64,000 nucleotides of DNA. Source: Chryseobacterium culicis (lineage in GTDB: Bacteria > Bacteroidota > Bacteroidia > Flavobacteriales > Weeksellaceae). The notes beneath the pieces were generated by a model, which did not search any database, was not told the origin of the DNA, and was given only the letters and a program-made list of their open reading frames with translations. Each line of letters opens with the position of its first letter. Position 1 is the first letter of the stretch. The position numbers and the translations under genes were made by a program. Where the stretch lies: positions 868,001 through 932,000 of the forward strand of contig NZ_FNWQ01000002.1 of assembly GCF_900108365.1 (NCBI RefSeq), written 5' to 3'. Positions 1-64,000 of this stretch are shown piece after piece.

Positions 1-46
1 GAAATATCAGGATTCCATTAAGAATTTTGATTCTGAAAAAAAATAG
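1..46 (+). CDS. 3' end of an upstream gene (partial)
   Basis: An open frame entering from the left edge runs from base 2 to a TAG at 44-46 and gives the tail KYQDSIKNFDSEKK. It stops 6 bases before the start codon of the next gene, which is the spacing expected of a co-transcribed upstream neighbour. Fourteen residues are too few to identify a product. It could be a chance open frame. Confidence 0.45.
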   Translation, partial: KYQDSIKNFDSEKK

Positions 47-52
47 ATCGAC

Positions 53-1033
53 ATGCAGAAAAAACTGGCAGTGGCCATCTTAAACTGGAACGGAAGAAAC
101 TGGCTTGAGAAATTTCTTCCGAATGTGCTTCAATTTTCTCAGAATGCCGATATCTATGTGATAGACAATCTTTCTACTGATGATTCCGTTGAGTTTCTAC
201 AAAACAGTTATCCCACAGTCCATATCATCAGGAATGACAAAAATTATGGGTTTGCAGGCGGCTATAATGAAGGATTAAAATCTATTCATCATGAATATTA
301 CTGTCTTCTGAACTCCGATGTGGAAGTTACCGGGAACTGGACTGAGCCTGTATTGGAATTGATGGAAAAAAATCCTTCCATTTCAGCAGTGCAGCCCAAA
401 ATTTTATCATATCACAACAGTAGCTATTTTGAATTTGCCGGTGCCGCCGGCGGACTGATCGATAATCTTGGATATCCCTATTGCAGAGGAAGAGTCTTTG
501 ACGACCTGGAAGAAGATAAAGGCCAGTACAATGATGAAGCAGAGATTTTCTGGGCTTCAGGATGCTGTTTTTTTATCCGCTCAAAAGATTTTTGGGATCA
601 GAATGGCTTTGATGCAAGATTCTTTGCGCACCAGGAAGAAATCGACCTTTGCTGGAGGCTGATCAATTCGGGTAAAAAGATTTACTATACCGGCAAGTCC
701 AGTGTATATCACGTTGGTGGCGGAACGCTCAATAAACAGAGTGCACAGAAGACGTATCTGAACATCAGAAATAATCTTTCTATGCTGCTTAAAAATCTTC
801 CTTTCCCTCAATTGATTCTTGTTATTTTTTCCAGATTATGCCTGGACAGTGTTGCAGGAATCTATTTCGGATTAAAATACGGTTTTTCCCATCTTTGGGC
901 CGTTATAAGAGCTCATTTTGGCTTTTATGCCCAGCTTCCAGGTTCATGGAAACTTCGTCAGAGACATCAGAAGAATCTGTTTTACCAGTCAAAGTGGCTA
1001 ATCTTTAAACATTTTTTGGGTGGAAAGAAATAG
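53..1033 (+). CDS. Family 2 glycosyltransferase (rhamnosyltransferase-like)
   Basis: Predicted inverting GT-A glycosyltransferase that transfers a sugar from a nucleotide donor, probably onto a lipid-linked or surface polysaccharide at the inner face of the membrane. The 326 residues show the GT2 order: nucleotide-binding start (AILNWNGRNW, residues 8-17), DNLSTDDS near 38-45, a DXD-like LNSDVEV near 87-93, and an HQEEIDLCWRL stretch near 193, the usual acceptor/base region of WbbL-like enzymes. The C-terminal third is hydrophobic and basic, compatible with membrane association. The acceptor and sugar cannot be read from sequence. It appears to share a transcription unit with the partial gene on its left. 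Confidence 0.88.
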   Translation: MQKKLAVAILNWNGRNWLEKFLPNVLQFSQNADIYVIDNLSTDDSVEFLQNSYPTVHIIRNDKNYGFAGGYNEGLKSIHHEYYCLLNSDVEVTGNWTEPVLELMEKNPSISAVQPKILSYHNSSYFEFAGAAGGLIDNLGYPYCRGRVFDDLEEDKGQYNDEAEIFWASGCCFFIRSKDFWDQNGFDARFFAHQEEIDLCWRLINSGKKIYYTGKSSVYHVGGGTLNKQSAQKTYLNIRNNLSMLLKNLPFPQLILVIFSRLCLDSVAGIYFGLKYGFSHLWAVIRAHFGFYAQLPGSWKLRQRHQKNLFYQSKWLIFKHFLGGKK

Positions 1034-1191
1034 ATGGCAAATGGGGATCTGGGAAAATTACATCATCCAAATGATCATGAATTAAGGCTGATTAAAGTAA
1101 AAATTCATAACTTCATATCAGCATCAACAGAACGCTGTTAACCATTGACAAAAAAACGAACAGCAACTATCAACAACTTATATTAAAAAAA

Positions 1192-1746
1192 ATGGATTTC
1201 TGCGCAATAGATTTTGAAACGGCCACTCACGAGAAAAGTTCAGCTTGTGAGATGGGAATTTGTGTGGTACAGGATTCTAAAATTGTTGAAACAAAGACCT
1301 GGCTTATTAAACCTCCCAGTTTTCCTTATTTCAGTAAATTTAATATTGCAGTCCACGGTATTCAGCCTGAAGATGTAAAAGACGCACCTACCTTTGACGA
1401 GATATGGTACGAGGCTCAGGATATGATGTATGGAAGCCTTATGATTGCCCATAATGCGGGTTTTGATGCTTCAGTCTTAAGGGGATGTCTGGAGCATTAC
1501 GGAATGTTTACTCCGAAAATAAACTATTTATGCAGTATACAGCTTGCCAAGAAATCATGGAATTACCTTCCGAAATATGGCTTAAAGCCTTTGGCAGAAT
1601 ATCACAAGATTGATTTTACCCACCACAGAGCAGGAGCCGATGCCGAAGTGTGTGCCAAGATCTCTTTATTGGCATTTGAAAAGCTCTTCCTCACCAATAA
1701 TGATGAGGTCAATGACTATATGAAAGCCAAAATTAAAAAGCTTTAG
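1192..1746 (+). CDS. DnaQ-like 3'-5' exonuclease (DEDDh family)
   Basis: Predicted single-domain 3'-5' exonuclease of the DnaQ/RNase T superfamily, acting on DNA or RNA ends with two metal ions. The DEDDh residues are visible: AIDFETAT at residues 5-12 (Exo I), HNAGFDAS near 88-95 (Exo II) and HHRAGADAEV near 143 (Exo III with the catalytic His and Asp). At 184 residues it is the size of a free-standing exonuclease domain with no polymerase or BRCT extension. It resembles free-standing DnaQ-like proteins common in Bacteroidetes, so it need not be the replicative proofreading subunit. It stands alone between a + strand glycosyltransferase and a convergent apaG. Confidence 0.88.
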   Translation: MDFCAIDFETATHEKSSACEMGICVVQDSKIVETKTWLIKPPSFPYFSKFNIAVHGIQPEDVKDAPTFDEIWYEAQDMMYGSLMIAHNAGFDASVLRGCLEHYGMFTPKINYLCSIQLAKKSWNYLPKYGLKPLAEYHKIDFTHHRAGADAEVCAKISLLAFEKLFLTNNDEVNDYMKAKIKKL

Positions 1747-1794
1747 GAGGACAATGTAAAGAACCCGGGTTCTTCATCTGTCATCTGCTCACCA

Positions 1795-2184
1795 TTAATT
1801 ACTCAACACTTCAGACAATAGATTGAATTTTGGAATATCAATCTCAAAAGTCTCCTGTGTTTCAAGGTTTTTAACAAGGTATTTTCCGCTCATATTTCCT
1901 ACTCCGGAACGAAGCATTACATTGGAGAAATAAGAGAAATTTTCACTTGTTCCTATATCAGGAGTCAGGCCTATTACGCCATCACCTATAATTTCTGTGT
2001 ATCCGAATCCTACATCAAAGATTAACCATTTTCTTTTCAATACTTTAATAGGAAAGCTTCCGTCATTTTCTATTGTGATATTGTATTTAAAAACGTAACG
2101 GTTTTCGGATGGATAACTGTTTTTACTATCATATTCAGGTATTACTGAAACTTTGATATTGGAAGTCATTTTTGAAAACATCAT
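1795..2184 (-). CDS. apaG: ApaG-family protein
   Basis: Single FN3-like ApaG domain of 129 residues, a near-standard length. Typical ApaG segments are present: a conserved ENRYVFKYNITIEN strand pair near residues 27-40, the VLKRKWLIFD stretch and the MSGKYLV segment. The family is linked genetically to Co2+/Mg2+ efflux and Ap4A metabolism in enterobacteria, but its biochemical activity is unresolved. The frame begins with tandem ATG codons at 2184 and a further Met at 2169; the upstream start is used here, though the downstream one fits family N-termini equally well. A terminator separates it from the sucAB operon upstream. Confidence 0.88.
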   Translation of the reverse strand: MMFSKMTSNIKVSVIPEYDSKNSYPSENRYVFKYNITIENDGSFPIKVLKRKWLIFDVGFGYTEIIGDGVIGLTPDIGTSENFSYFSNVMLRSGVGNMSGKYLVKNLETQETFEIDIPKFNLLSEVLSN

Positions 2185-2211
2185 TGTAGCATTTTCTTAA
2201 TAAATACAAAA

Positions 2212-2237
2212 ATCTCGCCTTTTTTATAAGGCGAGAT
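2212..2237 (-). terminator. Rho-independent terminator of the sucAB operon
   Basis: An 8-bp inverted repeat (ATCTCGCC / GGCGAGAT) with a short A/T loop. On the minus strand it is followed by a short T stretch. It lies 30 bases past the sucB stop and before the apaG start, so it should end sucAB transcripts. Confidence 0.75.
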
Positions 2238-2266
2238 CATATATTTACATTATAATTTTATTAAAA

Positions 2267-3520
2267 CTATAAACCAAGGCCTTTTCTTTCGTCACCTCCC
2301 AATAATATTTCAACCGGATTGTCGATACCTTCTTTTACCGCTACAAGGAATCCTACGGATTCTTTACCGTCGATAATTCTGTGGTCATAAGACATGGCCA
2401 CGTACATCATAGGTCTGATTACTACCTGTCCGTCAACGGCTACCGGTCTCTGGATAATGTTGTGCATTCCTAAGATTGCAGATTGCGGAGGGTTGATGAT
2501 TGGTGTAGACATCATAGATCCGAAAGTACCACCGTTTGTAATCGTGAAAGTACCACCAGTCATTTCGTCCACAGTAATTTTACCATCTCTTACTTTAACA
2601 GCAAGATCCTTGATATTTGCTTCCACGCTTGCAAAAGACATATTTTCAGCATTTCTCAATACCGGAACCATTAATCCTTTTGGACCAGAAACGGCAATTG
2701 AAATGTCACAGAAATCATAGTTTACTTTGAAGTCTCCGTCAATAGATGCATTTACATCCGGATACATTTGCAATGCTCTTGTTACTGCTTTTGTGAAGAA
2801 AGACATGAAACCAAGTCCTACGCCGTGCTTTTGAGCAAATTCTTCTTTATATTGCTTTCTTAATCTGAAGATTTCAGACATATCCACTTCGTTGAAAGTC
2901 GTCAGCATAGCAGTTTCGTTCTTTACAGAAACCAATCTCTGAGCGATTTTTCTTCTTAACACTGAAAGTTTAGTGGTAGTGGTCGTTCTGGCACCTGTAG
3001 CCGTCATAGGGCTTCCTCCTAACGCAGGAACTGCCGCTAATTCAGCATCAGTTTTAGTGATTCTTCCGTCTCTTCCTGTTCCTGAAACCTGAGCAGCATC
3101 CATTCCTTTTTCGTCAAGGATTTTCTTGGCAGCCGGAGATGGAGCTCCTGTTGCATATGTTTGTGGAGCAGCTACCGGAGCCGCTGGTTTTGGAGCTTCT
3201 TGTTTAGCAGGTTCAGTAGCTTTCGGAGCTTCTTCCTGTTTTGGAGCTTCAGCAGCAGGTGCAGCACCTTCTGGCTTAGCAGCATCCATATCAATTAAAC
3301 AAACTACCTGACCTACCTGTACTACATCACCTTCTTCTGCCTTTAAAGTGATAACACCACTTTGTTCTGCCGGCAATTCAAGAGTTGCTTTATCTGAATC
3401 CACTTCGGCGATAGGTTGATCTTTTTCTACATAATCACCATCTTTTACAAGCCAAGTTGCAATTTCAACTTCTGTAATTGATTCGCCTGGTGAAGGAACT
3501 TTCATTTCTAAAACTGACAT
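2267..3520 (-). CDS. sucB: 2-oxoglutarate dehydrogenase E2, dihydrolipoyllysine succinyltransferase
   Basis: E2 core of the 2-oxoglutarate dehydrogenase complex; it transfers the succinyl group from lipoamide to CoA in the TCA cycle. Domain order is clear in 417 residues: a lipoyl domain (1-75) with the lipoylated Lys44 in DSDKATLE, an Ala/Pro/Glu-rich flexible linker (about 78-125), a peripheral subunit-binding domain (about 127-165) and the acyltransferase domain (about 190-417) with the catalytic His in SYDHRIIDG. It follows sucA by 41 bases on the same strand, the usual arrangement. The matching E3 (lpd) is encoded separately near 58-59 kb. Length and motifs are typical. Confidence 0.96.
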
Positions 3521-3561
3521 ATCGAGTATTTTTTATTTTTTTAATTGGATATTATTATAAA

Positions 3562-6375
3562 TTAAGCTGTAACGGGTCTTTTAGCAGGAGCATCATCTCT
3601 GTCGAAAACTCTGTTGATCACTGCATTTTGGTTTTTCTCAAACATTTTATGGCTTCCCGGAGCCGGAGCACCGCTTGGTACCGGAGCAACAACCTGGATT
3701 CCTGTATCTCTGAAGTTTCTCAGGATATAAGACCACGCTCCCATGTTTTCAGGTTCTTCCTGAGCCCAAACCAACTGTTTTTTGTTTTCGTATTTGTTGA
3801 AGATGGCTTCAATAGCATCTGTCTGAAGCGGATATAACTGCTCGAATCTTACTAATGCAATATTTTCACAGTTCAGTTCTTCTTTCTTCGCTAATAATTC
3901 GAAGTACAGTTTACCTGAACAAAGAACTAATTTCTCTACTTTTTTAGGATCTGCAGTTGGATCGTCCAGGACTGGCTGGAATGTACCGTTTGCAAAATCT
4001 TCAATTGGAGAAACTACTTTAGGATGTCTCAGTAAAGATTTAGGGCTCATTACGATCAATGGTTTTCTGAAGCCCCATTTCAGCTGTCTTCTCAATAAGT
4101 GGAAATAGTTGGCAGGTGAAGTGATATTGGCTACTACCATGTTTTCGTTTGCACAAAGCGTAAGGAATCTCTCCAGTCTTGCTGAAGAGTGCTCAGCACC
4201 CTGTCCTTCTGAACCGTGAGGCAGTAACATTACCAATCCGTTCTGAATTTTCCATTTTTCTTCTGCAGCAGCAAGGTACTGGTCAACGATGATCTGAGCA
4301 CCGTTCACGAAATCTCCGAACTGAGCTTCCCAGATGGTTAATGTATTGGGAGAAGCCATGGCATATCCGTAATCGAAACCTAGAACCCCATATTCTGAAA
4401 GGTGAGAGTTGAATACATCAAATCTGCTTTCTGATACGTGTCTTAACGGGATGTATTCTTCTTCTGTATCTTCTGTTTTTACTACCGCGTGTCTGTGAGA
4501 GAATGTTCCTCTTTCTACATCTTCCCCGGAAATTCTTACGTTGTGACCTTCCACAAGAAGTGTAGCATAGGCTAACCATTCTCCTAACGCCCAGTCTAAT
4601 GAGTTTCCTTCAATCGCTTTGATACGGTTTTCGAAAAGTCTTGTAATTTTATTGATGAACTTTTTATCAGCTGGAAGTGTTGACATTTTAAGCGCCAGTT
4701 CTTTCAGTTTTGCTGCATCATATTGGGTATCCACAGGCAACTGAACGGCTCCTCTTTTTCCGATCGGATAATTCGTCCAGTCTTCAGCCATGAAAAGATC
4801 CATTACATTTTTCTCAATCTCTTTAGAAGCATCGAAATCTTTGTCCAGAAGAGCTTTGAATTCTGTTTCCATTTTAGCAATTACATCGTTTGAAGTAACG
4901 CTGTCTTTAAGTAATTTATCTTTATAAATTTCTCTTGGATTCGGATGCTTAGAAATGATTTTATATAAGTTAGGCTGAGTAAATCTTGGCTCATCCCCTT
5001 CATTGTGACCATATTTTCTATATCCTAAAAGGTCGATATAAACGTCTTTTCCGAATTTTGCCCTGAAATCAGCAGCAAAGTGAATAGCATGAACAACAGC
5101 TTCAGCATCGTCAGCATTTACATGCATTACAGGAGATTCTGTAACTTTTGCAATGTCTGTACAGTATGTGGAAGATCTCGCATCCATGTAGTTGGTGGTA
5201 AATGAAACCTGGTTATTGACAACGATATGAACGGTACCTCCTGTTCTGTATCCTTCCAATGTCATCATCTGAGCCACTTCGTAAGCAATGCCTTGTCCGG
5301 CAATCGCGCCGTCACCGTGGATGATGATTGGCAATACTTTAGAATAGTCCTTGTATTTGTCGTCTACTTTTGCACGGCAGATACCTTCTACAAGGGCAGC
5401 CACTGTTTCAAGGTGAGACGGGTTCGGAGTAAGGTTGATGCAAACTTCCTCTCCGGAAGCAGTTTTTATTTTTTTAGATGATCCTAAGTGATATTTAACA
5501 TCACCGGAGAAAACATCTTCTTCAAATTCTTTTCCTTCAAATTCTGAGAAGATCTGCTTATACGATTTTCCGAAGATATTGGTAAGAACATTCAGTCTAC
5601 CTCTGTGTGCCATCCCCAATACTACTTCGTCTACGCCTAACTGCGAAGATCTTGAGATCAGCTGGTCCAAAGCAGGGATTAATGTTTCACCTCCTTCCAA
5701 TGAGAATCTTTTCTGTCCTACAAATTTTGTATGAAGGTAGTTTTCAAATGCAACTGCCTGATTTAATTTTAATAAGATTTCTGTTTTTTCGTTTGCAGAA
5801 AGATTAGGATGGTTTTCATTTACCTGAAGCCATCTTTTGATGAAATCTTTTTCTTCAACGTTATTGATGTGCATGTATTCTACTCCGATAGAATCACAGT
5901 AGATACTTTCAAGGTGCTTGATTAAATCTGCCAGAGTAGCAGGCTCTTTCATTCCTGTTTCAACCGCACAGTTGAATTTTGTATTTAAATCTTCTTTAGA
6001 CAGACCGAAGTTTTCGATGTCTAAAGTAGGCGTATAATGTCTTCTTTCTCTAACCGGGTTGGTTTTTGTAAAAAGGTGTCCTCTTGTTCTGTAAGCCTCA
6101 ATAAGGTTTACTACTTTAAATTCTTTCTTGATATGCTCAGGAACCTCTCCGTTTGATACTGCCTGAGAAATCTGTTGTACTGCCGGAGCAGCGCTGGCCG
6201 AAGCCTGAATAAACTGGATGTTATCGTCGTCTCCGTAGTTCTCCAAAGCAAAATCGAAGCCTTGAAAGAAGGCTTTCCATGATGGTTCTAGAGAGTCCGG
6301 GAATTTTAAGTACTGTTGGTATAAATCCTCAATTAACTGAGAATGAGCTGCGTTTAGGAATGAAAATCTGTCCAT
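3562..6375 (-). CDS. sucA: 2-oxoglutarate dehydrogenase E1 component
   Basis: Thiamine-diphosphate-dependent E1 that decarboxylates 2-oxoglutarate and succinylates the lipoyl group of SucB. The 937-residue protein has the OdhA/SucA N-terminal segment (FLNAAHSQLIEDLYQQY, residues 6-22), an AHRGRLNVL motif, the thiamine-diphosphate/Mg region (GDGAIAGQGIAYE), the transketolase-like pyrimidine-binding domain (LPHGSEGQGAEHSSARLERF) and the E1 C-terminal domain. Length matches the family. It is the first gene of the sucA-sucB operon; a TAAATTTG element lies 48-55 bases upstream of the start codon. Confidence 0.97.
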   Translation of the reverse strand: MDRFSFLNAAHSQLIEDLYQQYLKFPDSLEPSWKAFFQGFDFALENYGDDDNIQFIQASASAAPAVQQISQAVSNGEVPEHIKKEFKVVNLIEAYRTRGHLFTKTNPVRERRHYTPTLDIENFGLSKEDLNTKFNCAVETGMKEPATLADLIKHLESIYCDSIGVEYMHINNVEEKDFIKRWLQVNENHPNLSANEKTEILLKLNQAVAFENYLHTKFVGQKRFSLEGGETLIPALDQLISRSSQLGVDEVVLGMAHRGRLNVLTNIFGKSYKQIFSEFEGKEFEEDVFSGDVKYHLGSSKKIKTASGEEVCINLTPNPSHLETVAALVEGICRAKVDDKYKDYSKVLPIIIHGDGAIAGQGIAYEVAQMMTLEGYRTGGTVHIVVNNQVSFTTNYMDARSSTYCTDIAKVTESPVMHVNADDAEAVVHAIHFAADFRAKFGKDVYIDLLGYRKYGHNEGDEPRFTQPNLYKIISKHPNPREIYKDKLLKDSVTSNDVIAKMETEFKALLDKDFDASKEIEKNVMDLFMAEDWTNYPIGKRGAVQLPVDTQYDAAKLKELALKMSTLPADKKFINKITRLFENRIKAIEGNSLDWALGEWLAYATLLVEGHNVRISGEDVERGTFSHRHAVVKTEDTEEEYIPLRHVSESRFDVFNSHLSEYGVLGFDYGYAMASPNTLTIWEAQFGDFVNGAQIIVDQYLAAAEEKWKIQNGLVMLLPHGSEGQGAEHSSARLERFLTLCANENMVVANITSPANYFHLLRRQLKWGFRKPLIVMSPKSLLRHPKVVSPIEDFANGTFQPVLDDPTADPKKVEKLVLCSGKLYFELLAKKEELNCENIALVRFEQLYPLQTDAIEAIFNKYENKKQLVWAQEEPENMGAWSYILRNFRDTGIQVVAPVPSGAPAPGSHKMFEKNQNAVINRVFDRDDAPAKRPVTA

Positions 6376-6422
6376 TATTACAGTTGATCTATTTATTAAA
6401 ATTTATTTGTAGAATTAATCTT

Positions 6423-6430
6423 CAAATTTA
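6423..6430 (-). promoter_or_regulatory. Putative -7 element of the sucAB promoter
   Basis: TAAATTTG on the minus strand matches the Bacteroidetes -7 consensus TAnnTTTG and would give a leader of roughly 40 bases. No good -33 TTTG was found at the expected distance, so the call rests on the -7 box and its position only. The identical octamer drives the lpd promoter candidate at 59110. Confidence 0.5.
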
Positions 6431-6500
6431 ATAAAAAAAACCGAGTTAGAACAGTCTGAAACCGTTAAAAAAACTTAAGAAAAAAATAATTAAAAAAAAA

Positions 6501-7541
6501 TTACTTATATACTGATAATGAGAGCTTAACATTCACCTCCTGACCTTCCATCGGACGCTCAATAAAGGTCTGTCTGATATCTCCGAAGCGCATCTCGTCT
6601 TTTTTGGCTTTCTGGATCAGCTGCTGAATCGCCCGAATTCGTCCCTCATAGTTCCCTTTGTAGTACATTACGTAATTTTGAGAGGGATTTACGGACCTAA
6701 AATTGAAATTATTGTCAGATACTCCTATTTTCTTAGAAAGCGGAATTCCGAGGAAATAAGAAACCTCTTTGTCTTTGTAATTATCCGCGTCCGTGATCAG
6801 GATCGGATATCCGAATTCATCATCTCTTTTTCCAAGATCCATCGTCACGAAATTATAGACTTTATTATAATTCATCACGATATTTTTGTACAGCGCATCT
6901 TTTTTGTTGGAAGTGCTCACATTGATTCCCAACAGGAGCTTATCTTCTTCATTTTCCACCATCAGACTGTCGTATTTGATGGCTGCCATCTGGTTATCTT
7001 TTTCAACTTTATTTCCTAAAGAGTTTTTAAGATTCACCATACTTTTGTTGATATTTTCAGCAAAACGGTCCTCCGTCCAGAAATTCCCTACCCGTTTCCA
7101 TACAGACAATTTTGGGGTATGAACGTACCAGATAATTTTTGTTTTTTCAGCAGAAACAGGTTTAAATTTAACGTCAACCAGTGTGGGATTTTCATTTTCG
7201 TCCTCAAAAAGCTGATATTTCAGGGTTTTGTTAGGGTTCTCATATCTGATGAACATTTCTCCGTCGGTATCATTTTTAGGATCTACATAGCTGATCGCAC
7301 TTCCCTGCCCTTCGTAAGGCGTATAATAGTCGATATCTATTGATTGTGAGCTTGTAAAAAAGTTATTCCATCTTGTGAAGTTCTGCAGGTTATTAAACTG
7401 GGCAAAAACTTTATCTACGGGATAATCAATCTCTTTTTCAATGGTGAAATTTTTACTTTCGTCCACAAAATAGTACATGGAAGCAGCATAAGCTCCTCCC
7501 AACAATATAACGATAAAAGTTAATATCTTAAAAATACGCAT
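6501..7541 (-). CDS. Membrane-anchored SRPBCC (START-like) domain protein
   Basis: 346-residue protein with one N-terminal membrane segment (ILTFIVILLGGAYAASMYYF, residues 6-25) followed by a polyketide-cyclase/START-like domain recognisable by FTIEKEIDYPVDKVF, FTRWNNFF and a basic/hydrophobic C-terminal helix. Such domains bind hydrophobic ligands in a helix-grip cavity. The region after about residue 190 is a second, poorly recognised domain, possibly GyrI/effector-binding-like, which I cannot confirm. No function can be assigned. It lies alone between sucA and the glycogen operon, all on the minus strand. Confidence 0.75.
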   Translation of the reverse strand: MRIFKILTFIVILLGGAYAASMYYFVDESKNFTIEKEIDYPVDKVFAQFNNLQNFTRWNNFFTSSQSIDIDYYTPYEGQGSAISYVDPKNDTDGEMFIRYENPNKTLKYQLFEDENENPTLVDVKFKPVSAEKTKIIWYVHTPKLSVWKRVGNFWTEDRFAENINKSMVNLKNSLGNKVEKDNQMAAIKYDSLMVENEEDKLLLGINVSTSNKKDALYKNIVMNYNKVYNFVTMDLGKRDDEFGYPILITDADNYKDKEVSYFLGIPLSKKIGVSDNNFNFRSVNPSQNYVMYYKGNYEGRIRAIQQLIQKAKKDEMRFGDIRQTFIERPMEGQEVNVKLSLSVYK

Positions 7542-7629
7542 CGCACAAAAATAGTATAAATAAAAAGAGTGAACAATATGCTGATCACTCTGATTGTATG
7601 TTTAACAATAATTAACCTGGTTACAGGTT

Positions 7630-7663
7630 GGAAGCTGGAGGAGGGATGCCGAAGGTTACTATC
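7630..7663. repeat. Dispersed intergenic repeat, copy 1
   Basis: GGAAGCTGGAGGAGGGATGC and the bases after it, to 7663, match the left end of the element at 21121 with few differences (GGAAGCTGGAGGA then ATGCCG and AGGTTA shared). It sits in a 259-base spacer downstream of glgC that also holds a CATCCAGCATCCGCCTCCCCC stretch near its right end. No coding frame was seen in the spacer. Confidence 0.55.
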
Positions 7664-7800
7664 TGACCGAAATCGTTAGCAGACCTTTGATTGAAAATTC
7701 TTAAGCTGATCAAATAAACTAAATTTGATATAAAATAAGATTACTGGTTATATCCCGGCTTTAATAGCTTGCAGCATCCAGCATCCGCCTCCCCCTTCTT

Positions 7801-9069
7801 TTACCCGATATGTGTTCCCGGAGCAATGACGGCGCCTTTTTTAATCACCACAATGCCATCCTGCACAGAATAAGTTCCGTAATCACCATCCGGAATATGT
7901 TTCCCTCCAATGATCTTCACGTTATCACCGATATAGCAGTTCTTATCAAGAATCGCTTTTTCTATATAACAGTATTTTCCGATTCCCATATTAGGACGGC
8001 CGCCTCTGTCATTAATAACAATTTCTGTTGTATTCTGGTAGAAATCTGCTCCCATCACATAGGAATTCACGATGGTGCTTCCCTTATCAATTCTTGTTCT
8101 GTTTCCGATTACTGAATTTTCAATTTTATCTGCCATGATGATACATCCATCCCCAAAAACAGCTTTACTCACGTAGGAACCGTTGATTTTTGATGGAGGA
8201 AGCATCCTTGCTCTGGTGTAGATAGGCGAAGAGGAAAATAGGTTAAACTGCGGCAGGTCAAGGCAAAGGTCCAGATTGGCTTCGTAGAAAGATTCTATGG
8301 TACCGATATCTGTCCAGTAGCCTTCGTACTGATAGCTTAATGTTTTATATTTCCCAATAGAACTTGGGATGATATCTTTTCCGAAATCATCACCAGCTCC
8401 TTCTTCAAACATCTTTTTAAGGATATTCTTGGTGAAAATATAGATTCCCATGGAAGCCAGGAATTCTTTTCCGGCATGTTTGTTTTCATGTGAAACCTCA
8501 GATTTCATTCCTTCCAGCATATCATAATCAGGCTTTTCGTAGAACGAGGTGATATTTCCCTCATCGTCTGATTTTAATATTCCAAAACCTGTAGCGTCTT
8601 TTGCATTCACGGGAATAGTGGCAATGGTAAGATCTCCTCCGTTTTCTATATGAAAATCCAGCATTTCTCTGAAATCCATCTGATACAACTGGTCTCCGGA
8701 AAGAATCAGGATATAGTCATAATCATATTTTTCAAGATGCTTCATGGTTTGACGTACCGCATCTGCAGTACCTTGGTACCAGCTGTCATTTTCTACATTC
8801 TGCTCAGCAGCCAGAATATCTACAAATCCCTTGCTGAAGATATCAAAGTGATAGGAATTCTTGATATGTGAATTGAGCGAAGCGGAATTAAACTGTGTTA
8901 AAACCAGAATTTTATTAAGTCCTGAATTCAGACAGTTTGAAATAGGAATATCCACCAGTCTGTATTTTCCTGCGATAGGCACAGCCGGTTTTGATCTGGA
9001 ATACGTTAACGGGAATAGCCTTGTCCCTCTGCCTCCTCCTAAAACAATGGAGATTACATTTCGATTCAT
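7801..9069 (-). CDS. glgC: Glucose-1-phosphate adenylyltransferase (ADP-glucose pyrophosphorylase)
   Basis: Makes ADP-glucose from glucose-1-phosphate and ATP, the committed step of bacterial glycogen synthesis. The 422-residue protein starts with the nucleotidyltransferase loop LGGGRGTRLFPLT (residues 10-22) and KPAVPIAGKYRLVD, shows the substrate-binding FYEKPDYD region, and ends in a left-handed beta-helix-like allosteric domain (IGNRTRI, IGDNVKIIG). The start is fixed by the N-terminal motif. It is the last gene of glgB-glgA-lipoprotein-glgC. Its ATG overlaps a TGA that would end the upstream lipoprotein gene if that gene is read with a -1 shift. Confidence 0.96.
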   Translation of the reverse strand: MNRNVISIVLGGGRGTRLFPLTYSRSKPAVPIAGKYRLVDIPISNCLNSGLNKILVLTQFNSASLNSHIKNSYHFDIFSKGFVDILAAEQNVENDSWYQGTADAVRQTMKHLEKYDYDYILILSGDQLYQMDFREMLDFHIENGGDLTIATIPVNAKDATGFGILKSDDEGNITSFYEKPDYDMLEGMKSEVSHENKHAGKEFLASMGIYIFTKNILKKMFEEGAGDDFGKDIIPSSIGKYKTLSYQYEGYWTDIGTIESFYEANLDLCLDLPQFNLFSSSPIYTRARMLPPSKINGSYVSKAVFGDGCIIMADKIENSVIGNRTRIDKGSTIVNSYVMGADFYQNTTEIVINDRGGRPNMGIGKYCYIEKAILDKNCYIGDNVKIIGGKHIPDGDYGTYSVQDGIVVIKKGAVIAPGTHIG

Positions 9070-9625
9070 AAATATTTTGCGCTTTTTTTAAATTTATTAA
9101 GTTTACTGTTCGGTTCTTAGTGTTTACTGCTACTTTAAAGCATTCTTTATTTTCATATTTCAGATTTGAATTGACTATTACCACTTCATATTCTCCCTTA
9201 TCATTAAGCTGTTTAACCTGTTTGTCCACATCATCAACAGGAATATTGTGGTCTCTCAATTTATTTCTGAACATTTTATTTACAATCAGCACATCCATTA
9301 CCTCTGCGCTTTTCATCGCAAAATCTTCTATATCCTGATGATATTTTGCTTCCCAGCCTTTACCATATTTCCTGGTGATAGCGGCCAGTGTTTTTTTATT
9401 TGCCCTGTTTATCTTTTTTTCCAGTTCGTCATCAATAATACATCCGCCGGCATCTACTGTTTTTATTTTCCATTTTTCAGAAATACCATTGGCCGCTTCT
9501 TCTCCATATCGATCTTTAAGACCAGCCCCGTATAGCCAGAAATAACCATTACGGAGTCCATCATCTTCTTTTTTACAGGAAGAGAATATAATTATTAGCA
9601 ACAGAAAGGAAAAAAGCTTTCTCAT
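9066..9625 (-). CDS. Small lipoprotein in the glycogen operon, apparent -1 frameshift before its stop
   Basis: Unrecognised secreted lipoprotein. Residues 1-17 form a signal peptide ending in a lipobox, IFSSC, with Cys17 as lipidation site. The body has mixed charge and no family I can name. In the unshifted frame the stop lies far inside glgC at 8915, giving 236 residues and a 155-base overlap that reads as antisense-quality sequence. At codons 180-181 the message reads TTA AAA AAA GCG, a canonical A_AAA_AAA slippery heptamer; a -1 slip there gives SAKYL then TGA at 9068-9066, overlapping the glgC ATG as ATGA, total 186 residues. This could be programmed slippage, a one-base deletion or a homopolymer sequencing error. 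The start lies 2 bases after the glgA stop. Confidence 0.72.
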
Positions 9626-9627
9626 AT

Positions 9628-11034
9628 TTAGCTATTATATAAAGCTATGTATTTTTCTGCAGATTTCTCCCAGGCAAAATCAAAATTCATGTTGGCATGG
9701 ATAAGTTCTTCCATCATCCCTTTTTGATTATAAATGGCCATCGCCCTATTCATTGCATGTACTATATCATCCACGCCCGGATACGTGAAATTCAGTCCTG
9801 CTCCACCGGTTGAGATATCTTCTACAGTATCTCTGAGACCTCCGGTATATCTTACCACCGGAACAGTTCCGTATCTCATGGAGTACATCTGATTCAATCC
9901 GCAGGGTTCTACTCTGGAAGGCATCAGAAGAAAATCTGCCGAGGCATATATTTTATGGGAAAGATGTTCTTTATATCCCAGATCCAATGCAAAATTGGTA
10001 TAGGTATAGTCGTATTCTTTCAGTTTATTTTCAATATAGGTATTTCCTGAGCCGAGAATCATAATATTTAAAGCTCCGTAGCTTTGTTTAATGCTTCTCC
10101 AAACCACATCCGGCAGGAAATCTGCTCCTTTTTCCGTAGCGAATCTTCCGATAAAGGCAAACAGAGGCAGTTCTGGCCTCAATCCATATTCTTTACAGAG
10201 CTTTTCTTTATTTTTCTTTTTTTGAGCGACTGCATTTTGGATGTTAAAATTAAAATCCAGCATCGGATCAGTCTCAGGGTTCCATACTTCGGTGTCAATA
10301 CCGTTGATAATTCCATAGGCCTTTCCGAATTCCTGACGAACCAGACTTTCCAGTCCGCGGAAGCTTATGAAAAGTTCTTCAAGATAGCCTTCAGAAACGG
10401 TTGTAAAAGCATTGGCACATTTAATCATACTTGCCAGCGGATTCATGAATCCGTTCCAATCCATCAATCCCCATTTGTATGGATCAAATGAAGGCATATA
10501 TTGTGCCATATTCCAGCTCATCATCCCCTGATATTCTCCATTATGAATGGTTCCTATTGTTTTTACGCCTTTTAAGAATTCAAATTCATAACAATTTTCT
10601 ATCATAAAAGGAACCAGCCCGGTATGATAATCGTGGCAGTGAAGAACATCCGGACGTATTTTCATAGCAGAAAGCCAATGCAGCACACCATGCTGAAAAG
10701 CGATGAACTGGAAATTTTCATCCTGATATCCGTAAGGATTATCCCGGTCTAATAATCCGGGAATTTTCACCATATACAGCTCAAAACCCAAAACGTTTGT
10801 TTTTTCTTTCAACACCTGAACCTGCAGCATATTATGCGCCTGATGAATAAACCCGTCAAAAACCAGTTCAAATTCATGATCATAAACAAAGGCTTTATTG
10901 TACCAGGGCATCACTACCTTGGCATCTATCCCTTTTATTTTGTTCTGATATTTCGGGAGTGCTCCCACTACATCTGCCAGACCGCCTACTTTTGCTACAG
11001 GATAACATTCTGTACTTAAATGATAAATAACCAT
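9628..11034 (-). CDS. glgA: Glycogen synthase (ADP-glucose type, GT5)
   Basis: Adds glucose from ADP-glucose to growing alpha-1,4-glucan. The 468-residue GT-B protein has the donor-binding KVGGLADVVGALP motif at residues 15-27, the HCHDYHTGLVP acceptor-side region, FIGRFATEKG at the start of the C-terminal Rossmann domain and the EPCGLNQMYSMRYG motif with the catalytic Glu. Length is normal for GlgA. It lies 3 bases downstream of glgB and 2 bases upstream of the lipoprotein gene, so the operon is translated as a tight unit. Confidence 0.96.
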   Translation of the reverse strand: MVIYHLSTECYPVAKVGGLADVVGALPKYQNKIKGIDAKVVMPWYNKAFVYDHEFELVFDGFIHQAHNMLQVQVLKEKTNVLGFELYMVKIPGLLDRDNPYGYQDENFQFIAFQHGVLHWLSAMKIRPDVLHCHDYHTGLVPFMIENCYEFEFLKGVKTIGTIHNGEYQGMMSWNMAQYMPSFDPYKWGLMDWNGFMNPLASMIKCANAFTTVSEGYLEELFISFRGLESLVRQEFGKAYGIINGIDTEVWNPETDPMLDFNFNIQNAVAQKKKNKEKLCKEYGLRPELPLFAFIGRFATEKGADFLPDVVWRSIKQSYGALNIMILGSGNTYIENKLKEYDYTYTNFALDLGYKEHLSHKIYASADFLLMPSRVEPCGLNQMYSMRYGTVPVVRYTGGLRDTVEDISTGGAGLNFTYPGVDDIVHAMNRAMAIYNQKGMMEELIHANMNFDFAWEKSAEKYIALYNS

Positions 11035-11037
11035 TCT

Positions 11038-12987
11038 TTATCTCTTGTGTTTAATTCTATGTAATTTATACTTTTTATCTTTCTTCTGTCTTAAAATAAT
11101 TCCTGCCAATGGCGGTAACTTGATCGTCATTGTTTTCGGATAGCTCCTCCATTCTTCGTATTTTTCCTCCAGGATTTCAGGCGCTGCTCCGCTTCCGCTG
11201 TATTTTTCATCATCTGAATTTAAAACAGTCTCCCAGTGTGTTCCGGCAGGAATTCCAATTTTATAATCCAATACTTTGGGCGCCAGATTTAAAACAACCA
11301 TCAATACATCTTCTTTTCTTTTACCTTTTCTCAGGTAGATGTAGACCGAGTTTTCCAGATCATCAGCTTCTACCCATTCAAAACCATGCCTATCAAACTG
11401 ATTTTCATAAAATGCAGTTTCTGATGTGTACAGATGATTCAGATCTTTTACCATCTCCTGCATTCCTTTATGAACAGGATATTTGAGTAAATGCCAGTCG
11501 AGACTTCTGGTAAAATTCCATTCACTGGTCTGTCCAAATTCATCACCCATGAAAAGAAGCTTGGCTCCGGGGTGGGTATACATATATACGTACAGGGCGC
11601 GCAGATTGGCAAACTTCTGCCATTCGTCCCCTTTCATTTTATAGATAAGGCTTGCCTTTCCGTGTACGACTTCATCATGTGACAAAGGCATCATATAATT
11701 TTCATTATACATATACATAGAAGCGAAGGTCAGCTTATGATGATGGAATTTACGGTTGTCAAAATCTTCTTTAAAATAATCTAAAGTGTCATGCATCCAG
11801 CCCATCATCCATTTCATACCAAAACCTACGCCGCCATCATGTACGGGTTTGGTAAGCATAGGAAAATCTGAGCTTTCTTCTGCTATGGTGATGATATTAT
11901 CTCCAAATTCTTTGTAAACGGCAGTATTAAATTCCTGCAGAAAGGTTTTCGCCTCAAGGTTTACGTTAGTTCCATATATATTAGGCTCCCACTCGCCTTC
12001 ATTTCTTGAATAATCGAGATGAAGCATTGAGGTAACTGCATCTACCCGCAATCCGTCTGCATGGTAACGGTCCAGCCAGAACATTGCATTGGAGATGAGA
12101 AATGATTTGACTTCATTTCTTCCATAATTGAAAATATATGACTTCCAATCCGGATGAAAGCCTTTTCTCGGATCTTCATGCTCATAGAGGTAAGAACCGT
12201 CAAAGCGGTGAAGACCGTTAGCATCGCCCGGAAAATGAGACGGAACCCAATCCAGAATAACACCTATTTCATTTTTATGCAGTTCATCAATAAGAAACAT
12301 CAGATCCTGTGGTGAGCCGAAACGGGAGGTGGCCGCATAAAACCCTGTGATCTGATATCCCCAGCTTGGCTCATAAGGATATTCCATTACGGGCATAAAT
12401 TCTACATGGGTAAATCCCATCTCTCTGATATAAGGGATCAGTTTTTTGGCGATATCCCTGTAATTCAGAAAACGCTGAGGCTGATCAGCCTCTCTCACCC
12501 AGGATCCGAGATGAAGCTCATAGACTGACAGAGGAGCATTCAGCGTATTTTTTTGCCATCGGCTGTCCATCCACTCCTTATCATCCCATTCATACCATGT
12601 GGTAGATACCAGCGAGGCTGCCTGAATATTTTGTTCCCAGCTCAATGCATACGGATCACTTTTTTCCAGAATTTCTCCCGCAGGAGTTTCAATAGCATAT
12701 TTATATAATGTACCCCAGGTTAGTCCTTCAATAAACCCTTCCCAAATCCCGGATTCGTCCCATCTGGGAAACAGAATATGATCTTTATGATTCCAGTTAT
12801 TAAAATTTCCGATCACGGAAACTTTCTTTGCATTAGGTGCCCATACTGAAAAATATACTCCTTTCACGCCGTCTTTCTCCGCAGAATGTGCTCCAAATTT
12901 ACCGTACAGCTTATAATGTCTACCTTCTTTGAAAAGATACACATCATGATCGGTGAAAAGCGTGTAGGTTTTAACAGAATTCATCAA
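11038..12987 (-). CDS. glgB: 1,4-alpha-glucan branching enzyme (GH13)
   Basis: Introduces alpha-1,6 branches into glycogen. In 649 residues it shows an N-terminal CBM48/E-set (YFSVWAPNAKKVSVIGNFNN, about 46-65), a (beta/alpha)8 GH13 core with the nucleophile Asp in GLRVDAVTSML, the acid/base Glu in TIAEESSDFP and the third Asp in LSHDEVVHG, and a C-terminal all-beta domain. The basic tail KKDKKYKLHRIKHKR is a lineage-specific extension. It is first in glgB-glgA-lipoprotein-glgC. About 196 bases of AT-rich spacer separate it from the divergent esterase gene and probably hold both promoters. Confidence 0.96.
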   Translation of the reverse strand: MMNSVKTYTLFTDHDVYLFKEGRHYKLYGKFGAHSAEKDGVKGVYFSVWAPNAKKVSVIGNFNNWNHKDHILFPRWDESGIWEGFIEGLTWGTLYKYAIETPAGEILEKSDPYALSWEQNIQAASLVSTTWYEWDDKEWMDSRWQKNTLNAPLSVYELHLGSWVREADQPQRFLNYRDIAKKLIPYIREMGFTHVEFMPVMEYPYEPSWGYQITGFYAATSRFGSPQDLMFLIDELHKNEIGVILDWVPSHFPGDANGLHRFDGSYLYEHEDPRKGFHPDWKSYIFNYGRNEVKSFLISNAMFWLDRYHADGLRVDAVTSMLHLDYSRNEGEWEPNIYGTNVNLEAKTFLQEFNTAVYKEFGDNIITIAEESSDFPMLTKPVHDGGVGFGMKWMMGWMHDTLDYFKEDFDNRKFHHHKLTFASMYMYNENYMMPLSHDEVVHGKASLIYKMKGDEWQKFANLRALYVYMYTHPGAKLLFMGDEFGQTSEWNFTRSLDWHLLKYPVHKGMQEMVKDLNHLYTSETAFYENQFDRHGFEWVEADDLENSVYIYLRKGKRKEDVLMVVLNLAPKVLDYKIGIPAGTHWETVLNSDDEKYSGSGAAPEILEEKYEEWRSYPKTMTIKLPPLAGIILRQKKDKKYKLHRIKHKR

Positions 12988-13183
12988 GATCAGTTTATAT
13001 TTATAATTTTCCTGAAACTACGAAAAATACTGACAATAGCCATTAAAAAATCATCAAATAATTATCAATATCAATTCGTGTTTTGTCTTTCTATCAAATA
13101 TATCATTTTTTACCTCACATTTTTATGATTTCAAAACAATCTTTTTTATAAATTTATCATCACTATTTTATTAAACACATACG

Positions 13184-14305
13184 ATGAGGTTTGAACTTTA
13201 TACAGAAGAAAAAGACGACAGACCGGTATTTATCACCGGAAATTTCAACAGCTGGAATCCCAAAGATTATAACTTTCAGCTCAAACAGACCGATTCCTCC
13301 CATTATTTTATAGAAATTGATGACCAGATTCTTGCCGATGAAATTGATTACAAATTCACCAAAGGAGGCTGGGAAAATGTTGAGCTGGACCAATATGGAA
13401 ATATTACACCCAACCGAAAAGTACAAAAGTCTGACAGCAAAACTTCTGATACTGTAAAAAAGTGGAGATTAAACTGGGGTCCGTTCAAAGAAGAATATTA
13501 TCCAATAGCAGAGGTTATTTCTGAAAATTTTTATATCCCGCAGCTTGACCGCCACCGTAAGGTATGGGCCCTGCTGCCTTATGACTATCATACCACTGAT
13601 AAGCGGTATCCGGTTCTATATCTTCAGGATGCGCAAAACCTGTTCAGTGAAGGCAGTGGATTCGGGAATTGGGAAATCGACAAAAAGCTTTCTATCCTTG
13701 CAGAATACGGCCGCGGAGACCTTATTATCATCGCCATAGAGCATGGAAGCGAAGAAAGAATCAAAGAATATATTTTTGATAATGATCATGTAGCCAACGG
13801 CTCGGAAGGAAAAAAATACATCCGCTTCATTGCAGATACTCTGAAACCTTATGTGGACGAAAATTACAGAACCAAAAAAGACCGCGACAATACCGGAATC
13901 GGAGGCAGTTCATTAGGAGCACTCATCAGCATATACAGTGGGTTTCTTTATCCTGAAGTATATTCTAAACTCCTGATCTTTTCTCCTTCTCTTTGGGTAG
14001 AACCGAATAACAACTTTCCTATGATGAGCTTCAGAGTTCCTTTTAAAACTAAAATTTATCTGTACGGCGGCAGCCAGGAAGGATCCAAGATGGTCAAAAG
14101 AATTCACATTTTTGAAGAGTACCTGAAAAGATGGGAAGAGAAAAAGCTTTTTGATTTTGAGTTTAAAACCAATATAAATCCAGAGGGCACACACAATGAA
14201 TTTTACTGGTCGCAGGAGTTTCCGAGGGCGATAGAATGGCTGTTCTATGACAATACGGAAAATCCTGTAGAAGTAAAACCACAACAGCAGAGCATCAAAG
14301 AATAA
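13184..14305 (+). CDS. Esterase-family alpha/beta hydrolase with N-terminal CBM48-like domain
   Basis: 373 residues in two parts. Residues 1-90 resemble the E-set/CBM48 fold of glycogen-active enzymes (FITGNFNSWNPKDYNF near residues 18-33). From about 105 onward is an esterase_D-type alpha/beta hydrolase, with VWALLPYDY, PVLYLQDAQNLF and the nucleophile elbow GIGGSSLGAL near 240. No signal peptide, so cytosolic. The architecture resembles enterochelin esterase Fes and xylan/glucan esterases with E-set domains. It is divergent from glgB and first of the rightward amide-ligase run; the next gene follows after 34 bases. Substrate unknown: a glucan ester or an ester/thioester intermediate of the run are both possible. 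Confidence 0.82.
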   Translation: MRFELYTEEKDDRPVFITGNFNSWNPKDYNFQLKQTDSSHYFIEIDDQILADEIDYKFTKGGWENVELDQYGNITPNRKVQKSDSKTSDTVKKWRLNWGPFKEEYYPIAEVISENFYIPQLDRHRKVWALLPYDYHTTDKRYPVLYLQDAQNLFSEGSGFGNWEIDKKLSILAEYGRGDLIIIAIEHGSEERIKEYIFDNDHVANGSEGKKYIRFIADTLKPYVDENYRTKKDRDNTGIGGSSLGALISIYSGFLYPEVYSKLLIFSPSLWVEPNNNFPMMSFRVPFKTKIYLYGGSQEGSKMVKRIHIFEEYLKRWEEKKLFDFEFKTNINPEGTHNEFYWSQEFPRAIEWLFYDNTENPVEVKPQQQSIKE

Positions 14306-14339
14306 GCCTGAAAATTGCTTAAGAAATTCTCAGAAAGCA

Positions 14340-15788
14340 ATGCAGGACACAAGAGAAATACAACATCTACTTATGAAACTGATCAATAAAAAAAACAAAA
14401 ATTACACTCAGGTTTTCCATCTATTCACCGAAGAAGAATGGGCTAAAACCGGTAAAAATTTCAATAAAAATATAGCCACTTTTTTCACGGGAAAAAAATA
14501 TGAGGTTTTTGTGAATGCCCATGAAGAAGGAATTACTTATTTCATTGGGTTAGGAAAATCTGGCCTGCAGAATTTTGAAATCCAGCAGGTGGCTGCCAAA
14601 TTCTCACAATCCCAGAAAGAAAAGCTCCAGGCAGTCCCCACGCTGGCACTGGCCGATTTCATGAATGAACAGCAATTCGAAGAATTGATTAAAGGCTTGC
14701 TGGCAGGTACCTATAATTATCCTTTTGATAAAAAACATGTATTCTGGAATCCGAAATTTGAACTGCATTTTGAAAATTTAAGCCAGAAAAAATTAGATCA
14801 TATCAGCCATAAAACAGAAGCTTTGATTAACGGACAGACGGCCTGCCAGGAATGGCTGAACAAACCTGCCAATATGAAAAAACCGGAAATCTTAAGTGCA
14901 TATCTTAAAAATCTGTCTAAAAAATATGATCTAAAATACACGGTCTTCAACAGGAAGAAATGTGAAGAACTGGGATTGGGAGCCTATCTGTCCGTTAATC
15001 AGGGAAGTGCTTACGATGCCGCTTTTACCATTGTAGAATATAAAACAACGGTTAAAAATGCCAAAACCTTCGGGCTGGTAGGCAAATGTATCTTGTTTGA
15101 TACCGGAGGGATATCAATAAAAAGTTCTGCCAATCTTCATTATATGAAATCTGATATGGGAGGTGCTACAGCGGTTATAGGAACATTAATTTATGCCGCA
15201 GAAATGCAGCTTCCGGTAAACATCATTGCTGTGCTTCCTATTACGGACAATGCTGTTTCCGAGAAAGCCCTTCTTCCGAGCGATGTAATTACGGCTTACA
15301 ACGGAAAAACCATCGAAGTGCTTGATACGGACGCAGAAGGCCGGTTAATTCTTGCAGACGGACTGTCTTATCTTTCCAAAAACTACAAAACAGATTTCCT
15401 GATTGATCTGGCTACTTTAACCGGAAGCTCGGTAAGAATGTTTGGAGATACCTGCGCGGCCATGTTCTCCAATAATGAGGAATTGAAAAATAATCTCATC
15501 AAAACAGGAGATCTAACCAATCAGAGACTTTGGAATCTTCCATTATGGGAGGTATGGAAAGACGATATTCAGTCAGATGTGGCAGACATGAAAAATATCT
15601 CCTTAAAACCAATCGGAGACTGTATTATTGCTGCAAAATTTTTAGAGCAGTTCACTGAAAACCACCCTAAATGGGCACATTTGGATATCGCGGGCGTTGC
15701 TTTTGGGAATGTAGGCTATGCCAGAGAAAAAGCAGCAACCGGTTATGGAGTTCAGCTCCTCGTGAATTTAATTGAAAATTATCACTAA
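14340..15788 (+). CDS. M17 leucyl aminopeptidase family protein
   Basis: Cytosolic dimetal aminopeptidase of the PepA/LAP family, 482 residues, about usual length. The C-terminal catalytic domain shows LFDTGGISIKSSA (metal ligand Asp), MKSDMGGATAV (second Asp), and LDTDAEGRLILADGL, which replaces the canonical NTDAEGRL Asn with Asp. The N-terminal 150 residues are the more variable LAP N-domain. It removes N-terminal residues from peptides or cleaves dipeptides. The position inside a run of ligases and esterases suggests recycling or maturing a peptide-like product, but a housekeeping role is equally compatible. Confidence 0.9.
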   Translation: MQDTREIQHLLMKLINKKNKNYTQVFHLFTEEEWAKTGKNFNKNIATFFTGKKYEVFVNAHEEGITYFIGLGKSGLQNFEIQQVAAKFSQSQKEKLQAVPTLALADFMNEQQFEELIKGLLAGTYNYPFDKKHVFWNPKFELHFENLSQKKLDHISHKTEALINGQTACQEWLNKPANMKKPEILSAYLKNLSKKYDLKYTVFNRKKCEELGLGAYLSVNQGSAYDAAFTIVEYKTTVKNAKTFGLVGKCILFDTGGISIKSSANLHYMKSDMGGATAVIGTLIYAAEMQLPVNIIAVLPITDNAVSEKALLPSDVITAYNGKTIEVLDTDAEGRLILADGLSYLSKNYKTDFLIDLATLTGSSVRMFGDTCAAMFSNNEELKNNLIKTGDLTNQRLWNLPLWEVWKDDIQSDVADMKNISLKPIGDCIIAAKFLEQFTENHPKWAHLDIAGVAFGNVGYAREKAATGYGVQLLVNLIENYH

Positions 15789-15892
15789 AAATTAGTTTTT
15801 TACAAAAAAACTCTGTATACTTGATTAGTGGATTTTCAAAACCGCACAATATTCCATTATTTACTATTAATAAAATAATAAATAAATGCTTT

Positions 15893-15900
15893 TATTTTTG
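15893..15900 (+). promoter_or_regulatory. Putative -7 element upstream of the first ATP-grasp gene
   Basis: TATTTTTG matches TAnnTTTG and lies 30 bases before the ATG at 15930, in a 141-base AT-rich spacer. No convincing -33 box was seen. It suggests that the ATP-grasp genes can be transcribed separately from the esterase-M17 pair. Confidence 0.35.
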
Positions 15901-15929
15901 AAAATTCACTACATCTTAAAAAACATTAT

Positions 15930-17144
15930 ATGGAGAAGAAAACTATTGTGTGTATTTCGTGCTATTACAAAGGCTACGATTTTATGGACGAAATGAAGAA
16001 GCTCGGCCATACAGTCATCCTCGTCACATCAGAAAACCTCAAAGAAAAAAATTGGCCCTGGCATGCTATTGATGAAACGTTTTATATGCCTGAACTGAAG
16101 CCGTCTGTGTGGAACCTGGAGCATCTTATCCAGGGATTTTCCCACCTGATGAAAACCAGAAAAGTAGATGCGGTAGTAGCTTTGGATGATTATGACGTAG
16201 AAAAAGCCGCATTAATCAGAGAAACATTCCGTATTCCGGGGATGGGCCAGACTACCCACCGGTATTTCAGAGATAAGCTGGCCATGCGCCAAAAAGCAAA
16301 AGATTCCGGGATCAGCGTTCCTGAATTTACCGCGGTATTCAATGATGATGAAGTGAACGAATTCACAGACCGCGTTCCGGCACCATGGGTATTGAAACCG
16401 CGATCAGAAGCATCCGCATCAGGAATCAAAAAAATAACTTCCAGGGAACAGCTTTATGAAGCGTTAGAAGCATTGGGAGAAGAACGTCATCTCTTTTTAC
16501 TGGAAAGTTTTAAGCCCGGAGATGTTTATCATGTAGACAGCCTAACTTTTAATAAAAAAATTGTATTCACTTCAGCCTCTAAATATCTTGCTCCTCCTAT
16601 GCAGGTTTCCCATGAAGGCGGAGTATTCAGATCCAAAACGCTGGGCAGATATTCTGAAGAGTTTAAAGCATTAGAAGAAATTAACGCCCGCGTACTTTCT
16701 GACTTCGGACTTATAAATGGGGCTACTCACACAGAGTTTATCCGTGGGAAAGAAGATGGCAAATGGTATTTCCTTGAGACCTCTTCAAGAGTTGGCGGAG
16801 CACATATTCCGGATCTTGTGGAAGCTTCAAGCGGCATCAATATATGGAGAGAATGGGCGAAGATTGAAGATGCGCTTCTGAGAGGCACTGATTATGATGT
16901 TTCAACCCCCTCAAGCTACTATTCCGGACTAATTGTAGCATTGATCAAAGATAAAGAACCTGACTATAGTAATTTTGAGTGTGAAGAAGCTGTCAAATTC
17001 CTTCCTATAGAATACCACGTCGGGATTGTTTATAAGTCTGATAAAGCCTCCGTTATAGAAGAAAGACTGGATTCCGCGGCAGAGCTGATTCATGCGGATA
17101 TGCTGAATATCTTACCTCCCAAAAGTACCAAGCTCAGCTCCTGA
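15930..17144 (+). CDS. ATP-grasp ligase
   Basis: 404-residue predicted carboxylate-amine/thiol ligase that activates a carboxylate as acylphosphate. The N-terminal Rossmann-like domain (VCISCYYKGYDF, VVALDDYDVEKAALIRE) precedes an ATP-grasp fold: WVLKPRSEASASGIKKI (nucleotide-binding Lys and glycine-rich loop, about 152-168), LLESFKPGDVYHVDS, and THTEFIRG with WYFLETSSRVGG, carrying the Mg-binding acidic/Asn region. The preATP-grasp portion resembles carnosine-synthase/BtrJ-like peptide ligases. Substrates cannot be inferred. A second ATP-grasp gene lies 1 kb downstream, with an esterase between them. Confidence 0.88.
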   Translation: MEKKTIVCISCYYKGYDFMDEMKKLGHTVILVTSENLKEKNWPWHAIDETFYMPELKPSVWNLEHLIQGFSHLMKTRKVDAVVALDDYDVEKAALIRETFRIPGMGQTTHRYFRDKLAMRQKAKDSGISVPEFTAVFNDDEVNEFTDRVPAPWVLKPRSEASASGIKKITSREQLYEALEALGEERHLFLLESFKPGDVYHVDSLTFNKKIVFTSASKYLAPPMQVSHEGGVFRSKTLGRYSEEFKALEEINARVLSDFGLINGATHTEFIRGKEDGKWYFLETSSRVGGAHIPDLVEASSGINIWREWAKIEDALLRGTDYDVSTPSSYYSGLIVALIKDKEPDYSNFECEEAVKFLPIEYHVGIVYKSDKASVIEERLDSAAELIHADMLNILPPKSTKLSS

Positions 17145-17263
17145 ATCAGGCAGTATGCTATTGATATACAAAATACTAGCAAATTCATACTAGGTAATTG
17201 AGTGGAGAATCCTTTCCGAAACGTAATTTAAAAAGCCTTAATTCAAAAAAAACACGAGAATAG

Positions 17264-17353
17264 GATAATTATCAGTTCATTGACCCATGCGATGCCAATC
17301 AACCGGATATTGAAGAAAAGATCAGCTCGGAGGAATTGAACTTATCAAATTAA
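17264..17353 (+). pseudogene. Possible decayed coding remnant
   Basis: A 29-codon open stretch without a start codon runs from just after a TAG at 17261 to TAA at 17351. Its translation is hydrophilic and protein-like (QFIDPCDANQPDIEEKISS, then EELNLSN). It sits in the 228-base spacer between an ATP-grasp gene and an esterase gene. It may be the tail of a lost gene or chance. Confidence 0.25.
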
Positions 17354-17372
17354 TACAATTAAACACAAAGAA

Positions 17373-18086
17373 ATGCCTCATATAGAACATACAGATTATT
17401 ATTCAAATATATTGGGAACAAGTCTCAAGGTAGAAGTGACCGGGCATTATGGCCATCCTGTCATCATGTTCCCTACTTCCCAGGGACAATACACCCAAAA
17501 CCATGATTTTCATCTCAATGGAAGCATCAATTGGTTCGTAGAACAGGGAAAAGTAAAGCTTTATAACATACAGACCATCGACAGCTGGAGTTTTTACGAT
17601 GATAAAATTTCTCCCCAGCAAAGAATAAGAAACTACGAACGGTATGTACAGTTTCTCATTAAAGAATTTGTGCCTTATATCCAGAAGCTTCACAAGACTC
17701 ATCGAGTAGCAGTTGCAGGAGCCAGTTTTGGCGGATATCATGCCGCTAATTTTGCATTCCGGTTTCCGGATGTGGTTTCTCATCTTTTTTGCCTCTCCGG
17801 AGCTTTCAGTATCAGAAATTTCATAGACGGCTATTCTGATGATCTGGTGTATTTCAACTGTCCCAGAGAATTTGTAAGAAATGATGAAGCCTGGAAATAC
17901 AAACATATGCATATTGTACTGAGCACTTCTGATCAGGACATCTGCAGAGAAAAAAACGTAGAAATGGCGGAAATCTTAAGACTGAAAGGCATAGACTTCT
18001 GGTACGACGAAAGAAAATGGATAGGCCACGACTGGCCTTTATGGAGAATGGTCTTCCCGACCTTTATAGGAGCTTTCTTCTCTTAG
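17373..18086 (+). CDS. Esterase-family alpha/beta hydrolase
   Basis: 237-residue cytosolic hydrolase of the putative-esterase (PF00756-like) group. The nucleophile elbow is AVAGASFGGYHAANF near residues 112-126; an acidic residue in STSDQDICRE and the His of WIGHDWPLWR near 226 complete the probable triad. Unlike the larger esterase at 13184 it has no E-set domain. It lies between two ATP-grasp genes on the same strand, 51 bases before the second one. Such pairing suggests that it releases an ester or thioester, or trims the product of the ligases; this is inference. Confidence 0.82.
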   Translation: MPHIEHTDYYSNILGTSLKVEVTGHYGHPVIMFPTSQGQYTQNHDFHLNGSINWFVEQGKVKLYNIQTIDSWSFYDDKISPQQRIRNYERYVQFLIKEFVPYIQKLHKTHRVAVAGASFGGYHAANFAFRFPDVVSHLFCLSGAFSIRNFIDGYSDDLVYFNCPREFVRNDEAWKYKHMHIVLSTSDQDICREKNVEMAEILRLKGIDFWYDERKWIGHDWPLWRMVFPTFIGAFFS

Positions 18087-18137
18087 CACAACAAAAAACA
18101 AATAGAAAAAAATATATCCATCTTAAAAACAAAAATT

Positions 18138-19091
18138 ATGACAAAAAAAGTAGGAATTCTTTTCGGTATGGAAGATACATTTCCCTGGGCATTTATTGAC
18201 AAAGTGAACGAGCTTGGAGGTGGAGAAATCGTGGCTGAACCCGTTACTATTGACAAACTTGAACAGGGAGCAGATTATGGCTATGCAGTGATCATCGACA
18301 GAATTTCGCAGGACGTTCCCTTTTACAGAGCTTATCTGAAAAATGCAGCACTTAACGGCACCTATGTGATCAACAATCCATTTTGGTGGAGCGCAGACGA
18401 AAAGTTTTTCAACAATGCCCTGATGTCTAAACTGGGAATTCCTCTTCCTAAGACCGTTTTGCTGCCATCACATGAAAGACCGGACAATACTTCAGAAACT
18501 TCATTCAGAAACCTCAAATTTCCGCATGACTGGGAATATATCTTCAATTATGTAGGATTTCCGGCATACATGAAGCCTCACGACGGTGGCGGCTGGAAGA
18601 GTGTTTACAGGGTGGAAAATCCGGATGATCTCTGGAATAAGCTGGGTGAAACGGAACAGCTGGTCATGATGGTACAGGAAGAAATTGTTTTTGACGACTA
18701 TTACAGAGTGTACTGCCTGGGCAGAAAATATGTCCACATTATGCCTTATGAACCGAGAAACGCCCCTCATTTAAGATATGCCACCACTCATCAGACACAA
18801 GGAAAAGAGCTTGAAAAATTGCTGAAAACCATTCATGACTATACCATTACAATGAATGAAGCTTTGGGGTATGATTTCAATACTGTAGAGTTTGCTGTGA
18901 GAGACGGTATTCCTTATGCCATCGACTTCTGTAATCCGGCTCCGGATGCTGACAGAAATTCTGTGGGAGAAGAAAACTTTGCATGGATTATAGAGCATGC
19001 AGCCAAACTGGCTGTAGAAAAAGCTAAAGAATACGTTCCGGGGAAACCGAATATTGCCTGGGGAACCTTTGTGAAGGATTCCATTAAATAA
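18138..19091 (+). CDS. Second ATP-grasp ligase
   Basis: 317-residue ATP-grasp protein, shorter than the one at 15930. The core is visible: YMKPHDGGGWKSVYRV (ATP-binding Lys and Gly-rich loop, about 149-164), MMVQEEIVFDDYYRVYCLG (hinge and adenine-binding region) and FNTVEFAVRDGIPYAIDFCN with the Mg-binding Glu/Asp/Asn. A conserved ENFAWIIEHAAK helix follows. Predicted to form an amide bond with ATP. It precedes the GCS2 ligase by 32 bases, so the two are almost certainly co-expressed. Substrate unknown. Confidence 0.88.
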   Translation: MTKKVGILFGMEDTFPWAFIDKVNELGGGEIVAEPVTIDKLEQGADYGYAVIIDRISQDVPFYRAYLKNAALNGTYVINNPFWWSADEKFFNNALMSKLGIPLPKTVLLPSHERPDNTSETSFRNLKFPHDWEYIFNYVGFPAYMKPHDGGGWKSVYRVENPDDLWNKLGETEQLVMMVQEEIVFDDYYRVYCLGRKYVHIMPYEPRNAPHLRYATTHQTQGKELEKLLKTIHDYTITMNEALGYDFNTVEFAVRDGIPYAIDFCNPAPDADRNSVGEENFAWIIEHAAKLAVEKAKEYVPGKPNIAWGTFVKDSIK

Positions 19092-19123
19092 CATTGAAAA
19101 AAAATAAAAAAACACAATAAAAA

Positions 19124-20245
19124 ATGCATCATCAGTTTACTATTGGAATTGAAGAGGAATATCAGATCATTGATGTTGAAAGCAGAGATCTTGTTTCTCA
19201 CGTTTCAAAAATCATTGAAGGCGGCAAAGCTGTTCTGAGCGAAAACTTAAAGCACGAAATGCACGAATCCATGATTGAAATGGAAACCGGAATCTGCCAG
19301 AATATTCAGGAAGCAAGAGCAGAATTAACGAATTTAAGACGTCACCTTATCAATACCGCCCACGAGCAGGGGCTACGTGTTTCAGGAGGCGGTACTCACC
19401 CATTCTCGCATTGGTCGGACAATAATATCACTCAGGGAGAAAGATATATTAAGATCGTAGATGATATGGGAGATGTTGCCCGCGAAAACCTTATTTTCGG
19501 ACTGCATGTTCACATTGGAATTCCCAACCGTGAAGAGGGCGTGAGAATTCAAAATGTAATGCGCTATTTTCTTCCTCACGTGTATGCGCTTTCTACCAAT
19601 TCACCATTCTGGATCGGTAGATATACAGGCTTTAAATCATACAGACAGGAAATCTTTGTCAAATTCCCAAGGACCGGTATTCCGAGTTATTTTAACTCAC
19701 TGGCAGAATTTGACAGCTATGTAGATCTTCTGGTAAAAACAGGAACTATCGACAATGCTAAGAAAATCTGGTGGGATCTTCGTGTACACCCATTCTATCC
19801 TACGATTGAATTCAGGATCTGCGATATGCCTCTGAGAATAGATGAAACGGTATGCCTGGCAGCCATCATGCAGAGCCTCGTTGCTAAAATTTATAAGCTT
19901 CATCAGCAGAACCTGAGCTTCAGAAGCTACAGAAGACTTCTTTTGAATGAAAATAAGTGGCGCGCTTCCAAAAGCGGTATAGAAGCTCATCTTATTGATT
20001 TTGGAAAAGAGGAATCCGTACCGTATCCTCATTTATTAAAAGAACTTTTAGAGTTTATTGATGATGTCGTAGATGACTTAGGATGCCGTCACGAAGTAGA
20101 ATATGCATGGAAAATCCTGGAAAACGGAACCGGAGCAGACCGACAGCTTCAGATCTTCAAAGAAACCGGTGATCTGACGAAAGTAGTTGATTATATGATC
20201 TCTGAAACAGAATATGGCATCACTCATGGTGAACCTGCTTCCTAA
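19124..20245 (+). CDS. YbdK-type carboxylate-amine ligase (GCS2 family)
   Basis: 373-residue member of the glutamate-cysteine ligase family 2 (glutamine-synthetase fold), the COG2170/YbdK group. Diagnostic segments: TIGIEEEYQIID at residues 5-16 with metal-binding Glu residues, HEMHESMIEMETG near 44-56, GGGTHPFSHW near 87-96, FGLHVHIGIPN near 125-135 and IEFRICDMPLR near 228. YbdK of E. coli has weak gamma-glutamylcysteine ligase activity in vitro, but the true substrate of this subgroup is not known. It lies directly between an ATP-grasp gene and a glutamine amidotransferase, giving two different ligase folds plus an ammonia donor side by side. Confidence 0.9.
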   Translation: MHHQFTIGIEEEYQIIDVESRDLVSHVSKIIEGGKAVLSENLKHEMHESMIEMETGICQNIQEARAELTNLRRHLINTAHEQGLRVSGGGTHPFSHWSDNNITQGERYIKIVDDMGDVARENLIFGLHVHIGIPNREEGVRIQNVMRYFLPHVYALSTNSPFWIGRYTGFKSYRQEIFVKFPRTGIPSYFNSLAEFDSYVDLLVKTGTIDNAKKIWWDLRVHPFYPTIEFRICDMPLRIDETVCLAAIMQSLVAKIYKLHQQNLSFRSYRRLLLNENKWRASKSGIEAHLIDFGKEESVPYPHLLKELLEFIDDVVDDLGCRHEVEYAWKILENGTGADRQLQIFKETGDLTKVVDYMISETEYGITHGEPAS

Positions 20246-20255
20246 ATATTTTTGG

Positions 20256-20263
20256 TAACTTTG
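20256..20263 (+). promoter_or_regulatory. Putative internal -7 element before the amidotransferase gene
   Basis: TAACTTTG matches TAnnTTTG and lies 17 bases before the ATG at 20280, overlapping the spacer after the GCS2 gene. It would give a near-leaderless transcript. No clear -33 box. Confidence 0.35.
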
Positions 20264-20279
20264 CAAAAAATATGATGTA

Positions 20280-21113
20280 ATGAAAGATATTCGAATTGCG
20301 CTGCTGGACATGAACAACAATCATGTGAATCAAGGCTTCAGAAACATTAAAGAGATTTCCGAAGCATTTCAGCAGCACTCTGAAGAAAATGTGGTCATCA
20401 AGACATTTGATGTGAGATTTAAAGATGAAATGCCTGAGATTGGAGATTTTGATATTTTTATTTCTTCCGGCGGACCGGGAAATCCACATCGTGAAGGTCA
20501 TGACTGGGAAGACAGATTTGCCCATTTTCTAGACGCTGTTCTGGAACATAATACCTACAATGAAGATAAAAAATACCTTTTCCTGATCTGTCATTCTTTC
20601 CAGCTGGCAAGCATTCACTGGAATCTGGGAAATATCTGCAAAAGAAAGTCTTACTCTTTCGGAGTAATGCCTGTTCACAAAACGGATGAAGGTAAAGAGG
20701 AATTTTTATTTAAAAATCTTCAGGATCCTTTTTATGCAGTAGATTCCAGAGCGTATCAGTTTATAGAGCCGAATCATAAACGTTTTGAGGAACTTGGAAT
20801 GACCGTTATGGCAATAGAAAAATTCCGTCCCCATATCAATCTTGAAAGAGCAGTAATGGCAGTACGCTTTTCGGAAGAAATATTCGGAACCCAGTTTCAC
20901 CCTGAAGCCAATCCTGAATCTCTGATCGAAAATCTGAAAGATGAAAAAAACAGGGAAGCCATGATTGAAAACTTCGGAATGGAGAAATATCTTGAAACGA
21001 TGGACAGAATAGATGATGAAGACAAAATTATCCTGACCAGAAATCAAATCCTTCCGAGATTCCTTCAGTTTGCAAAAAAAAACATTTTGAAAGAAGCTGA
21101 ATCTTTGGCTTAA
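20280..21113 (+). CDS. Class I glutamine amidotransferase (GMP-synthase-like)
   Basis: 277-residue free-standing class I GATase predicted to hydrolyse glutamine and supply ammonia, or to act as a gamma-glutamyl hydrolase. The oxyanion region SSGGPGNPHREGHDW is near 63-77, the catalytic Cys is in FLICHSFQLAS near residue 104, and the His-Glu dyad is in TQFHPEANPESL. No synthetase domain is fused, so it is not guaA. Its neighbours are a GCS2 ligase and ATP-grasp ligases, so it may feed ammonia to one of them or cleave a gamma-glutamyl intermediate, as PuuD does. Its C-terminal 60 residues are an extra helical tail. Confidence 0.88.
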   Translation: MKDIRIALLDMNNNHVNQGFRNIKEISEAFQQHSEENVVIKTFDVRFKDEMPEIGDFDIFISSGGPGNPHREGHDWEDRFAHFLDAVLEHNTYNEDKKYLFLICHSFQLASIHWNLGNICKRKSYSFGVMPVHKTDEGKEEFLFKNLQDPFYAVDSRAYQFIEPNHKRFEELGMTVMAIEKFRPHINLERAVMAVRFSEEIFGTQFHPEANPESLIENLKDEKNREAMIENFGMEKYLETMDRIDDEDKIILTRNQILPRFLQFAKKNILKEAESLA

Positions 21114-21120
21114 AAAAGCC

Positions 21121-21232
21121 GGAAGCTGGAGGAAGAATGCCGGAGGTTATTATTGGTTAGGAATACTAACGATCCTTTTATTTGTGGACAGTACATATTT
21201 TCAGGCCTCAAAACTTCCCTCTTCCAGCTTCC
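21121..21232. repeat. Dispersed intergenic repeat, copy 2, with inverted ends
   Basis: A 112-base element between the amidotransferase and GspS-like genes. The left end GGAAGCTGGAGGAAGAATG and the right end CTTCCCTCTTCCAGCTTCC are imperfect inverted repeats. The left 35 bases also match the spacer at 7630. The size and ends are MITE-like or REP-like, and no transposase is nearby. Confidence 0.55.
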
Positions 21233-21292
21233 AGACAATAACAATCGGGCAGAAATGCTCGATTTTTTTAACATCACAAAAGAAAAAAAATA

Positions 21293-22477
21293 ATGATTCC
21301 AAAATACAGAAAGCAATTTAATGATGAGTTTTCGGATGAAAAGTACAGTCAGTTAAAGGATATTTTGCTGCAAAAAGGAGGCATAGCCCCTACTTTCAGA
21401 ATTTCCGAAAGTCCTATTTTTCTGACCAAAGACTTTGAGGCAAAATTAATAGACGCCAGCGAAAGCATCATCAGCCAGATTAAGACAATGCCGTCAGACT
21501 TATTGCAAAAAGCGATCCCCGATAACTGCAGGGTTCCCAATGATACAGATCAGCCCCATTTTTTCACCATTGATTTTGGAGTCTGCAAAAGTGAAAACGG
21601 AGAAATAGAACCTCAGCTGATAGAGCTTCAGGCCTTCCCTTCTCTCTATGCTTTCCAGAAAGTATATGAAGAAACATTCTGTGAGGTCTATCCATTTCTT
21701 TCTGAAATCAAAAATCCACTGCCTCAGGAAACTTTTAAAAATTATTTGAAAGAGTTAATCTTAGGCGATGAACATCCGGAAAATGTAATTCTGCTTGAAA
21801 TATTCCCGGAAAAACAAAAAACTGCCATTGATTTTGCTTTAACAGAGAAATTATTGGGGATAAAAACAGTTTGTCTTACCAAAGTAAAAAAGGAAGGCAG
21901 GAAACTCTATTATGAAAACAATGGAAAACGGATAGAAATTAAAAGAATCTATAACCGTGTCATATTTGATGAGCTTGATAATATTCCTGATCTTGTGACA
22001 GAGTTTAACTTCCGTGAAGAGGCTGATGTCAAATGGATCACCCATCCCAACTGGTTTTTTAAAATATCCAAGTTTCTTTTGCCTTTACTGAAGCATCAGT
22101 TCGTTCCGAAGAGTTATTTTCTGCATGAATTTCCTGAGCACGAAAACCTCGAAGATTTTGTGTTAAAGCCACTATTTTCATTCGCGGGAAGTGGCGTTAA
22201 TCTGAATCCAACAAAAGAAATAACCGATGCCATTCAGGACAAGGAAAATTATATTCTGCAGAGAAAGGTAATGTATGAACCTGTCTTTGAAGACATCAAT
22301 GGCGAGTTCTCAAAAGCAGAGATCCGTTTACTGTATATCTGGAGAGAAAATGATGAGCGCCCTATCCTTTTGGAAAACCTTGGAAGAATGACCAAAGCCG
22401 CCATGGTAAATGTAGATTTTAATAAAAAAGATGCCATCTGGATTGGAAGTTCGAATGCTTTTTTCGCAGAAGGATAA
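21293..22477 (+). CDS. Glutathionylspermidine-synthase-like ATP-grasp protein
   Basis: 394-residue protein with no obvious annotation at first sight. The C-terminal half follows the order of the glutathionylspermidine synthase amide-ligase fold: THPNWFFKISKFLLPLLK then a short gap and FVLKPLFSFAGSGVNL, which corresponds to the ATP-binding Lys and Gly-rich loop of GspS, then YILQRKV (hinge), AEIRLLYIW and LENLGRMTKAAMVN (catalytic Arg/Asn region). The N-terminal FTIDFGVCKSENGEIEPQLI segment also suits GspS-like proteins. Predicted amide ligase acting with the preceding genes; a strong terminator follows. Fold assignment is from pattern only. Confidence 0.65.
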   Translation: MIPKYRKQFNDEFSDEKYSQLKDILLQKGGIAPTFRISESPIFLTKDFEAKLIDASESIISQIKTMPSDLLQKAIPDNCRVPNDTDQPHFFTIDFGVCKSENGEIEPQLIELQAFPSLYAFQKVYEETFCEVYPFLSEIKNPLPQETFKNYLKELILGDEHPENVILLEIFPEKQKTAIDFALTEKLLGIKTVCLTKVKKEGRKLYYENNGKRIEIKRIYNRVIFDELDNIPDLVTEFNFREEADVKWITHPNWFFKISKFLLPLLKHQFVPKSYFLHEFPEHENLEDFVLKPLFSFAGSGVNLNPTKEITDAIQDKENYILQRKVMYEPVFEDINGEFSKAEIRLLYIWRENDERPILLENLGRMTKAAMVNVDFNKKDAIWIGSSNAFFAEG

Positions 22478-22504
22478 GATTCATTTTTAATGATCATTTG
22501 AAAT

Positions 22505-22551
22505 AAAAAGAGGCTTCGGCTGAACCTTTGGTTCAGCCGAAGCCTCTTTTT
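22505..22551. terminator. Strong bidirectional terminator closing the ligase run
   Basis: A perfect 21-bp inverted repeat (AAAAAGAGGCTTCGGCTGAAC and its complement) around a 5-base loop, flanked by A and T runs on both sides. It lies 28 bases after the GspS-like gene. Confidence 0.92.
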
Positions 22552-22798
22552 ATACATCTATTCATCACACTTCTTTTGAACAATAAAATACTTTCAGATA
22601 ATTATTCACACCAATTTCCTGTAATTTCAAACACTCGTCAACAGAATTACAAAACACTGGTTTTCAACGAACAAATGTATTGTAGTGCAATTGTAGTAGA
22701 GATTATTCTGTAAATTTATTTTACTTTCGCTCAAGAATTTTCCGGAAATTTCTATTTGTACATTATAGTAAAAAATTCAATTATAAAATCTTAAAATT

Positions 22799-23968
22799 AT
22801 GCGAAGTTTAAAAAACATATCAGTTGCTTTATTGTTTTTATCTTTTTTATCAAGCTGTAATAATCCAAAGAAAAATGAGAGCTCAGATTTTGACAATTAT
22901 TTGGATGCCCTGGTACAGCCCGTAATGGAAAAGAATGATATTCCTGGGGTAAGCATTGCCATAACAGTAAATGGGAAACATACTTTTTTCAATTACGGAC
23001 TGGCTTCAAAAGCAGACAAAATAGAAGTTACCAATACAACTTTATTCGAACTGGGTTCCGTAAGCAAGACGTTCACGGCTACTTTAGCCAGTTTATCACA
23101 AGTGAATGGGACACTTAACTTATCTGATCCTGTAAGCAAATATATGCCCGAAATTAAAAACCCAGCTTTTGACCAGATAAAGCTTTACCATCTCGGAACG
23201 CATACAGCCGGTGGATTTACATTGCAGTTACCTGATGAAATTACTAATAATGAGCAGCTCATTAATTACTATAATGCATGGAAACCAGATTACCCTGCAG
23301 GTACCCAAAGAATGTACACCAATCCGAGCATTGGTCTTCTGGGTGTTATTGCCGGAAAAACATTCAAACAGCCTTTCACCAAAGCAATGACCCAAAATGT
23401 TTTCACTAAAATGGGTTTGAATAATACTTTTTATGAAGTACCTGCTGAAAATATGAGTCAATACGCATTCGGTTACAGTAAAAATGATGAGCCGATCCGT
23501 GTAAACCCGGGAGTTCTGGCTGATGAAGCTTATGGAGTGAAATCATGCACACAGGATATGATTACTTTTATAGACGCCAATATGGGAATTGGAAACATTG
23601 ACAGTAAATTATCCGCAGCCATAATGAATACGCATACCGGATATTTTAATACCACAGAAATGACTCAGGACCTGATTTGGGAACAATATAATTATCCGGT
23701 TACACTGGAACAGCTTCAAAAGGGGAATTCCGCGGATATGGCTTTCAAACCTAATTCTGTGAAGGAAATTCTTCCGCATCAGAAACCGAAACTTGATGTA
23801 TTGATTAATAAGACCGGAGCGACCAATGGTTTTGGAGCGTATGTAATGTATGTTCCTTCAAAAAAGATAGGTATTGTAATTCTTGCCAATAAAAATTATC
23901 CTAATGCTGAAAGGATTGATATTGCATATAAAATCTTATCCTATATAGAAAAATCTGAAAAACTATAA
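22799..23968 (+). CDS. Class C (AmpC-type) beta-lactamase, lipoprotein
   Basis: 389-residue serine hydrolase with the three class C motifs: SVSK with nucleophile Ser87, the YxN element in RMYTNPSIG and the KTG triad in INKTGATNGFGAYV. The C-terminal KIGIVILANKNYPNAERID closely follows the AmpC pattern, which separates it from DD-carboxypeptidase-like paralogues. The N-terminus is a signal peptide with lipobox FLSSC (Cys20), so it is predicted to be membrane-anchored rather than freely periplasmic. No ampR-like regulator flanks it. Expected to hydrolyse cephalosporins; its spectrum cannot be read from sequence. Isolated between two terminators. Confidence 0.9.
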   Translation: MRSLKNISVALLFLSFLSSCNNPKKNESSDFDNYLDALVQPVMEKNDIPGVSIAITVNGKHTFFNYGLASKADKIEVTNTTLFELGSVSKTFTATLASLSQVNGTLNLSDPVSKYMPEIKNPAFDQIKLYHLGTHTAGGFTLQLPDEITNNEQLINYYNAWKPDYPAGTQRMYTNPSIGLLGVIAGKTFKQPFTKAMTQNVFTKMGLNNTFYEVPAENMSQYAFGYSKNDEPIRVNPGVLADEAYGVKSCTQDMITFIDANMGIGNIDSKLSAAIMNTHTGYFNTTEMTQDLIWEQYNYPVTLEQLQKGNSADMAFKPNSVKEILPHQKPKLDVLINKTGATNGFGAYVMYVPSKKIGIVILANKNYPNAERIDIAYKILSYIEKSEKL

Positions 23969-23979
23969 TAGATTATCCT

Positions 23980-24034
23980 AAAATGGAGCAGTCGTAAAAG
24001 TCAAATTATTTGACTTTTGAGACTGCTCCATTTT
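23980..24034. terminator. Bidirectional terminator between ampC-type gene and TPR regulator
   Basis: A long hairpin: AAAATGGAGCAGTC pairs with GACTGCTCCATTTT, and an inner AAAAGTCAAA/TTTGACTTTT stem extends it. A and T runs flank it, and it lies between convergent stops at 23968 and 24042. Confidence 0.9.
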
Positions 24035-24041
24035 CTATTTA

Positions 24042-25460
24042 TTACAATTCTGAAACCCAGGTTCCCAAATCTAAATCAGAAGGTAGATTGAGTTTCTTTT
24101 TGAGTCTGTATTTCTTGGTTTCTACCGCTCTTACGGTTACATTAGTACATTGTCCGATTTCTTTATTGGTCATATTAAGCCTTACATAAGCGATAAATTT
24201 TAGATCATGGCTGGTAAGTTCTGGATATTGTGAAGTCAGTTTTTCATAGAATTCCGGATACACTTCTTTAAACCTGCTTATGAAAAAAGGGCTATTGTCT
24301 GTGGCCATTTTACCGAGATCATTAAGGGAAGTATCTACTTTCTTTTTCAGCTGATCTGTTTCCCGTATTTTTTCAGTGATGATTTTCTTCTGTTCTTCAA
24401 GCAGCTGATCTCTTCTTTTATTTCTTTTCCGGATTATAAACACTCCGGCAAGAGATGCTGATGCAACCCCTGTAATGACAGCGATAATAAGATAAAGATG
24501 ATTCTTCTCCTTTTCCTGCTCAATCGCAAAATTATTCACAACAGAAGCCACTGCTTTTCTTTCTCCTGACTGAATGCTGTCATTGAGTTCAGTATATTTT
24601 GTCAGATATTCATTGGCCTTCGGAATATCGTGTAAAGCCAGATAAGTTTCATAAATCTTTTTATAGGTATTGATAATATCTGCACCCCGGTTTATTTTCA
24701 GATAGATAGGTAAAGATTCCTGGTAATACTCCAGTGCCTTTGTATACTCTTTTTTCAGAGTATAAAGGTTTCCACGTCTTGTTGCAATGGCTCCGAAAGC
24801 GTGGAGCGAGCTGTTATTTTTTACGGCCAGTACAGATGCTTTATTCAGATAATATTCTACAGAATCAAGATGTTGTTTTTTGGATAAGAACTGCTCTGCT
24901 ATGCGTACATAAATCTTAGGTTCATCGGGAAAATCCCTTACTCCTTTTTTGCGCATAGCATTAATGGAATCAGGCAGTTTTAAATCTTCAAAATTGGACC
25001 ACTTCCAGATATAGACAAAAAACAAAGAATTTCTGTTCTCTTTTGTATCAGGGGCATGCTTGAGATAATCTATAGATTTATTCAGCTGAATATTAGCCTG
25101 GTTGTAAAGTCCCAAAAAGGCATAGTTTCTTGCAATTTCATTACATAATCTTGCATTCAGTCCGTTGTTATTGATCAATTTGAGCTGTTTTGCGGCTTCA
25201 TCCAGATAGCGGAGACTTTTCTGATGCTCATCAAATGTAGAAAGGGCATTGGCAATATTAATGTTGGCTAAAGCCTCTCCTTCAGGATTATCATGCTCTT
25301 TATAATATTGAAGCGCTGCTATATTGTATTGAAATACTTTGTCATACTCTCCTTTGTTTTTACAGATCGTTGTGATACTATCAAGCTTGGCAGGAGTATA
25401 GTTTTGAGAATAGAACTGAACATAAAAATAGAGAAAGAAAATAGAGAGTATCTTTTTCAT
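24042..25460 (-). CDS. TPR sensor protein with LuxR-type C-terminal HTH
   Basis: 472-residue regulator typical of Bacteroidetes. Order: signal sequence (residues 1-18), about six tetratricopeptide-like helical repeats (20-300; for example EALANINIANALSTFDEHQK), one membrane segment (YLIIAVITGVASASLAGVFI, about 318-337), a basic coiled coil, and a GerE/LuxR-like helix-turn-helix (TNKEIGQCTNVTVRAVETKK) near the C-terminus. The TPR part is predicted periplasmic and the HTH cytosolic, so it may be a one-component membrane regulator. Targets unknown; the nearest genes are cphA upstream and the beta-lactamase downstream. Confidence 0.85.
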   Translation of the reverse strand: MKKILSIFFLYFYVQFYSQNYTPAKLDSITTICKNKGEYDKVFQYNIAALQYYKEHDNPEGEALANINIANALSTFDEHQKSLRYLDEAAKQLKLINNNGLNARLCNEIARNYAFLGLYNQANIQLNKSIDYLKHAPDTKENRNSLFFVYIWKWSNFEDLKLPDSINAMRKKGVRDFPDEPKIYVRIAEQFLSKKQHLDSVEYYLNKASVLAVKNNSSLHAFGAIATRRGNLYTLKKEYTKALEYYQESLPIYLKINRGADIINTYKKIYETYLALHDIPKANEYLTKYTELNDSIQSGERKAVASVVNNFAIEQEKEKNHLYLIIAVITGVASASLAGVFIIRKRNKRRDQLLEEQKKIITEKIRETDQLKKKVDTSLNDLGKMATDNSPFFISRFKEVYPEFYEKLTSQYPELTSHDLKFIAYVRLNMTNKEIGQCTNVTVRAVETKKYRLKKKLNLPSDLDLGTWVSEL

Positions 25461-25565
25461 AAAAACCGATCGTCCGGCAAGTTAATAATTTTTATTTTTT
25501 ATCACTTTTAAAAAAAAGTTAAATGTATTCATCTAATTTTAATGTAACTGACCTGTTATAAAAAA

Positions 25566-25600
25566 AAACTGCAATACGTTTTTATCCCGTATTGCAGTTT
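25566..25600 (-). terminator. Terminator downstream of cphA
   Basis: A 13-bp stem, AAACTGCAATACG with CGTATTGCAGTTT, followed on the minus strand by eight T residues. It lies 23 bases past the cphA stop. Confidence 0.9.
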
Positions 25601-25622
25601 CATTCAGTTGATAAGATTTTTT

Positions 25623-28253
25623 TTATCCGTTTTTATCATCTTCCAATAATTCTCTTGCCTGATATTCCTGTACCAGATCTATAGCATTGGAAATAACATC
25701 GCTCAAAGCCGTAATAAACGTGCCTTCTTCGGCCATTCCCATAGCATGTTTTAATGCTTCTATTTCTTTAGGAATGATCTCGTAGCTTACATTTTTTCCT
25801 GCAGACTGCATTCCTTCAATAATAAGTCCATTGATCTCCTCTTCTGTTCTCCCCCGAAGGTGTTTTTCATTTCGGATAATGATATGATCAAACATTCTTC
25901 CTGCAATCTTTCCGCATTCTCTGATATCATTATCTCTTCGGTCTCCAACCCCGGAAATAATCCCTATTTTCTTCGTAGACTCCACATTTTTGAGATAGTC
26001 TTCAATTGCTTCATAGCCTGAAGGGTTATGGGCAAAGTCAATCAGAACCTTAAAGTTTTTGAATTTAAATACATTGAGTCTTCCCGGCGTAAGCTGAGCA
26101 CTTGGAATAAAAGTTCTTAAAGAATTAGAAATATCTTCTATTCCAAATCCGTAGAGATAACTTGCTAAACTTGCCGCCAGAACGTTTTCAATCATAAATC
26201 TGGCCTTTCCTTCCATCGTGATCGGGAAATCCTTAGCTTTTCCTATTCTGATCTTCCAGTCTCCTTTTTTAATGGTTACAAAACCTTCTTCATAAACACA
26301 GGTGATTTTTCCTTCTTTGGCAAATTTTACGATGTGAGGATTATTTTCGTCCATGCTGAAGATGGCTACATTGGAATCGAGATCATTCACGATTTTCATA
26401 GAATACTCATTATCCGCGTTCAGGATACTCCAGCCACTCTTCTTCACACTGTCCAGAACAACACGCTTTACCCTGGTAAGATCTTTCAGAGAGTGAATAT
26501 CATTCATACCCAAATGATCTTCCTCAATATTGGTTAAGACTCCGATGTCACATTGTGAAAAACCTAAACCGGAACGTAAAATTCCTCCTCTTGCCGTTTC
26601 CAGAACTGCAAACTCTACCGTTGGATCTTTCAGGATAAATTCCGCCGAAAGCGGTCCGGTAGTATCTCCTTTAGACAACATGGTATTCTGAATATAAATT
26701 CCGTCGGAAGTTGTAAATCCTACTCTATATCCGTTGCTTTTTACAATATGGGAGATCAGTCTAGTAGTGGTAGTTTTCCCATTGGTTCCCGTCACCGCAA
26801 TGATTGGAATGGTAAAAGGTTTTCCTTGTGGATACAGCATATCCACCACAGGTGCAGCGACGTTTCTTGGAAGTCCTTCGCTTGGTGCAAGATGCATTCT
26901 GAATCCCGGAGCTGCATTTACTTCGATAATGGCACCGCCACTTTCCTTTAATGGCTGGGTAAGGTTTTCCGCCATCACATCAATACCGCAGACGTCCAAT
27001 CCGATGATTTTAGAAATTCTTTCCGCCATCGTGATATTTTCCGGATGTACCATATCTGTCACATCAATAGATGTTCCTCCTGTTGAAAGATTTGCGGTTG
27101 ATTTCAGATAAACCACCTCTCCTTTCTGAGGAACCGTTTCAAGCGTATACTGAAGTTTATCAAGCAGTTCCAGTGTATCTTTGTCTACCTCAATCTCGGT
27201 AAGTACATTTTCATGACCATAGCCTCTTCTCGGGTCTTTATTTTCTTTTTCTATGAGCTGCTGAAGGTTCAGTTCACCGTCCCCGACCACATGAGCAGGC
27301 ACCCTTCTTGCCGCAGCCACCATCTTATTATTGATCACCAGTATACGGAAATCATACCCCGTAATGTATTTCTCAACAATTACTTTTCTTGAGTATTTCT
27401 GGGCATGTTCCAGACCAATTTTAGCAGCCTCCCATTCCGTAACATTGATGGAGGAGCCTTTTCCATGGTTTCCATCCAAAGGTTTTAGCACAACGGGATA
27501 GCCTATTTTTCTGATCACCGCATCCAATCCCTCTTCGTCTACCACCAGATCTCCTGTAGGTACCGGAATAGCCGCATCGTGAAGCATTCTTTTAGTCAGC
27601 TCTTTGTTGCAGGCAATATCCACAGCAATAGAACTTGTTTTTCCTGTAATGGTAGCCTGAAATCTCTGCTGATTCACTCCATATCCAAGCTGTACCAGAG
27701 AATTGGTTCCCAGCCTGATCCACGGAATTCTTCTGGAAGCCGCTTCTTCTACAATACTTCCCGTAGACGGCCCCAAACGTACACGCTCTCTGATTTCTTT
27801 CAATCTATGAATACATGCAGTAAGATCGTATTCTTTACCTTCTATTAGTGCTTCGGCAATTTTCACCGATTCTTCTGCGGCATAAATACCGGCATTTTCT
27901 TCAATATAATTGAAAACTACATTATAAACTCCCGGAGTTTTGGTTTCGCGGGTTCTTCCAAACCCCACATCCATTCCTGCGAGGGTTTGTATCTCCAAAG
28001 CAATATGCTCAATGACATGTCCCATCCAGGTTCCTGTTTCCACTCTATGGAAAAAGCCTCCTTCCACTCCTTCTGAGCATCGGTGGGTAATTAATGAAGG
28101 AATTAATTTTTCAATTCTCTCCCGGAAACCTTCTATTTTATTGGTAGGATAATCCTCCATTTCTTCGAGGTCTAACCTCATCTGTATCAGCTTCTTTCTT
28201 CTGATGCTCCAGATGTTCGGACCTCTCAGTGCCTGAATCTTTTCGATTTTCAT
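25623..28253 (-). CDS. cphA: Cyanophycin synthetase
   Basis: 876-residue CphA that polymerises aspartate and arginine into multi-L-arginyl-poly-L-aspartate, a nitrogen reserve. Domains in order: the N-domain (about 1-160, starting IQALRGPNIWS), an ATP-grasp domain (about 215-480) with YPVVLKPLDGNHGKGSS and IIEVNAAPGFRMHLAPSEG, and a Mur-ligase-like domain with the P-loop VTGTNGKTTTTRLISH near residue 490 and DFAHNPSGYEAIEDYL. Both ATP sites are intact, which favours a CphA1-type enzyme using free Asp and Arg. It is divergent from cphB across a 198-base spacer, and an isoaspartyl peptidase lies beyond. Confidence 0.95.
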   Translation of the reverse strand: MKIEKIQALRGPNIWSIRRKKLIQMRLDLEEMEDYPTNKIEGFRERIEKLIPSLITHRCSEGVEGGFFHRVETGTWMGHVIEHIALEIQTLAGMDVGFGRTRETKTPGVYNVVFNYIEENAGIYAAEESVKIAEALIEGKEYDLTACIHRLKEIRERVRLGPSTGSIVEEAASRRIPWIRLGTNSLVQLGYGVNQQRFQATITGKTSSIAVDIACNKELTKRMLHDAAIPVPTGDLVVDEEGLDAVIRKIGYPVVLKPLDGNHGKGSSINVTEWEAAKIGLEHAQKYSRKVIVEKYITGYDFRILVINNKMVAAARRVPAHVVGDGELNLQQLIEKENKDPRRGYGHENVLTEIEVDKDTLELLDKLQYTLETVPQKGEVVYLKSTANLSTGGTSIDVTDMVHPENITMAERISKIIGLDVCGIDVMAENLTQPLKESGGAIIEVNAAPGFRMHLAPSEGLPRNVAAPVVDMLYPQGKPFTIPIIAVTGTNGKTTTTRLISHIVKSNGYRVGFTTSDGIYIQNTMLSKGDTTGPLSAEFILKDPTVEFAVLETARGGILRSGLGFSQCDIGVLTNIEEDHLGMNDIHSLKDLTRVKRVVLDSVKKSGWSILNADNEYSMKIVNDLDSNVAIFSMDENNPHIVKFAKEGKITCVYEEGFVTIKKGDWKIRIGKAKDFPITMEGKARFMIENVLAASLASYLYGFGIEDISNSLRTFIPSAQLTPGRLNVFKFKNFKVLIDFAHNPSGYEAIEDYLKNVESTKKIGIISGVGDRRDNDIRECGKIAGRMFDHIIIRNEKHLRGRTEEEINGLIIEGMQSAGKNVSYEIIPKEIEALKHAMGMAEEGTFITALSDVISNAIDLVQEYQARELLEDDKNG

Positions 28254-28439
28254 AGTCTATTGGCATTTTAACATTTAATAATAACTCCTTTCAGAATCAA
28301 AGATAATGTAAAACCCTAAAAAAAACCATACCACAATTAAAGATTTGCTAAAAAAAAATTAATTTTAATTAACATTTTTAAAACATTAAAAATCAGCTAA
28401 AGATGGCACGAAATTCGCGAATGAATGTGAATTATTTTT

Positions 28440-28447
28440 TAATTTTG
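28440..28447 (+). promoter_or_regulatory. Putative -7 element of the cphB promoter
   Basis: TAATTTTG matches TAnnTTTG and ends 4 bases before the ATG at 28452, so a transcript from it would be nearly leaderless or would use the second ATG at 28455. No clear -33 box. Confidence 0.4.
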
Positions 28448-28451
28448 TACA

Positions 28452-29342
28452 ATGATGAAACCTGTTGGAAAATTAATAGTTATCGGAGGCGCTGTAAATA
28501 AAGGCAGTTTTGCTGAAACCGATTATGATCAAAATATCGAAAAGAACCTTAATTTTTTTGAGCGTGGGATCTTAAGAAAGATCATCAACGAATCTAAGCA
28601 CAAGGAAAACTCTGTGATAGAAATTGTTACAACCGCTTCTCAAATCCCTCAGATTGTAGGTTCCGAATACAAAAAAGCATTTGAATTTCTGGGTGCTAAA
28701 AATGTCAATGTTCTGGACATCCACAACCGCGAAGAAGCTAATTCTGACGCTATAGTGGCAAGAGCCAACGCTGCCGATGTTATGATGTTCACCGGAGGAG
28801 ACCAGCTGAGGCTGACTTCTATTCTTGGCGGAACAAGATTTCATGACACAATTCTATTAAAATATCAGGAACAGGATTTTATCTATTCCGGAACTTCTGC
28901 GGGGGCCGCCGCTGCTTCGGAAAATATGATCTATCAGGGAAGCAGTTCCGAAGCCCTTTTAAAAGGGGAAATCAAAACTACGCAGGGCCTGGGTCTTATA
29001 GATAACGTTATTATAGATACCCATTTTGTACAACGGGGAAGAATCGGGCGTCTGTTCCAGGCAGTAGTAAACAATCCGAGAACTTTGGGAATCGGTCTGG
29101 GAGAAGATACCGGGCTTTTTATTCATAATGATGTGATGACAGCGGTAGGATCGGGACTGGTTATCTTAGTAGACGGAAGATTTATTAAAGATACCAACCT
29201 TACGAATATCAATCTTGGAGAACCTATTTCTATTGATAACCTAACGGTGCATGTAATGTCTATGAATGATCATTACGATCTTACAACAAAGAAATTAACG
29301 ATAGAAAATTCTCAGTTTAATCCGATACCACAGGATAAGTAG
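28452..29342 (+). CDS. cphB: Cyanophycinase
   Basis: 296-residue S51-family serine exopeptidase that cuts cyanophycin to beta-Asp-Arg dipeptides. Key features: GKLIVIGGAVNKG at residues 6-18, FTGGDQLRL near 113-121, the nucleophile elbow YSGTSAGAAAASE with Ser149, and a conserved DTHFVQRGRIGRL near 190-202. No signal peptide, as expected for a cytosolic enzyme working on cytoplasmic granules. It is divergent from cphA, and the isoaspartyl peptidase that should finish the pathway is the next gene on the same strand. Confidence 0.95.
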   Translation: MMKPVGKLIVIGGAVNKGSFAETDYDQNIEKNLNFFERGILRKIINESKHKENSVIEIVTTASQIPQIVGSEYKKAFEFLGAKNVNVLDIHNREEANSDAIVARANAADVMMFTGGDQLRLTSILGGTRFHDTILLKYQEQDFIYSGTSAGAAAASENMIYQGSSSEALLKGEIKTTQGLGLIDNVIIDTHFVQRGRIGRLFQAVVNNPRTLGIGLGEDTGLFIHNDVMTAVGSGLVILVDGRFIKDTNLTNINLGEPISIDNLTVHVMSMNDHYDLTTKKLTIENSQFNPIPQDK

Positions 29343-29570
29343 TACAGGATGCGGACATTCCGGGTTCAGGGTCCCGAGGTTTATCAATGCAGGAGATTCG
29401 TTTTTTCAAAAAATACACTCGCTGTACTGCAACCTGGAACCACGAAATCCGAAACTCATGCCAGCACGATGTATGGATAAAATTCCTATCTTTTCCCTGT
29501 ATTAATAGCCTGGATTCTTATTATTGTCAGTACAAATACAGAATTCCGGAACATAAAACCTATACCTACT

Positions 29571-30413
29571 ATGAAAATTATTATCCACGGCGGTTTTTTC
29601 TCAGAAAGCGACCAAAGCCATGAAGTAAAAACAGCTAAACAGGACTCTTTAAAACACATAGCCCAAAAAGCTTTTGACTATCTTACAACACACTCTGCCT
29701 TCGACACTGTTGCATATGCCGTTTCACTGCTGGAGAATGATCCTTTATACAATGCCGGTATCGGTTCTCAGATTCAGAGTGACGGGGTTATCCGTATGAG
29801 TGCTGCCATTATGAATGGAAACACGCAGAAGTTAAGTGGGGTGATTAATATTCAGAATGTACAAAATCCAATTTTTGTGGCCAAAGATCTTATCAATGAA
29901 GATGACAGAGTTTTAGGAGGAAATGGCGCCAAAATCTATGCTACGGAAAACGGGTTTGAGGATTTTTCTACAGAAATTCCCCAGAGAAGAAAAGAATATG
30001 AAGCAAAACTTGCTAATGGAGGAAAAGGAACAGTAGGCTGTGTAGCCATTGACAAAGATGGAAAACTTGCTGTTGCTACGTCTACTGGAGGAAAAGGTTT
30101 TGAGATTCCGGGAAGAGTTTCAGATTCTGCCACAGTAGCCGGAAATTATGCCAATACCTTCTGCGCGGTGAGCTGTACGGGTGTGGGTGAAGATATTGTA
30201 AGCAATGCTACTGCTGCCAAAATTGTAACGAGAGTAACAGACGGGATGAGTCTTCCACAGGCTTTCAGCAAAACTTTTGACGAACTAAAAACTATTGATG
30301 GTTTTGCAGGGGCCATTGCTATTGATAAAGAAGGAAATATTTATCATCAGGACTCCTATCCTACCATGGTTTTCGCCAGTTTTGACGGTGAAAATTTTGA
30401 AGTCTTTTCTTAA
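29571..30413 (+). CDS. Isoaspartyl peptidase / plant-type L-asparaginase (Ntn-hydrolase)
   Basis: 280-residue Ntn-hydrolase precursor that should self-cleave before Thr in GGKGTVGCVAID (about residue 153) to give alpha and beta subunits. Other family marks: IIIHGGFF at the N-terminus, YNAGIGSQIQSDG, and GRVSDSATVAGNYAN with substrate-binding Arg/Asp. It lacks the signal peptide of flavobacterial glycosylasparaginases, so it is cytosolic. Given the cphB gene upstream, the likely substrate is beta-Asp-Arg from cyanophycin, releasing Asp and Arg. The preceding 228-base spacer has low-quality repeat-like sequence and no gene. Confidence 0.9.
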   Translation: MKIIIHGGFFSESDQSHEVKTAKQDSLKHIAQKAFDYLTTHSAFDTVAYAVSLLENDPLYNAGIGSQIQSDGVIRMSAAIMNGNTQKLSGVINIQNVQNPIFVAKDLINEDDRVLGGNGAKIYATENGFEDFSTEIPQRRKEYEAKLANGGKGTVGCVAIDKDGKLAVATSTGGKGFEIPGRVSDSATVAGNYANTFCAVSCTGVGEDIVSNATAAKIVTRVTDGMSLPQAFSKTFDELKTIDGFAGAIAIDKEGNIYHQDSYPTMVFASFDGENFEVFS

Positions 30414-30512
30414 TTTTAACATTTTTTTATAGGTTCATTTATTTTTTTGGCACGTATTTTACATTATTGATAACAACAAATTGTAATATTAATACTTAAA
30501 AAAATAGAAATC

Positions 30513-30749
30513 ATGGGAAACAAAGCAAAAGGCTTATTAGCTCTATTAGGTTTAGGTGCATTAGCATATTGGAAATATAAAAATTCAAGTCCTGAAGATC
30601 AGCAGGCTGTAAAGGATAAAATCAATACAGCAAAAGACAATCTTAACAAATGGGGAAATGATCTTAAAAGCAAAGCCAATGATGTTGCATCTCAGGTTCA
30701 GAGCAAAGTGGACGAAGCAAAAACAAAGGCTGAAGATTCATTAAGCTAA
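30513..30749 (+). CDS. Small YtxH-like membrane protein
   Basis: 78 residues: an N-terminal membrane segment (GLLALLGLGALAYWKYK, residues 7-23) followed by an alanine- and lysine-rich amphipathic helix with ANDVASQVQSKVDEAKTKAE, typical of YtxH/late-embryogenesis-like stress proteins. Function unknown; such genes are often stress-induced in Bacteroidetes. It stands alone with its own terminator downstream. Confidence 0.8.
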   Translation: MGNKAKGLLALLGLGALAYWKYKNSSPEDQQAVKDKINTAKDNLNKWGNDLKSKANDVASQVQSKVDEAKTKAEDSLS

Positions 30750-30786
30750 TTAATAAGAGCAGTTTTTTTTAACATTCATATATAGG

Positions 30787-30822
30787 AAAAAGTCATCGTA
30801 ATCATCATTGCGATGACTTTTT
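30787..30822. terminator. Bidirectional terminator
   Basis: AAAAAGTCATCG pairs with CGATGACTTTTT around a 12-base loop, between the stops of the convergent genes ending at 30749 and 30851. Confidence 0.88.
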
Positions 30823-30850
30823 ATTTATGATTACATGTAAGCTTTTCAGG

Positions 30851-31645
30851 TTATTCTTTTTTCTCCGCAGCCACGGCAAATACGAGCGGTATTTTATTTC
30901 CAAACTGTGGTATTCTCCATTTTCCGGATGCAAATTCCTCTACATGTCTGAAACAAGGGTAAGGTGACCAGTCGAATTCTCTGAAGGTGTTCATAGACAT
31001 TCCTTTTTTAATCAAATTATCAATAACTTCTGATAAAGAGTGGTTCCACATGACATATTCCTGAACAATAGGTGCAGACTGATCTGCATAGGTTCCTTCA
31101 TAGGTTTCTACGATGGGCTTTTCATTGAAATAGTTATAGGCAACCTTTGTAAAGTCATCATCAAACATCCAGACAACAGGGTGAAACTCTGCCATGATAA
31201 AATTCCCACCCGGTTTTAGAAAATGATTGATAATACCGGCCCATTTTTCAAGATCAGGGAGCCATCCTATTGTACCGTAACTTGTATACACAATATCAAA
31301 TTTCTGATTCAGGACATTTGGTAGATTGTATACGTCCGAACAGATGAATTGGGTATCCGTATCACATTTTTGGGCAAGCTCTCTTGCCGCATCAATAGCT
31401 TTATCTGAAAGATCTATTCCGATCACTTTAGCTCCCATCCTCGACAGTGAAATAGAATCCTGTCCGAAATGACACTGCAAATGCAGAATGGTTTTTCCTT
31501 TGATATCTCCAAGAAGCTCAAGTTCTATAGAGTTCAGAGACGTTCTTCCTTTTAAAAATTCATCTACAAAGTAGAAATCGGATTTCAGATGCGGTTCTAC
31601 TTTTGCATTCCACGAATTTCTGTTTATTTCTAAGTAATTTTCCAT
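30851..31645 (-). CDS. Class I SAM-dependent methyltransferase
   Basis: 264-residue methyltransferase with a SAM-binding motif I in ILHLQCHFGQDSISLSRMGA (about 53-72), the acidic motif VIGIDLSD, and the post-motif TSYGTIGWLPD. The opening NRNSWNAKV and the C-terminal WSPYPCF are typical of a widely distributed bacterial methyltransferase group with unknown substrate. It is the last gene of a four-gene minus-strand run starting at 33760. Confidence 0.86.
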   Translation of the reverse strand: MENYLEINRNSWNAKVEPHLKSDFYFVDEFLKGRTSLNSIELELLGDIKGKTILHLQCHFGQDSISLSRMGAKVIGIDLSDKAIDAARELAQKCDTDTQFICSDVYNLPNVLNQKFDIVYTSYGTIGWLPDLEKWAGIINHFLKPGGNFIMAEFHPVVWMFDDDFTKVAYNYFNEKPIVETYEGTYADQSAPIVQEYVMWNHSLSEVIDNLIKKGMSMNTFREFDWSPYPCFRHVEEFASGKWRIPQFGNKIPLVFAVAAEKKE

Positions 31646-31695
31646 GGTTTAAGTTTTAAATTATATTATTCCGGCAACACTAACAACTTTACTGA

Positions 31696-32232
31696 TTATA
31701 ATTTCTCCATTAATTTCTTCTTTTGCTCGAGAAATTCTTCTTCGGTCAGCACTCCGGCCTCTCTCAGTCTTCCCAACTGTTCCAGCTGATCTAAAGCGCT
31801 TGGTTCAGCTGTATTCTGAAAAAATCCTTCTGGACGCGACATGAATTCTCTTACTTTTTCGCAAAACAGCTCAGCATGGTACTTTCCTACTCCGTCAATC
31901 TCCACAATATCATCGGTAACCTGGATATCTATAGAAGCTAATAAGAAGTCTTTTTCATATTGTATGGAGCTTATTTTGCTGTAAGAAAAATCCTCCACCA
32001 TCAATCCGTACATGAATTCTTTATCCACAAAGATCAATCTTCTGTCTGTAGCGGCTAAAATAATATGATGATTGTTTAATTTATTTCTGCCTTCTACCAG
32101 ATAAACAATTCTTTCTTCCGGTGAAAGGATGTCCGGCAATTCGTGAATTTCTTTTCGGGCAAATATGGTTGGGCTGATGTCGAGACTTTTTAATTCGTCT
32201 CTTATTTCGTCAAGTCTTGATTTTTCACTCAT
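31696..32232 (-). CDS. PH-like and SHOCT domain protein
   Basis: 178 residues. The middle (about 35-125) is a bacterial PH-like domain with YLVEGRNKLNNHHIILAATD and RLIFVDKEFMYGL. The C-terminus is a SHOCT domain (LEQLGRLREAGVLTEEEF), a short helical hairpin common at ends of bacterial membrane-associated proteins. No membrane segment or signal. It shares this architecture with the gene at 32927, and the two flank a GNAT gene. Role unknown. Confidence 0.82.
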   Translation of the reverse strand: MSEKSRLDEIRDELKSLDISPTIFARKEIHELPDILSPEERIVYLVEGRNKLNNHHIILAATDRRLIFVDKEFMYGLMVEDFSYSKISSIQYEKDFLLASIDIQVTDDIVEIDGVGKYHAELFCEKVREFMSRPEGFFQNTAEPSALDQLEQLGRLREAGVLTEEEFLEQKKKLMEKL

Positions 32233-32261
32233 GGTTTTAGTTTTTTAATTCAATAAAAACA

Positions 32262-32909
32262 TTAATCTTCTGCGGGAATTACCACAGAAGTGTGTAAGCA
32301 ATACAGCTTCCAGCCTAAGGTTTCGTACAATAATTTCCCTTCTTCCGTAGCCACTAAAAGATTATTGGTAACGCCTTTGGATAAGGCAATTTTTTCCAGT
32401 TCTTTCAATAAAAAAGTAGCAAGTCCTTTTCTTTGATGATTCTTTTCAGTAATAATCCTGTCATACACCGCAATATCATCAATAAGAGAAACACGGCCTA
32501 TAGAAGCCTGGTCACCATTTTCCGCCAGAATCCTGACAACAAAAGTTGTATTGTACTCAGAGAATTCCAAGTGATAACCTTCTGCAAGACTTATTTCCGG
32601 GAAATTCATAGGATGAAAGCAGGTCATCATATATCCCTGTGGCTGCAATTTCCAACGCTCAGGAATTTTGTGGATGAATTCATCGGGAGAAACAGAGACT
32701 TTCAGATAAATCCAGGGTTCAATTATTGAGTTAGCAAGCTTGAAGAAGTCATCATTCAGTTCAGGAAATACAAATCTCTCTTTTTGTTTTTCATCGCCTA
32801 CCGTTACGTGGAAGCCGGATTTATAGGAAACAGGAAAGGATACTTCCCGCGATAAGCACCATCCTTTAAGCCATTTTCCTACAATTTCTGAAGATACTTT
32901 ATCGGTCAT
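32262..32909 (-). CDS. GNAT-family N-acetyltransferase
   Basis: 215-residue protein; the acetyl-CoA-binding motif A is ITEKNHQRKGLATFLLKEL near residues 153-171, preceded by a typical beta strand (IDDIAVYDRI). The N-terminal 90 residues are less conserved. It probably acetylates a small molecule or protein amine. It lies between two PH-SHOCT genes, 17 and 29 bases from each, in one probable operon. Confidence 0.83.
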   Translation of the reverse strand: MTDKVSSEIVGKWLKGWCLSREVSFPVSYKSGFHVTVGDEKQKERFVFPELNDDFFKLANSIIEPWIYLKVSVSPDEFIHKIPERWKLQPQGYMMTCFHPMNFPEISLAEGYHLEFSEYNTTFVVRILAENGDQASIGRVSLIDDIAVYDRIITEKNHQRKGLATFLLKELEKIALSKGVTNNLLVATEEGKLLYETLGWKLYCLHTSVVIPAED

Positions 32910-32926
32910 GATTTAGTATTAAAAGT

Positions 32927-33760
32927 TTATGATAATTGCTCCAGCAGTTTCTTTTTCTGTTCTGCAAATTCTGAATCAGTAAGGATTCCGTTTTCTCTCA
33001 GCTTTCCTAATTTTTCCAGCTGACTGAAAATTTCTTCAGAGGAAACTGAAGTACTTTTGTTTGGAGAACCTATCTTTTGCGAAGACTGCGGAGTATTGTA
33101 AATATCTTTTATTGTATCATAAAACTTCTCTGCATCTTCTTTATCCATAAAACATTCGAACGCGGCTACTCTTTCATCCAGATGTAATTTAATAACCGGA
33201 GATCTTGGATCTGCCACAAAACTTACAGCCTTGATAGTATGATTGGGATAATCATTGATTTTTGCATCCCCAAACATAGCTTTTGATACGGAAATCATTC
33301 TTTTGGGTGTTGCTACCAAAATCCCTGCTGCCAGGGTATTTACAAATTGGGCATCCGTAATGGCGATAATCTGCTCTTCTTCCGGGATCAGATAAGGAAG
33401 TTCTTTGATTTCTCCTTTAGTAAAGATGGATAGGTTAGCATTCAGCATTTCCAGTTCGTTCTTTATTTTCTGACTTCTTCTTTTATAAACTTCTTTAGAG
33501 ATCTGGCGGGAGCCTGCACTGATCGCTGCAGGAAGATGCTGTTCTGTAACCGCTGCTGGTTCAGCTTTCTCCTTATTCAGCATTTCGTTGATGTCGCCTA
33601 TGCTGAATCTGTTGAGGTTGTACAGCAGTTCATCATTGATATCACTTACTTTATTTAAGCATTTATTGCATAAAACATAGCCATCTGAAAGACTGTTCGC
33701 TCCCAAAAGCGTATCCATAGATGTTAATTCCTTATTACACAATGCACAAATAGTGTTCAT
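32927..33760 (-). CDS. Zinc-ribbon, PH-like and SHOCT domain protein
   Basis: 277 residues. A DUF4428-like zinc ribbon at the N-terminus has CALCNKE at residues 5-11 and VLCNKCLNKV near 29-38 (two Cys-x2-Cys pairs). A coiled linker follows, then a PH-like domain (about 120-220; YLIPEEEQIIAITDAQF, ILVATPKRMISVSKAMFG) and a C-terminal SHOCT (LEKLGKLRENGILTDSEFA). It is the first gene of the four-gene run. The related gene at 31696 lacks the zinc ribbon, so they look like ancient paralogues. No function known. Confidence 0.82.
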   Translation of the reverse strand: MNTICALCNKELTSMDTLLGANSLSDGYVLCNKCLNKVSDINDELLYNLNRFSIGDINEMLNKEKAEPAAVTEQHLPAAISAGSRQISKEVYKRRSQKIKNELEMLNANLSIFTKGEIKELPYLIPEEEQIIAITDAQFVNTLAAGILVATPKRMISVSKAMFGDAKINDYPNHTIKAVSFVADPRSPVIKLHLDERVAAFECFMDKEDAEKFYDTIKDIYNTPQSSQKIGSPNKSTSVSSEEIFSQLEKLGKLRENGILTDSEFAEQKKKLLEQLS

Positions 33761-33791
33761 CTGGTTTTTATGTTTAAAAGTTTTTTTGAAT

Positions 33792-33927
33792 GCAGGTATG
33801 TGTTTACCTGCCTGAATAACGGTTCCAAATTACAAATTCTGAACCGATTGTAAAGGATAATTGTATTTAAATCTTAGCCTCCATTAAACAGGTCAACCAC
33901 AAAATTGCTTTTGTGGTTGATTGCTTT
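33792..33927 (+). other. Structured intergenic region with three hairpins
   Basis: Between the zinc-ribbon gene and hisS are three consecutive inverted repeats: GCAGGTA/TACCTGC (33792-33811), CGGTTC/GAACCG (33820-33846) and TCAACCACAAAA/TTTTGTGGTTGA (33893-33920). The last is followed on the + strand by TTGCTTTTTTT. On the + strand this resembles a small structured RNA with a terminator; on the minus strand the last hairpin could end hisS and the others could lie in the leader of the next gene. No promoter was identified. Confidence 0.4.
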
Positions 33928-33945
33928 TTTTCTGTGTACATAATG

Positions 33946-35298
33946 CTATTCTCCTAAAAACTCAGCTAGAGAAACGGTTTTCTTTTCTCCGGCCTCAATA
34001 TCTTTAAAAGTAACGGTATTGTTTTTAAGTTCTTCTTCACCCAGGAAGACCACTTTTTTTATCCCTTTATTCTCTGCGTAGGTAAATTGCTTATTGATCT
34101 TTGCATTTTCAGGATATAATTCTGCCGAAATTCCTTTTGCTCTTAGCTGCATAATCAGTTTCAAAGCTTCTGTTGTTTCTTCTGCTCCGGAATTCGCAAA
34201 CAGATATTCTATTTTAGAGGAGGCTTCTTCAGGGAAAAGGTTCAGTTCTTCCATTACCAGATAAATTCTGTCTAATCCGAAAGAAATCCCTATTCCCGGA
34301 ATGTTTTTTACGCCAAAAACCTCCGTAAGGTTATCATATCTTCCTCCACCACCTATGGAGCCCATAGCAACCTCATCTGCCTTCACTTCGAAGATAGCTC
34401 CGGTATAATAATCAAGGCCTCTTGCAAGGGTTATATTGAATACGAGATTTTGCATATCCACACCAAGGTTCATAGATTGTGTAAGAACATATTCCAGTTC
34501 TTCTACGCCTTTCAGACCAATTTCATTTCCTGCAAATTTTTCTTTCAGCTGAAGAAGATTTTCCAGCGCGTCGTCAGATTGGGTAAATAAGAAGTCCAGC
34601 TTATCAATAGATTCCTGAGAAATTTCTCTTTCCAACAGTTCTTTTACCACTCCTTCTTTTCCAATCTTGTCCAATTTGTCCAGTGCTACAGTAAAATCAA
34701 TCAGTTTATCTGTAATTCCTGCATATTCTGCCAATCCGGAAAGGATCTTTCTGTTGTTCATATGAATGGTTACAGGAACTTTGAGGTCTGCGAAAGATTT
34801 CAGATACAACTGAACCAACTCTACTTCCTGCAATAAACTTTCGCTTCCTACCACATCCGCATCACACTGATAGAATTCTCTGTACCTTCCTTTCTGAGGT
34901 CTGTCTGCTCTCCAAACCGGCTGGATCTGGGAACGTTTGTAGGGAAATGTAAGTTTGCCGTGATTCATCGCAACGAATCTTGCAAAAGGTACGGTAAGGT
35001 CATAGCGAAGTGCTTTCTCTGAAATTTGAGAAGTCAGCTTTTGATGGTTTTTATGATCCCAGTCTTCCTGATTAACACCAGAAGTATAATCTCCGGAATT
35101 TAAAATCTTAAAAATCAGACGGTCACCTTCTTCTCCGTACTTTCCTGTCAATGTAGAAAGATTTTCAAAGCTTGGTGTTTCCAATGGCTGAAAGCCGAAT
35201 AATTCAAAATTATTCTGTAAAATATTGATGATGTATTTTCTTCTGGAAACTTCCTGTGCCGTAAAATCTCTCGTCCCTTTTGCTAAACTTGGCTTCAT
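33946..35298 (-). CDS. hisS: Histidyl-tRNA synthetase
   Basis: Class II aminoacyl-tRNA synthetase charging tRNA-His. From the chosen start it is 450 residues and opens [12 protein letters not shown], the normal HisRS N-terminus. Motif 2 is [14 protein letters not shown], the histidine-specific region [15 protein letters not shown] is present, motif 3 is [15 protein letters not shown], and an anticodon-binding domain occupies the last 100 residues. A longer frame opens 48 bases upstream, but its first codons lie upstream of a TATTTTTG promoter element, so the ATG at 35298 is preferred. Confidence 0.95.
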
Positions 35299-35323
35299 TT
35301 GTTGTATGTCATTTTGATAAATG

Positions 35324-35331
35324 CAAAAATA
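35324..35331 (-). promoter_or_regulatory. Putative -7 element of the hisS promoter
   Basis: TATTTTTG on the minus strand fits TAnnTTTG, 26 bases before the preferred hisS start. It argues against translation from the upstream ATG at 35346. No -33 box was recognised. Confidence 0.4.
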
Positions 35332-35690
35332 AGGAATTGAAAGCACTTTTAAGGAAGATAAACAGTAAAGAAGAAATTTATCCGTTCTTTTTTGTAATGG
35401 TGATGCCTATATCAACTTGTACCTGGCCATCTTCCAGATCCAAAACATCGAAATTCAATTTTCATTGTAAAAAATTTTGAATCAGAGGATAAAGTCTCAG
35501 AAAAAACAAAGTATTACAATGAAATACACACACCTTACATACATGTCTTCCTTTTCACTTTAACCCCAAGAAAAGCAAAATGTTAACGAGCGTAACATCT
35601 ATGTCATATCACTTTTTTTGCACAAAATATGTTTTGTTTCTAATATTATCCTGTTAAAATTTAATACAAACAAACTTTAAACACACAGAA

Positions 35691-36506
35691 ATGAAAAATT
35701 TATTTTTATTGCCATTGGTAATGGTATCATCCATTGCATTCTCCCAAGTTGGAATTAATACAAACACCCCAGACCCTTCGGCTATATTAGATATTAAATC
35801 CAGCAACAAAGGTCTTCTTATTCCTAGAATAGCACTAACAGGTAAAACTGACGTTACGACCATCCTAAACCCTGCTAACGGCTTATTGATATATAACTTA
35901 AACAAAGCTGGTACTGCCCCCAATGATGTGAGAGCAGATACTTTTTACAAATTTAATACATCAGCAGGGAAATGGCAAACCATGCTAGAGGATGGTTCTA
36001 TCCCAGCCCAAAATGGCTCTATCATTGCTATTGATGGTAATCTTACTATAGCCCAAGAAATAAGTGTACAAATGTCCAATGATTTTACTACAACAGCCAC
36101 AAGTCCGGTTTCTGCAGTTCCCATAGGTTATTTAACTAATGAAATTATAGATAACGCCAATACATACACTGGTTCTGCAACCACTAACTCCTTCACTGTT
36201 AACGCTGATGGGATTTACCAAGTAACACTAAACTCGCAATTAAGTTTTGATAGTGCTGCTATAGGGTTTACTCATGTAATCGGGATCTGGGATAATACTG
36301 ATGGTAAGTGGGTAGCGAGAGTTAATGATTCTGCAGCGAGTAGCCTACAGACATATACGCTAATATCAGCTATTAGTATGTTCGCAAGTCATACCTATTC
36401 TTTTAGAGTGGGATTATCTGCAGGAACAGCTAGTGTAAAAGCTTTGAGTTCCGGTTCTACTGGTTCCGGTCCTATTACGCAGATGTCTTTTAAACGATTA
36501 AAATAA
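35691..36506 (+). CDS. Secreted protein with conserved N-terminal module and jelly-roll-like C-terminus (copy A)
   Basis: 271 residues with signal peptide MKNLFLLPLVMVSSIAFSQ. The mature start VGINTNTPDPSAILDIKSS followed by KGLLIPRIALTG is a module seen on many Bacteroidetes surface proteins. Residues 1-100 are clearly related to copy B at 37025, but after about residue 110 the two are unrelated. Copy A ends in a beta-rich domain with FTVNADGIYQVTLNSQLSF and YSFRVGLSAG that resembles C1q/TNF-like jelly rolls; this fold call is from pattern only. No T9SS C-terminal signal was recognised. Possibly a surface-exposed binding protein. Function unknown. Confidence 0.8.
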   Translation: MKNLFLLPLVMVSSIAFSQVGINTNTPDPSAILDIKSSNKGLLIPRIALTGKTDVTTILNPANGLLIYNLNKAGTAPNDVRADTFYKFNTSAGKWQTMLEDGSIPAQNGSIIAIDGNLTIAQEISVQMSNDFTTTATSPVSAVPIGYLTNEIIDNANTYTGSATTNSFTVNADGIYQVTLNSQLSFDSAAIGFTHVIGIWDNTDGKWVARVNDSAASSLQTYTLISAISMFASHTYSFRVGLSAGTASVKALSSGSTGSGPITQMSFKRLK

Positions 36507-36615
36507 TAAAAAGGATTTTAATTTTCATTTTTTATAACACCATATAGGTATTTGTATTTTTGTCAATTTTAGGTAAGTACAGCATGCCAGAAAGTATGCA
36601 TACTTAATTATATTT

Positions 36616-36670
36616 AGCTCTGGTTTATATACAGAATCTCCTTCTGATTATATAAACCAGAGCTTTTTTT
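36616..36670 (+). terminator. Terminator of copy A
   Basis: AGCTCTGGTTTATA pairs with TATAAACCAGAGCT and is followed by a T run. The homologous stem in unit 2 carries paired base changes that preserve pairing. Just upstream, 36570-36605 holds a smaller inverted repeat (AAGTA, GCATGC / GTATGC, TACTT), also shared. Confidence 0.88.
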
Positions 36671-36683
36671 GTGATACAAAAAC

Positions 36684-36816
36684 TCAAATACTTTCTAAAA
36701 TCTCCAGAATTTCTTCACCATAATTTTCAATTTTATGCTTCCCGAATCCTTTGATCTCGAGCAGTTCTTCTTTCTTAGCAGGCTTATACTTGGCGACAGA
36801 CATCAGTTCTTTATTA
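36684..36816 (-). pseudogene. 3' remnant of the HRDC-domain gene
   Basis: 133 bases matching the last 43 codons and stop of the HRDC gene at 38124. Only four substitutions separate them, each at a third codon position and synonymous (Phe, Leu, Tyr, Ala codons). The frame is open but lacks the 5' two thirds of the gene, so it is a truncated copy. It ends exactly at the junction where unit 2 begins. Confidence 0.88.
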
Positions 36817-36948
36817 GAGGATAAAGTCTCAGAAAAAACAATGTGTTACAATGAAATACACACACCTTACATACATGTCTTCCTTTTCACTTTAACTCCA
36901 AGAAAAGCAAAATGTTAACGAGCGTAACATCTATGTCATATCACTTTT

Positions 36949-36981
36949 TTTGCACAAAATATGTTTTTGTTTCTAATATTG
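36949..36981 (+). promoter_or_regulatory. Putative promoter of copy B
   Basis: TTTG at 36949-36952, 21 bases, then TAATATTG at 36974-36981, one base from TAnnTTTG. In unit 1 the corresponding boxes are TTTG and TAATATTA, a poorer match. The surrounding leader is shared by both copies. Confidence 0.35.
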
Positions 36982-37024
36982 CCCTGTTAAAATTTTAATA
37001 CACACAAACTTTAAACACACAGAA

Positions 37025-37861
37025 ATGAAAAATTTATTTGTATTGCCATTGGCAATGGTATCTGCTATGGCATTCTCTCAGGTAGGAATAAATACTACTA
37101 CACCAGATCCTTCTTCTATATTAGAAATCCAGTCAACCAACAAAGGTCTTCTTATCCCAAGAGTAGCGCTCACCGGAATAAATGATCTTACTACAATTAC
37201 TAACCCTGCTAACGGATTGTTAGTATTTGCTACTGCTAATGCAGGTACTGCACCTAATAATGTGGTGAGAAATAATTTCTATAAGTTCAATGCTGACGTC
37301 AACCAGTGGCAATTAATAATGGATGACAGTGTACTTAGTAAAATACCCAAAGTTGCAGATCTGATAGGCTTCAATAAAACAGGTAATGATACCACCTGGC
37401 TATCGGCAGATTTAAGCGGGGGAGCAAATATCCGCCAGGTCATGTTTGATAAAGTAAATCTGGGTACCAACTACAACCCGTCTACTGGGGAATATACGGC
37501 AAGTAAAACCGGATATTATTCTTTTGATATTAATATTACTTTGTCTTCCGGAACCGCATTTCAGAAAAATCTTAGATTAGGTGCCAGTAATCCGTACACA
37601 GGGGCAAAGCCAACATCTGTGGGAAATGGAATTTTCAGCTTTTTTTCTGAGCCTTTTGTAAGCGCATATACTGCTGATGGAAGCGGAGTTAATCACCCTG
37701 TCACTTTACAATCTAAAGGAATTATATTTATGACACAAGGACAAAAAGTTGTTTTTGTCACAAGATTTATTGATCCAGCGCAATTAACCCTAAATATTGA
37801 AGCGATGGGCTACAACCGTGTAGTTAATAATTTCCTGAATGTAACTTATTATTCAAACTAA
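37025..37861 (+). CDS. Secreted protein with conserved N-terminal module and divergent C-terminus (copy B)
   Basis: 278 residues; signal peptide MKNLFVLPLAMVSAMAFSQ, then VGINTTTPDPSSILEIQST and KGLLIPRVALTG, like copy A. The shared N-terminal region (about residues 1-100) is roughly two-thirds identical at the protein level. From about residue 105 the sequence has no resemblance to copy A: it is beta-rich with TGYYSFDINITLSSGTAF and KGIIFMTQGQKVVFVTRF, again C1q-like in style but not homologous in detail. Function unknown. A hairpin AACAACCGCT/AGCGGTTGTT at 37891-37920 follows, then the shared terminator. Confidence 0.8.
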   Translation: MKNLFVLPLAMVSAMAFSQVGINTTTPDPSSILEIQSTNKGLLIPRVALTGINDLTTITNPANGLLVFATANAGTAPNNVVRNNFYKFNADVNQWQLIMDDSVLSKIPKVADLIGFNKTGNDTTWLSADLSGGANIRQVMFDKVNLGTNYNPSTGEYTASKTGYYSFDINITLSSGTAFQKNLRLGASNPYTGAKPTSVGNGIFSFFSEPFVSAYTADGSGVNHPVTLQSKGIIFMTQGQKVVFVTRFIDPAQLTLNIEAMGYNRVVNNFLNVTYYSN

Positions 37862-38057
37862 GATCATTTAGAATCATTTTATAGAAAAGAAACAACCGCT
37901 TCAACATAAAAGCGGTTGTTATTTCTCAGCATTTACTTATTATATAAGATAATAAAGTTTATATTTTTTTTTAACCTAACACATCATGTGTGTGTATTTT
38001 TTTGTCAATTTTAGGTAAGTACAGCATGCCAGAAAGCATGCATACTTAATTATATTT

Positions 38058-38110
38058 AGCTCTAATTTATATGCAGGAAACCCTCTGTTTATATAAATTA
38101 GAGCTTTTTT
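38058..38110 (+). terminator. Terminator of copy B
   Basis: AGCTCTAATTTATAT pairs with ATATAAATTAGAGCT and is followed by T residues. Compared with the unit 1 terminator, GG/CC has become AA/TT on opposite arms, so pairing is kept while the loop differs. Confidence 0.85.
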
Positions 38111-38123
38111 AATGGTAAAAAAA

Positions 38124-38579
38124 TCAAATACTTTCTAAAATCTCCAGAATTTCTTCACCATAATTTTCAATTTTATGCTTCCCAAATCCTTTGATCTCAA
38201 GCAGTTCTTCTTTCTTAGCAGGCTTGTACTTAGCGACAGACATCAGTTCTTTATTACTCGCGATGAAATAAGTGGGAAGATTATGCTCGCGGGCTTTCTC
38301 TGATCTCCACAGCTTCAGTGCATCAAGAATTTTTTCTTCATCTGCGTTTAAAAGTTCGTTATCTGCAGAATATTTGGCTGTTTTGGGTTCTTTTACGATA
38401 CCCTTTACAGGTTTTAAGTCTTCAAAATACAATATTACCGACCAATACCGCTCATCACTTACAAAAGCCGTTTCTACTTTTATAATCTCATTGCCCTCCA
38501 GAAAATCATCCAGCATTTTCTGATCTTTATAGAGGAATTCTTCAGGAATTCTGATTTTAAAAATTTTTACTCTCATCAT
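38124..38579 (-). CDS. HRDC-domain protein
   Basis: 151 residues. The C-terminal half is an HRDC helical bundle (ILDALKLWRSEKAREHNLP near 84-102, ELLEIKGFGKHKIENYGEEI near 124-143), as at the end of RecQ and RNase D. The N-terminal half, with RYWSVILYFEDLKP, is a small unrecognised domain. HRDC domains bind nucleic acids or partner proteins; a DNA-associated role would suit the neighbour ssb, whose stop is 12 bases upstream. Its 3' end is duplicated at 36684. Confidence 0.85.
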   Translation of the reverse strand: MMRVKIFKIRIPEEFLYKDQKMLDDFLEGNEIIKVETAFVSDERYWSVILYFEDLKPVKGIVKEPKTAKYSADNELLNADEEKILDALKLWRSEKAREHNLPTYFIASNKELMSVAKYKPAKKEELLEIKGFGKHKIENYGEEILEILESI

Positions 38580-38591
38580 TTGTGTTTTTAC

Positions 38592-38924
38592 TTATTTTCC
38601 TCCCAACAGCAGGATTTCATCTACACGTATTTCCGTGATATAACGCTTCACCCCGTCTTTATCATCATATGATCTGTAGGTAAGCTTTCCTTCTATGGCA
38701 ATTTCTTTTCCTTTGGGAACATACTTTTCAAAAATTTCTGCTGTTTTCCCGAATGCAATAAGATTGTGCCATTGCGTTTCTTCTACTTTTTCTCCTTTAG
38801 CATTGGTGTAATGATCGCTTGTGGCAAGGGATACACTTGCTTTTACATTTCCATTGTCAAAATTTACCATTTCAACTTCTTTACCGGTGTAACCAATTAA
38901 TGTTACTTTGTTTCTTAGTGACAT
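38592..38924 (-). CDS. ssb: Single-stranded DNA-binding protein
   Basis: 110-residue OB-fold SSB. From the chosen start it reads MSLRNKVTLIGYTGKEVEM, then VKASVSLATSDHYTN, TQWHNLIAFGKTAEI with the DNA-stacking Trp, and GKEIAIEGKLTYRSYDDKDG. A frame extending upstream to 39125 adds 67 residues that do not resemble SSB N-termini, so the internal ATG at 38924 is used. It lacks the long acidic C-terminal tail and tip of the main replicative SSB, so it may be a secondary SSB paralogue. Confidence 0.9.
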   Translation of the reverse strand: MSLRNKVTLIGYTGKEVEMVNFDNGNVKASVSLATSDHYTNAKGEKVEETQWHNLIAFGKTAEIFEKYVPKGKEIAIEGKLTYRSYDDKDGVKRYITEIRVDEILLLGGK

Positions 38925-39266
38925 AAGTTTTAGATTTTTAAAGATTAATAATTCAGATAAGAGACGTTCACTGTTTTTCTCAAATCTCTGTTGCAAAGAT
39001 TGCGATGTTACCCAGCCACAGTCGGTTATAAACTGTTTAAATTCGTTTGTAGTCGTTTGTAAACGGATAATAATACAAAGAAAATTCCGCAGAAATTTGT
39101 ATTTACAGGAATTAAAAGCGGGCAATTCCTAATTTAAACTTAAAAAATTCAACTAATAAAAATCCAATTTCAAAATATTTTTCACCCTCAAAAAACATTG
39201 AAAAAGAGACCGGTTACAAGGGATTTTTTCTATATAATTTAATTTTTTTTTTGCAAATTTGTAAAA

Positions 39267-39650
39267 ATGTCTGATATGCAAAAAGAAAAACTACGTACAG
39301 TAAGAAAGAAGAAAGGATTCACGCAGCAGCAAATGGCTGATGTAATCCCTACTGACGTCTCCAATTACAGCAGAAAAGAAAGCGGTGCTGTATCTATTAC
39401 ACAGACAGAGTGGAACAAGCTGGCCCGATTTTTAGAAGTTCCTGTAGAGGAAATATATGAAGAAGAGGAAGCGAAAATCATTATTGAAAATCCTGTTTTT
39501 AATGAAAGTCCTGGAGCAAACATAGGAAACAGTACTTCTTCCGGTAACAATATTGGATATATCAATAATGAATTAAGCATAGAAATTATAAAAACAATGC
39601 AGGAATATATTGGCCTTTTGAAAGAAGAAATAAACAGGCTGAAAAAATAG
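39267..39650 (+). CDS. XRE-family transcriptional regulator
   Basis: 127 residues. An HTH_3 domain fills residues 5-65 with LRTVRKKKGFTQQQMADVI and NKLARFLEVPVEEIYEEEE. The C-terminal part has a low-complexity glycine/asparagine stretch and a short helix (IIKTMQEYIGLLKEEINRL) that could mediate dimerisation. Typical solitary regulator; targets unknown. It precedes the alginate lyase but has its own terminator. Confidence 0.85.
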   Translation: MSDMQKEKLRTVRKKKGFTQQQMADVIPTDVSNYSRKESGAVSITQTEWNKLARFLEVPVEEIYEEEEAKIIIENPVFNESPGANIGNSTSSGNNIGYINNELSIEIIKTMQEYIGLLKEEINRLKK

Positions 39651-39675
39651 AAAGTCTTTTTTTACAAAACATACT

Positions 39676-39716
39676 AAAGTCAGAATAGAATATTTCCTAT
39701 TCTGGCTTTCTTTTTT
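39676..39716 (+). terminator. Terminator of the XRE gene
   Basis: AAAGTCAGAATAG pairs with CTATTCTGGCTTT and is followed by CTTTTTT. Confidence 0.85.
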
Positions 39717-39823
39717 GGGAAATCCGGTAAAGTAATTTTTAATATTTTCTTAAGTATTTATCCGGAATAATGTTCAGCAATAGTCCTAAATTCGTTTAGG
39801 ATATTCCGCATAATTTCTTTTGT

Positions 39824-40552
39824 ATGAAAGATCATTTTAAAACTCTCGCAAAATACACCTTATTTTTATGGTGCTCTGTGTTCGTTTCGGCACAAAATAA
39901 TGGGTTTGATAAGGTTCCTCAGAGTCAGTTTAATCTGAGCCCGTTTGATCTTCAGCTGCCCATTCCTAAAAACAACTCTATCGTTATTATACAAGGACCC
40001 GAAGTGCAGAATTTTGCTTCAAAGAATTTTTATTTCTGGCCTCAGGATAAAAGCATACGTTTTTTTTGTTCTTCTGATGGGCAGCCCACCAAAGGATCTC
40101 ATTATCCCAGAACAGAGTTACGCGAAAAAAATGAATGGCATTTCGAAAATAAGCATACACTGAAAGTAAGAATGGCGGTTTTGCAGCAACCCGGAACCGG
40201 AAAAATTATCATCGGCCAAATTCATGGGCATTCCAAAGGTACTGAAGCTTTAAAAATCTGGTGGAATAATGGTGAAATACAGGCTGGATTCAAAGAAGAA
40301 GTTAATGATAAAGAAGAAAGAATAACGCTTCTGAAAAATGTTCCTTTAGGACAAATATTTGATTACAGTATTCAACAAAACAACTCTGATGTTCTGGTTA
40401 CCGTAAACCAGCAGACTGCTTCTTTTCATTTTGGTGAAAGCTGGAAGACAGAACCTGTATATTTCAAGGCTGGTAATTACCTTCAGGACAACAGCTTATC
40501 TCCTGTAACCGTAGGCCTCACGGCTATGTATGATCTCAAAATATCAGAATAA
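39824..40552 (+). CDS. Alginate lyase (polysaccharide lyase family 7)
   Basis: 242-residue secreted lyase cutting alginate by beta-elimination. A signal peptide (about residues 1-23, ending VSAQ) is followed by a jelly-roll with the three PL7 signatures: YPRTELRE near 92-99, IIGQIHGH near 125-132 with catalytic Gln/His, and YFKAGNYLQD near 215-224 with catalytic Tyr. QIH rather than QVH is usually linked to activity on guluronate-containing blocks; that is family knowledge, not proof. No susCD pair or other CAZyme genes are adjacent. Confidence 0.9.
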   Translation: MKDHFKTLAKYTLFLWCSVFVSAQNNGFDKVPQSQFNLSPFDLQLPIPKNNSIVIIQGPEVQNFASKNFYFWPQDKSIRFFCSSDGQPTKGSHYPRTELREKNEWHFENKHTLKVRMAVLQQPGTGKIIIGQIHGHSKGTEALKIWWNNGEIQAGFKEEVNDKEERITLLKNVPLGQIFDYSIQQNNSDVLVTVNQQTASFHFGESWKTEPVYFKAGNYLQDNSLSPVTVGLTAMYDLKISE

Positions 40553-40948
40553 AAAAGTACCCAATACAATCATTGAGTACCTTTACTTAATCATGCAACG
40601 TAAAATTGGAATTTTGCTTTTGGCATCGTATAATACTCTGAATTACAGAATAATTACCAATATCAAATTTATAAAAAAACACAATTATGTGAAATAAAAA
40701 TCTTATTTATTTTTAATAAAATAATAGTATTAAAATCATTAAATTATCTTTATTAGTGAATTATTTTAGTAAAATACAGGCAAATACTAACCATCTGACC
40801 ATAAAAACTATTGAATAAAACAGAAATTAAATCCTCTCAATAATTCATTTTATTTAAAAAATATCTATAAAAATTACATCTTACAAAACAAGACGCAAAG
40901 CTATCCATTTACAAACGGATAATTCCGTATCTTTGTGAAAATTCATCT
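40553..40948. other. 396-base intergenic region
   Basis: Very AT-rich. The first 33 bases form a weak hairpin (AAAGTACCCAAT with ATTGAGTACCTT) that may terminate the alginate lyase transcript. The right end holds a TATCTTTG promoter element. No coding frame, tRNA or repeat was seen in the rest. Confidence 0.5.
40928..40935 (+). promoter_or_regulatory. Putative -7 element for the arginase-family operon
   Basis: TATCTTTG matches TAnnTTTG, 13 bases before the ATG at 40949; a transcript would have a very short leader. No clear -33 TTTG. Confidence 0.45.
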
Positions 40949-41845
40949 ATGAAAAGGAACATCAATATTTTTGAGTTTCCTCTCAATCTGGGGCTTACAA
41001 AGAAAGATCATGAGACAGAACCCGGGGTTAGAAAACTTCCGGATTGGCTCAGAAAATTTGATTTTCATAGCAGAATTAACCCCACCAACGTTTACCGGCT
41101 GGAAGCTCCGGCCTATTCCATGGATTTTGATGGGGTTTCACGCGTCAGAAATGCAGACCAGATTATAGAATATGCCGAAAAACAGGCAGAATTTATACTC
41201 CAAAATTACGAAGAGGATGCCTTCAATATCATTCTTGGGGGTGATTGCAGTATTCTCATAGGGAATGCCATCGCTCTGAAAAATTTGGGAAATTTCGGAC
41301 TTTTTTATCTGGACGGGCACACAGATTTTATTCCGCCTGAACTCTCGGAAACGGGAGGAGCTGCAGGCATGGATCTCGCCATCATTACCGGAACCGGACA
41401 TGAAAAACTCACCAACATTCATGGCTTAAAGCCTTATCTTTCTGAGGAAAACATCTTTTGCTGTGGAAATGCAGAAACAGATGATGAAGAATATGTGAGC
41501 CAGATTGTCAATTCCGGTATTCATTATTTTGATCTTTACCGTCTCAGGGAAAACGGTTTCAGGAAGACAGCAGAAGACTTTCTGGAAATGGTGAGTAATA
41601 AATGCCTGGATGGTTTTTTCATTCATTTGGATGTAGATATTCTGAAAGATGAAATAATGCCTGCCGTAGACAGCAGAACGGAAGATGGAATAAGCTATGA
41701 TGACCTCAGGGAAATGCTGGATCCTCTGTTGCAGAATTTCTCGTGTTTTGGGATAGAAATTACCATTTTAGATCCAGATTATGATGAAAACGGAACATAT
41801 ACCCGTCCATTTGCAGACCATTTAATTCAAATTATAAAAAAATAA
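40949..41845 (+). CDS. Arginase/agmatinase-family hydrolase with Cys at the first metal site
   Basis: 298-residue ureohydrolase-fold protein. The three family motifs are ILGGDCSILIG (residues 96-106), YLDGHTDFIPP (120-130; D122, H124, D126) and IHLDVDILKDE. In arginases and agmatinases the first motif is GGDHS, with His as a manganese ligand; here Cys100 replaces it, so a canonical two-Mn centre is uncertain. It may act on an amidino compound with altered metal use. Guanidino substrate unknown. It heads a closely packed seven-gene run; the HPP gene follows after 10 bases. Confidence 0.82.
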   Translation: MKRNINIFEFPLNLGLTKKDHETEPGVRKLPDWLRKFDFHSRINPTNVYRLEAPAYSMDFDGVSRVRNADQIIEYAEKQAEFILQNYEEDAFNIILGGDCSILIGNAIALKNLGNFGLFYLDGHTDFIPPELSETGGAAGMDLAIITGTGHEKLTNIHGLKPYLSEENIFCCGNAETDDEEYVSQIVNSGIHYFDLYRLRENGFRKTAEDFLEMVSNKCLDGFFIHLDVDILKDEIMPAVDSRTEDGISYDDLREMLDPLLQNFSCFGIEITILDPDYDENGTYTRPFADHLIQIIKK

Positions 41846-41855
41846 AGAAGAGTAC

Positions 41856-42449
41856 ATGAAGAAGAGAATCAAAAGAACATTCAGGGTTTCAAAATATGTA
41901 ATCTACAAAGAAACGCTTGTTGATTACAAGGAGCATTTCTGGTCTTTTCTGGGTGCATTTTTCGGGATCGGGATTATTGCATTTATCCAGTCTCATACCA
42001 TTACAGAAACTGAAAATATCTTCCTGATCGGTTCTTTCGGAGCATCAAGTGTTCTTATTTATGGAGCCATACAGAGTCCTCTGGCACAGCCCAGAAATCT
42101 TATAGGCGGACATGTTCTGTCTGCTTTGGTAGGCGTTACCGTGTATCAGTTTATCCCTCATATTATCTGGCTGTCTGCACCTTTAGCTGTCGCATTTTCT
42201 ATTGTACTGATGCAGTATACAAAAACTTTGCATCCGCCGGGAGGAGCTACGGCCCTCATTGCGGTAAGCTCTACAGGGAAAATTCCGGAATTGGGATACT
42301 GGTATGTGCTCTCCCCTGTACTGTCAGGATGCATTATTCTTTTGATGGTAGCCTTATTTTTTAATAATATTACCTCCAACAGAAGCTATCCTTCTCACAG
42401 CATGTTTAAAAAACTGCTGAAAAAAAGACACACCCATCACCTAAAATAA
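41856..42449 (+). CDS. HPP-family membrane protein
   Basis: 197-residue integral membrane protein with about four or five membrane helices. The signature TLHPPGGATALIAV near residues 125-138 and FGASSVLIYGAIQSPLAQPRN identify the HPP family. Some plant and cyanobacterial members transport nitrite; this one is uncharacterised. The C-terminus is strongly basic (KKLLKKRHTHH). Confidence 0.85.
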   Translation: MKKRIKRTFRVSKYVIYKETLVDYKEHFWSFLGAFFGIGIIAFIQSHTITETENIFLIGSFGASSVLIYGAIQSPLAQPRNLIGGHVLSALVGVTVYQFIPHIIWLSAPLAVAFSIVLMQYTKTLHPPGGATALIAVSSTGKIPELGYWYVLSPVLSGCIILLMVALFFNNITSNRSYPSHSMFKKLLKKRHTHHLK

Positions 42450-42454
42450 AGATT

Positions 42455-42799
42455 ATGAATTGTCTGGAATGCGGCGAAAAAATCATCGGAAGGTCTGATA
42501 AAAAGTTCTGCAACGATGCCTGCCGGAATGCCTATAATAACAAGCAGAATAAGGATTCAAGCAATCTCATGCGGAATGTGAACAACAGACTCCGTAAGAA
42601 TTACCGTATTCTGATGGAAATAAATACCGATGGCAAAACAAAAGTCCCGAAATCCAGGCTGGATGGCTTGGGTTTTGATTTCGATTATTTCACCAACCTG
42701 AAAGTTTATAAAAACGGCTCTGAATACAAGTTTATTTATGACTACGGCTATAAGCTTCTGGAAGATGATTTTGTACTGATTGTAAAAAATCAGGCGTAA
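42455..42799 (+). CDS. Small zinc-finger-like protein
   Basis: 114 residues. The N-terminus has CLECGEK and KFCNDACRNAY, a C-x2-C...C-x3-C arrangement (residues 3-23) that should bind zinc, as in DUF2116-like or FCS-type fingers. The rest is basic and helical without a known family. Probably nucleic-acid- or protein-binding. It follows the HPP gene by 5 bases. Confidence 0.75.
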   Translation: MNCLECGEKIIGRSDKKFCNDACRNAYNNKQNKDSSNLMRNVNNRLRKNYRILMEINTDGKTKVPKSRLDGLGFDFDYFTNLKVYKNGSEYKFIYDYGYKLLEDDFVLIVKNQA

Positions 42800-42824
42800 A
42801 CAGACCCACCACAAATTTATTATT

Positions 42825-43730
42825 ATGAAAGAAGTTGTTCTGATCACCGGCGCCAGCGGTATGATCGCCAAAGAACTGGCAAAAAAAATAGGTAAGGAAT
42901 ATGAAATCCGATTTCTGACCAGAAAGAAAGTGCATGATCACGAATATGAATGGGACATCAAAAAACGAACTGTAGATGAAGCCGCCTTCATCAATGTCTC
43001 TCACGTTATTCATCTCGCAGGGGCCAATATTTCGGAAAAACGATGGACTCCCGAAAGAAAAAGAGAACTGATCTCCAGCCGTGTAGATTCTGCAGAATTA
43101 TTACGAACAACTTTAAGAAAAAACAACATAAAGCTAAAATCTTTTATTTCAGCTTCAGGAATCAATTTTTATGGTACAGAAACTTCAGAAAAAATCTATA
43201 CGGAAACAGATCCTCCGGGTAATGATTTTCTTAGTGAGGTTGTAGTTTTATGGGAAAGAGCTGCAGATGATTTTAATGAACAGAATCTGGCAGAAAGGGT
43301 TGTTAAAATACGAACAGCCGTTGTTCTATCCGAAAAAGACGGAGCTCTAAAGAAGATGCTCTCTCCTATTCAATATTACATAGGCTCTCCACTGGGTACC
43401 GGTAAACAATATATGCCATGGATCCATCTGGAAGATATCTGTTCTATTTATGAATTTGCTTTAAAAAATTCCGCAATGGACGGAGCTTATAATGCCGTAT
43501 CTCCACAGCATGCTACCAATAAGGAACTGACAGAAAAGATTGCACAAGTACTTGACAGGCCTTTATTTATGCCAAATGTTCCCGGATTTTTGCTGAAATT
43601 GATCTTCGGAGAACTCGCTGCTGCAGTTCTGGAAGGTTCCAGAGCTTCATCCAAGAAACTTCTGGATGCAGGCTTCCATTTCAAATTTCCGGATCTGGAA
43701 AATGCTTTAAAAGATTTATTAAAGAATTAA
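42825..43730 (+). CDS. TIGR01777-family NAD(P)-binding epimerase
   Basis: 301-residue atypical SDR of the YfcH/SDR39U1 group. The dinucleotide-binding motif is [16 protein letters not shown] (residues 5-20); [11 protein letters not shown] and the WERAADDF region mark the active site, and the C-terminal KNPGFxxxL-like and [17 protein letters not shown] are typical of the family. Physiological substrate unknown. Confidence 0.88.
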
Positions 43731-43773
43731 AAAAAAACCAAAACATATTTATTATAACACAGACCCTATCCTC

Positions 43774-44355
43774 ATGAAAAACCCAAATATTACCTTATTA
43801 AACACAGAAATTCTTTCAGACAACTGGTATACACTAAATAAGGTTACGTATTCTATTTTAAAAAAGAACGGGAGCACAGAAACCCAAAGCAGAGAAGCCT
43901 ATGACCGCGGAAACGGAGCCGTTATCCTTCTTTACAATACAGCCACCAACAATGTAATTCTTACCAGACAATTCCGCTTACCAACCTACATCAACGGAAA
44001 TCCAACAGGAATGCTTATTGAAGCCTGTGCCGGACTTTTGGATAATGATAATCCTGAAGACTGCATTAAAAGGGAAACGGAAGAAGAAACAGGGTATAAG
44101 ATTTCTAAAGTTGAAAAGGTATTTGAAGCCTATATGTCGCCCGGATCTGTAACAGAAATTCTTTATTTCTTTATCGCAGAATATTCCAGCGAAATGAAAA
44201 TCAATGACGGAGGCGGACTGGAAGAAGAAGGAGAAAATATAGAAGTCCTGGAGCTACCATTCGAAGAAACCCTGAAAATGATTGATACAGGAGACATCAA
44301 AGATGCAAAAACGATTATGCTTTTGCAGCATTTGAGAATCAAAGGCATTCTGTAA
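43774..44355 (+). CDS. nudK: GDP-mannose pyrophosphatase NudK (Nudix hydrolase)
   Basis: 193-residue Nudix enzyme; hydrolyses GDP-mannose to GMP and mannose-1-phosphate. The Nudix box region [20 protein letters not shown] continues into EETGY, and [17 protein letters not shown] plus [20 protein letters not shown] closely follow E. coli NudK. Length agrees. It may turn over nucleotide sugars used by the glycosyltransferases elsewhere in the window, which is inference. Confidence 0.9.
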
Positions 44356-44442
44356 CAGTCTGTAAATGATGATCGACCGATGCTCTGTCACCCAACCCCA
44401 TAAAAACGATTACCTTATCAAACTTATTTTAAACGACTCACC

Positions 44443-44817
44443 ATGATTGAACATGTAAAACTTGCTATTAATCCCAAATTTCAGGATTGGGTGCTTTTTG
44501 AAAACGGCACTTATATTATTTTTGATGACATCAGCATTGTAGAAGATGTAAAAGAGGAGGCTGTGAAACTAATGAAAGAATTCGGTCCGGTATATGCCGG
44601 AGGTTCAGCCGGTGATTTCAGTGTCATTCATCTAAACCTCACTGAAGGATGGCTGGTTACCGGCCATGGCTATGGTATGTATACGTATGTACATCCTTCA
44701 GAATTGGATAATGAATCTCCAAACGATCTTGAGATAGGCCTTTATGGCAGATCTAAAAGAGATTCTGACGGGCAGAATCCTGAAATCATCCATATTAACG
44801 GCAGTAAAGCTTTATAA
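44443..44817 (+). CDS. Hypothetical protein
   Basis: 124-residue acidic, soluble protein of no family I recognise. It begins EHVKLAINPKFQDWVLFENG and has a distinctive GGSAGDFSVIHLN and WLVTGHGYGMYTYV. No signal peptide or membrane segment. Regular codon use and close spacing (15 bases to the next gene) support a real gene. Confidence 0.75.
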   Translation: MIEHVKLAINPKFQDWVLFENGTYIIFDDISIVEDVKEEAVKLMKEFGPVYAGGSAGDFSVIHLNLTEGWLVTGHGYGMYTYVHPSELDNESPNDLEIGLYGRSKRDSDGQNPEIIHINGSKAL

Positions 44818-44832
44818 AACAGGCAGCAGTTC

Positions 44833-45495
44833 ATGAAAACTCTGGGAATAAAAACTTTAAAGACAACTGCTGCATTTTCAGTTCTTCTTTTCAGCATGCT
44901 GATGCTGAAAACCATTTCCCAATATACATCACTGGAAAAAAACACTGGATTTCTGGCCTTCAAGCAACAGGTAGTAAACAATCCGTACTGGATGGCCTTT
45001 TTCTATATTCATATCTTCTCGATAACGCTTTGTCTTCTGGCCGGCCTTACCCAATTCTCCAATCGGTTTTTGACTGAAAACAGAAATCTTCATAAGATCA
45101 TCGGGAAAATATATGTTTACAATATCCTCATCATCAATGTCCCGGCATGTTTTTTCCTGGGACTTTTTTCAAACGGAGGGATTATCGGAATTACAGGATT
45201 TCTTATACAGGATGTCCTTTGGGCTTATTTTACTGTTGCCGCTGTCATTTTTATCAAAAAAGGAAATACCGGACGCCACAGAATATATATGATGCTAAGC
45301 TACGCAGTAACTACTACAGCCATTACATTCAGAATTGTAAAGCACCTTTTTTATACCGAAGGATATCATGATTATGAACTTTTTTACGGACTGAACGTAT
45401 GGGCTGCGCTTTTAATCAACCTTTTTATTGCCTTTCTCATTGCCGGAAAAGAACCTTTGTTAACGGGAAAAATCAACCGTGGAAAAGAAAATTAA
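44833..45495 (+). CDS. DUF2306-family membrane protein
   Basis: 220 residues with about six membrane helices. NLHKIIGKIYVYNILIINVP and HRIYMMLSYAVTTTAITFR match the DUF2306 pattern of conserved histidines and arginines at membrane edges. Function unknown. It ends the + strand run and overlaps the tail of the next gene on the opposite strand by 36 bases. Confidence 0.8.
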   Translation: MKTLGIKTLKTTAAFSVLLFSMLMLKTISQYTSLEKNTGFLAFKQQVVNNPYWMAFFYIHIFSITLCLLAGLTQFSNRFLTENRNLHKIIGKIYVYNILIINVPACFFLGLFSNGGIIGITGFLIQDVLWAYFTVAAVIFIKKGNTGRHRIYMMLSYAVTTTAITFRIVKHLFYTEGYHDYELFYGLNVWAALLINLFIAFLIAGKEPLLTGKINRGKEN

Positions 45496-45660
45496 TAGAC
45501 TGAGGAAAGAAATCAGAAAAAATGATGCGATAAAAATTAACGTGTTAAAAATGGTTTCATATCTATTATTCCGGGTCCATTGACCGAAAAAACGCATAAT
45601 GAGATAAGCAATTCCGCCAAAAAGGACGATAATAAAAAGAAAGAAAAGATAATATGTCAT
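45460..45660 (-). CDS. Small two-helix membrane protein
   Basis: 66 residues with two hydrophobic stretches (FFLFIIVLFGGIAYLIMRFF and IFIASFFLISFLSLLIFF) separated by a basic loop QWTRNNRYE. The positive-inside pattern and clean open frame suggest a genuine small membrane protein. Its 3' end overlaps the DUF2306 gene tail to tail. No family recognised. Confidence 0.6.
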   Translation of the reverse strand: MTYYLFFLFIIVLFGGIAYLIMRFFGQWTRNNRYETIFNTLIFIASFFLISFLSLLIFFSTVDFSR

Positions 45661-45778
45661 GGTTTTGTGTTAATTCATGTAAATCTATTGTTTTAAATTT
45701 AAAAAAAAAATCAATAACAGCCATAACAGATTACCATTACCCTTCATTTTGATCATCATTGACACTAAAAAATAATGT

Positions 45779-46162
45779 ATGGAAATAAAAAGCCTTGACC
45801 ATCTCGTTTTAACGGTGGCTGATATTGACAAAACAATTGAATTTTATACCCGCATTCTGGGTTTTAAAGCGGTTACTTTTGGAGCAAACAGAAAGGCGCT
45901 CATTTTTGGAAATCATAAGATCAATCTGCATCAGAAAGGACATGAATTCGAGCCGAAGGCAGGATTTCCCACCTGTGGTTCTGCTGATCTCTGCTTCATT
46001 GCAGAAACCGATATTCATGATGTGATGGCAGAACTCAAGCAGAACAACATCGAAATTACTGAAGGAATTGTGGACAGAACCGGAGCCCTGGGAAAAATAC
46101 AATCTGTTTACTTCCGGGATCCGGATCACAATCTTATTGAGGTAAGCAATTACTGCTTATAA
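45779..46162 (+). CDS. VOC-family (glyoxalase/dioxygenase-like) protein
   Basis: 127-residue single VOC module pair: KSLDHLVLTVADIDKTIEFY at the N-terminus with a metal-ligand His, INLHQKGHEFEP in the middle, and YFRDPDHNLIEVSNY with a metal-ligand Glu at the end. Similar to virulence/VOC proteins of the CatE-like type. Substrate unknown; not distinctive enough for GloA. Confidence 0.87.
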   Translation: MEIKSLDHLVLTVADIDKTIEFYTRILGFKAVTFGANRKALIFGNHKINLHQKGHEFEPKAGFPTCGSADLCFIAETDIHDVMAELKQNNIEITEGIVDRTGALGKIQSVYFRDPDHNLIEVSNYCL

Positions 46163-46315
46163 AACCACTATAAATCTTACCTTTACAGCATTTCGATCCG
46201 CCGTAAATCCGTTACATTATCTGGTTTATAACATTTGCAGTACAAAATCCATATAAAATTTGCAAAATCCATTGAGAAAATCTATTTAATCCTTTACAAT
46301 TTGAATTTAAAGCCT

Positions 46316-46323
46316 TAATTTTG
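46316..46323 (+). promoter_or_regulatory. Putative -7 element
   Basis: TAATTTTG, matching TAnnTTTG, 38 bases before the ATG at 46362. The -33 region reads CTTTAC, a poor match. Confidence 0.35.
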
Positions 46324-46361
46324 CACTGAAATTCAGAAAATTCGGATTCTTTCAACAATTT

Positions 46362-47132
46362 ATGTACACGAAAAAAATGATGATCGGGCTTGCTTTGGCC
46401 TTATCCATTACTATATGGGGGCAAAAAACTCCTGCAAAAGCCAATAATCTGACCCCTTACAGTTATCAGACTTTCAATTGTGACAATAAGGGCTATTTTG
46501 ATCCTGCTAAATATAAAATAGAGGAAATAGACGGGGTTAACAAACTTTTGTATCAGTTTAACGGGGTTGTATTTGATACCCGGCCAGTTTTTAAACTCTC
46601 CCAACTTGAAGAAATCCGTCAAAACAAAGAAGCTTATCTGCAGGAACTGGAAAAGCAGTATGAAGAAAAGAAAAAGGAACTGTACAGCCTTAAGGTAATT
46701 GATCTTCCGAGATGGAAAAAATTGATGGAGGAAACAATAGATTCTTTTGAGAATGAATACCAGCTGAATAAAGAAGAAATCCTAGCCTATTCTGACCCTG
46801 CCACCCTGAAAAACAGCAAGTATTACAATACCTGCAGAGAACAGATTGATGCCGTATCCTCTCCGGACAGAGAAAAGATGTTTGCAGCATGGAAAAGTTA
46901 CACAGAGCTTAAAAGCAAGAATAATGCTGACCCAAAAGGCGTGATGGCAAGATTTGATGCCAAAATGAATGATCCGCAGAAGGAAGATTACGCTCTGATA
47001 GATTTGATTGGTCTTGGATTTCACAACTGCGCCAACAGCAGTTTCAGACAGAAACGAGACGACGAGGGAACATCCTATAAGGATTTTGATAAAATTTTCA
47101 CCAAGCTGAAAAGAACTTGTGATCAGCCGTAG
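46362..47132 (+). CDS. Secreted hypothetical protein
   Basis: 256 residues with a signal peptide (MIGLALALSITIWGQ, cleavage about residue 21). The mature part is helical and charged, including a coiled-coil-like ELEKQYEEKKKELYSLKV near 95-112, and ends FHNCANSSFRQKRDDEG and TCDQP, giving several cysteines that could pair. No recognisable domain. Alone, followed by another secreted protein gene. Confidence 0.75.
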   Translation: MYTKKMMIGLALALSITIWGQKTPAKANNLTPYSYQTFNCDNKGYFDPAKYKIEEIDGVNKLLYQFNGVVFDTRPVFKLSQLEEIRQNKEAYLQELEKQYEEKKKELYSLKVIDLPRWKKLMEETIDSFENEYQLNKEEILAYSDPATLKNSKYYNTCREQIDAVSSPDREKMFAAWKSYTELKSKNNADPKGVMARFDAKMNDPQKEDYALIDLIGLGFHNCANSSFRQKRDDEGTSYKDFDKIFTKLKRTCDQP

Positions 47133-47318
47133 CTGAATTAAAAAATTGAAGCATTTAACTATTGAAAAATATAATAGCAGTACTCATATGGGTACTGTTT
47201 TTTGTTAATAAGGTTTACACAAAACGGTTAAGGAACGGTTAAAAGTGGGTTAACGGCTTGTTATTTCTTTGTAAAACTCATCATTACAGCTATTTTCGCC
47301 TCACTAAAAACTAATTCC

Positions 47319-48215
47319 ATGAAACACATTCTTACTTTGCTGACACTTTCATTCTTCATCATACTATCAGGCCAGAAAAAACCAGCCATTCTCCCTTTTT
47401 CTCTGGAAAACAATTCCATTTATATCTATTGTAAAGTGAATGAAACAGACAGCATTAAATTTCTGTTTGACACTGGCGCCGATGGTTCGGTCATTAACAG
47501 CAATTCAAAGAAAAAAATACCGCTGCAAATTGATGGAACATCTGAAAACAGAGGTTCTAACGGAGTAAATACCGTTGATTACAGCAGTCTGAATACTGTA
47601 CAGTTTGGAGATATCCAGAAAAAAGAAATACGGTTTACTCTTATTCCTTATGAATCTGCTCATTTTGACGGAGTTTTCGGAACGGATCTGATGAAGGGAA
47701 AAACCATTGAAATCAATTACCACAAAAAGGAAATCCGGCTGTATGAAGAAAATGACCCGGCTCTTGATATAGCAGGATATGAAAAAATGAAACTGCACAT
47801 GATCGACAACTACCCTGCGGTAGAAAGCAGTATGATCATTAATGATAAAGAATATTCGGGTTTTTTTGGGCTTGACAGCGGAGCAGATGATGTCCTTACA
47901 ATAGCGTCTCCTTTTGCAAAAAATAATGCTTTGGTAAAAACTATGAAAACGATAGGTAAAGCGACAGCAAGAGGTTCAGACGGGTCTGTATATGAAATGC
48001 CTGTTGTTCTCTGTCCGGCAGTAAAATTCGCTCAGAAATTTCTCTATAACCTCCCGATCACACTTTCCGCTTCCACAGAAGGAATTGATTCCACAGAAAA
48101 AATGGCTGGATTTTTCGGCAATCAGTTTTTAAAAAGATTCGATACGGTGATTGATTTTAAGAATGGATTTATTTATTTTAGACTCAATGAAAATTTGTAT
48201 TCAGAGTTTAATTAA
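47319..48215 (+). CDS. Retropepsin-like aspartyl protease family protein
   Basis: 298 residues with an N-terminal signal sequence (ILTLLTLSFFIILSGQ). Two aspartyl-protease-like catalytic motifs are present in one chain: FLFDTGADGSVIN near residues 49-61 and FFGLDSGADDVL near 186-197, each at the start of a beta-barrel half (VFGTDLMKG, FFGNQFLKRFD). Predicted exported peptidase of the gag-asp/PDZ-less type common in Bacteroidetes. Substrate unknown. Confidence 0.83.
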   Translation: MKHILTLLTLSFFIILSGQKKPAILPFSLENNSIYIYCKVNETDSIKFLFDTGADGSVINSNSKKKIPLQIDGTSENRGSNGVNTVDYSSLNTVQFGDIQKKEIRFTLIPYESAHFDGVFGTDLMKGKTIEINYHKKEIRLYEENDPALDIAGYEKMKLHMIDNYPAVESSMIINDKEYSGFFGLDSGADDVLTIASPFAKNNALVKTMKTIGKATARGSDGSVYEMPVVLCPAVKFAQKFLYNLPITLSASTEGIDSTEKMAGFFGNQFLKRFDTVIDFKNGFIYFRLNENLYSEFN

Positions 48216-48331
48216 CTGTACAACTTGATTGTACATATGCTCTAAGCTTCAGTCGAGACGATTGTACTCACCTTAAAAGGATCCAAATAAATTAATAATG
48301 AATAAGTTATGATTTTATGGATTAAATTCAT

Positions 48332-48339
48332 TAATTTTG
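48332..48339 (+). promoter_or_regulatory. Putative -7 element of the J-KTSC gene
   Basis: TAATTTTG matches TAnnTTTG, 26 bases before the ATG at 48365. A weak TTATG lies about 20 bases upstream. Confidence 0.4.
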
Positions 48340-48364
48340 CACCCCGAAAATAAGGATTAGAGAT

Positions 48365-48811
48365 ATGAAAAAAATTGGTGAGCACAGAACACTTCTTGGG
48401 GTAGATAAAAATGTTACTTTAAAAGAATTGAAGACCATCTACAGAAATGTGATGAAAGATACACACCCTGATAAGTTTATTAATGATGAAGCAGGAAAAC
48501 AGGAAGCAGAAGAAAAAAGCAAATCTGTGATTGAAGCCTACCATTTTTTGGTAAGTATCAATCCTGAAACGCAGGAAAAGTATAAAGAAGAATATACAGA
48601 AACCATTACAAAATCCAATATTCAGGATTTCTATCTGGAAAAATCAATTTTAACGGTCCAGCATTTGAACGGAAACATGTATGAATATATGGGCGTTCCT
48701 AAAAACACCTATATCAAAATGATCAACGCCGATTCACCAAGCCGTTTTGCAAGAAGACACATCTATGGAAACTTTGTCTACAGAAAGTCCGGAGAGGCTA
48801 TGGCAGATTAA
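48365..48811 (+). CDS. J-domain and KTSC-domain protein
   Basis: 148 residues. Residues 5-75 are a DnaJ-like J domain with the HPD tripeptide in KDTHPDKF near 37-44, which stimulates Hsp70 ATPase. Residues 85-145 are a KTSC domain (YEYMGVPKNTYIKMINADSP, FARRHIYGNFVYRK). The pair is a known Bacteroidetes combination of unclear role, possibly targeting DnaK to nucleic acids or ribosomes. Confidence 0.88.
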   Translation: MKKIGEHRTLLGVDKNVTLKELKTIYRNVMKDTHPDKFINDEAGKQEAEEKSKSVIEAYHFLVSINPETQEKYKEEYTETITKSNIQDFYLEKSILTVQHLNGNMYEYMGVPKNTYIKMINADSPSRFARRHIYGNFVYRKSGEAMAD

Positions 48812-48834
48812 TTTTTTCTACAACAATATAGAAG

Positions 48835-48863
48835 AGCTTCCAGTTTTACTGGGAGCTTTTTTG
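48835..48863 (+). terminator. Terminator of the J-KTSC gene
   Basis: AGCTTCCAG pairs with CTGGGAGCT (one G-T pair) across TTTTA, followed by seven T residues. Confidence 0.75.
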
Positions 48864-48883
48864 TTGCCAAAACCGGATGTTAT

Positions 48884-49036
48884 GTTTTGGCTAAAGCCCA
48901 TATTGGCTGTTATAAATTTAAGCGGGCTAAAGCCCGCTCCTATTGAATATTTTCTTAATGTACAAAAATCATCAGTAGAAATGGGCTTTAGCCCATTTAC
49001 AATAATAAAAAATCATCCAATGGCTTTAGCCAAAAC
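48884..49036. repeat. Palindromic intergenic element with four GGCTAAAGCC cores
   Basis: A 153-base block whose ends are inverted repeats, GTTTTGGCTAAAGCC at the left and GGCTTTAGCCAAAAC at the right. Two further palindromic cores lie inside: GCGGGCTAAAGCCCGC near 48933 and ATGGGCTTTAGCCCAT near 48981. It looks like a REP- or MITE-like structure. A related core, ACGGGCTGAAGCCCGT, acts as a terminator at 56658. Confidence 0.7.
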
Positions 49037-49070
49037 CTATACAACTAAATTTTAAATCATCAAATATCAA

Positions 49071-49102
49071 CAAAAAGCGCCTCAGAAGTTCTGAGGCGCT
49101 TT
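49071..49102 (-). terminator. Terminator of the RND efflux operon
   Basis: AGCGCCTCAG pairs with CTGAGGCGCT around a 5-base loop; on the minus strand TTTTG follows. It lies 21 bases past the pump gene stop. Confidence 0.88.
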
Positions 49103-49122
49103 CGGTTAATGAAAGGTTTAAT

Positions 49123-52100
49123 TTATTTGTCTAAATGCTTAGGCGTAAATCCGTCTTCATTCAGTTCTCTGTGTACATATTCTGCCTTCATTTCAGCTTC
49201 GTAGTCTACTTTGTTATCTTTACCCATTCTTCTTAGAACAGAGTCAAATAAAGAGTATACTACCGGTACAATGATCAATGTAAGGAATAGTGATGATGTC
49301 AAACCACCGATTACTACCCATGCAAGACCTTTGTTCATCTCAGCTCCGGCACCTGTTGCCAATGCGATCGGTAACATACCGAAGATCATCGCAATGGTGG
49401 TCATCAGGATCGGACGAAGACGGGCGTGGTTAGCCTGTACCAGGGCATCGTGAGTGTTTGCTCCGGCTGCTTTTCTGGCGTTGGTAAAGTCTACGATAAG
49501 GATCGCGTTCTTCGCTACCAGACCAATCAACATGATCATACCAAGCATGGTAAAGATGTTCAGTGAGTTGGCAGTTAAGGCAAGAATTACCATTACCCCA
49601 ATCATTGCTAACGGAATTGAGAACAATACCACAAACGGATATACAAAACTGTCATACAGTGAAACCATTACCAGGTATACCAATACGATAGCTGCCAGTA
49701 ATGCAATTCCTAACGTACCGAAACCTTCCTGCTGGTTTTCCATATCTCCACTCCAGATGTAATCTACCCCAACAGGTTTTTTGGTGCTCTTCATGAACTG
49801 ATCTGCCCATTCATTAGCAACATCCCCTACCGGTCTACCTACCGCTTTCGCTCTTACTTTTACAGAAGGAGACTTATCTCTACGTTCAAGCAAGCTTGGT
49901 CCTGAACCCATTTCTACATCAGCAAACTGGCTCAGACGAACCTGCTGCCCCTGAGGATTTGTAAACATAAGGTTTTTCACATCATCAATAGACTGTCTGT
50001 TCACATCTCCGAAACGGATATTGATGTCATATTCATATTCTCCGGCTCTGAACTTCCCGTCTGTGTTTCCGTTGAATGCAGTCTGCATCGTCTGTCCTAC
50101 ACTTGAAAGATTTAAGCCAAGGGAAGCCATTTTATCTCTGTCAATACTTACCTGAACTTCAGGGCTACCTGTATCTGTAGACAATTCTGCATCCACCGCT
50201 CCTGGTACTTTCTTCAAAAGTTCAAGAATTCTTGTTGCTTCTTTTACTGCTGTTTCGTTATCCGGTCCTGTTACTACCATTTCAATTGGAGCATTTTCTG
50301 CACCCATGATACCGATTGGAGCCGTTTTGAACTCAACTCCCGTGAATTTCTCTTCCAGCTGTCTTTTTATTTTCGCTGCTTTGATGTTGGTACTTTCAGA
50401 ACGTTCAGACTTATCGGTTAGGTTTACCTGTACTTCAGACTGGTAAGTGGTTGCCTGAGCACCTCCAAAACCTGTAGACTGCTGCCCTACTGTTGTAATA
50501 AGGTCTACAACATCTTTGTCATTTCTTAAAAACTTCTCAACCTCTAATGTCAATTGGTTTGTTTTTTCTACAGTTGCATCTTTTGACAATTCCATCTGTA
50601 CTAAGAACTGACCACGGTCAATGGGCGGGAAGAACTCACCTCCAATGAAGCCGAATGCGACCAGCATAAATGAACTGATTAAGACAATAAAGGTAATTAC
50701 TACTGTTGAAATTCTTCTTAAGGTTGTTTTCAAACACCATTCAAGAATTCCTGTAATCCAGTGGGTAAACTTGTCAATAAGTCCTTCAAACCAAAGGATA
50801 AATTTCTCGAACCAGTTTTTACCTGTTAAATGTTCCAGCTTACCAAATCTTGAAGATAACCAAGGAATGATGGTAAATGAAGCTAATAATGATAATAAGG
50901 TGGCAATAACTACCGTGACGCAGAACTGAGCCAAGATATTCGCTACAAGACCTGAACTCATCGCAATCGGTAAGAATACCACCACAATTACCAACGTAAT
51001 CGCAGCAACGGTAAATCCGATTTCTGAAGCTCCGTCATATGCTGCTCTTATCTTACTTTTCCCCATCTCCATGTGACGGTAAATGTTTTCCAGTACAACG
51101 ATGGCGTCATCCACCAGGATCCCCACCACAAGCGAAAGCCCCAGTAAGCTCATTAAGTTCAGAGTATATCCCATAAGGTTCATTCCGATGAACGCTGCCA
51201 CCAATGAAGCCGGGATAGAAACCATTACGATGAATGCATTTCTGATACTGTGAAGGAATAATAACATCACAATGGCCACGAGGATAATCGCTAAGAATAA
51301 GTCGAAAATAACGTGGTTGGCAGATTCAAGTGTAAATTCTGTAGTATCGTTTACGATTTTTACTTTTACTCCCTGAATTTTATAGGCTTCCTCTACTGTC
51401 TTGATTGTTTTCTGAACACTTTCTGATACTGCTACTGCATTGGCATCGGATTGTTTTTTAACCTGCATCAAAATAGTAGGAAACTGGTTGAATCTTGCTA
51501 CTTTTTCCACATCTTTCTGAGAATCGAAAACGGTTGCAATATCCGATAAACGTACCTGAGCTCCGTTTTTATTGGACACTACAAGATTGTTCATTTCATC
51601 AGTAGATTTATATTTTCCTGAAAGTCTGATGGTAGATTTTGTAGTTCTCGTTTTCAAGCTTCCTGTAGGGAAATCAAGGTTGGATGAAAGGATTGCCTGC
51701 TGTACGTCTCCAATCGAAAGTCCGTACCCCTGTAATTTTTTCTCATCAAGATTTACCTGAATTTCTCTCTCCTGTCCACCTACAAGGTCTACCTGAGCTA
51801 CACCGTTTACACGGGAAAAAATAGGTTCAATCTTTTTATCCAATAAGTCATAAAGGTCCTTACTGTTTAGTTTATCAGATGAAATACTCATCGTGATAAT
51901 CGGTAAATCATCTAAAGAGAACTTGTTCAGAGAGGGAGCTTTCACGTCGTCCGGAAGGTCTGCAAGGATTGCATTTACCTTTCTCTGGGCATCGTTCAAA
52001 GCATAGTCTACATCGGCACCATCGTTCAGCTGAACCATGATTACGGATAAACTCTCGTATGAAGAAGATTCTACTTTTTTTACGTTTTCGAGAGAACCTA

Positions 52101-52311
52101 CGGCATCTTCAATCTTTCGGGTAACGGATGTTTCCACCTCGGCAGGTGACGCTCCGGGATATACCGTAGAAATGGTTACCATGTTGGTTTCAAACTTCGG
52201 AATCAATTCGTATCCCATGAGCGTATAACTCAGGATACCTCCCAGCGTCAGAATTGTAAACAATACAATTACCAGCGAGGGTCTTTTAATGGATATTTCT
52301 GCTAACTTCAT
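49123..52311 (-). CDS. RND multidrug efflux pump permease (HAE1/AcrB family)
   Basis: 1062-residue inner-membrane proton/drug antiporter with 12 predicted helices and two large periplasmic loops. The proton-relay acids are in GILVDDAIVVLENIYRHME (helix 4, about residue 400), and APIGIMGAENAPIEMVVTGP and the IVPVVYSLFDSVLRRMGK end are as expected. It forms a tripartite system with the adaptor and TolC-family channel upstream in the same operon. Substrates cannot be inferred; HAE1-type pumps usually extrude hydrophobic or amphiphilic compounds. Confidence 0.95.
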   Translation of the reverse strand: MKLAEISIKRPSLVIVLFTILTLGGILSYTLMGYELIPKFETNMVTISTVYPGASPAEVETSVTRKIEDAVGSLENVKKVESSSYESLSVIMVQLNDGADVDYALNDAQRKVNAILADLPDDVKAPSLNKFSLDDLPIITMSISSDKLNSKDLYDLLDKKIEPIFSRVNGVAQVDLVGGQEREIQVNLDEKKLQGYGLSIGDVQQAILSSNLDFPTGSLKTRTTKSTIRLSGKYKSTDEMNNLVVSNKNGAQVRLSDIATVFDSQKDVEKVARFNQFPTILMQVKKQSDANAVAVSESVQKTIKTVEEAYKIQGVKVKIVNDTTEFTLESANHVIFDLFLAIILVAIVMLLFLHSIRNAFIVMVSIPASLVAAFIGMNLMGYTLNLMSLLGLSLVVGILVDDAIVVLENIYRHMEMGKSKIRAAYDGASEIGFTVAAITLVIVVVFLPIAMSSGLVANILAQFCVTVVIATLLSLLASFTIIPWLSSRFGKLEHLTGKNWFEKFILWFEGLIDKFTHWITGILEWCLKTTLRRISTVVITFIVLISSFMLVAFGFIGGEFFPPIDRGQFLVQMELSKDATVEKTNQLTLEVEKFLRNDKDVVDLITTVGQQSTGFGGAQATTYQSEVQVNLTDKSERSESTNIKAAKIKRQLEEKFTGVEFKTAPIGIMGAENAPIEMVVTGPDNETAVKEATRILELLKKVPGAVDAELSTDTGSPEVQVSIDRDKMASLGLNLSSVGQTMQTAFNGNTDGKFRAGEYEYDINIRFGDVNRQSIDDVKNLMFTNPQGQQVRLSQFADVEMGSGPSLLERRDKSPSVKVRAKAVGRPVGDVANEWADQFMKSTKKPVGVDYIWSGDMENQQEGFGTLGIALLAAIVLVYLVMVSLYDSFVYPFVVLFSIPLAMIGVMVILALTANSLNIFTMLGMIMLIGLVAKNAILIVDFTNARKAAGANTHDALVQANHARLRPILMTTIAMIFGMLPIALATGAGAEMNKGLAWVVIGGLTSSLFLTLIIVPVVYSLFDSVLRRMGKDNKVDYEAEMKAEYVHRELNEDGFTPKHLDK

Positions 52312-52318
52312 GGGTCTG

Positions 52319-53380
52319 CTACTTTATAATATTCACTTTAGATCCATTGTCCAGGTTGATCTGTCCGCTGGTTACTACCTGCTCTCCTCCGTTCAGTCCG
52401 CTTAAAACCTGAACTTTATCTCCGTACACTTTTCCGATGGTTACTTTAATCAATTTAGCAACGCCATTCTGAACAACGAACAGCTGTCCCGAGCTTACTC
52501 CGTTTACAAATGCTTCAGCAGGAACTGTAAGCATATTCTGGGTTTCTGCACCGTTGTTTGTACTGAACTTAGCGGTTGCATACATACCGGCTTTCAGATT
52601 TCCTCTGTTCTGAACTTCAATTTCCACAGGGAAATTCAATGAAGCATCACTTTTAGGAGCAATGAAAGTAATTCTCCCTACGAAAGAATCTTCAGGTAAA
52701 ACATTTACTTTAATCGGAACTTCCTTACCTAACTGGATTTTTCCGATCTGGCTTTCGTCTACCAAAACCGACAGTTTTAAGCTGTTGATGTTAACGATTT
52801 CAAACATTGCTGTCCCAGGAGACACTACAGTACCGGGCTCAACCATTTTTTTGTTGATGGTTCCGCTGATTCCCGCACGAATGCTTGTATCATTTACTTT
52901 TACCCCTTGTGCCTTAACTGCTGCCTGCATATTTTTCAGCTGCAGTCTTGAGTTATCAAGCTGCTGTTTGGTCACTCCGCCTGTTTTGTATGCGTTTTCA
53001 TAGCGCTGGTTATCAATAATAGCATTCTGGAGGTTATTCTGAGCCTGAGTAACATCTACTTCAATAGCATCTCTTTTAATAGTGGCTAAAACCTGGCCTG
53101 CGCCTACTCTGGATCCTTCTTTCACCAAAACGCTTACAATACGTCCTGAGATTTCAGAAGACTGGTTCATTTCCTGCTTAGGAATGAAGGTTCCGTTGGC
53201 TGAGTAGTCCGTATCAATATTTTCTCTTGTAACGGTTACAATATTTACGTTGATTTTATCTACCTGCTTGGCAACTTCTTTTACTTCCTGAGTCTGCTTT
53301 TCTTTGTTCCCGGCAATCTTGTAAGCGGCCAACCCAACCAGTACAGCTGCTACGATGATATATATTAAAGTTTTTTTCAT
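52319..53380 (-). CDS. RND efflux periplasmic adaptor (membrane fusion protein)
   Basis: 353-residue adaptor: N-terminal membrane anchor (IYIIVAAVLVGLAAYKIAG, residues 6-24), a lipoyl-like half (EISGRIVSVLVKEGSRVGAGQ), a short alpha-hairpin with LQNAIIDNQRYENAYKTGGV, a beta-barrel and a membrane-proximal domain (GKVYGDKVQVLSGLNGGE). Unlike AcrA it has no lipobox, so the N-terminal helix should anchor it. It lies 7 bases before the pump gene and 9 bases after the tolC-family gene. Confidence 0.93.
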   Translation of the reverse strand: MKKTLIYIIVAAVLVGLAAYKIAGNKEKQTQEVKEVAKQVDKINVNIVTVTRENIDTDYSANGTFIPKQEMNQSSEISGRIVSVLVKEGSRVGAGQVLATIKRDAIEVDVTQAQNNLQNAIIDNQRYENAYKTGGVTKQQLDNSRLQLKNMQAAVKAQGVKVNDTSIRAGISGTINKKMVEPGTVVSPGTAMFEIVNINSLKLSVLVDESQIGKIQLGKEVPIKVNVLPEDSFVGRITFIAPKSDASLNFPVEIEVQNRGNLKAGMYATAKFSTNNGAETQNMLTVPAEAFVNGVSSGQLFVVQNGVAKLIKVTIGKVYGDKVQVLSGLNGGEQVVTSGQINLDNGSKVNIIK

Positions 53381-53389
53381 TTTAGTTTA

Positions 53390-54742
53390 TTATAAGTTTT
53401 GTAGTGTATTAAGTTCACCCTTAGCTTTTATCAGCTTGATCTCTGCCTGCTTGTAATCCAGTAATGCATTGGAATAATTCTGTTTTGCCTGTGTAAGGGA
53501 ATTTTCAGTATCCAATACTTCAGTAAGCGTAGCCAATCCGTACTGGTAGTTAGACTGGGTATTCTTCTGTACCTTTTCTGCCAGCTCCACATTATCTTTC
53601 ATACTTTCGATATTAATCAATGCGTTTTCCATATTGGTAACTGCATTTTTATAATCAAGATCTAAGCTCAGCTGAGTTTTCTGAATATCCTGATCTATAT
53701 CCTGGATATCAATTTCTGCCTGATTGATCTTCGCTTTTGTAGCTCCTCCTGTGAAAATAGGAATATTTACATTCAATCCGATTGCTGAATAATCACTCCA
53801 AAGAACGCCGTTACTAAGGCCATTGGTCAAAGGGAATTTTGCTCCGTTTGCTCCCCATCCGTAGTTCGCGGTAAGATTTACTGACGGATAAAGATACGCT
53901 TCGGTGGCTTTTTTATTGAAAACCAACAGTTCCCTGTTTTTATTTAAAACTCTGATCTCTGTACGGTTATTAAGATTTACGCTGCTCGCAATCAGCTCTG
54001 GCTTTGGTACGATCGCTTTTTCTTCAAGTTCGATATCTGTTGAGATAGGAACCCCCATATAAAATTTAAGCGCATTTTTTGAAAGTTCAACAGAGTTGAT
54101 TAAAGTCTGCTTATTAGAACCAATATTGGTAAGCTGAACATTGGTTCTGTCTAGATCTATTGATTTTGCCAAACCATTATCAACCAGACTCTTAATCACA
54201 TTTCTTACTTTTTCAGTATTGGCATAGCTGGCAGTAACCGTTTTAAGATTTTCTTCCTGTACAAACACCTGATAATAAGCTGTTGCTACATTTTCAATAA
54301 TCTGTTCATTGGTTAATTCAGCATTCAGTACATAAAACTCTCTTGTTGATTTTGCAGCTTTAAGACCTGTAAAGACTCTTTGATCAAAAATCGCCTGCTG
54401 AAGTTGCACAGAAGCTGTGGAACCCCATGGCTGTCCAAACTGAGCTCTGATTTTCTCTCCTCCAAATTCCAGCAAAGATTCCTGAATAATCGGATTGTAT
54501 GTAAGTCCGGCTGTAGCAGTGATCTGCGGAAGGGCACCGGCTCTGGCTTCATCAATTTTATATTCGGCTTTTTTTATCTGTAAGGCGGCTTTTTTAGCTT
54601 CTGCCTTATTTTGAAGTGCCTGTTTTATTGCTTCCTGCAGGGAAACCTGCTGCTGGGCAGACATCATTGTAGAGCCGAAAATCATAAATGCTGAAGCTAT
54701 CCCAATTTTTAGCTTTGTAGCAGTTATACGTTTTCTATTCAT
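53390..54742 (-). CDS. TolC-family outer membrane efflux protein
   Basis: 450 residues with a signal sequence (about 1-29, ASAFMIFGSTMMSAQQQ) followed by two OEP repeats that form the barrel and alpha-helical tunnel, as in VSLQEAIKQALQNKAEAKKA and the second-half LATLTEVLDTENSLTQAKQN. It is the exit channel of the RND system encoded after it. It is 88 bases downstream of tetR on the same strand without an obvious promoter, so the four genes are probably one operon. Confidence 0.93.
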   Translation of the reverse strand: MNRKRITATKLKIGIASAFMIFGSTMMSAQQQVSLQEAIKQALQNKAEAKKAALQIKKAEYKIDEARAGALPQITATAGLTYNPIIQESLLEFGGEKIRAQFGQPWGSTASVQLQQAIFDQRVFTGLKAAKSTREFYVLNAELTNEQIIENVATAYYQVFVQEENLKTVTASYANTEKVRNVIKSLVDNGLAKSIDLDRTNVQLTNIGSNKQTLINSVELSKNALKFYMGVPISTDIELEEKAIVPKPELIASSVNLNNRTEIRVLNKNRELLVFNKKATEAYLYPSVNLTANYGWGANGAKFPLTNGLSNGVLWSDYSAIGLNVNIPIFTGGATKAKINQAEIDIQDIDQDIQKTQLSLDLDYKNAVTNMENALINIESMKDNVELAEKVQKNTQSNYQYGLATLTEVLDTENSLTQAKQNYSNALLDYKQAEIKLIKAKGELNTLQNL

Positions 54743-54830
54743 AATTTTATACTTCGTTTATTTTTTATTTAATTTTCATTCATTATTTATTTCTAAATGA
54801 CGAATCATTGTAAGAAATACTTTAGTTTTT

Positions 54831-55424
54831 TTAGTTTTTAAACAACATATTGATAATAATTTCTTTTCGTTCAGAAATAATCTTATCATATTCTTCATCA
54901 TTAATTAATAAATTCTCCATAAATAATGGTCTTATGGCACTTGGGAAGACCAATAGCGAAACCATATTCAGAATAAACTGAACGGGCGCCATTTTCTCAA
55001 TATTTCCCAATTCCATTTCTTTTTCAATATCCTTGTACATATCGTTCAGGATATCTTCTTCAATTTCTCTCTGATGGCAGGTTCCTTTATTGATCTGTGA
55101 CACGATATACGTTTCAAGATAGGGATACTGAAGACTTGTAGAAAGGCTGCTTTCTATGAATTGGCTGATCTTTTCCTTAAAAGGCAGATCAGAATTCTGA
55201 ATGATCTTCGATTTTTCCTGTTCTACTCTCTGCGCCTCATCAAAGATGATCTGGATCAGCTTATCTCTCGAGCGGAAGTAGTAATTAATAAGGGTCCTGT
55301 TCACTCCTGCTTCATCTGCGATCTCCTGCGTAGTAGCATCAAATTTTCCTTTCACAAAGAATAAATTCTTCGCTGTCTCCTTGATCAATTCCTGTGTTTG
55401 GTCTTTTTTTGCTTGATTTGACAT
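54831..55424 (-). CDS. TetR-family repressor of the efflux operon
   Basis: 197 residues from the chosen start (MSNQAKKDQTQELIKETAKN). The N-terminal TetR HTH is GKFDATTQEIADEAGVNRTL followed by INYYFRSRDKLI, and the C-terminal ligand domain is variable. A longer frame begins 63 bases upstream, but it covers the -7 box and an operator, so the ATG at 55424 is preferred. Its promoter is bracketed by two TTGTTAAACAA palindromes, so it should repress its own operon and therefore the efflux pump. Confidence 0.9.
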   Translation of the reverse strand: MSNQAKKDQTQELIKETAKNLFFVKGKFDATTQEIADEAGVNRTLINYYFRSRDKLIQIIFDEAQRVEQEKSKIIQNSDLPFKEKISQFIESSLSTSLQYPYLETYIVSQINKGTCHQREIEEDILNDMYKDIEKEMELGNIEKMAPVQFILNMVSLLVFPSAIRPLFMENLLINDEEYDKIISERKEIIINMLFKN

Positions 55425-55426
55425 TA

Positions 55427-55437
55427 TTGTTAAACAA
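55427..55437. promoter_or_regulatory. Putative TetR operator, proximal copy
   Basis: TTGTTAAACAA is an odd-length palindrome (TTGTT A AACAA) ending 2 bases from the tetR start codon. An identical copy lies exactly 50 bases further upstream. Confidence 0.6.
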
Positions 55438-55444
55438 ATTTGTG

Positions 55445-55475
55445 CAAATGTAGAGTAAAATTTATTTTTGACAAA
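55445..55475 (-). promoter_or_regulatory. Promoter of the tetR-efflux operon
   Basis: On the minus strand TTTG (55475-55472), 19 bases, then TACATTTG (55452-55445), an excellent fit to the Bacteroidetes -33/-7 consensus. The predicted start lies near the proximal operator. Confidence 0.75.
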
Positions 55476-55476
55476 A

Positions 55477-55487
55477 TTGTTAAACAA
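55477..55487. promoter_or_regulatory. Putative TetR operator, distal copy
   Basis: A second TTGTTAAACAA, immediately upstream of the -33 TTTG. Together with the proximal copy it frames the promoter. Confidence 0.6.
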
Positions 55488-55630
55488 AAAAATTAAACTA
55501 AAATGTCATGACATCCATCATGTTTTGCATTTTACAATGAATGCAGGCGTTATTATTACCATAAAAGATTATGGAAACGCATTATTGAAGGGAAAGCTGA
55601 TACCAGCTCACCCTAAACAGGCAGTAATAA

Positions 55631-55660
55631 AAAAACGGGCAGAAATTTCTGCCCGTTTTT
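55631..55660 (-). terminator. Terminator of the CvfB-like gene
   Basis: AACGGGCAGAAATTTCTGCCCGTT forms a long stem with A and T runs on both sides; minus-strand transcripts of the gene stopping at 55665 should end here. Confidence 0.88.
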
Positions 55661-55664
55661 TATT

Positions 55665-56489
55665 TTATAATAATTTGATTTTATCTTCGAGAATATCAAT
55701 CACCTTATCTTTATAAAGTCCACCGATTGCTTTTTTGAAGTTTTTCTTACTCATCTGAAGTTCATCCTTAATTTCTTCAGGAGAAGATTTATCGGATACG
55801 TACAGAAGCCCATAGTTTTCTTCCAGCTTGTTGAGAATTTTCTGTTTGAATTCGTCAATATTTTCAAATCCTTCCGGCTGTAAAGAAACATCTATTTTTC
55901 CGTCTTCACGAATTGTTTTGATGTATCCTTTTTCTTCGGACAGGGGATAAAGTTTTTTGAAGACATCGGAAGCATAGATCAAACCAATGTATTGTTTGTT
56001 GATGACAACATTCCAGCCCAGTTCGCTTTCGTTCATCATGATCAGATCTACTTTGTCACCTTTCTGGAAAGGAAGATGATCATACTGAGGATTTCTCTTG
56101 AATTTTGTTGTACCGGTAATCAGTTCCATATCTTCGTCTACATAAATATAGACCAGATATCTTTTTCCTTCAACAATTTTGGTTTTCTGCTGTTTGTAGG
56201 GAATAAATAAATCTTTGATGATCCCCCAATCCATAAAAGCTCCGCTTGGAAGACTCTGTACACAGCTCATTACCGCAAATTCACCTACTTCAGCCAATGG
56301 AATTTCAGTAGTTGCCTTTAATTTATCGTCATCCTGATATACAAATACCTCAACCTCCTCACCTGTTTCTTTTTCTTCCTGAATAAAGATTTTAGGCAGA
56401 AAAGCTTTCTCGCCGGATTCGTCTACGAGGATCCATCCTGAATTAATTTTTTCTGAAATTGTTAAAGTCTGAGTTTTTCCGAGTTGCAT
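55665..56489 (-). CDS. CvfB-family S1-like RNA-binding protein
   Basis: 274 residues with tandem S1-like beta-barrels: GKTQTLTISEKINSGWILVD at the start, a second around GDKVDLIMMNESELGWNVVI, and a third around IKTIREDGKIDVSLQPEG, then a winged-helix-like end (SPEEIKDELQMSKKNFKKAI). This is the layout of YitL/CvfB, which binds RNA and affects virulence gene expression in staphylococci. In Bacteroidetes its role is unknown. Alone between terminators. Confidence 0.88.
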   Translation of the reverse strand: MQLGKTQTLTISEKINSGWILVDESGEKAFLPKIFIQEEKETGEEVEVFVYQDDDKLKATTEIPLAEVGEFAVMSCVQSLPSGAFMDWGIIKDLFIPYKQQKTKIVEGKRYLVYIYVDEDMELITGTTKFKRNPQYDHLPFQKGDKVDLIMMNESELGWNVVINKQYIGLIYASDVFKKLYPLSEEKGYIKTIREDGKIDVSLQPEGFENIDEFKQKILNKLEENYGLLYVSDKSSPEEIKDELQMSKKNFKKAIGGLYKDKVIDILEDKIKLL

Positions 56490-56648
56490 TGATGATAAAA
56501 TTAGCTCACAAAGGTACGGAAATTTGAAGATGCTAACCTAGTCAATACTGCTATAATTCTTTTAAGGTCTTCATAACACCCGTGATACAATGAAAACATT
56601 TGACTTTTAAAAAGATCTGTTTTGGCTGAAGCTGATAGATCGGATGCT

Positions 56649-56680
56649 AAAAAATAAACGGGCTGAAGCCCGTTTTTTAT
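56649..56680. terminator. Terminator of the DUF4476 gene
   Basis: ACGGGCTGAAGCCCGT with flanking A and T runs; it lies 7 bases past the stop at 56687. The core resembles that of the 48884 element. Confidence 0.82.
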
Positions 56681-56686
56681 TGAATA

Positions 56687-57559
56687 TTATAATTTTGAAA
56701 CATATTCCATCAGTTCACGTCTGCTGCTTTCAAAATCAAAGGCATCAGTGACCACAATATAATGTTCTCTGTCTACACAGTTGCGGTAGATAGATTTAGC
56801 TAATGCCAGCTTCTTATCATCAAAACGAATTTCTTTCACCAAATCTCTTATTTGTGCAGCAGTAAACATTGAAACACGCATCTGCTGATTAATCATTGTC
56901 AGTTTCCCGTCATCAAATCTTTCATTTTGCATCATCGTATCAAAAAAGTGGCGGAAAGAATTGTTATCCATTGCATTTCCATTATAATATCCGCCTCCCG
57001 GCTGATTTCCGTAGGGGTTGTTCCAGATATCATTCCAGTCATTAAATCCGTATTGGTTTTGAAGAGGATAAGAATCTAAAAGATACAATCCTTCATTGGT
57101 AAAAAAATCCAATACCATTCTGTTGTTATTGCGAAGCATTAAAGTAGTTCTGTAGATCAGAAAACCGTTTTCGTAGATTGAGAGAGGCATTCCACCTGAT
57201 GACAGGTCGAAAAACCTGTATTTTCCTGACCCGTTTGCGATCATCTGGTCTCCTACTTCAACGGTAAAAAAGCCCTGTTCCGGAATTCTCAGAAACACTT
57301 CTGCATAACCATAGTTTCTGTCCCAATCGTAATGGGAATTTTTGATTCTGTTCCCGGGTCCATTTCCATTTCTTTGGGGAATTGCTGTATTTCCGGATCT
57401 TGACTGGTCAACCGTTTTATTTCTTTCATCCGGGCTTCTGGAGGTTCTCATTTCTGTGGTTGAAGCCTCATTTCTTAATAATTCTCCAGCCTTTCCTGCT
57501 TCCTGTGCCAATGAGCTGATTCCCGCCAGCAGCATCCAACTCATAAAAATCTTTTTCAT
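56687..57559 (-). CDS. Secreted DUF4476-domain protein
   Basis: 290 residues from the chosen start (MKKIFMSWMLLAGISSLAQ signal peptide). The middle has beta-strand repeats with aromatic residues (EVFLRIPEQGFFTVEVGDQM), a Gly/Asn/Tyr-rich low-complexity linker, and the last 90 residues are DUF4476, with FDDGKLTMINQQMRVSMFT and FDDKKLALAKSIYRNCVD. A frame opening 96 bases upstream would cross the lpd terminator and add a non-signal-like segment, so it is not used. Function unknown. Confidence 0.8.
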   Translation of the reverse strand: MKKIFMSWMLLAGISSLAQEAGKAGELLRNEASTTEMRTSRSPDERNKTVDQSRSGNTAIPQRNGNGPGNRIKNSHYDWDRNYGYAEVFLRIPEQGFFTVEVGDQMIANGSGKYRFFDLSSGGMPLSIYENGFLIYRTTLMLRNNNRMVLDFFTNEGLYLLDSYPLQNQYGFNDWNDIWNNPYGNQPGGGYYNGNAMDNNSFRHFFDTMMQNERFDDGKLTMINQQMRVSMFTAAQIRDLVKEIRFDDKKLALAKSIYRNCVDREHYIVVTDAFDFESSRRELMEYVSKL

Positions 57560-57598
57560 ACGTGAAATTTTCAAATGCATGTCCATTTTTATGCCAAA

Positions 57599-57630
57599 AA
57601 AAGGAGAAACCGAATTGATTTCTCCTTTTA
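57599..57630 (-). terminator. Terminator of lpd
   Basis: AAAAGGAGAAA pairs with TTTCTCCTTTT around ACCGAATTGA-like loop bases; it lies about 33 bases past the lpd stop, with T residues following on the minus strand. Confidence 0.8.
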
Positions 57631-57662
57631 TATTTAAATTGATTAATTTTATCAATCAACTC

Positions 57663-59066
57663 TTACATATGAATAGGTCTTTTTGCTGTAGCATCCAGTG
57701 CAGCTTCTTTGATTGCTTCTGCATAGGTTGGGTGAGCGTGAGAACTTCTTGCGATATCTTCAGCACTTGCACGGAATTCCATAGCAATTACTCCTTCTGC
57801 AATAAGGTCAGCAGCTCTTGCTCCTACGATGTGCATTCCTAAAACTTCATCTGTTTTTTCGTCTGCAATAATCTTTACAAGACCATCAACATCACCGCTT
57901 GCACGGCTTCTACCTAAAGCTCTCATTGGGAAAGACCCTACTTTGTAAGCTACTCCTTCTTCTTTTAACTGCTCTTCAGTTTTACCTACTCCTGCTACTT
58001 CCGGCCATGTATAAACAACTCCAGGAATCAGGTTGTAGTTAATGTGAGGTTTTTGTCCTGCTAATGTTTCAGCAACAAATACTCCTTCTTCTTCAGCTTT
58101 ATGAGCTAACATTGCTCCTTTGATCACGTCACCAATTGCATAGATATTAGCAACATTTGTCTGTAAATGATCATTTACTTTTACTCTTCCTCTTTCGTCA
58201 AGCTCTACACCTGCTTTTTCAAGACCAAGACCATCTGTATAAGGCTTTCTTCCTACAGAAACCAAACAGTAATCTCCTTCAACCACTACTTCTTCTCCTT
58301 TTTTATCTTTAGCGGTGATCTTTACCATATCTCCGTTTCTTTCCACCGCAGAAACCGCAGTAGAAAGCATAAACTTCATTCCTTGTTTTTTAAGAACTTT
58401 AGTTAATTCTTTACTTAAAGCTCCATCCATTCCAGGGATGATTTTATCCATAAATTCAACAACAGTTACCTGAGCTCCTAATCTTAGGTATACAGATCCT
58501 AATTCAAGACCGATAACCCCACCTCCGATTACTACTAAATGCTTAGGAATTTCTTTAAGATTTAAAGCTTCTGTAGAAGTAATCACTCTTTCTTTGTCTA
58601 AAGAGATGAAAGGCAGTGTAGAGGGTTTAGATCCCGTTGCAATGATGGTATATTTAGACTCGATGGTTTCAGAAGAACCGTCATTTTTTGTCACTTTAAT
58701 CTGAGTAGCAGATTCGAAGCTTCCTACTCCTTCAAAAACAGTAATCTGATTTTTGTTCATCAGATAGCTGATTCCGTCTGTATTTTGCTTGATCACCTCA
58801 TTTTTACGGGCGATCATTCTGGCGATATCTGCCTGAGGCTCGTTGATGATAATTCCGTGACCTGCAAAATTGTGTTTTGCATTTTCGAAATGCTCAGAGC
58901 TGTCAAGAAGCGCTTTTGACGGAATACATCCAACGTTAAGACAAGTTCCGCCTAAAGTTGAATATTTTTCAATAATTGCTGTTTTGAAACCTAATTGTGC
59001 TGCACGGATCGCAGCCACATAACCACCGGGACCAGAACCTATTACGGTAACATCGAATTGACTCAT
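57663..59066 (-). CDS. lpd: Dihydrolipoyl dehydrogenase (E3)
   Basis: 467-residue FAD disulfide oxidoreductase that reoxidises dihydrolipoamide of the 2-oxoacid dehydrogenase complexes with NAD. FAD-binding GSGPGGYVAAI at residues 10-20, redox disulfide in GGTCLNVGCIP (Cys42 and Cys47), NAD-binding VIGGGVIGLELGSVY, the FAD motif IYAIGDV and the active-site HAHPTYAE with catalytic His near the end. The E1/E2 partners sucA and sucB are about 51 kb away in this window, and its promoter shares the TAAATTTG box with that operon. Confidence 0.96.
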   Translation of the reverse strand: MSQFDVTVIGSGPGGYVAAIRAAQLGFKTAIIEKYSTLGGTCLNVGCIPSKALLDSSEHFENAKHNFAGHGIIINEPQADIARMIARKNEVIKQNTDGISYLMNKNQITVFEGVGSFESATQIKVTKNDGSSETIESKYTIIATGSKPSTLPFISLDKERVITSTEALNLKEIPKHLVVIGGGVIGLELGSVYLRLGAQVTVVEFMDKIIPGMDGALSKELTKVLKKQGMKFMLSTAVSAVERNGDMVKITAKDKKGEEVVVEGDYCLVSVGRKPYTDGLGLEKAGVELDERGRVKVNDHLQTNVANIYAIGDVIKGAMLAHKAEEEGVFVAETLAGQKPHINYNLIPGVVYTWPEVAGVGKTEEQLKEEGVAYKVGSFPMRALGRSRASGDVDGLVKIIADEKTDEVLGMHIVGARAADLIAEGVIAMEFRASAEDIARSSHAHPTYAEAIKEAALDATAKRPIHM

Positions 59067-59109
59067 GTTATTGTATGAATTTGTTTATTATTATCTATCT
59101 TAATTCTCA

Positions 59110-59140
59110 CAAATTTACGTATAAATTACCAAGCACCAAA
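59110..59140 (-). promoter_or_regulatory. Promoter of lpd
   Basis: On the minus strand TTTG (59140-59137), 19 bases, then TAAATTTG (59117-59110). Both boxes and the spacing match the Bacteroidetes consensus. The leader would be about 37 bases. Confidence 0.75.
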
Positions 59141-59196
59141 GTGAGTTTTATCAATTTTAAAAATGATAATTATACGCTTTAGTTTAGGGAAAAGTA

Positions 59197-59583
59197 TTAT
59201 TTTATGAATTTAATATTCTCTTCATTCCCTTCCTTAAGGTAAATGGCGGTGAATACCAGTGGTTTTTCCGCTGACGAATTATCAAAATGGAGAATTTTCA
59301 CATTTTTAGGTTCATAAAAAGCATCTCCTTCACGAAGGAGAACCTTCTCGTGCCCCTCGATCTGAAAAACCGCCTCACCTGAATTGATGATTCCCACAAC
59401 AGGACAGGGATGCAGATGTTCCGGAGCTCCCTGTCCTGCGGCCATTGTTATTTCCTGTATTTCTGTAGATTTTACGTTCTGATCGAGAGCGGTTTTTAAT
59501 AACTCCTTTCTGGAGATGGCCTTTTGCTGAGCCATTGACACCGCAGAATTCAACATCAAAAGAGCAATTATAAGGGATTTCAT
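59197..59583 (-). CDS. Secreted cupin-domain protein
   Basis: 128 residues; signal peptide MKSLIIALLMLNSAVSMAQ, then a single cupin_2 barrel with PEHLHPCPVVGIINSGEAVF (metal-binding His residues) and LLREGDAFYEPKNVKILHFD. Fits a periplasmic small-molecule-binding or isomerase-like cupin. Substrate unknown. Confidence 0.83.
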   Translation of the reverse strand: MKSLIIALLMLNSAVSMAQQKAISRKELLKTALDQNVKSTEIQEITMAAGQGAPEHLHPCPVVGIINSGEAVFQIEGHEKVLLREGDAFYEPKNVKILHFDNSSAEKPLVFTAIYLKEGNEENIKFIK

Positions 59584-59624
59584 AAGTTGTAAGTTGGATT
59601 GTTATTTTACATCACAGTAAACTA

Positions 59625-59969
59625 TTACAGATTGAGCTTTCCATGCCCAATTTCGCCTGTACTTTCAAAAAAAGAACCTCCATATACATACCATTCAAGG
59701 CTTTCCAGATATTCCACCGCATTTTCCGGAGTGATGTGAGGACGGTCTTTTTTCGAAACAATTCCTTTATACCATCTTCCTGATTTGGGGTAATGCTCAT
59801 ATTCCACAAAGTAATGAATCCATATTCTCTGGCACAATTTACACTGTTGAATGGACACTTCTCCATATCTTCCGTTGGTATGATCAATACCTAATTCTGA
59901 ACTTCTGAATTCTGTGTAATTGAAGTCAGGCTTCTCACAAGCACATCCTAATTTTTGGATTTTATTCAT
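59625..59969 (-). CDS. Hypothetical protein with Cys pairs
   Basis: 114 residues. KLGCACEKPDF near the N-terminus and QQCKLCQRIWIHYF near residue 42 supply two close cysteine pairs, a probable zinc-ribbon-like site. The C-terminal half has WYVYGGSFFESTGEI. No family recognised. An overlapping frame in the same region is out of frame and lacks these features. It lies 41 bases upstream of the cupin gene. Confidence 0.7.
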   Translation of the reverse strand: MNKIQKLGCACEKPDFNYTEFRSSELGIDHTNGRYGEVSIQQCKLCQRIWIHYFVEYEHYPKSGRWYKGIVSKKDRPHITPENAVEYLESLEWYVYGGSFFESTGEIGHGKLNL

Positions 59970-60036
59970 TCACATTTATTTTACAGATGTCAAATCTAAG
60001 AAAATAAACCTGCAAAAGAAAAATGGCAGAGGTATT

Positions 60037-61119
60037 CTACTTCATCAGATCCAATAAGACCTTTTCATATTTATCAAGAATAATATTCTTTGAGAATCTT
60101 GATTTAATAGAGTTTTTTATAGCATCCCGATTATAACTGCTCTGAAGTATTCTTACAATCTCCTGGGCAAATCTGTCATGGTTCTCAATGTCTGCAATTT
60201 CCCCGTTTACATTGTGCTGGATAATCTCATTAATTCCACCGGGACAGTTATTGGCTAAGGAATAAGTTCCGCAAGCGCCTGCTTCAAGCAGCACATTGGG
60301 AAAACCTTCGTATCTTGAAGAAAGCACAAATAAGTCCGCATATTTCAGATATTGGTAGGGATTTTCCTGTCTGCCATGAAAAATTACCTTTTTTAATCCT
60401 AAAAGTTCTTTTGTCTGAAGCAGGAGGTCTTTATCTTTTCCGTCCCCTAAGATATGGAGGATGATGTTTTCATTCTTCAGCCTTGAAAAAACCTTCAACA
60501 GGTTATCGAAACCTTTTCTGGATGATAGATTACCAATGGCCACTACATTTTTATAATTGTATTTGAAGCATTCGGGTTTTGCAGATACCGACATTTTATC
60601 TTCAATAAAATCAAAGTCTACAGGATTATTGATCTTGACAATTTTTTTCTTTTTGATATTGAAATTATCCACAAGATCTTTCATCATATCATCGCTTTGC
60701 GCAATAATTTTCTGATAGTTGTTGTAAAAATTGTAGAAAAATTTAATCTCTTTACGGGTTACATGCTGAGTGACCACATTGGTTTCCCTTGCGATGAATT
60801 TCGTCCTTGGAAACAGTTTAATAAATAGAGATAAATAGGCATTCACTTCACCAAAACCTGAAAATACAATATCCGGTTTTCTTCTGTAGATTTCGCCTAA
60901 AATAGGTCTTAATGAGTGTCTTATTCTTTCAGTATTAATGTCAATGATTTCGACATCTTTTTTCAGGAAATTCAGGTATCCGCCTTTTTTACGCAACAGC
61001 AAAATCTTGGGCTCAAACCGATCTCTGGAAAGATGGTTCGCTATAGTGGTAACAATCCTTTCTGCTCCTCCGGTCTCCAGGTCCGGCAGAATAAATATGA
61101 CAGATATTTTTTTCATCAT
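60037..61119 (-). CDS. Family 4 glycosyltransferase
   Basis: 360-residue GT-B retaining glycosyltransferase. N-terminal ILPDLETGGAERIVTTIANH (residues 10-29) is the acceptor-side glycine-rich start of GT4 enzymes, and the donor side shows VVAIGNLSSRKGFDNLLKVF, LHILGDGKDKDLL and RYEGFPNVLLEAGACGTYSL with the E-x7-E nucleotide-sugar motif. Probably acts in surface polysaccharide or glycan synthesis. No linked polysaccharide operon is seen. Confidence 0.92.
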   Translation of the reverse strand: MMKKISVIFILPDLETGGAERIVTTIANHLSRDRFEPKILLLRKKGGYLNFLKKDVEIIDINTERIRHSLRPILGEIYRRKPDIVFSGFGEVNAYLSLFIKLFPRTKFIARETNVVTQHVTRKEIKFFYNFYNNYQKIIAQSDDMMKDLVDNFNIKKKKIVKINNPVDFDFIEDKMSVSAKPECFKYNYKNVVAIGNLSSRKGFDNLLKVFSRLKNENIILHILGDGKDKDLLLQTKELLGLKKVIFHGRQENPYQYLKYADLFVLSSRYEGFPNVLLEAGACGTYSLANNCPGGINEIIQHNVNGEIADIENHDRFAQEIVRILQSSYNRDAIKNSIKSRFSKNIILDKYEKVLLDLMK

Positions 61120-61254
61120 ACCAAAGTTAGTAAAAAGTTTGGTTATCTTTTTACTATCGGGCGAGCGAAAATTGCTGTTTGGGTGCTAATTAACAGAAAT
61201 TAACTAAGATTTAATGCTGATTTATTTTGCCGTTTCCTGTTGATTGGATAGTGT

Positions 61255-61294
61255 AAAAAAATAAAGTAAGCTCTTCTGTTGAAGAGCCTACTTT
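61255..61294 (-). terminator. Terminator of recQ
   Basis: AAGTAAGCTCTTC pairs with GAAGAGCCTACTT (one mismatch) around TGTT; on the minus strand it is followed by ATTTTTTT. Confidence 0.86.
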
Positions 61295-61327
61295 GTTACT
61301 TTATCATCTAAAAAATATATTGATTTT

Positions 61328-63532
61328 TCAATTCGCTACGTCACTGATGAATTTAATTCTCAGCATTCTCACTTCTTCATCAGACAATTCGTCCCCGAAT
61401 TCATCCAGCAGTACTTTCATACTGTCGCTTTCAGATTCGTTCATGAATTCCATGAATCCGTCTACAATATCTTCGTCAAAATTATCCTCAATATAGTAGT
61501 CGATATTCAATTTTGTTCCCTGATAAACAATCCTTTCCATTTCTTTCAGAAGTTCATCCATAGAAAGATTTTTAGCTCTTGCAATGTCTTCAAGATCAAT
61601 CTTTTTATCCGTGCTCTGGATGATGAAAACCTTGTGGCTTGATTTATTGGCCACCTGCTTCAATACCATATCCTGAGTACGTTCTATGTTGTTATCTTCT
61701 ACATAGGTTCTGATATAGTCTGCGAACTCTTTACCATATTTTTTGGCTTTACCCTCGCCTACTCCGTAGATCTTTGTGATTTCGTCTACCGTAATGGGGT
61801 ACTGAACCGTCATGTCTTCCAAACTCGGATCCATAAACACCGTGTAGGGCGGAATTCCGTGTTTTTTGGCTACTTTTTTTCTCAGTTCTTTCAACAGGTT
61901 GAAAAGGTTCTGATCCAGCCCTCCGCCAGCCTGCTGCTGTACCTGATCGCTCTCTGCTTTTGCCTGGGTAAGATCAAATTCTCTGTCTTCGGCAATTAAA
62001 AATACGTCTTGGGATTTTCCGTTCAGGACATTTCTTCCTTTTTCCGTAATCTTCAGAACTCCGTAGGTTTCAATATCTTTTTGTAAAAAATTCTGAACGG
62101 TTGCCTGTCTCAGAATTGTCTTCCAGTAATTATCCTTTTCTTCTTTTCCAAATCCAAAATAAGAACTTTGCTCAAGTTTATAGGATTTTGTCACCGCATT
62201 TTCTTTACCTGCAATAACGGAAATCAGGTCTTTAGATTTGAATTTTTCTCCTGTGTCACTAATCAGTTCCAGGGATTTTTTAAGATCTGCCGTAGCATCT
62301 TTTAATTTTGGAGGATTGGATGAATTGTCGCACATTTTGGCACCATCTCCGTTTACCGGATCGAAGCTTTCTCCAAAATAATACAGAATATACTGTCTTC
62401 TGCTCATGGAAGTTTCCGCATAGCCTACCACTTCATTAAGAAGCTGTAATCCGATTTCTCTTTCTGAAACAGGTTTCTGTGCAAGGAATTTCTCCAGTTT
62501 TTCAATATCTTTCGGGTCGTAGAATGCCAGACAGTGGCCTTCCCCTCCGTCTCTTCCTGCCCTGCCGGTTTCCTGATAATAGCTTTCCAGAGATTTCGGG
62601 AAATCGTAATGGATAACAAAACGTACATCCGGTTTATCAATTCCCATCCCGAAGGCAATGGTTGCCACGATCACATCCACTTCTTCCATCAGGAATTTAT
62701 CCTGATTGGCTACTCTTACTTTTTGGTCAAGGCCCGCATGGTACGGAAGCGCATTGATTCCGTTGACCTGCAGAAGCTGGGCAAATTCTTCAACTTTTCT
62801 TCTGCTCAGGCAGTATACAATCCCTGATTTTCCTTTATGCTGATTGATAAATTTAACGATTTCCTTATCTACATTGATTTTAGGACATACTTCATAGTAG
62901 AGATTAGGGCGGTTAAAACTTTCCTTAAATACCAATGCATTGGTCATTCCCAAAGTTTTCTGGATATCATCCTGAACTTTTGGAGTAGCTGTAGCCGTTA
63001 AGGCAATCACCGGTACATCGGCAATTTTGTCTATAATCTGTTTAAGATTTCTGTATTCCGGTCTGAAATCATGTCCCCACTCTGAAATACAGTGGGCCTC
63101 ATCAATAGCAAAGAAAGAAATTTTCACTTCCTTCAAAAAATCCAGGTAATCGTCTTTAATTAATGATTCGGGAGCTACGTACAGAAGTTTTGTTTTTCCA
63201 CTTTTAATATCATCAAAAACCTGTTTGGTCTGTGTTTTGTTTAATGATGAATTCAATACGTGTGCTACCCCATCTTCAGATGAAAGACCGTTCACCGCAT
63301 CTACCTGGTTTTTCATCAACGCTATCAGGGGCGAAACGACAATAGCCGTACCTTCCGAAATAAGTGCCGGAAGCTGATAACATAATGATTTCCCGCCACC
63401 TGTAGGCATTAAAACAAATATATCCTTCCCACTCAATAGGTTGTCTATAATCTGTTCCTGCTGGCCCTTAAATGTAGAAAACCCAAAATACTTTTTCAAT
63501 TCGCCTGATAAATTGGCTTTTTTTGCGCTCAT
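61328..63532 (-). CDS. recQ: ATP-dependent DNA helicase RecQ
   Basis: 734-residue superfamily 2 helicase. Motif I is [16 protein letters not shown] (about 40-55), motif [18 protein letters not shown], motif [15 protein letters not shown], then RecQ-Ct winged helix and an HRDC domain ([20 protein letters not shown]), plus a longer acidic C-terminal tail than E. coli RecQ. The zinc-binding segment after [15 protein letters not shown] keeps only one Cys ([10 protein letters not shown]) where E. coli RecQ has four. Start codon fits the family. Divergent from kdsD. Confidence 0.95.
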
Positions 63533-63564
63533 CTAATTTTCTATTGCTAAATTTGCATCACACC

Positions 63565-63572
63565 CAAAGTTA
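63565..63572 (-). promoter_or_regulatory. Putative -7 element of the recQ promoter
   Basis: TAACTTTG on the minus strand matches TAnnTTTG, 33 bases before the recQ start. The -33 region is a poor match. Confidence 0.4.
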
Positions 63573-63690
63573 TAAAAATTCTGCTTAAAATAAAAGCGAA
63601 CGAATTTATAAAAAATAAAATTTATATTAAATATTCTTTTTAAAATATAACGTTTTTTAAGAACTTTTTTGTATACCTTATTATCATAAA

Positions 63691-64000
63691 ATGGATAGAA
63701 CCAACATTATATCAATTGCAAAAACCACTTTAGAAATAGAGATTTCTGAGCTCGAAAAATTAAAAAACAGACTTGATGATCAATTTGCCCGGGCGGTAGA
63801 GATTATTCACTCGGCGAAAGGAAAGCTGATTGTAGTAGGAATCGGAAAGTCTGCGCATGTAGGTAATAAAATTGTAGCAACTTTAAACTCAACGGGCACG
63901 CCTTCACAATTCCTGCATGCCTCTGAAGCCATTCATGGTGATCTGGGGGTCATTCAGAAACAGGACGTGGTTTTATGCATTTCCAATTCCGGAAATTCTC
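63691..64000 (+). CDS. kdsD: D-arabinose 5-phosphate isomerase, 5' part (KpsF/GutQ family)
   Basis: Truncated by the right edge; 103 codons are visible. After MDRTNIISIAKTTLEIEISE comes the SIS domain: KLIVVGIGKSAHVGNKIVAT with the active-site Lys, FLHASEAIHGDLGVI and VVLCISNSGNS. The family converts ribulose-5-phosphate to arabinose-5-phosphate, the first step toward Kdo for lipopolysaccharide. The CBS pair expected further on is outside the window. Divergent from recQ across 158 bases. Confidence 0.92.
   Translation, partial: MDRTNIISIAKTTLEIEISELEKLKNRLDDQFARAVEIIHSAKGKLIVVGIGKSAHVGNKIVATLNSTGTPSQFLHASEAIHGDLGVIQKQDVVLCISNSGNS

Follow-up and report, generated by a model that had tools for sequence, protein, structure and literature searches.

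Eight intact open reading frames, all on the forward strand, occupy positions 13184-22477 of the window, by which we mean the whole 64,000-nucleotide stretch of DNA that was analysed (Table 1). The ORF check of the window found each of them at the position, on the strand and in the order given by the initial annotation, and the strong terminator reported there at 22505 is real, corresponding to the 20-pair inverted repeat of the table. The description of the spacers as mostly short holds for four of the seven, which measure 32-51 bp, and not for the other three (141, 228 and 179 bp). We use the term "run" for g1-g8, as the weaker hairpin in the g7-g8 gap means that one transcript is not implied. 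In the window, the run is flanked by glycogen and cyanophycin genes.

Table 1. Genes and terminator-like features of the run, with positions in the window.
Feature	Position	Strand	Assignment	Basis
g1	13184..14305	+	Esterase PF00756 alpha/beta hydrolase	Pfam profile
g2	14340..15788	+	M17 leucyl-aminopeptidase-type metallopeptidase	Pfam profile
g3	15930..17144	+	ATP-grasp, L-amino-acid-ligase type	profile and nearest solved chain 4wd3
g4	17373..18086	+	small Esterase-family alpha/beta hydrolase, upstream of g5	Pfam profile
g5	18138..19091	+	RimK/LysX/ArgX-like ATP-grasp ligase; constant member of the system	AlphaFold model fold
g6	19124..20245	+	GCS2 / YbdK-type carboxylate-amine ligase (PRK13515)	Pfam/NCBIfam
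g7	20280..21113	+	class I glutamine-amidotransferase-like protein, Cys-His-Glu triad	Pfam and alignment
g8	21293..22477	+	GspS/YgiC-fold (permuted ATP-grasp) ligase	AlphaFold model fold
weaker terminator-like hairpin	21243..21264	+	9 pairs, T-rich tail; inside the g7-g8 gap	
palindrome	22507..22549	.	perfect, 20 pairs, A/T flanks; terminator-like, closes the run	

Six of the genes were assigned by profile. The g1 product matches Esterase PF00756 (83 bits; Pfam) and has a nucleophile elbow, read by eye, of GGSSLG; the E-set part once proposed for it is unconfirmed, with Pfam reporting no domain for residues 1-119. Peptidase_M17 is matched by g2 at 349 bits (Pfam), and it has the motif DTDAEGRL, the M17 signature. 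For g3, the ATP-grasp_4 score of 33.6 bits is above the Pfam cut-off and the nearest solved chain is the L-amino acid ligase 4wd3 (E 4e-17, residues 72-310), with a further solved L-amino acid ligase, 3vot, at E 3e-9; it falls below the NCBIfam equivalog cut-offs for BacD (18.2 of 850 bits) and DdaF (21.7 of 840 bits). The Esterase family is matched by g4 at 35.9 bits (Pfam), and its Ser118 is conserved in 25 of 28 aligned sequences and lost in three. The g6 protein is a member of the YbdK / PRK13515 group of GCS2 enzymes, scoring 221 bits against GCS2 PF04107 (Pfam cut-off 21) and 535 bits against NCBIfam PRK13515 (cut-off 371), with a match to YbdK 1r8g at E 3e-49. GhExE, the Mg/ATP signature of GCS2-type ligases (PMC2588565), reads G8 I9 E10 E11 E12 in the window, and G8, E10, E11 and E12 are invariant in 32 of 32 aligned sequences. 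Finally, g7 scores 36.5 bits against the Pfam GATase model (cut-off 22.8), and its triad of Cys104, His207 and Glu209 is kept in 29 of 29.

Neither g5 nor g8 has a Pfam match over the cut-off, and both were assigned from AlphaFold models (pLDDT 90 and 91, respectively). The g5 model has the RimK/LysX/ArgX fold (Z 21.9, rmsd 2.7-3.0, about 264 residues aligned); against 5zct the match (Z 21.9, rmsd 3.0) takes in 264 of 292 residues, that is, the whole chain. Identity to these proteins is 12-18%, D-Ala-D-Ala ligases score almost equally (Z about 20), and g5 lies below the NCBIfam rimK_fam cut-off (31.7 vs 143.4 bits). In the homologue alignment its ATP/Mg residues are invariant, as is D263-x-x-N266, at a site where ExN is the usual motif in ATP-grasp ligases (PMC4431377).

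The g8 model has the fold of YgiC, YjfC, GspS and eukaryotic GSH synthetase, with matches to YgiC 7uk8 (Z 25.4, rmsd 3.6, 344 residues aligned), GspS 2ioa (Z 24.7, rmsd 3.8, 345 aligned) and Cp1B (Z 22.6); identity to the top structural chains is 11-15%, and the score against PF03738 (Glutathionylspermidine synthase family) is below the Pfam gathering score (17.7 vs 29.3 bits). Residues D94, E111, Q113, K260, K292, G299 and G301 are invariant in 29 of 29 sequences, the first five aligning with their YgiC and Gss counterparts; the D..E.N/Q pattern, the two lysines and the glycine loop are the ATP/Mg residues. The Arg ahead of the metal Asp, RMD or RLD in Gss and YgiC, is missing from g8 in the alignment, where TID is found instead, and donor binding therefore probably differs from that of Gss and YgiC. 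Because the model folds are those of RimK/LysX/ArgX and of YgiC/YjfC/GspS/eukaryotic GSH synthetase, the earlier labels "ATP-grasp" for g5 and "GspS-like" for g8 were right; the fold does not fix the substrate of either.

Conservation was addressed in 148 Bacteroidota genomes for presence and absence and in 80 named loci for gene order. The order g4-g5-g6-g7-g8 on one strand is kept in 67 of the 80 loci. A strong g5 match was found in 58 of the 148 genomes, a set that leaves out the weaker matches in G007 and G087 (32 and 35% identity), in which neither g8 nor F8 was found. All 58 carry a second ligase, either g8 or F8, another permuted-type ATP-grasp located between g5 and g7; F8 is present in exactly the ten g5 genomes that lack g8. 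Over the whole sample g8 occurs in 49 genomes, 48 of them with g5, while G144 has g6 and g8 without g5. Of the 23 g5-carrying families, 22 have g5 exactly where g8 or F8 is present, and eight of these 22 are polymorphic. Among the remaining genes, g6 is present in 51 genomes, 50 of them with g5 (absent from 8 of the 58), g7 in 40 (absent from 18 of the 58) and g3, as a strong match, in 34; at the cut-offs used, neither g3 nor g7 was ever seen without g5 in the 148 genomes. Fisher tests gave p 1e-27 for g5/g8 and 1e-29 for g5/g6 across this sample, values which ignore shared ancestry. The genes of family f22 lie scattered; in five of seven cases g5 and g6 share a contig and are no more than 26 kb apart.

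The run is a conserved system and not a product of chance. Unrelated housekeeping genes lying together would fit the separability of g1-g3 from g4-g8 and the glycogen and cyanophycin flanks; order and co-occurrence over 23 families already refute this for g4-g8 and for g3, making it extremely improbable. The functional linkage for which the initial annotation proposed a neighbourhood check is thus present, with order held across genera and families. Nor do the core genes occur independently in relatives or their ligases lack catalytic residues, since that order is kept and so are the key residues of g5, g6, g7 and g8. The notion of all eight genes as one pathway survives for the linked, ordered core and not as a single unit: there are two modules, g1-g3 and g4-g8, the former sometimes unlinked to the rest. 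Esterases of the g1 group are present in 24 of 60 loci, often upstream of g5 on the opposite strand, and a g2-type M17 gene adjoins g3 in 6 of 20 distant g3 regions. The cyanophycin gene cphA adjoins the run in many Chryseobacterium-group loci. Across the 148 genomes, cphA exceeded the cut-off in 17, ten of them with g5 (p 0.11), giving no association of the run with the cyanophycin system. The run had been noted to lack a transporter, which is not general: in two genomes of family f26 a sodium:solute symporter accompanies g8, adjoining it in G133 and lying in a single frame with it in G125.

We consider it moderately probable that these genes encode a dedicated, cytoplasmic, non-ribosomal amide-bond pathway building a small gamma-glutamyl-type oligoamide stepwise. 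The g6 enzyme would phosphorylate a carboxylate, the likeliest being the gamma-carboxylate of glutamate, and couple it to an amine or to an amino acid; the intermediate would gain one amino acid from g5, working in the fashion of RimK and LysX; and g8, or F8 where g8 is missing, would form the last carboxylate-to-amine bond in the fashion of GspS and YgiC. Alternatively, F8 might replace g6 alone or both g6 and g8, because it lies at the usual place of g6, and g6 too is missing from six of the ten F8-only genomes. YgiC, a near solved relative of g8, is a peptide-spermidine ligase by its RefSeq name. A polyamine acceptor is unsupported: only 5 of the 148 genomes have NspC over the cut-off, and the run's own genome has no match to it. 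In a side module, g3 may make dipeptide building blocks as an L-amino-acid ligase and g2 may trim them, with g4 and g1 as putative accessory esterases.

In g7 the initial annotation saw a supply of ammonia, and a true amidotransferase feeding one ligase would yield a terminal carboxamide, as might be suspected from the GATase score and from its position adjoining g8, which it slightly overlaps in some loci. Yet of the 46 genomes carrying g5, g6 and g8, 18 have no g7 match at 1e-30, two of the 18 having an M29 aminopeptidase in its place between g6 and g8, and we regard ammonia supply as quite unlikely. Given these absences, the M29 substitute and the GATase-like thiol peptidase described beside another GCS2-sized ligase family (PMC2588565), g7 is more likely a predicted gamma-glutamyl or amide hydrolase, and the product would be deprotected, trimmed or recycled when it cuts such a bond.

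Hydrolysis by g7 would also suit the scavenging of amines, in which g6 attaches a gamma-glutamyl group to an amine or amino acid, g5 and g8 work on the protected intermediate, and g7 takes the glutamate off after processing. The Puu pathway follows a similar logic of gamma-glutamylation, processing and removal of glutamate. That g6 and g7 adjoin in most named loci, that g7 is a class I GATase family member with its Cys-His-Glu intact, and that a symporter lies beside g8 in f26 all agree with it, as does the published ligase and thiol peptidase pairing (PMC2588565). However, the eight conserved families include no oxidase or dehydrogenase, g6 without g7 and g7 without g6 both occur, and two further ligases would be left unexplained, so that scavenging seems unlikely.

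Modification of a protein is equally improbable in our estimate. Here g5 would add amino acids to a protein, as RimK does on ribosomal protein S6 and LysX on LysW, g8 would cap the tail, and its removal would fall to g7 and the M17/M29 peptidases. The top g5 fold matches, RimK, LysX and ArgX, are protein-modifying or carrier-protein ligases, and aminopeptidases are linked to the run; but D-Ala-D-Ala ligases fit g5 nearly as well, and GCS2 enzymes, L-amino acid ligases of the g3 type and the g8-fold Cp1B use small molecules, Cp1B joining an acid to an amino acid to give a pseudodipeptide (PMC12568646). Moreover, the two largest gaps, g3-g4 and g7-g8, are only 27-89 bp in loci L032 and L033, so short that a small conserved gene for a carrier or target would not fit there.

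A ligase and hydrolase gene set that travels together through much of the Bacteroidota marks a shared piece of bacterial chemistry, and 58 of the 148 genomes sampled, about two fifths and spread over 23 families, have its constant ligase pair. With g5 strictly paired to g8 or F8, labels as vague as ATP-grasp or carboxylate-amine ligase become a two- or three-step synthesis that can be tested, from which functions would follow for ligase families with no Pfam model over the cut-off. Were the product cofactor-like, much of the phylum would share it as a general feature. More speculatively, and rather doubtfully, it could be a widespread gamma-glutamyl peptide-amine conjugate standing as glutathionylspermidine or trypanothione do elsewhere, with two permuted ATP-grasp ligases of different descent each able to form its final bond. 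Chemistry of this kind is known and the pathway as such looks uncharacterised; earlier comparative genomics may have touched on it.

Among known systems, the ATP-grasp dipeptide antibiotics (dapdiamide, bacilysin, rhizocticin and tabtoxin type) share with the run a ligase such as g3, which resembles L-amino acid ligases and, weakly, DdaF and BacD, whereas the run has no warhead-making gene and is spread over 23 families. The E-64 pathway, of Cp1B and an amide bond synthetase, makes its pseudodipeptide with the g8 fold (Z 22.6; PMC12568646), but is fungal, and nothing among g1-g8 corresponds to its oxygenase or its ANL-family enzyme. With RimK, LysX and ArgX, g5 shares its whole-length fold (Z about 22); it differs in its low identity, its sub-threshold rimK_fam score, its D263-x-x-N266 in place of ExN (PMC4431377), and in that no carrier protein was found. 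By NCBIfam cut-off g6 belongs to YbdK / PRK13515, a name that carries no substrate, and here it sits within a multi-ligase run. The neighbourhoods of PMC2588565 involve another GCS2-like family, with no ATP-grasp partner in the parts described, and show the same pairing of ligase and peptidase as g6/g7. Compared with glutathionylspermidine and trypanothione synthesis (GCS, GSH synthetase, GspS) and E. coli YgiC/YjfC, g8 is only 11-15% identical, has no Arg ahead of the metal Asp and is not long enough to include an amidase domain, and the run has a RimK-like g5 where the former two have glutathione synthetase; they likewise combine a gamma-Glu-type ligase with a GspS/YgiC-fold ligase, and the ATP/Mg residues are kept.

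Eight complete open reading frames (g1 to g8) form a run on one strand of the window, and family scans place g1 and g4 among the Esterase-family alpha/beta hydrolases, g2 with the M17 peptidases, g3 with the ATP-grasp proteins, g6 in the PRK13515 group of GCS2 proteins and g7 with the class I GATases. No Pfam model scores over its cut-off for g5 or g8; a looser limit brings up R2K_2 for g5 (E 0.09) and GSP_synth for g8 (17.7 bits). The positions of the ORFs and the family scans agree with the initial annotation, which had described a one-strand run of eight genes with these enzyme classes, and the terminator-like site that it had placed at the end of the run was found as a palindrome. The spacers from g1 to g8 measure, in order, 34, 141, 228, 51, 32, 34 and 179 bp, and a second, weaker hairpin, followed by a T tail, occupies part of the gap between g7 and g8; given these spacer lengths and this hairpin, we take transcription as one unit to be plausible and no more. 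The genome falls in the Chryseobacterium group, its g5 sharing 98% identity with the counterpart in Chryseobacterium sp. CH25. The run is flanked here by genes for glycogen and cyanophycin metabolism.

Features of the window and of compared loci (L numbers)
Feature	Location	Strand	Remarks
g1–g8, eight complete ORFs	window 13184-22477	+
20-pair palindrome	window 22507-22549		closes the run
glgA and glgB glycogen genes	window 9628-12987	opposite to the run	directly upstream of the run
Class C beta-lactamase (NCBIfam bla_class_C, 538 bits, over cut-off)	window 22799-23968		between the run and cphA
Cyanophycin synthetase (cphA; TIGR02068, 1265 bits), cyanophycinase (TIGR02069, over cut-off), Asparaginase_2/beta-aspartyl-peptidase-like gene	window 25623-30413
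Amidohydro_3 (YtcJ-type)	L046:6196-8025		between g6 and g7
Class III aminotransferase	L123:13641-14855		near g4–g8; related genes in 16 other loci
Sodium:solute symporter (PF00474, 128 bits) and g8	L173:4637-7240		both within a single open frame without interruption; family f26

The neighborhood is conserved well beyond the genus. Within 60 loci, comprising 59 Bacteroidota regions around g5 and the window itself, g6 lies near g5 in 32, g8 in 30 and g7 in 29, while 26 hold g4 and 24 a g1-group esterase. In a second set, made up of the best 80 of 583 relatives and hence the closest ones, 67 of the 80 loci keep the order g4-g5-g6-g7-g8 on one strand, with median spacers of 55, 31.5, 39 and 9.5 bp; these include Chryseobacterium, Kaistella, Elizabethkingia, Epilithonimonas, Maribacter, Polaribacter and Winogradskyella as well as Dyadobacter, Hymenobacter, Cyclobacteriaceae and Saprospiraceae records. 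An order conserved across genera, which the initial annotation had held to favor a single pathway, is thus what we observe for g4 to g8 among these closest relatives. Among the remaining 13 loci are some truncated at contig ends and some with a truly different content, such as both Runella loci, which have g4-g5-g6 only, and Larkinella, which lacks g7.

The first three genes behave differently. Among the same best 80 of 583 relatives, the g4–g8 core is accompanied by g1, g2 and g3 in 21 loci, by g2 and g3 in six more and by g3 alone in two. Because g1–g3 neighbor the core with a changed order or strand in Polaribacter (L154) and Saprospiraceae (L146, L151), and because g2 adjoins g3 in six of 20 distant g3 regions (with g1 also present in four of the six), g1–g3 is a second module, which some lineages have joined to the core.

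Each gene was then searched for in the same 148 Bacteroidota genomes. A strong g5 match is present in 58; g8 is found in 49 (48 with g5), g6 over its cut-off in 51 (50 with g5), g3 in 34 and g7 in 40, the last two always together with g5. Fisher tests gave p-values of 1e-27 for g5 with g8, 1e-29 with g6, 4e-18 with g3 and 2e-22 with g7, all of which exaggerate the association, since related genomes are not independent. These counts rest on the following limits: g5 matched 61 genomes in total, three of which were not counted, namely G089 (E 7.5e-4), G007 (E 3e-48) and G087 (E 6e-47); g8 matched 50, less a 25-residue match in G047; g6 was counted over cut-off only (51 of 55 matched genomes) and g3 at E < 1e-80 only (34 of 58); and cut-offs of 1e-30 for g7 and 1e-20 for both the alternative ligase F8 and the M29 peptidase discussed below were applied. 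The weaker g5 matches in G007 and G087 (32 and 35% identity) are accompanied by neither g8 nor F8, and would break the pairing if counted. PRK13515 was over cut-off in none of 14 control genomes.

Ten genomes have g5 and lack g8, and all ten encode F8. This protein, some 450 residues long, weakly resembles the circularly permuted ATP-grasp families (Pfam matches are below cut-off; CP_ATPgrasp_2 reaches 23.7 bits against 32). The one further F8 match, a weaker one of 350 bits, is in G137, which also has g8. When the genomes are sorted by family (23 families, nine of them polymorphic), the presence of g5 coincides exactly with that of g8 or F8 in 22; the exception is f22, in which G144 has g6 and g8 without g5. 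In four families (f2, f3, f4 and f14) g5 is carried by 3/14, 3/5, 4/6 and 7/13 genomes, and g6, a second ligase and g7 are found in exactly these carriers. The location of F8, directly between g5 and g7 in 10/10 genomes, is the usual place of g6 and not that of g8, and taken alone would suggest a counterpart of g6. Six of the ten F8-only genomes lack g6 and four keep it; g8 alone is missing from all of them. We therefore pair F8 with g8 despite its position, on the grounds of this exact complementarity and of the ligase type. Most simply, every genome with g5 would require a further ATP-grasp ligase step, which either g8 or F8 can provide; we infer that the two catalyze the same reaction. An hhalign probability of 4.5 between them leaves a common origin as no more than a possibility.

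AlphaFold models of g5 and g8, built on 29-row alignments, are of high confidence (pLDDT 90.4 and 91.4). Among the candidates returned by Foldseek, with similarity to families beyond these also possible, the g5 model matches RimK, LysX and ArgX over its full length (Z 21.3–21.9, rmsd 2.7–3.1, 258–266 residues aligned), and the g8 model matches YgiC and YjfC of E. coli, GspS and the eukaryotic glutathione synthetases (top Z 24–25, rmsd 3.2–3.9, 328–368 residues), as well as Cp1B, a ligase from fungi (Z 22.6, rmsd 3.3, 351 residues). YgiC is named a peptide-spermidine ligase in RefSeq, and PMC12568646 describes Cp1B as forming a pseudodipeptide, the work on YgiC/YjfC being cited by title among its references. 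For g3, the closest known structures are L-amino acid ligases (4wd3, E 4e-17).

In the active sites, K146, E251, D263 and N266 of g5 are invariant among relatives (58/58). The GhExE signature of g6 keeps G8, E10, E11 and E12 throughout (32/32), and g8 likewise D94, E111, Q113, K260, K292, G299 and G301 (29/29); the g7 triad C104, H207, E209 is present in 29/29. The charged g8 residues line up with their counterparts in YgiC and Gss, and we presume for them the roles known from work on GspS. Loss of catalytic residues had been set down at the outset as evidence against an amide-ligase run; since g5, g6, g7 and g8, which the residue check covers, keep their key residues in relatives, this objection fails for these four (the g3 alignment holds seven sequences only). 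The g4 nucleophile Ser118 is kept in 25 of 28 sequences and replaced in L048, L050 and L057 (by Gly, Gly and Glu, respectively); at these three loci g7 lies outside the cluster, elsewhere in the genome.

The initial annotation had cast the GATase as a source of ammonia, a role that its distribution does not support: a supplier of ammonia to g8 should track g8, yet of the 46 genomes that combine g5, g6 and g8, 18 lack a g7 match at the 1e-30 limit. In two of these (L052, L071) an M29 aminopeptidase occupies the gap between g6 and g8, and PMC2588565 describes a GATase-like thiol peptidase adjoining another family of GCS2-sized ligases. For these three reasons we favor a g7 that would hydrolyze a gamma-glutamyl or related amide bond. 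M29 as a general substitute for g7 was rejected: 15 genomes matched, 13 with distant M29 proteins only, and since a close M29 gene (62–100% identity) is found in only two of the 18 genomes lacking g7, we regard it as a local replacement.

Other neighbors were also compared. Downstream of the run, the window and many loci of the Chryseobacterium group have the cphA, cyanophycinase and beta-aspartyl-peptidase-like genes; the latter two also lie close to g4–g8 in L165 and L169, both from Hymenobacter, and in L042. Yet g5 is present in 10/17 genomes with cphA over cut-off (all 148 show some match) versus 48/131 others (p 0.11), and with this association not significant, a cyanophycin link was dropped as a general explanation. 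A polyamine acceptor made via NspC was likewise not supported, as NspC is over cut-off in 5/148 genomes (5/5 with g5) and has no match in the C. culicis genome itself. Among the best 80 of 583 relatives, glgB is matched in 16 loci and a class III aminotransferase group (one member run through Pfam) in 17, after g8 in Dyadobacter and relatives and upstream in L155, L158 and L162; the beta-lactamase gene is absent from the corresponding place in L032 and L033. A gene of 480–489 codons precedes g8 in eight f22 genomes, and the two run through Pfam (L174, L176) are Amidohydro_3, which also precedes g8 in G043 (L181) and lies between g6 and g7 in G115 (L046). The lineages with these YtcJ-type neighbors (f22 and f25, where they precede g8, and that of L046) belong to different classes. 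In seven loci the gene after g5 belongs to an aromatic ammonia-lyase group, of which one member was run through Pfam. Being mostly confined to a single lineage, the Amidohydro_3 and ammonia-lyase neighbors were not used in the pathway model.

On balance we lean, if modestly, towards g1–g8 encoding a stepwise, non-ribosomal pathway to a gamma-glutamyl-type oligoamide. In such a pathway g6 would make gamma-glutamyl-X, g5 would extend that product, and g8 or F8 would couple the carboxylate with an amine; trimming or recycling may fall to g7 together with the M17 or M29 peptidases, and in g3-bearing lineages g3 could supply a dipeptide block. The pair of g5 with g8 or F8 forms the constant core, g6 being nearly constant (50/58) and the other genes optional. 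A sodium:solute symporter gene adjoins g8 in G133 and is continuous with it in a single open frame in G125 (both f26), which hints at substrate uptake in this lineage; the shared frame may reflect either a gene fusion or a fault in the assembly. Symporter and g8 are separate neighbors in L185.

In the library searched, we found no paper on this gene set or assigning it a product; the amidoligase survey of Iyer et al. 2009 may already have described part of the neighborhood. Non-ribosomal synthesis by several ligases is itself a known kind of system.
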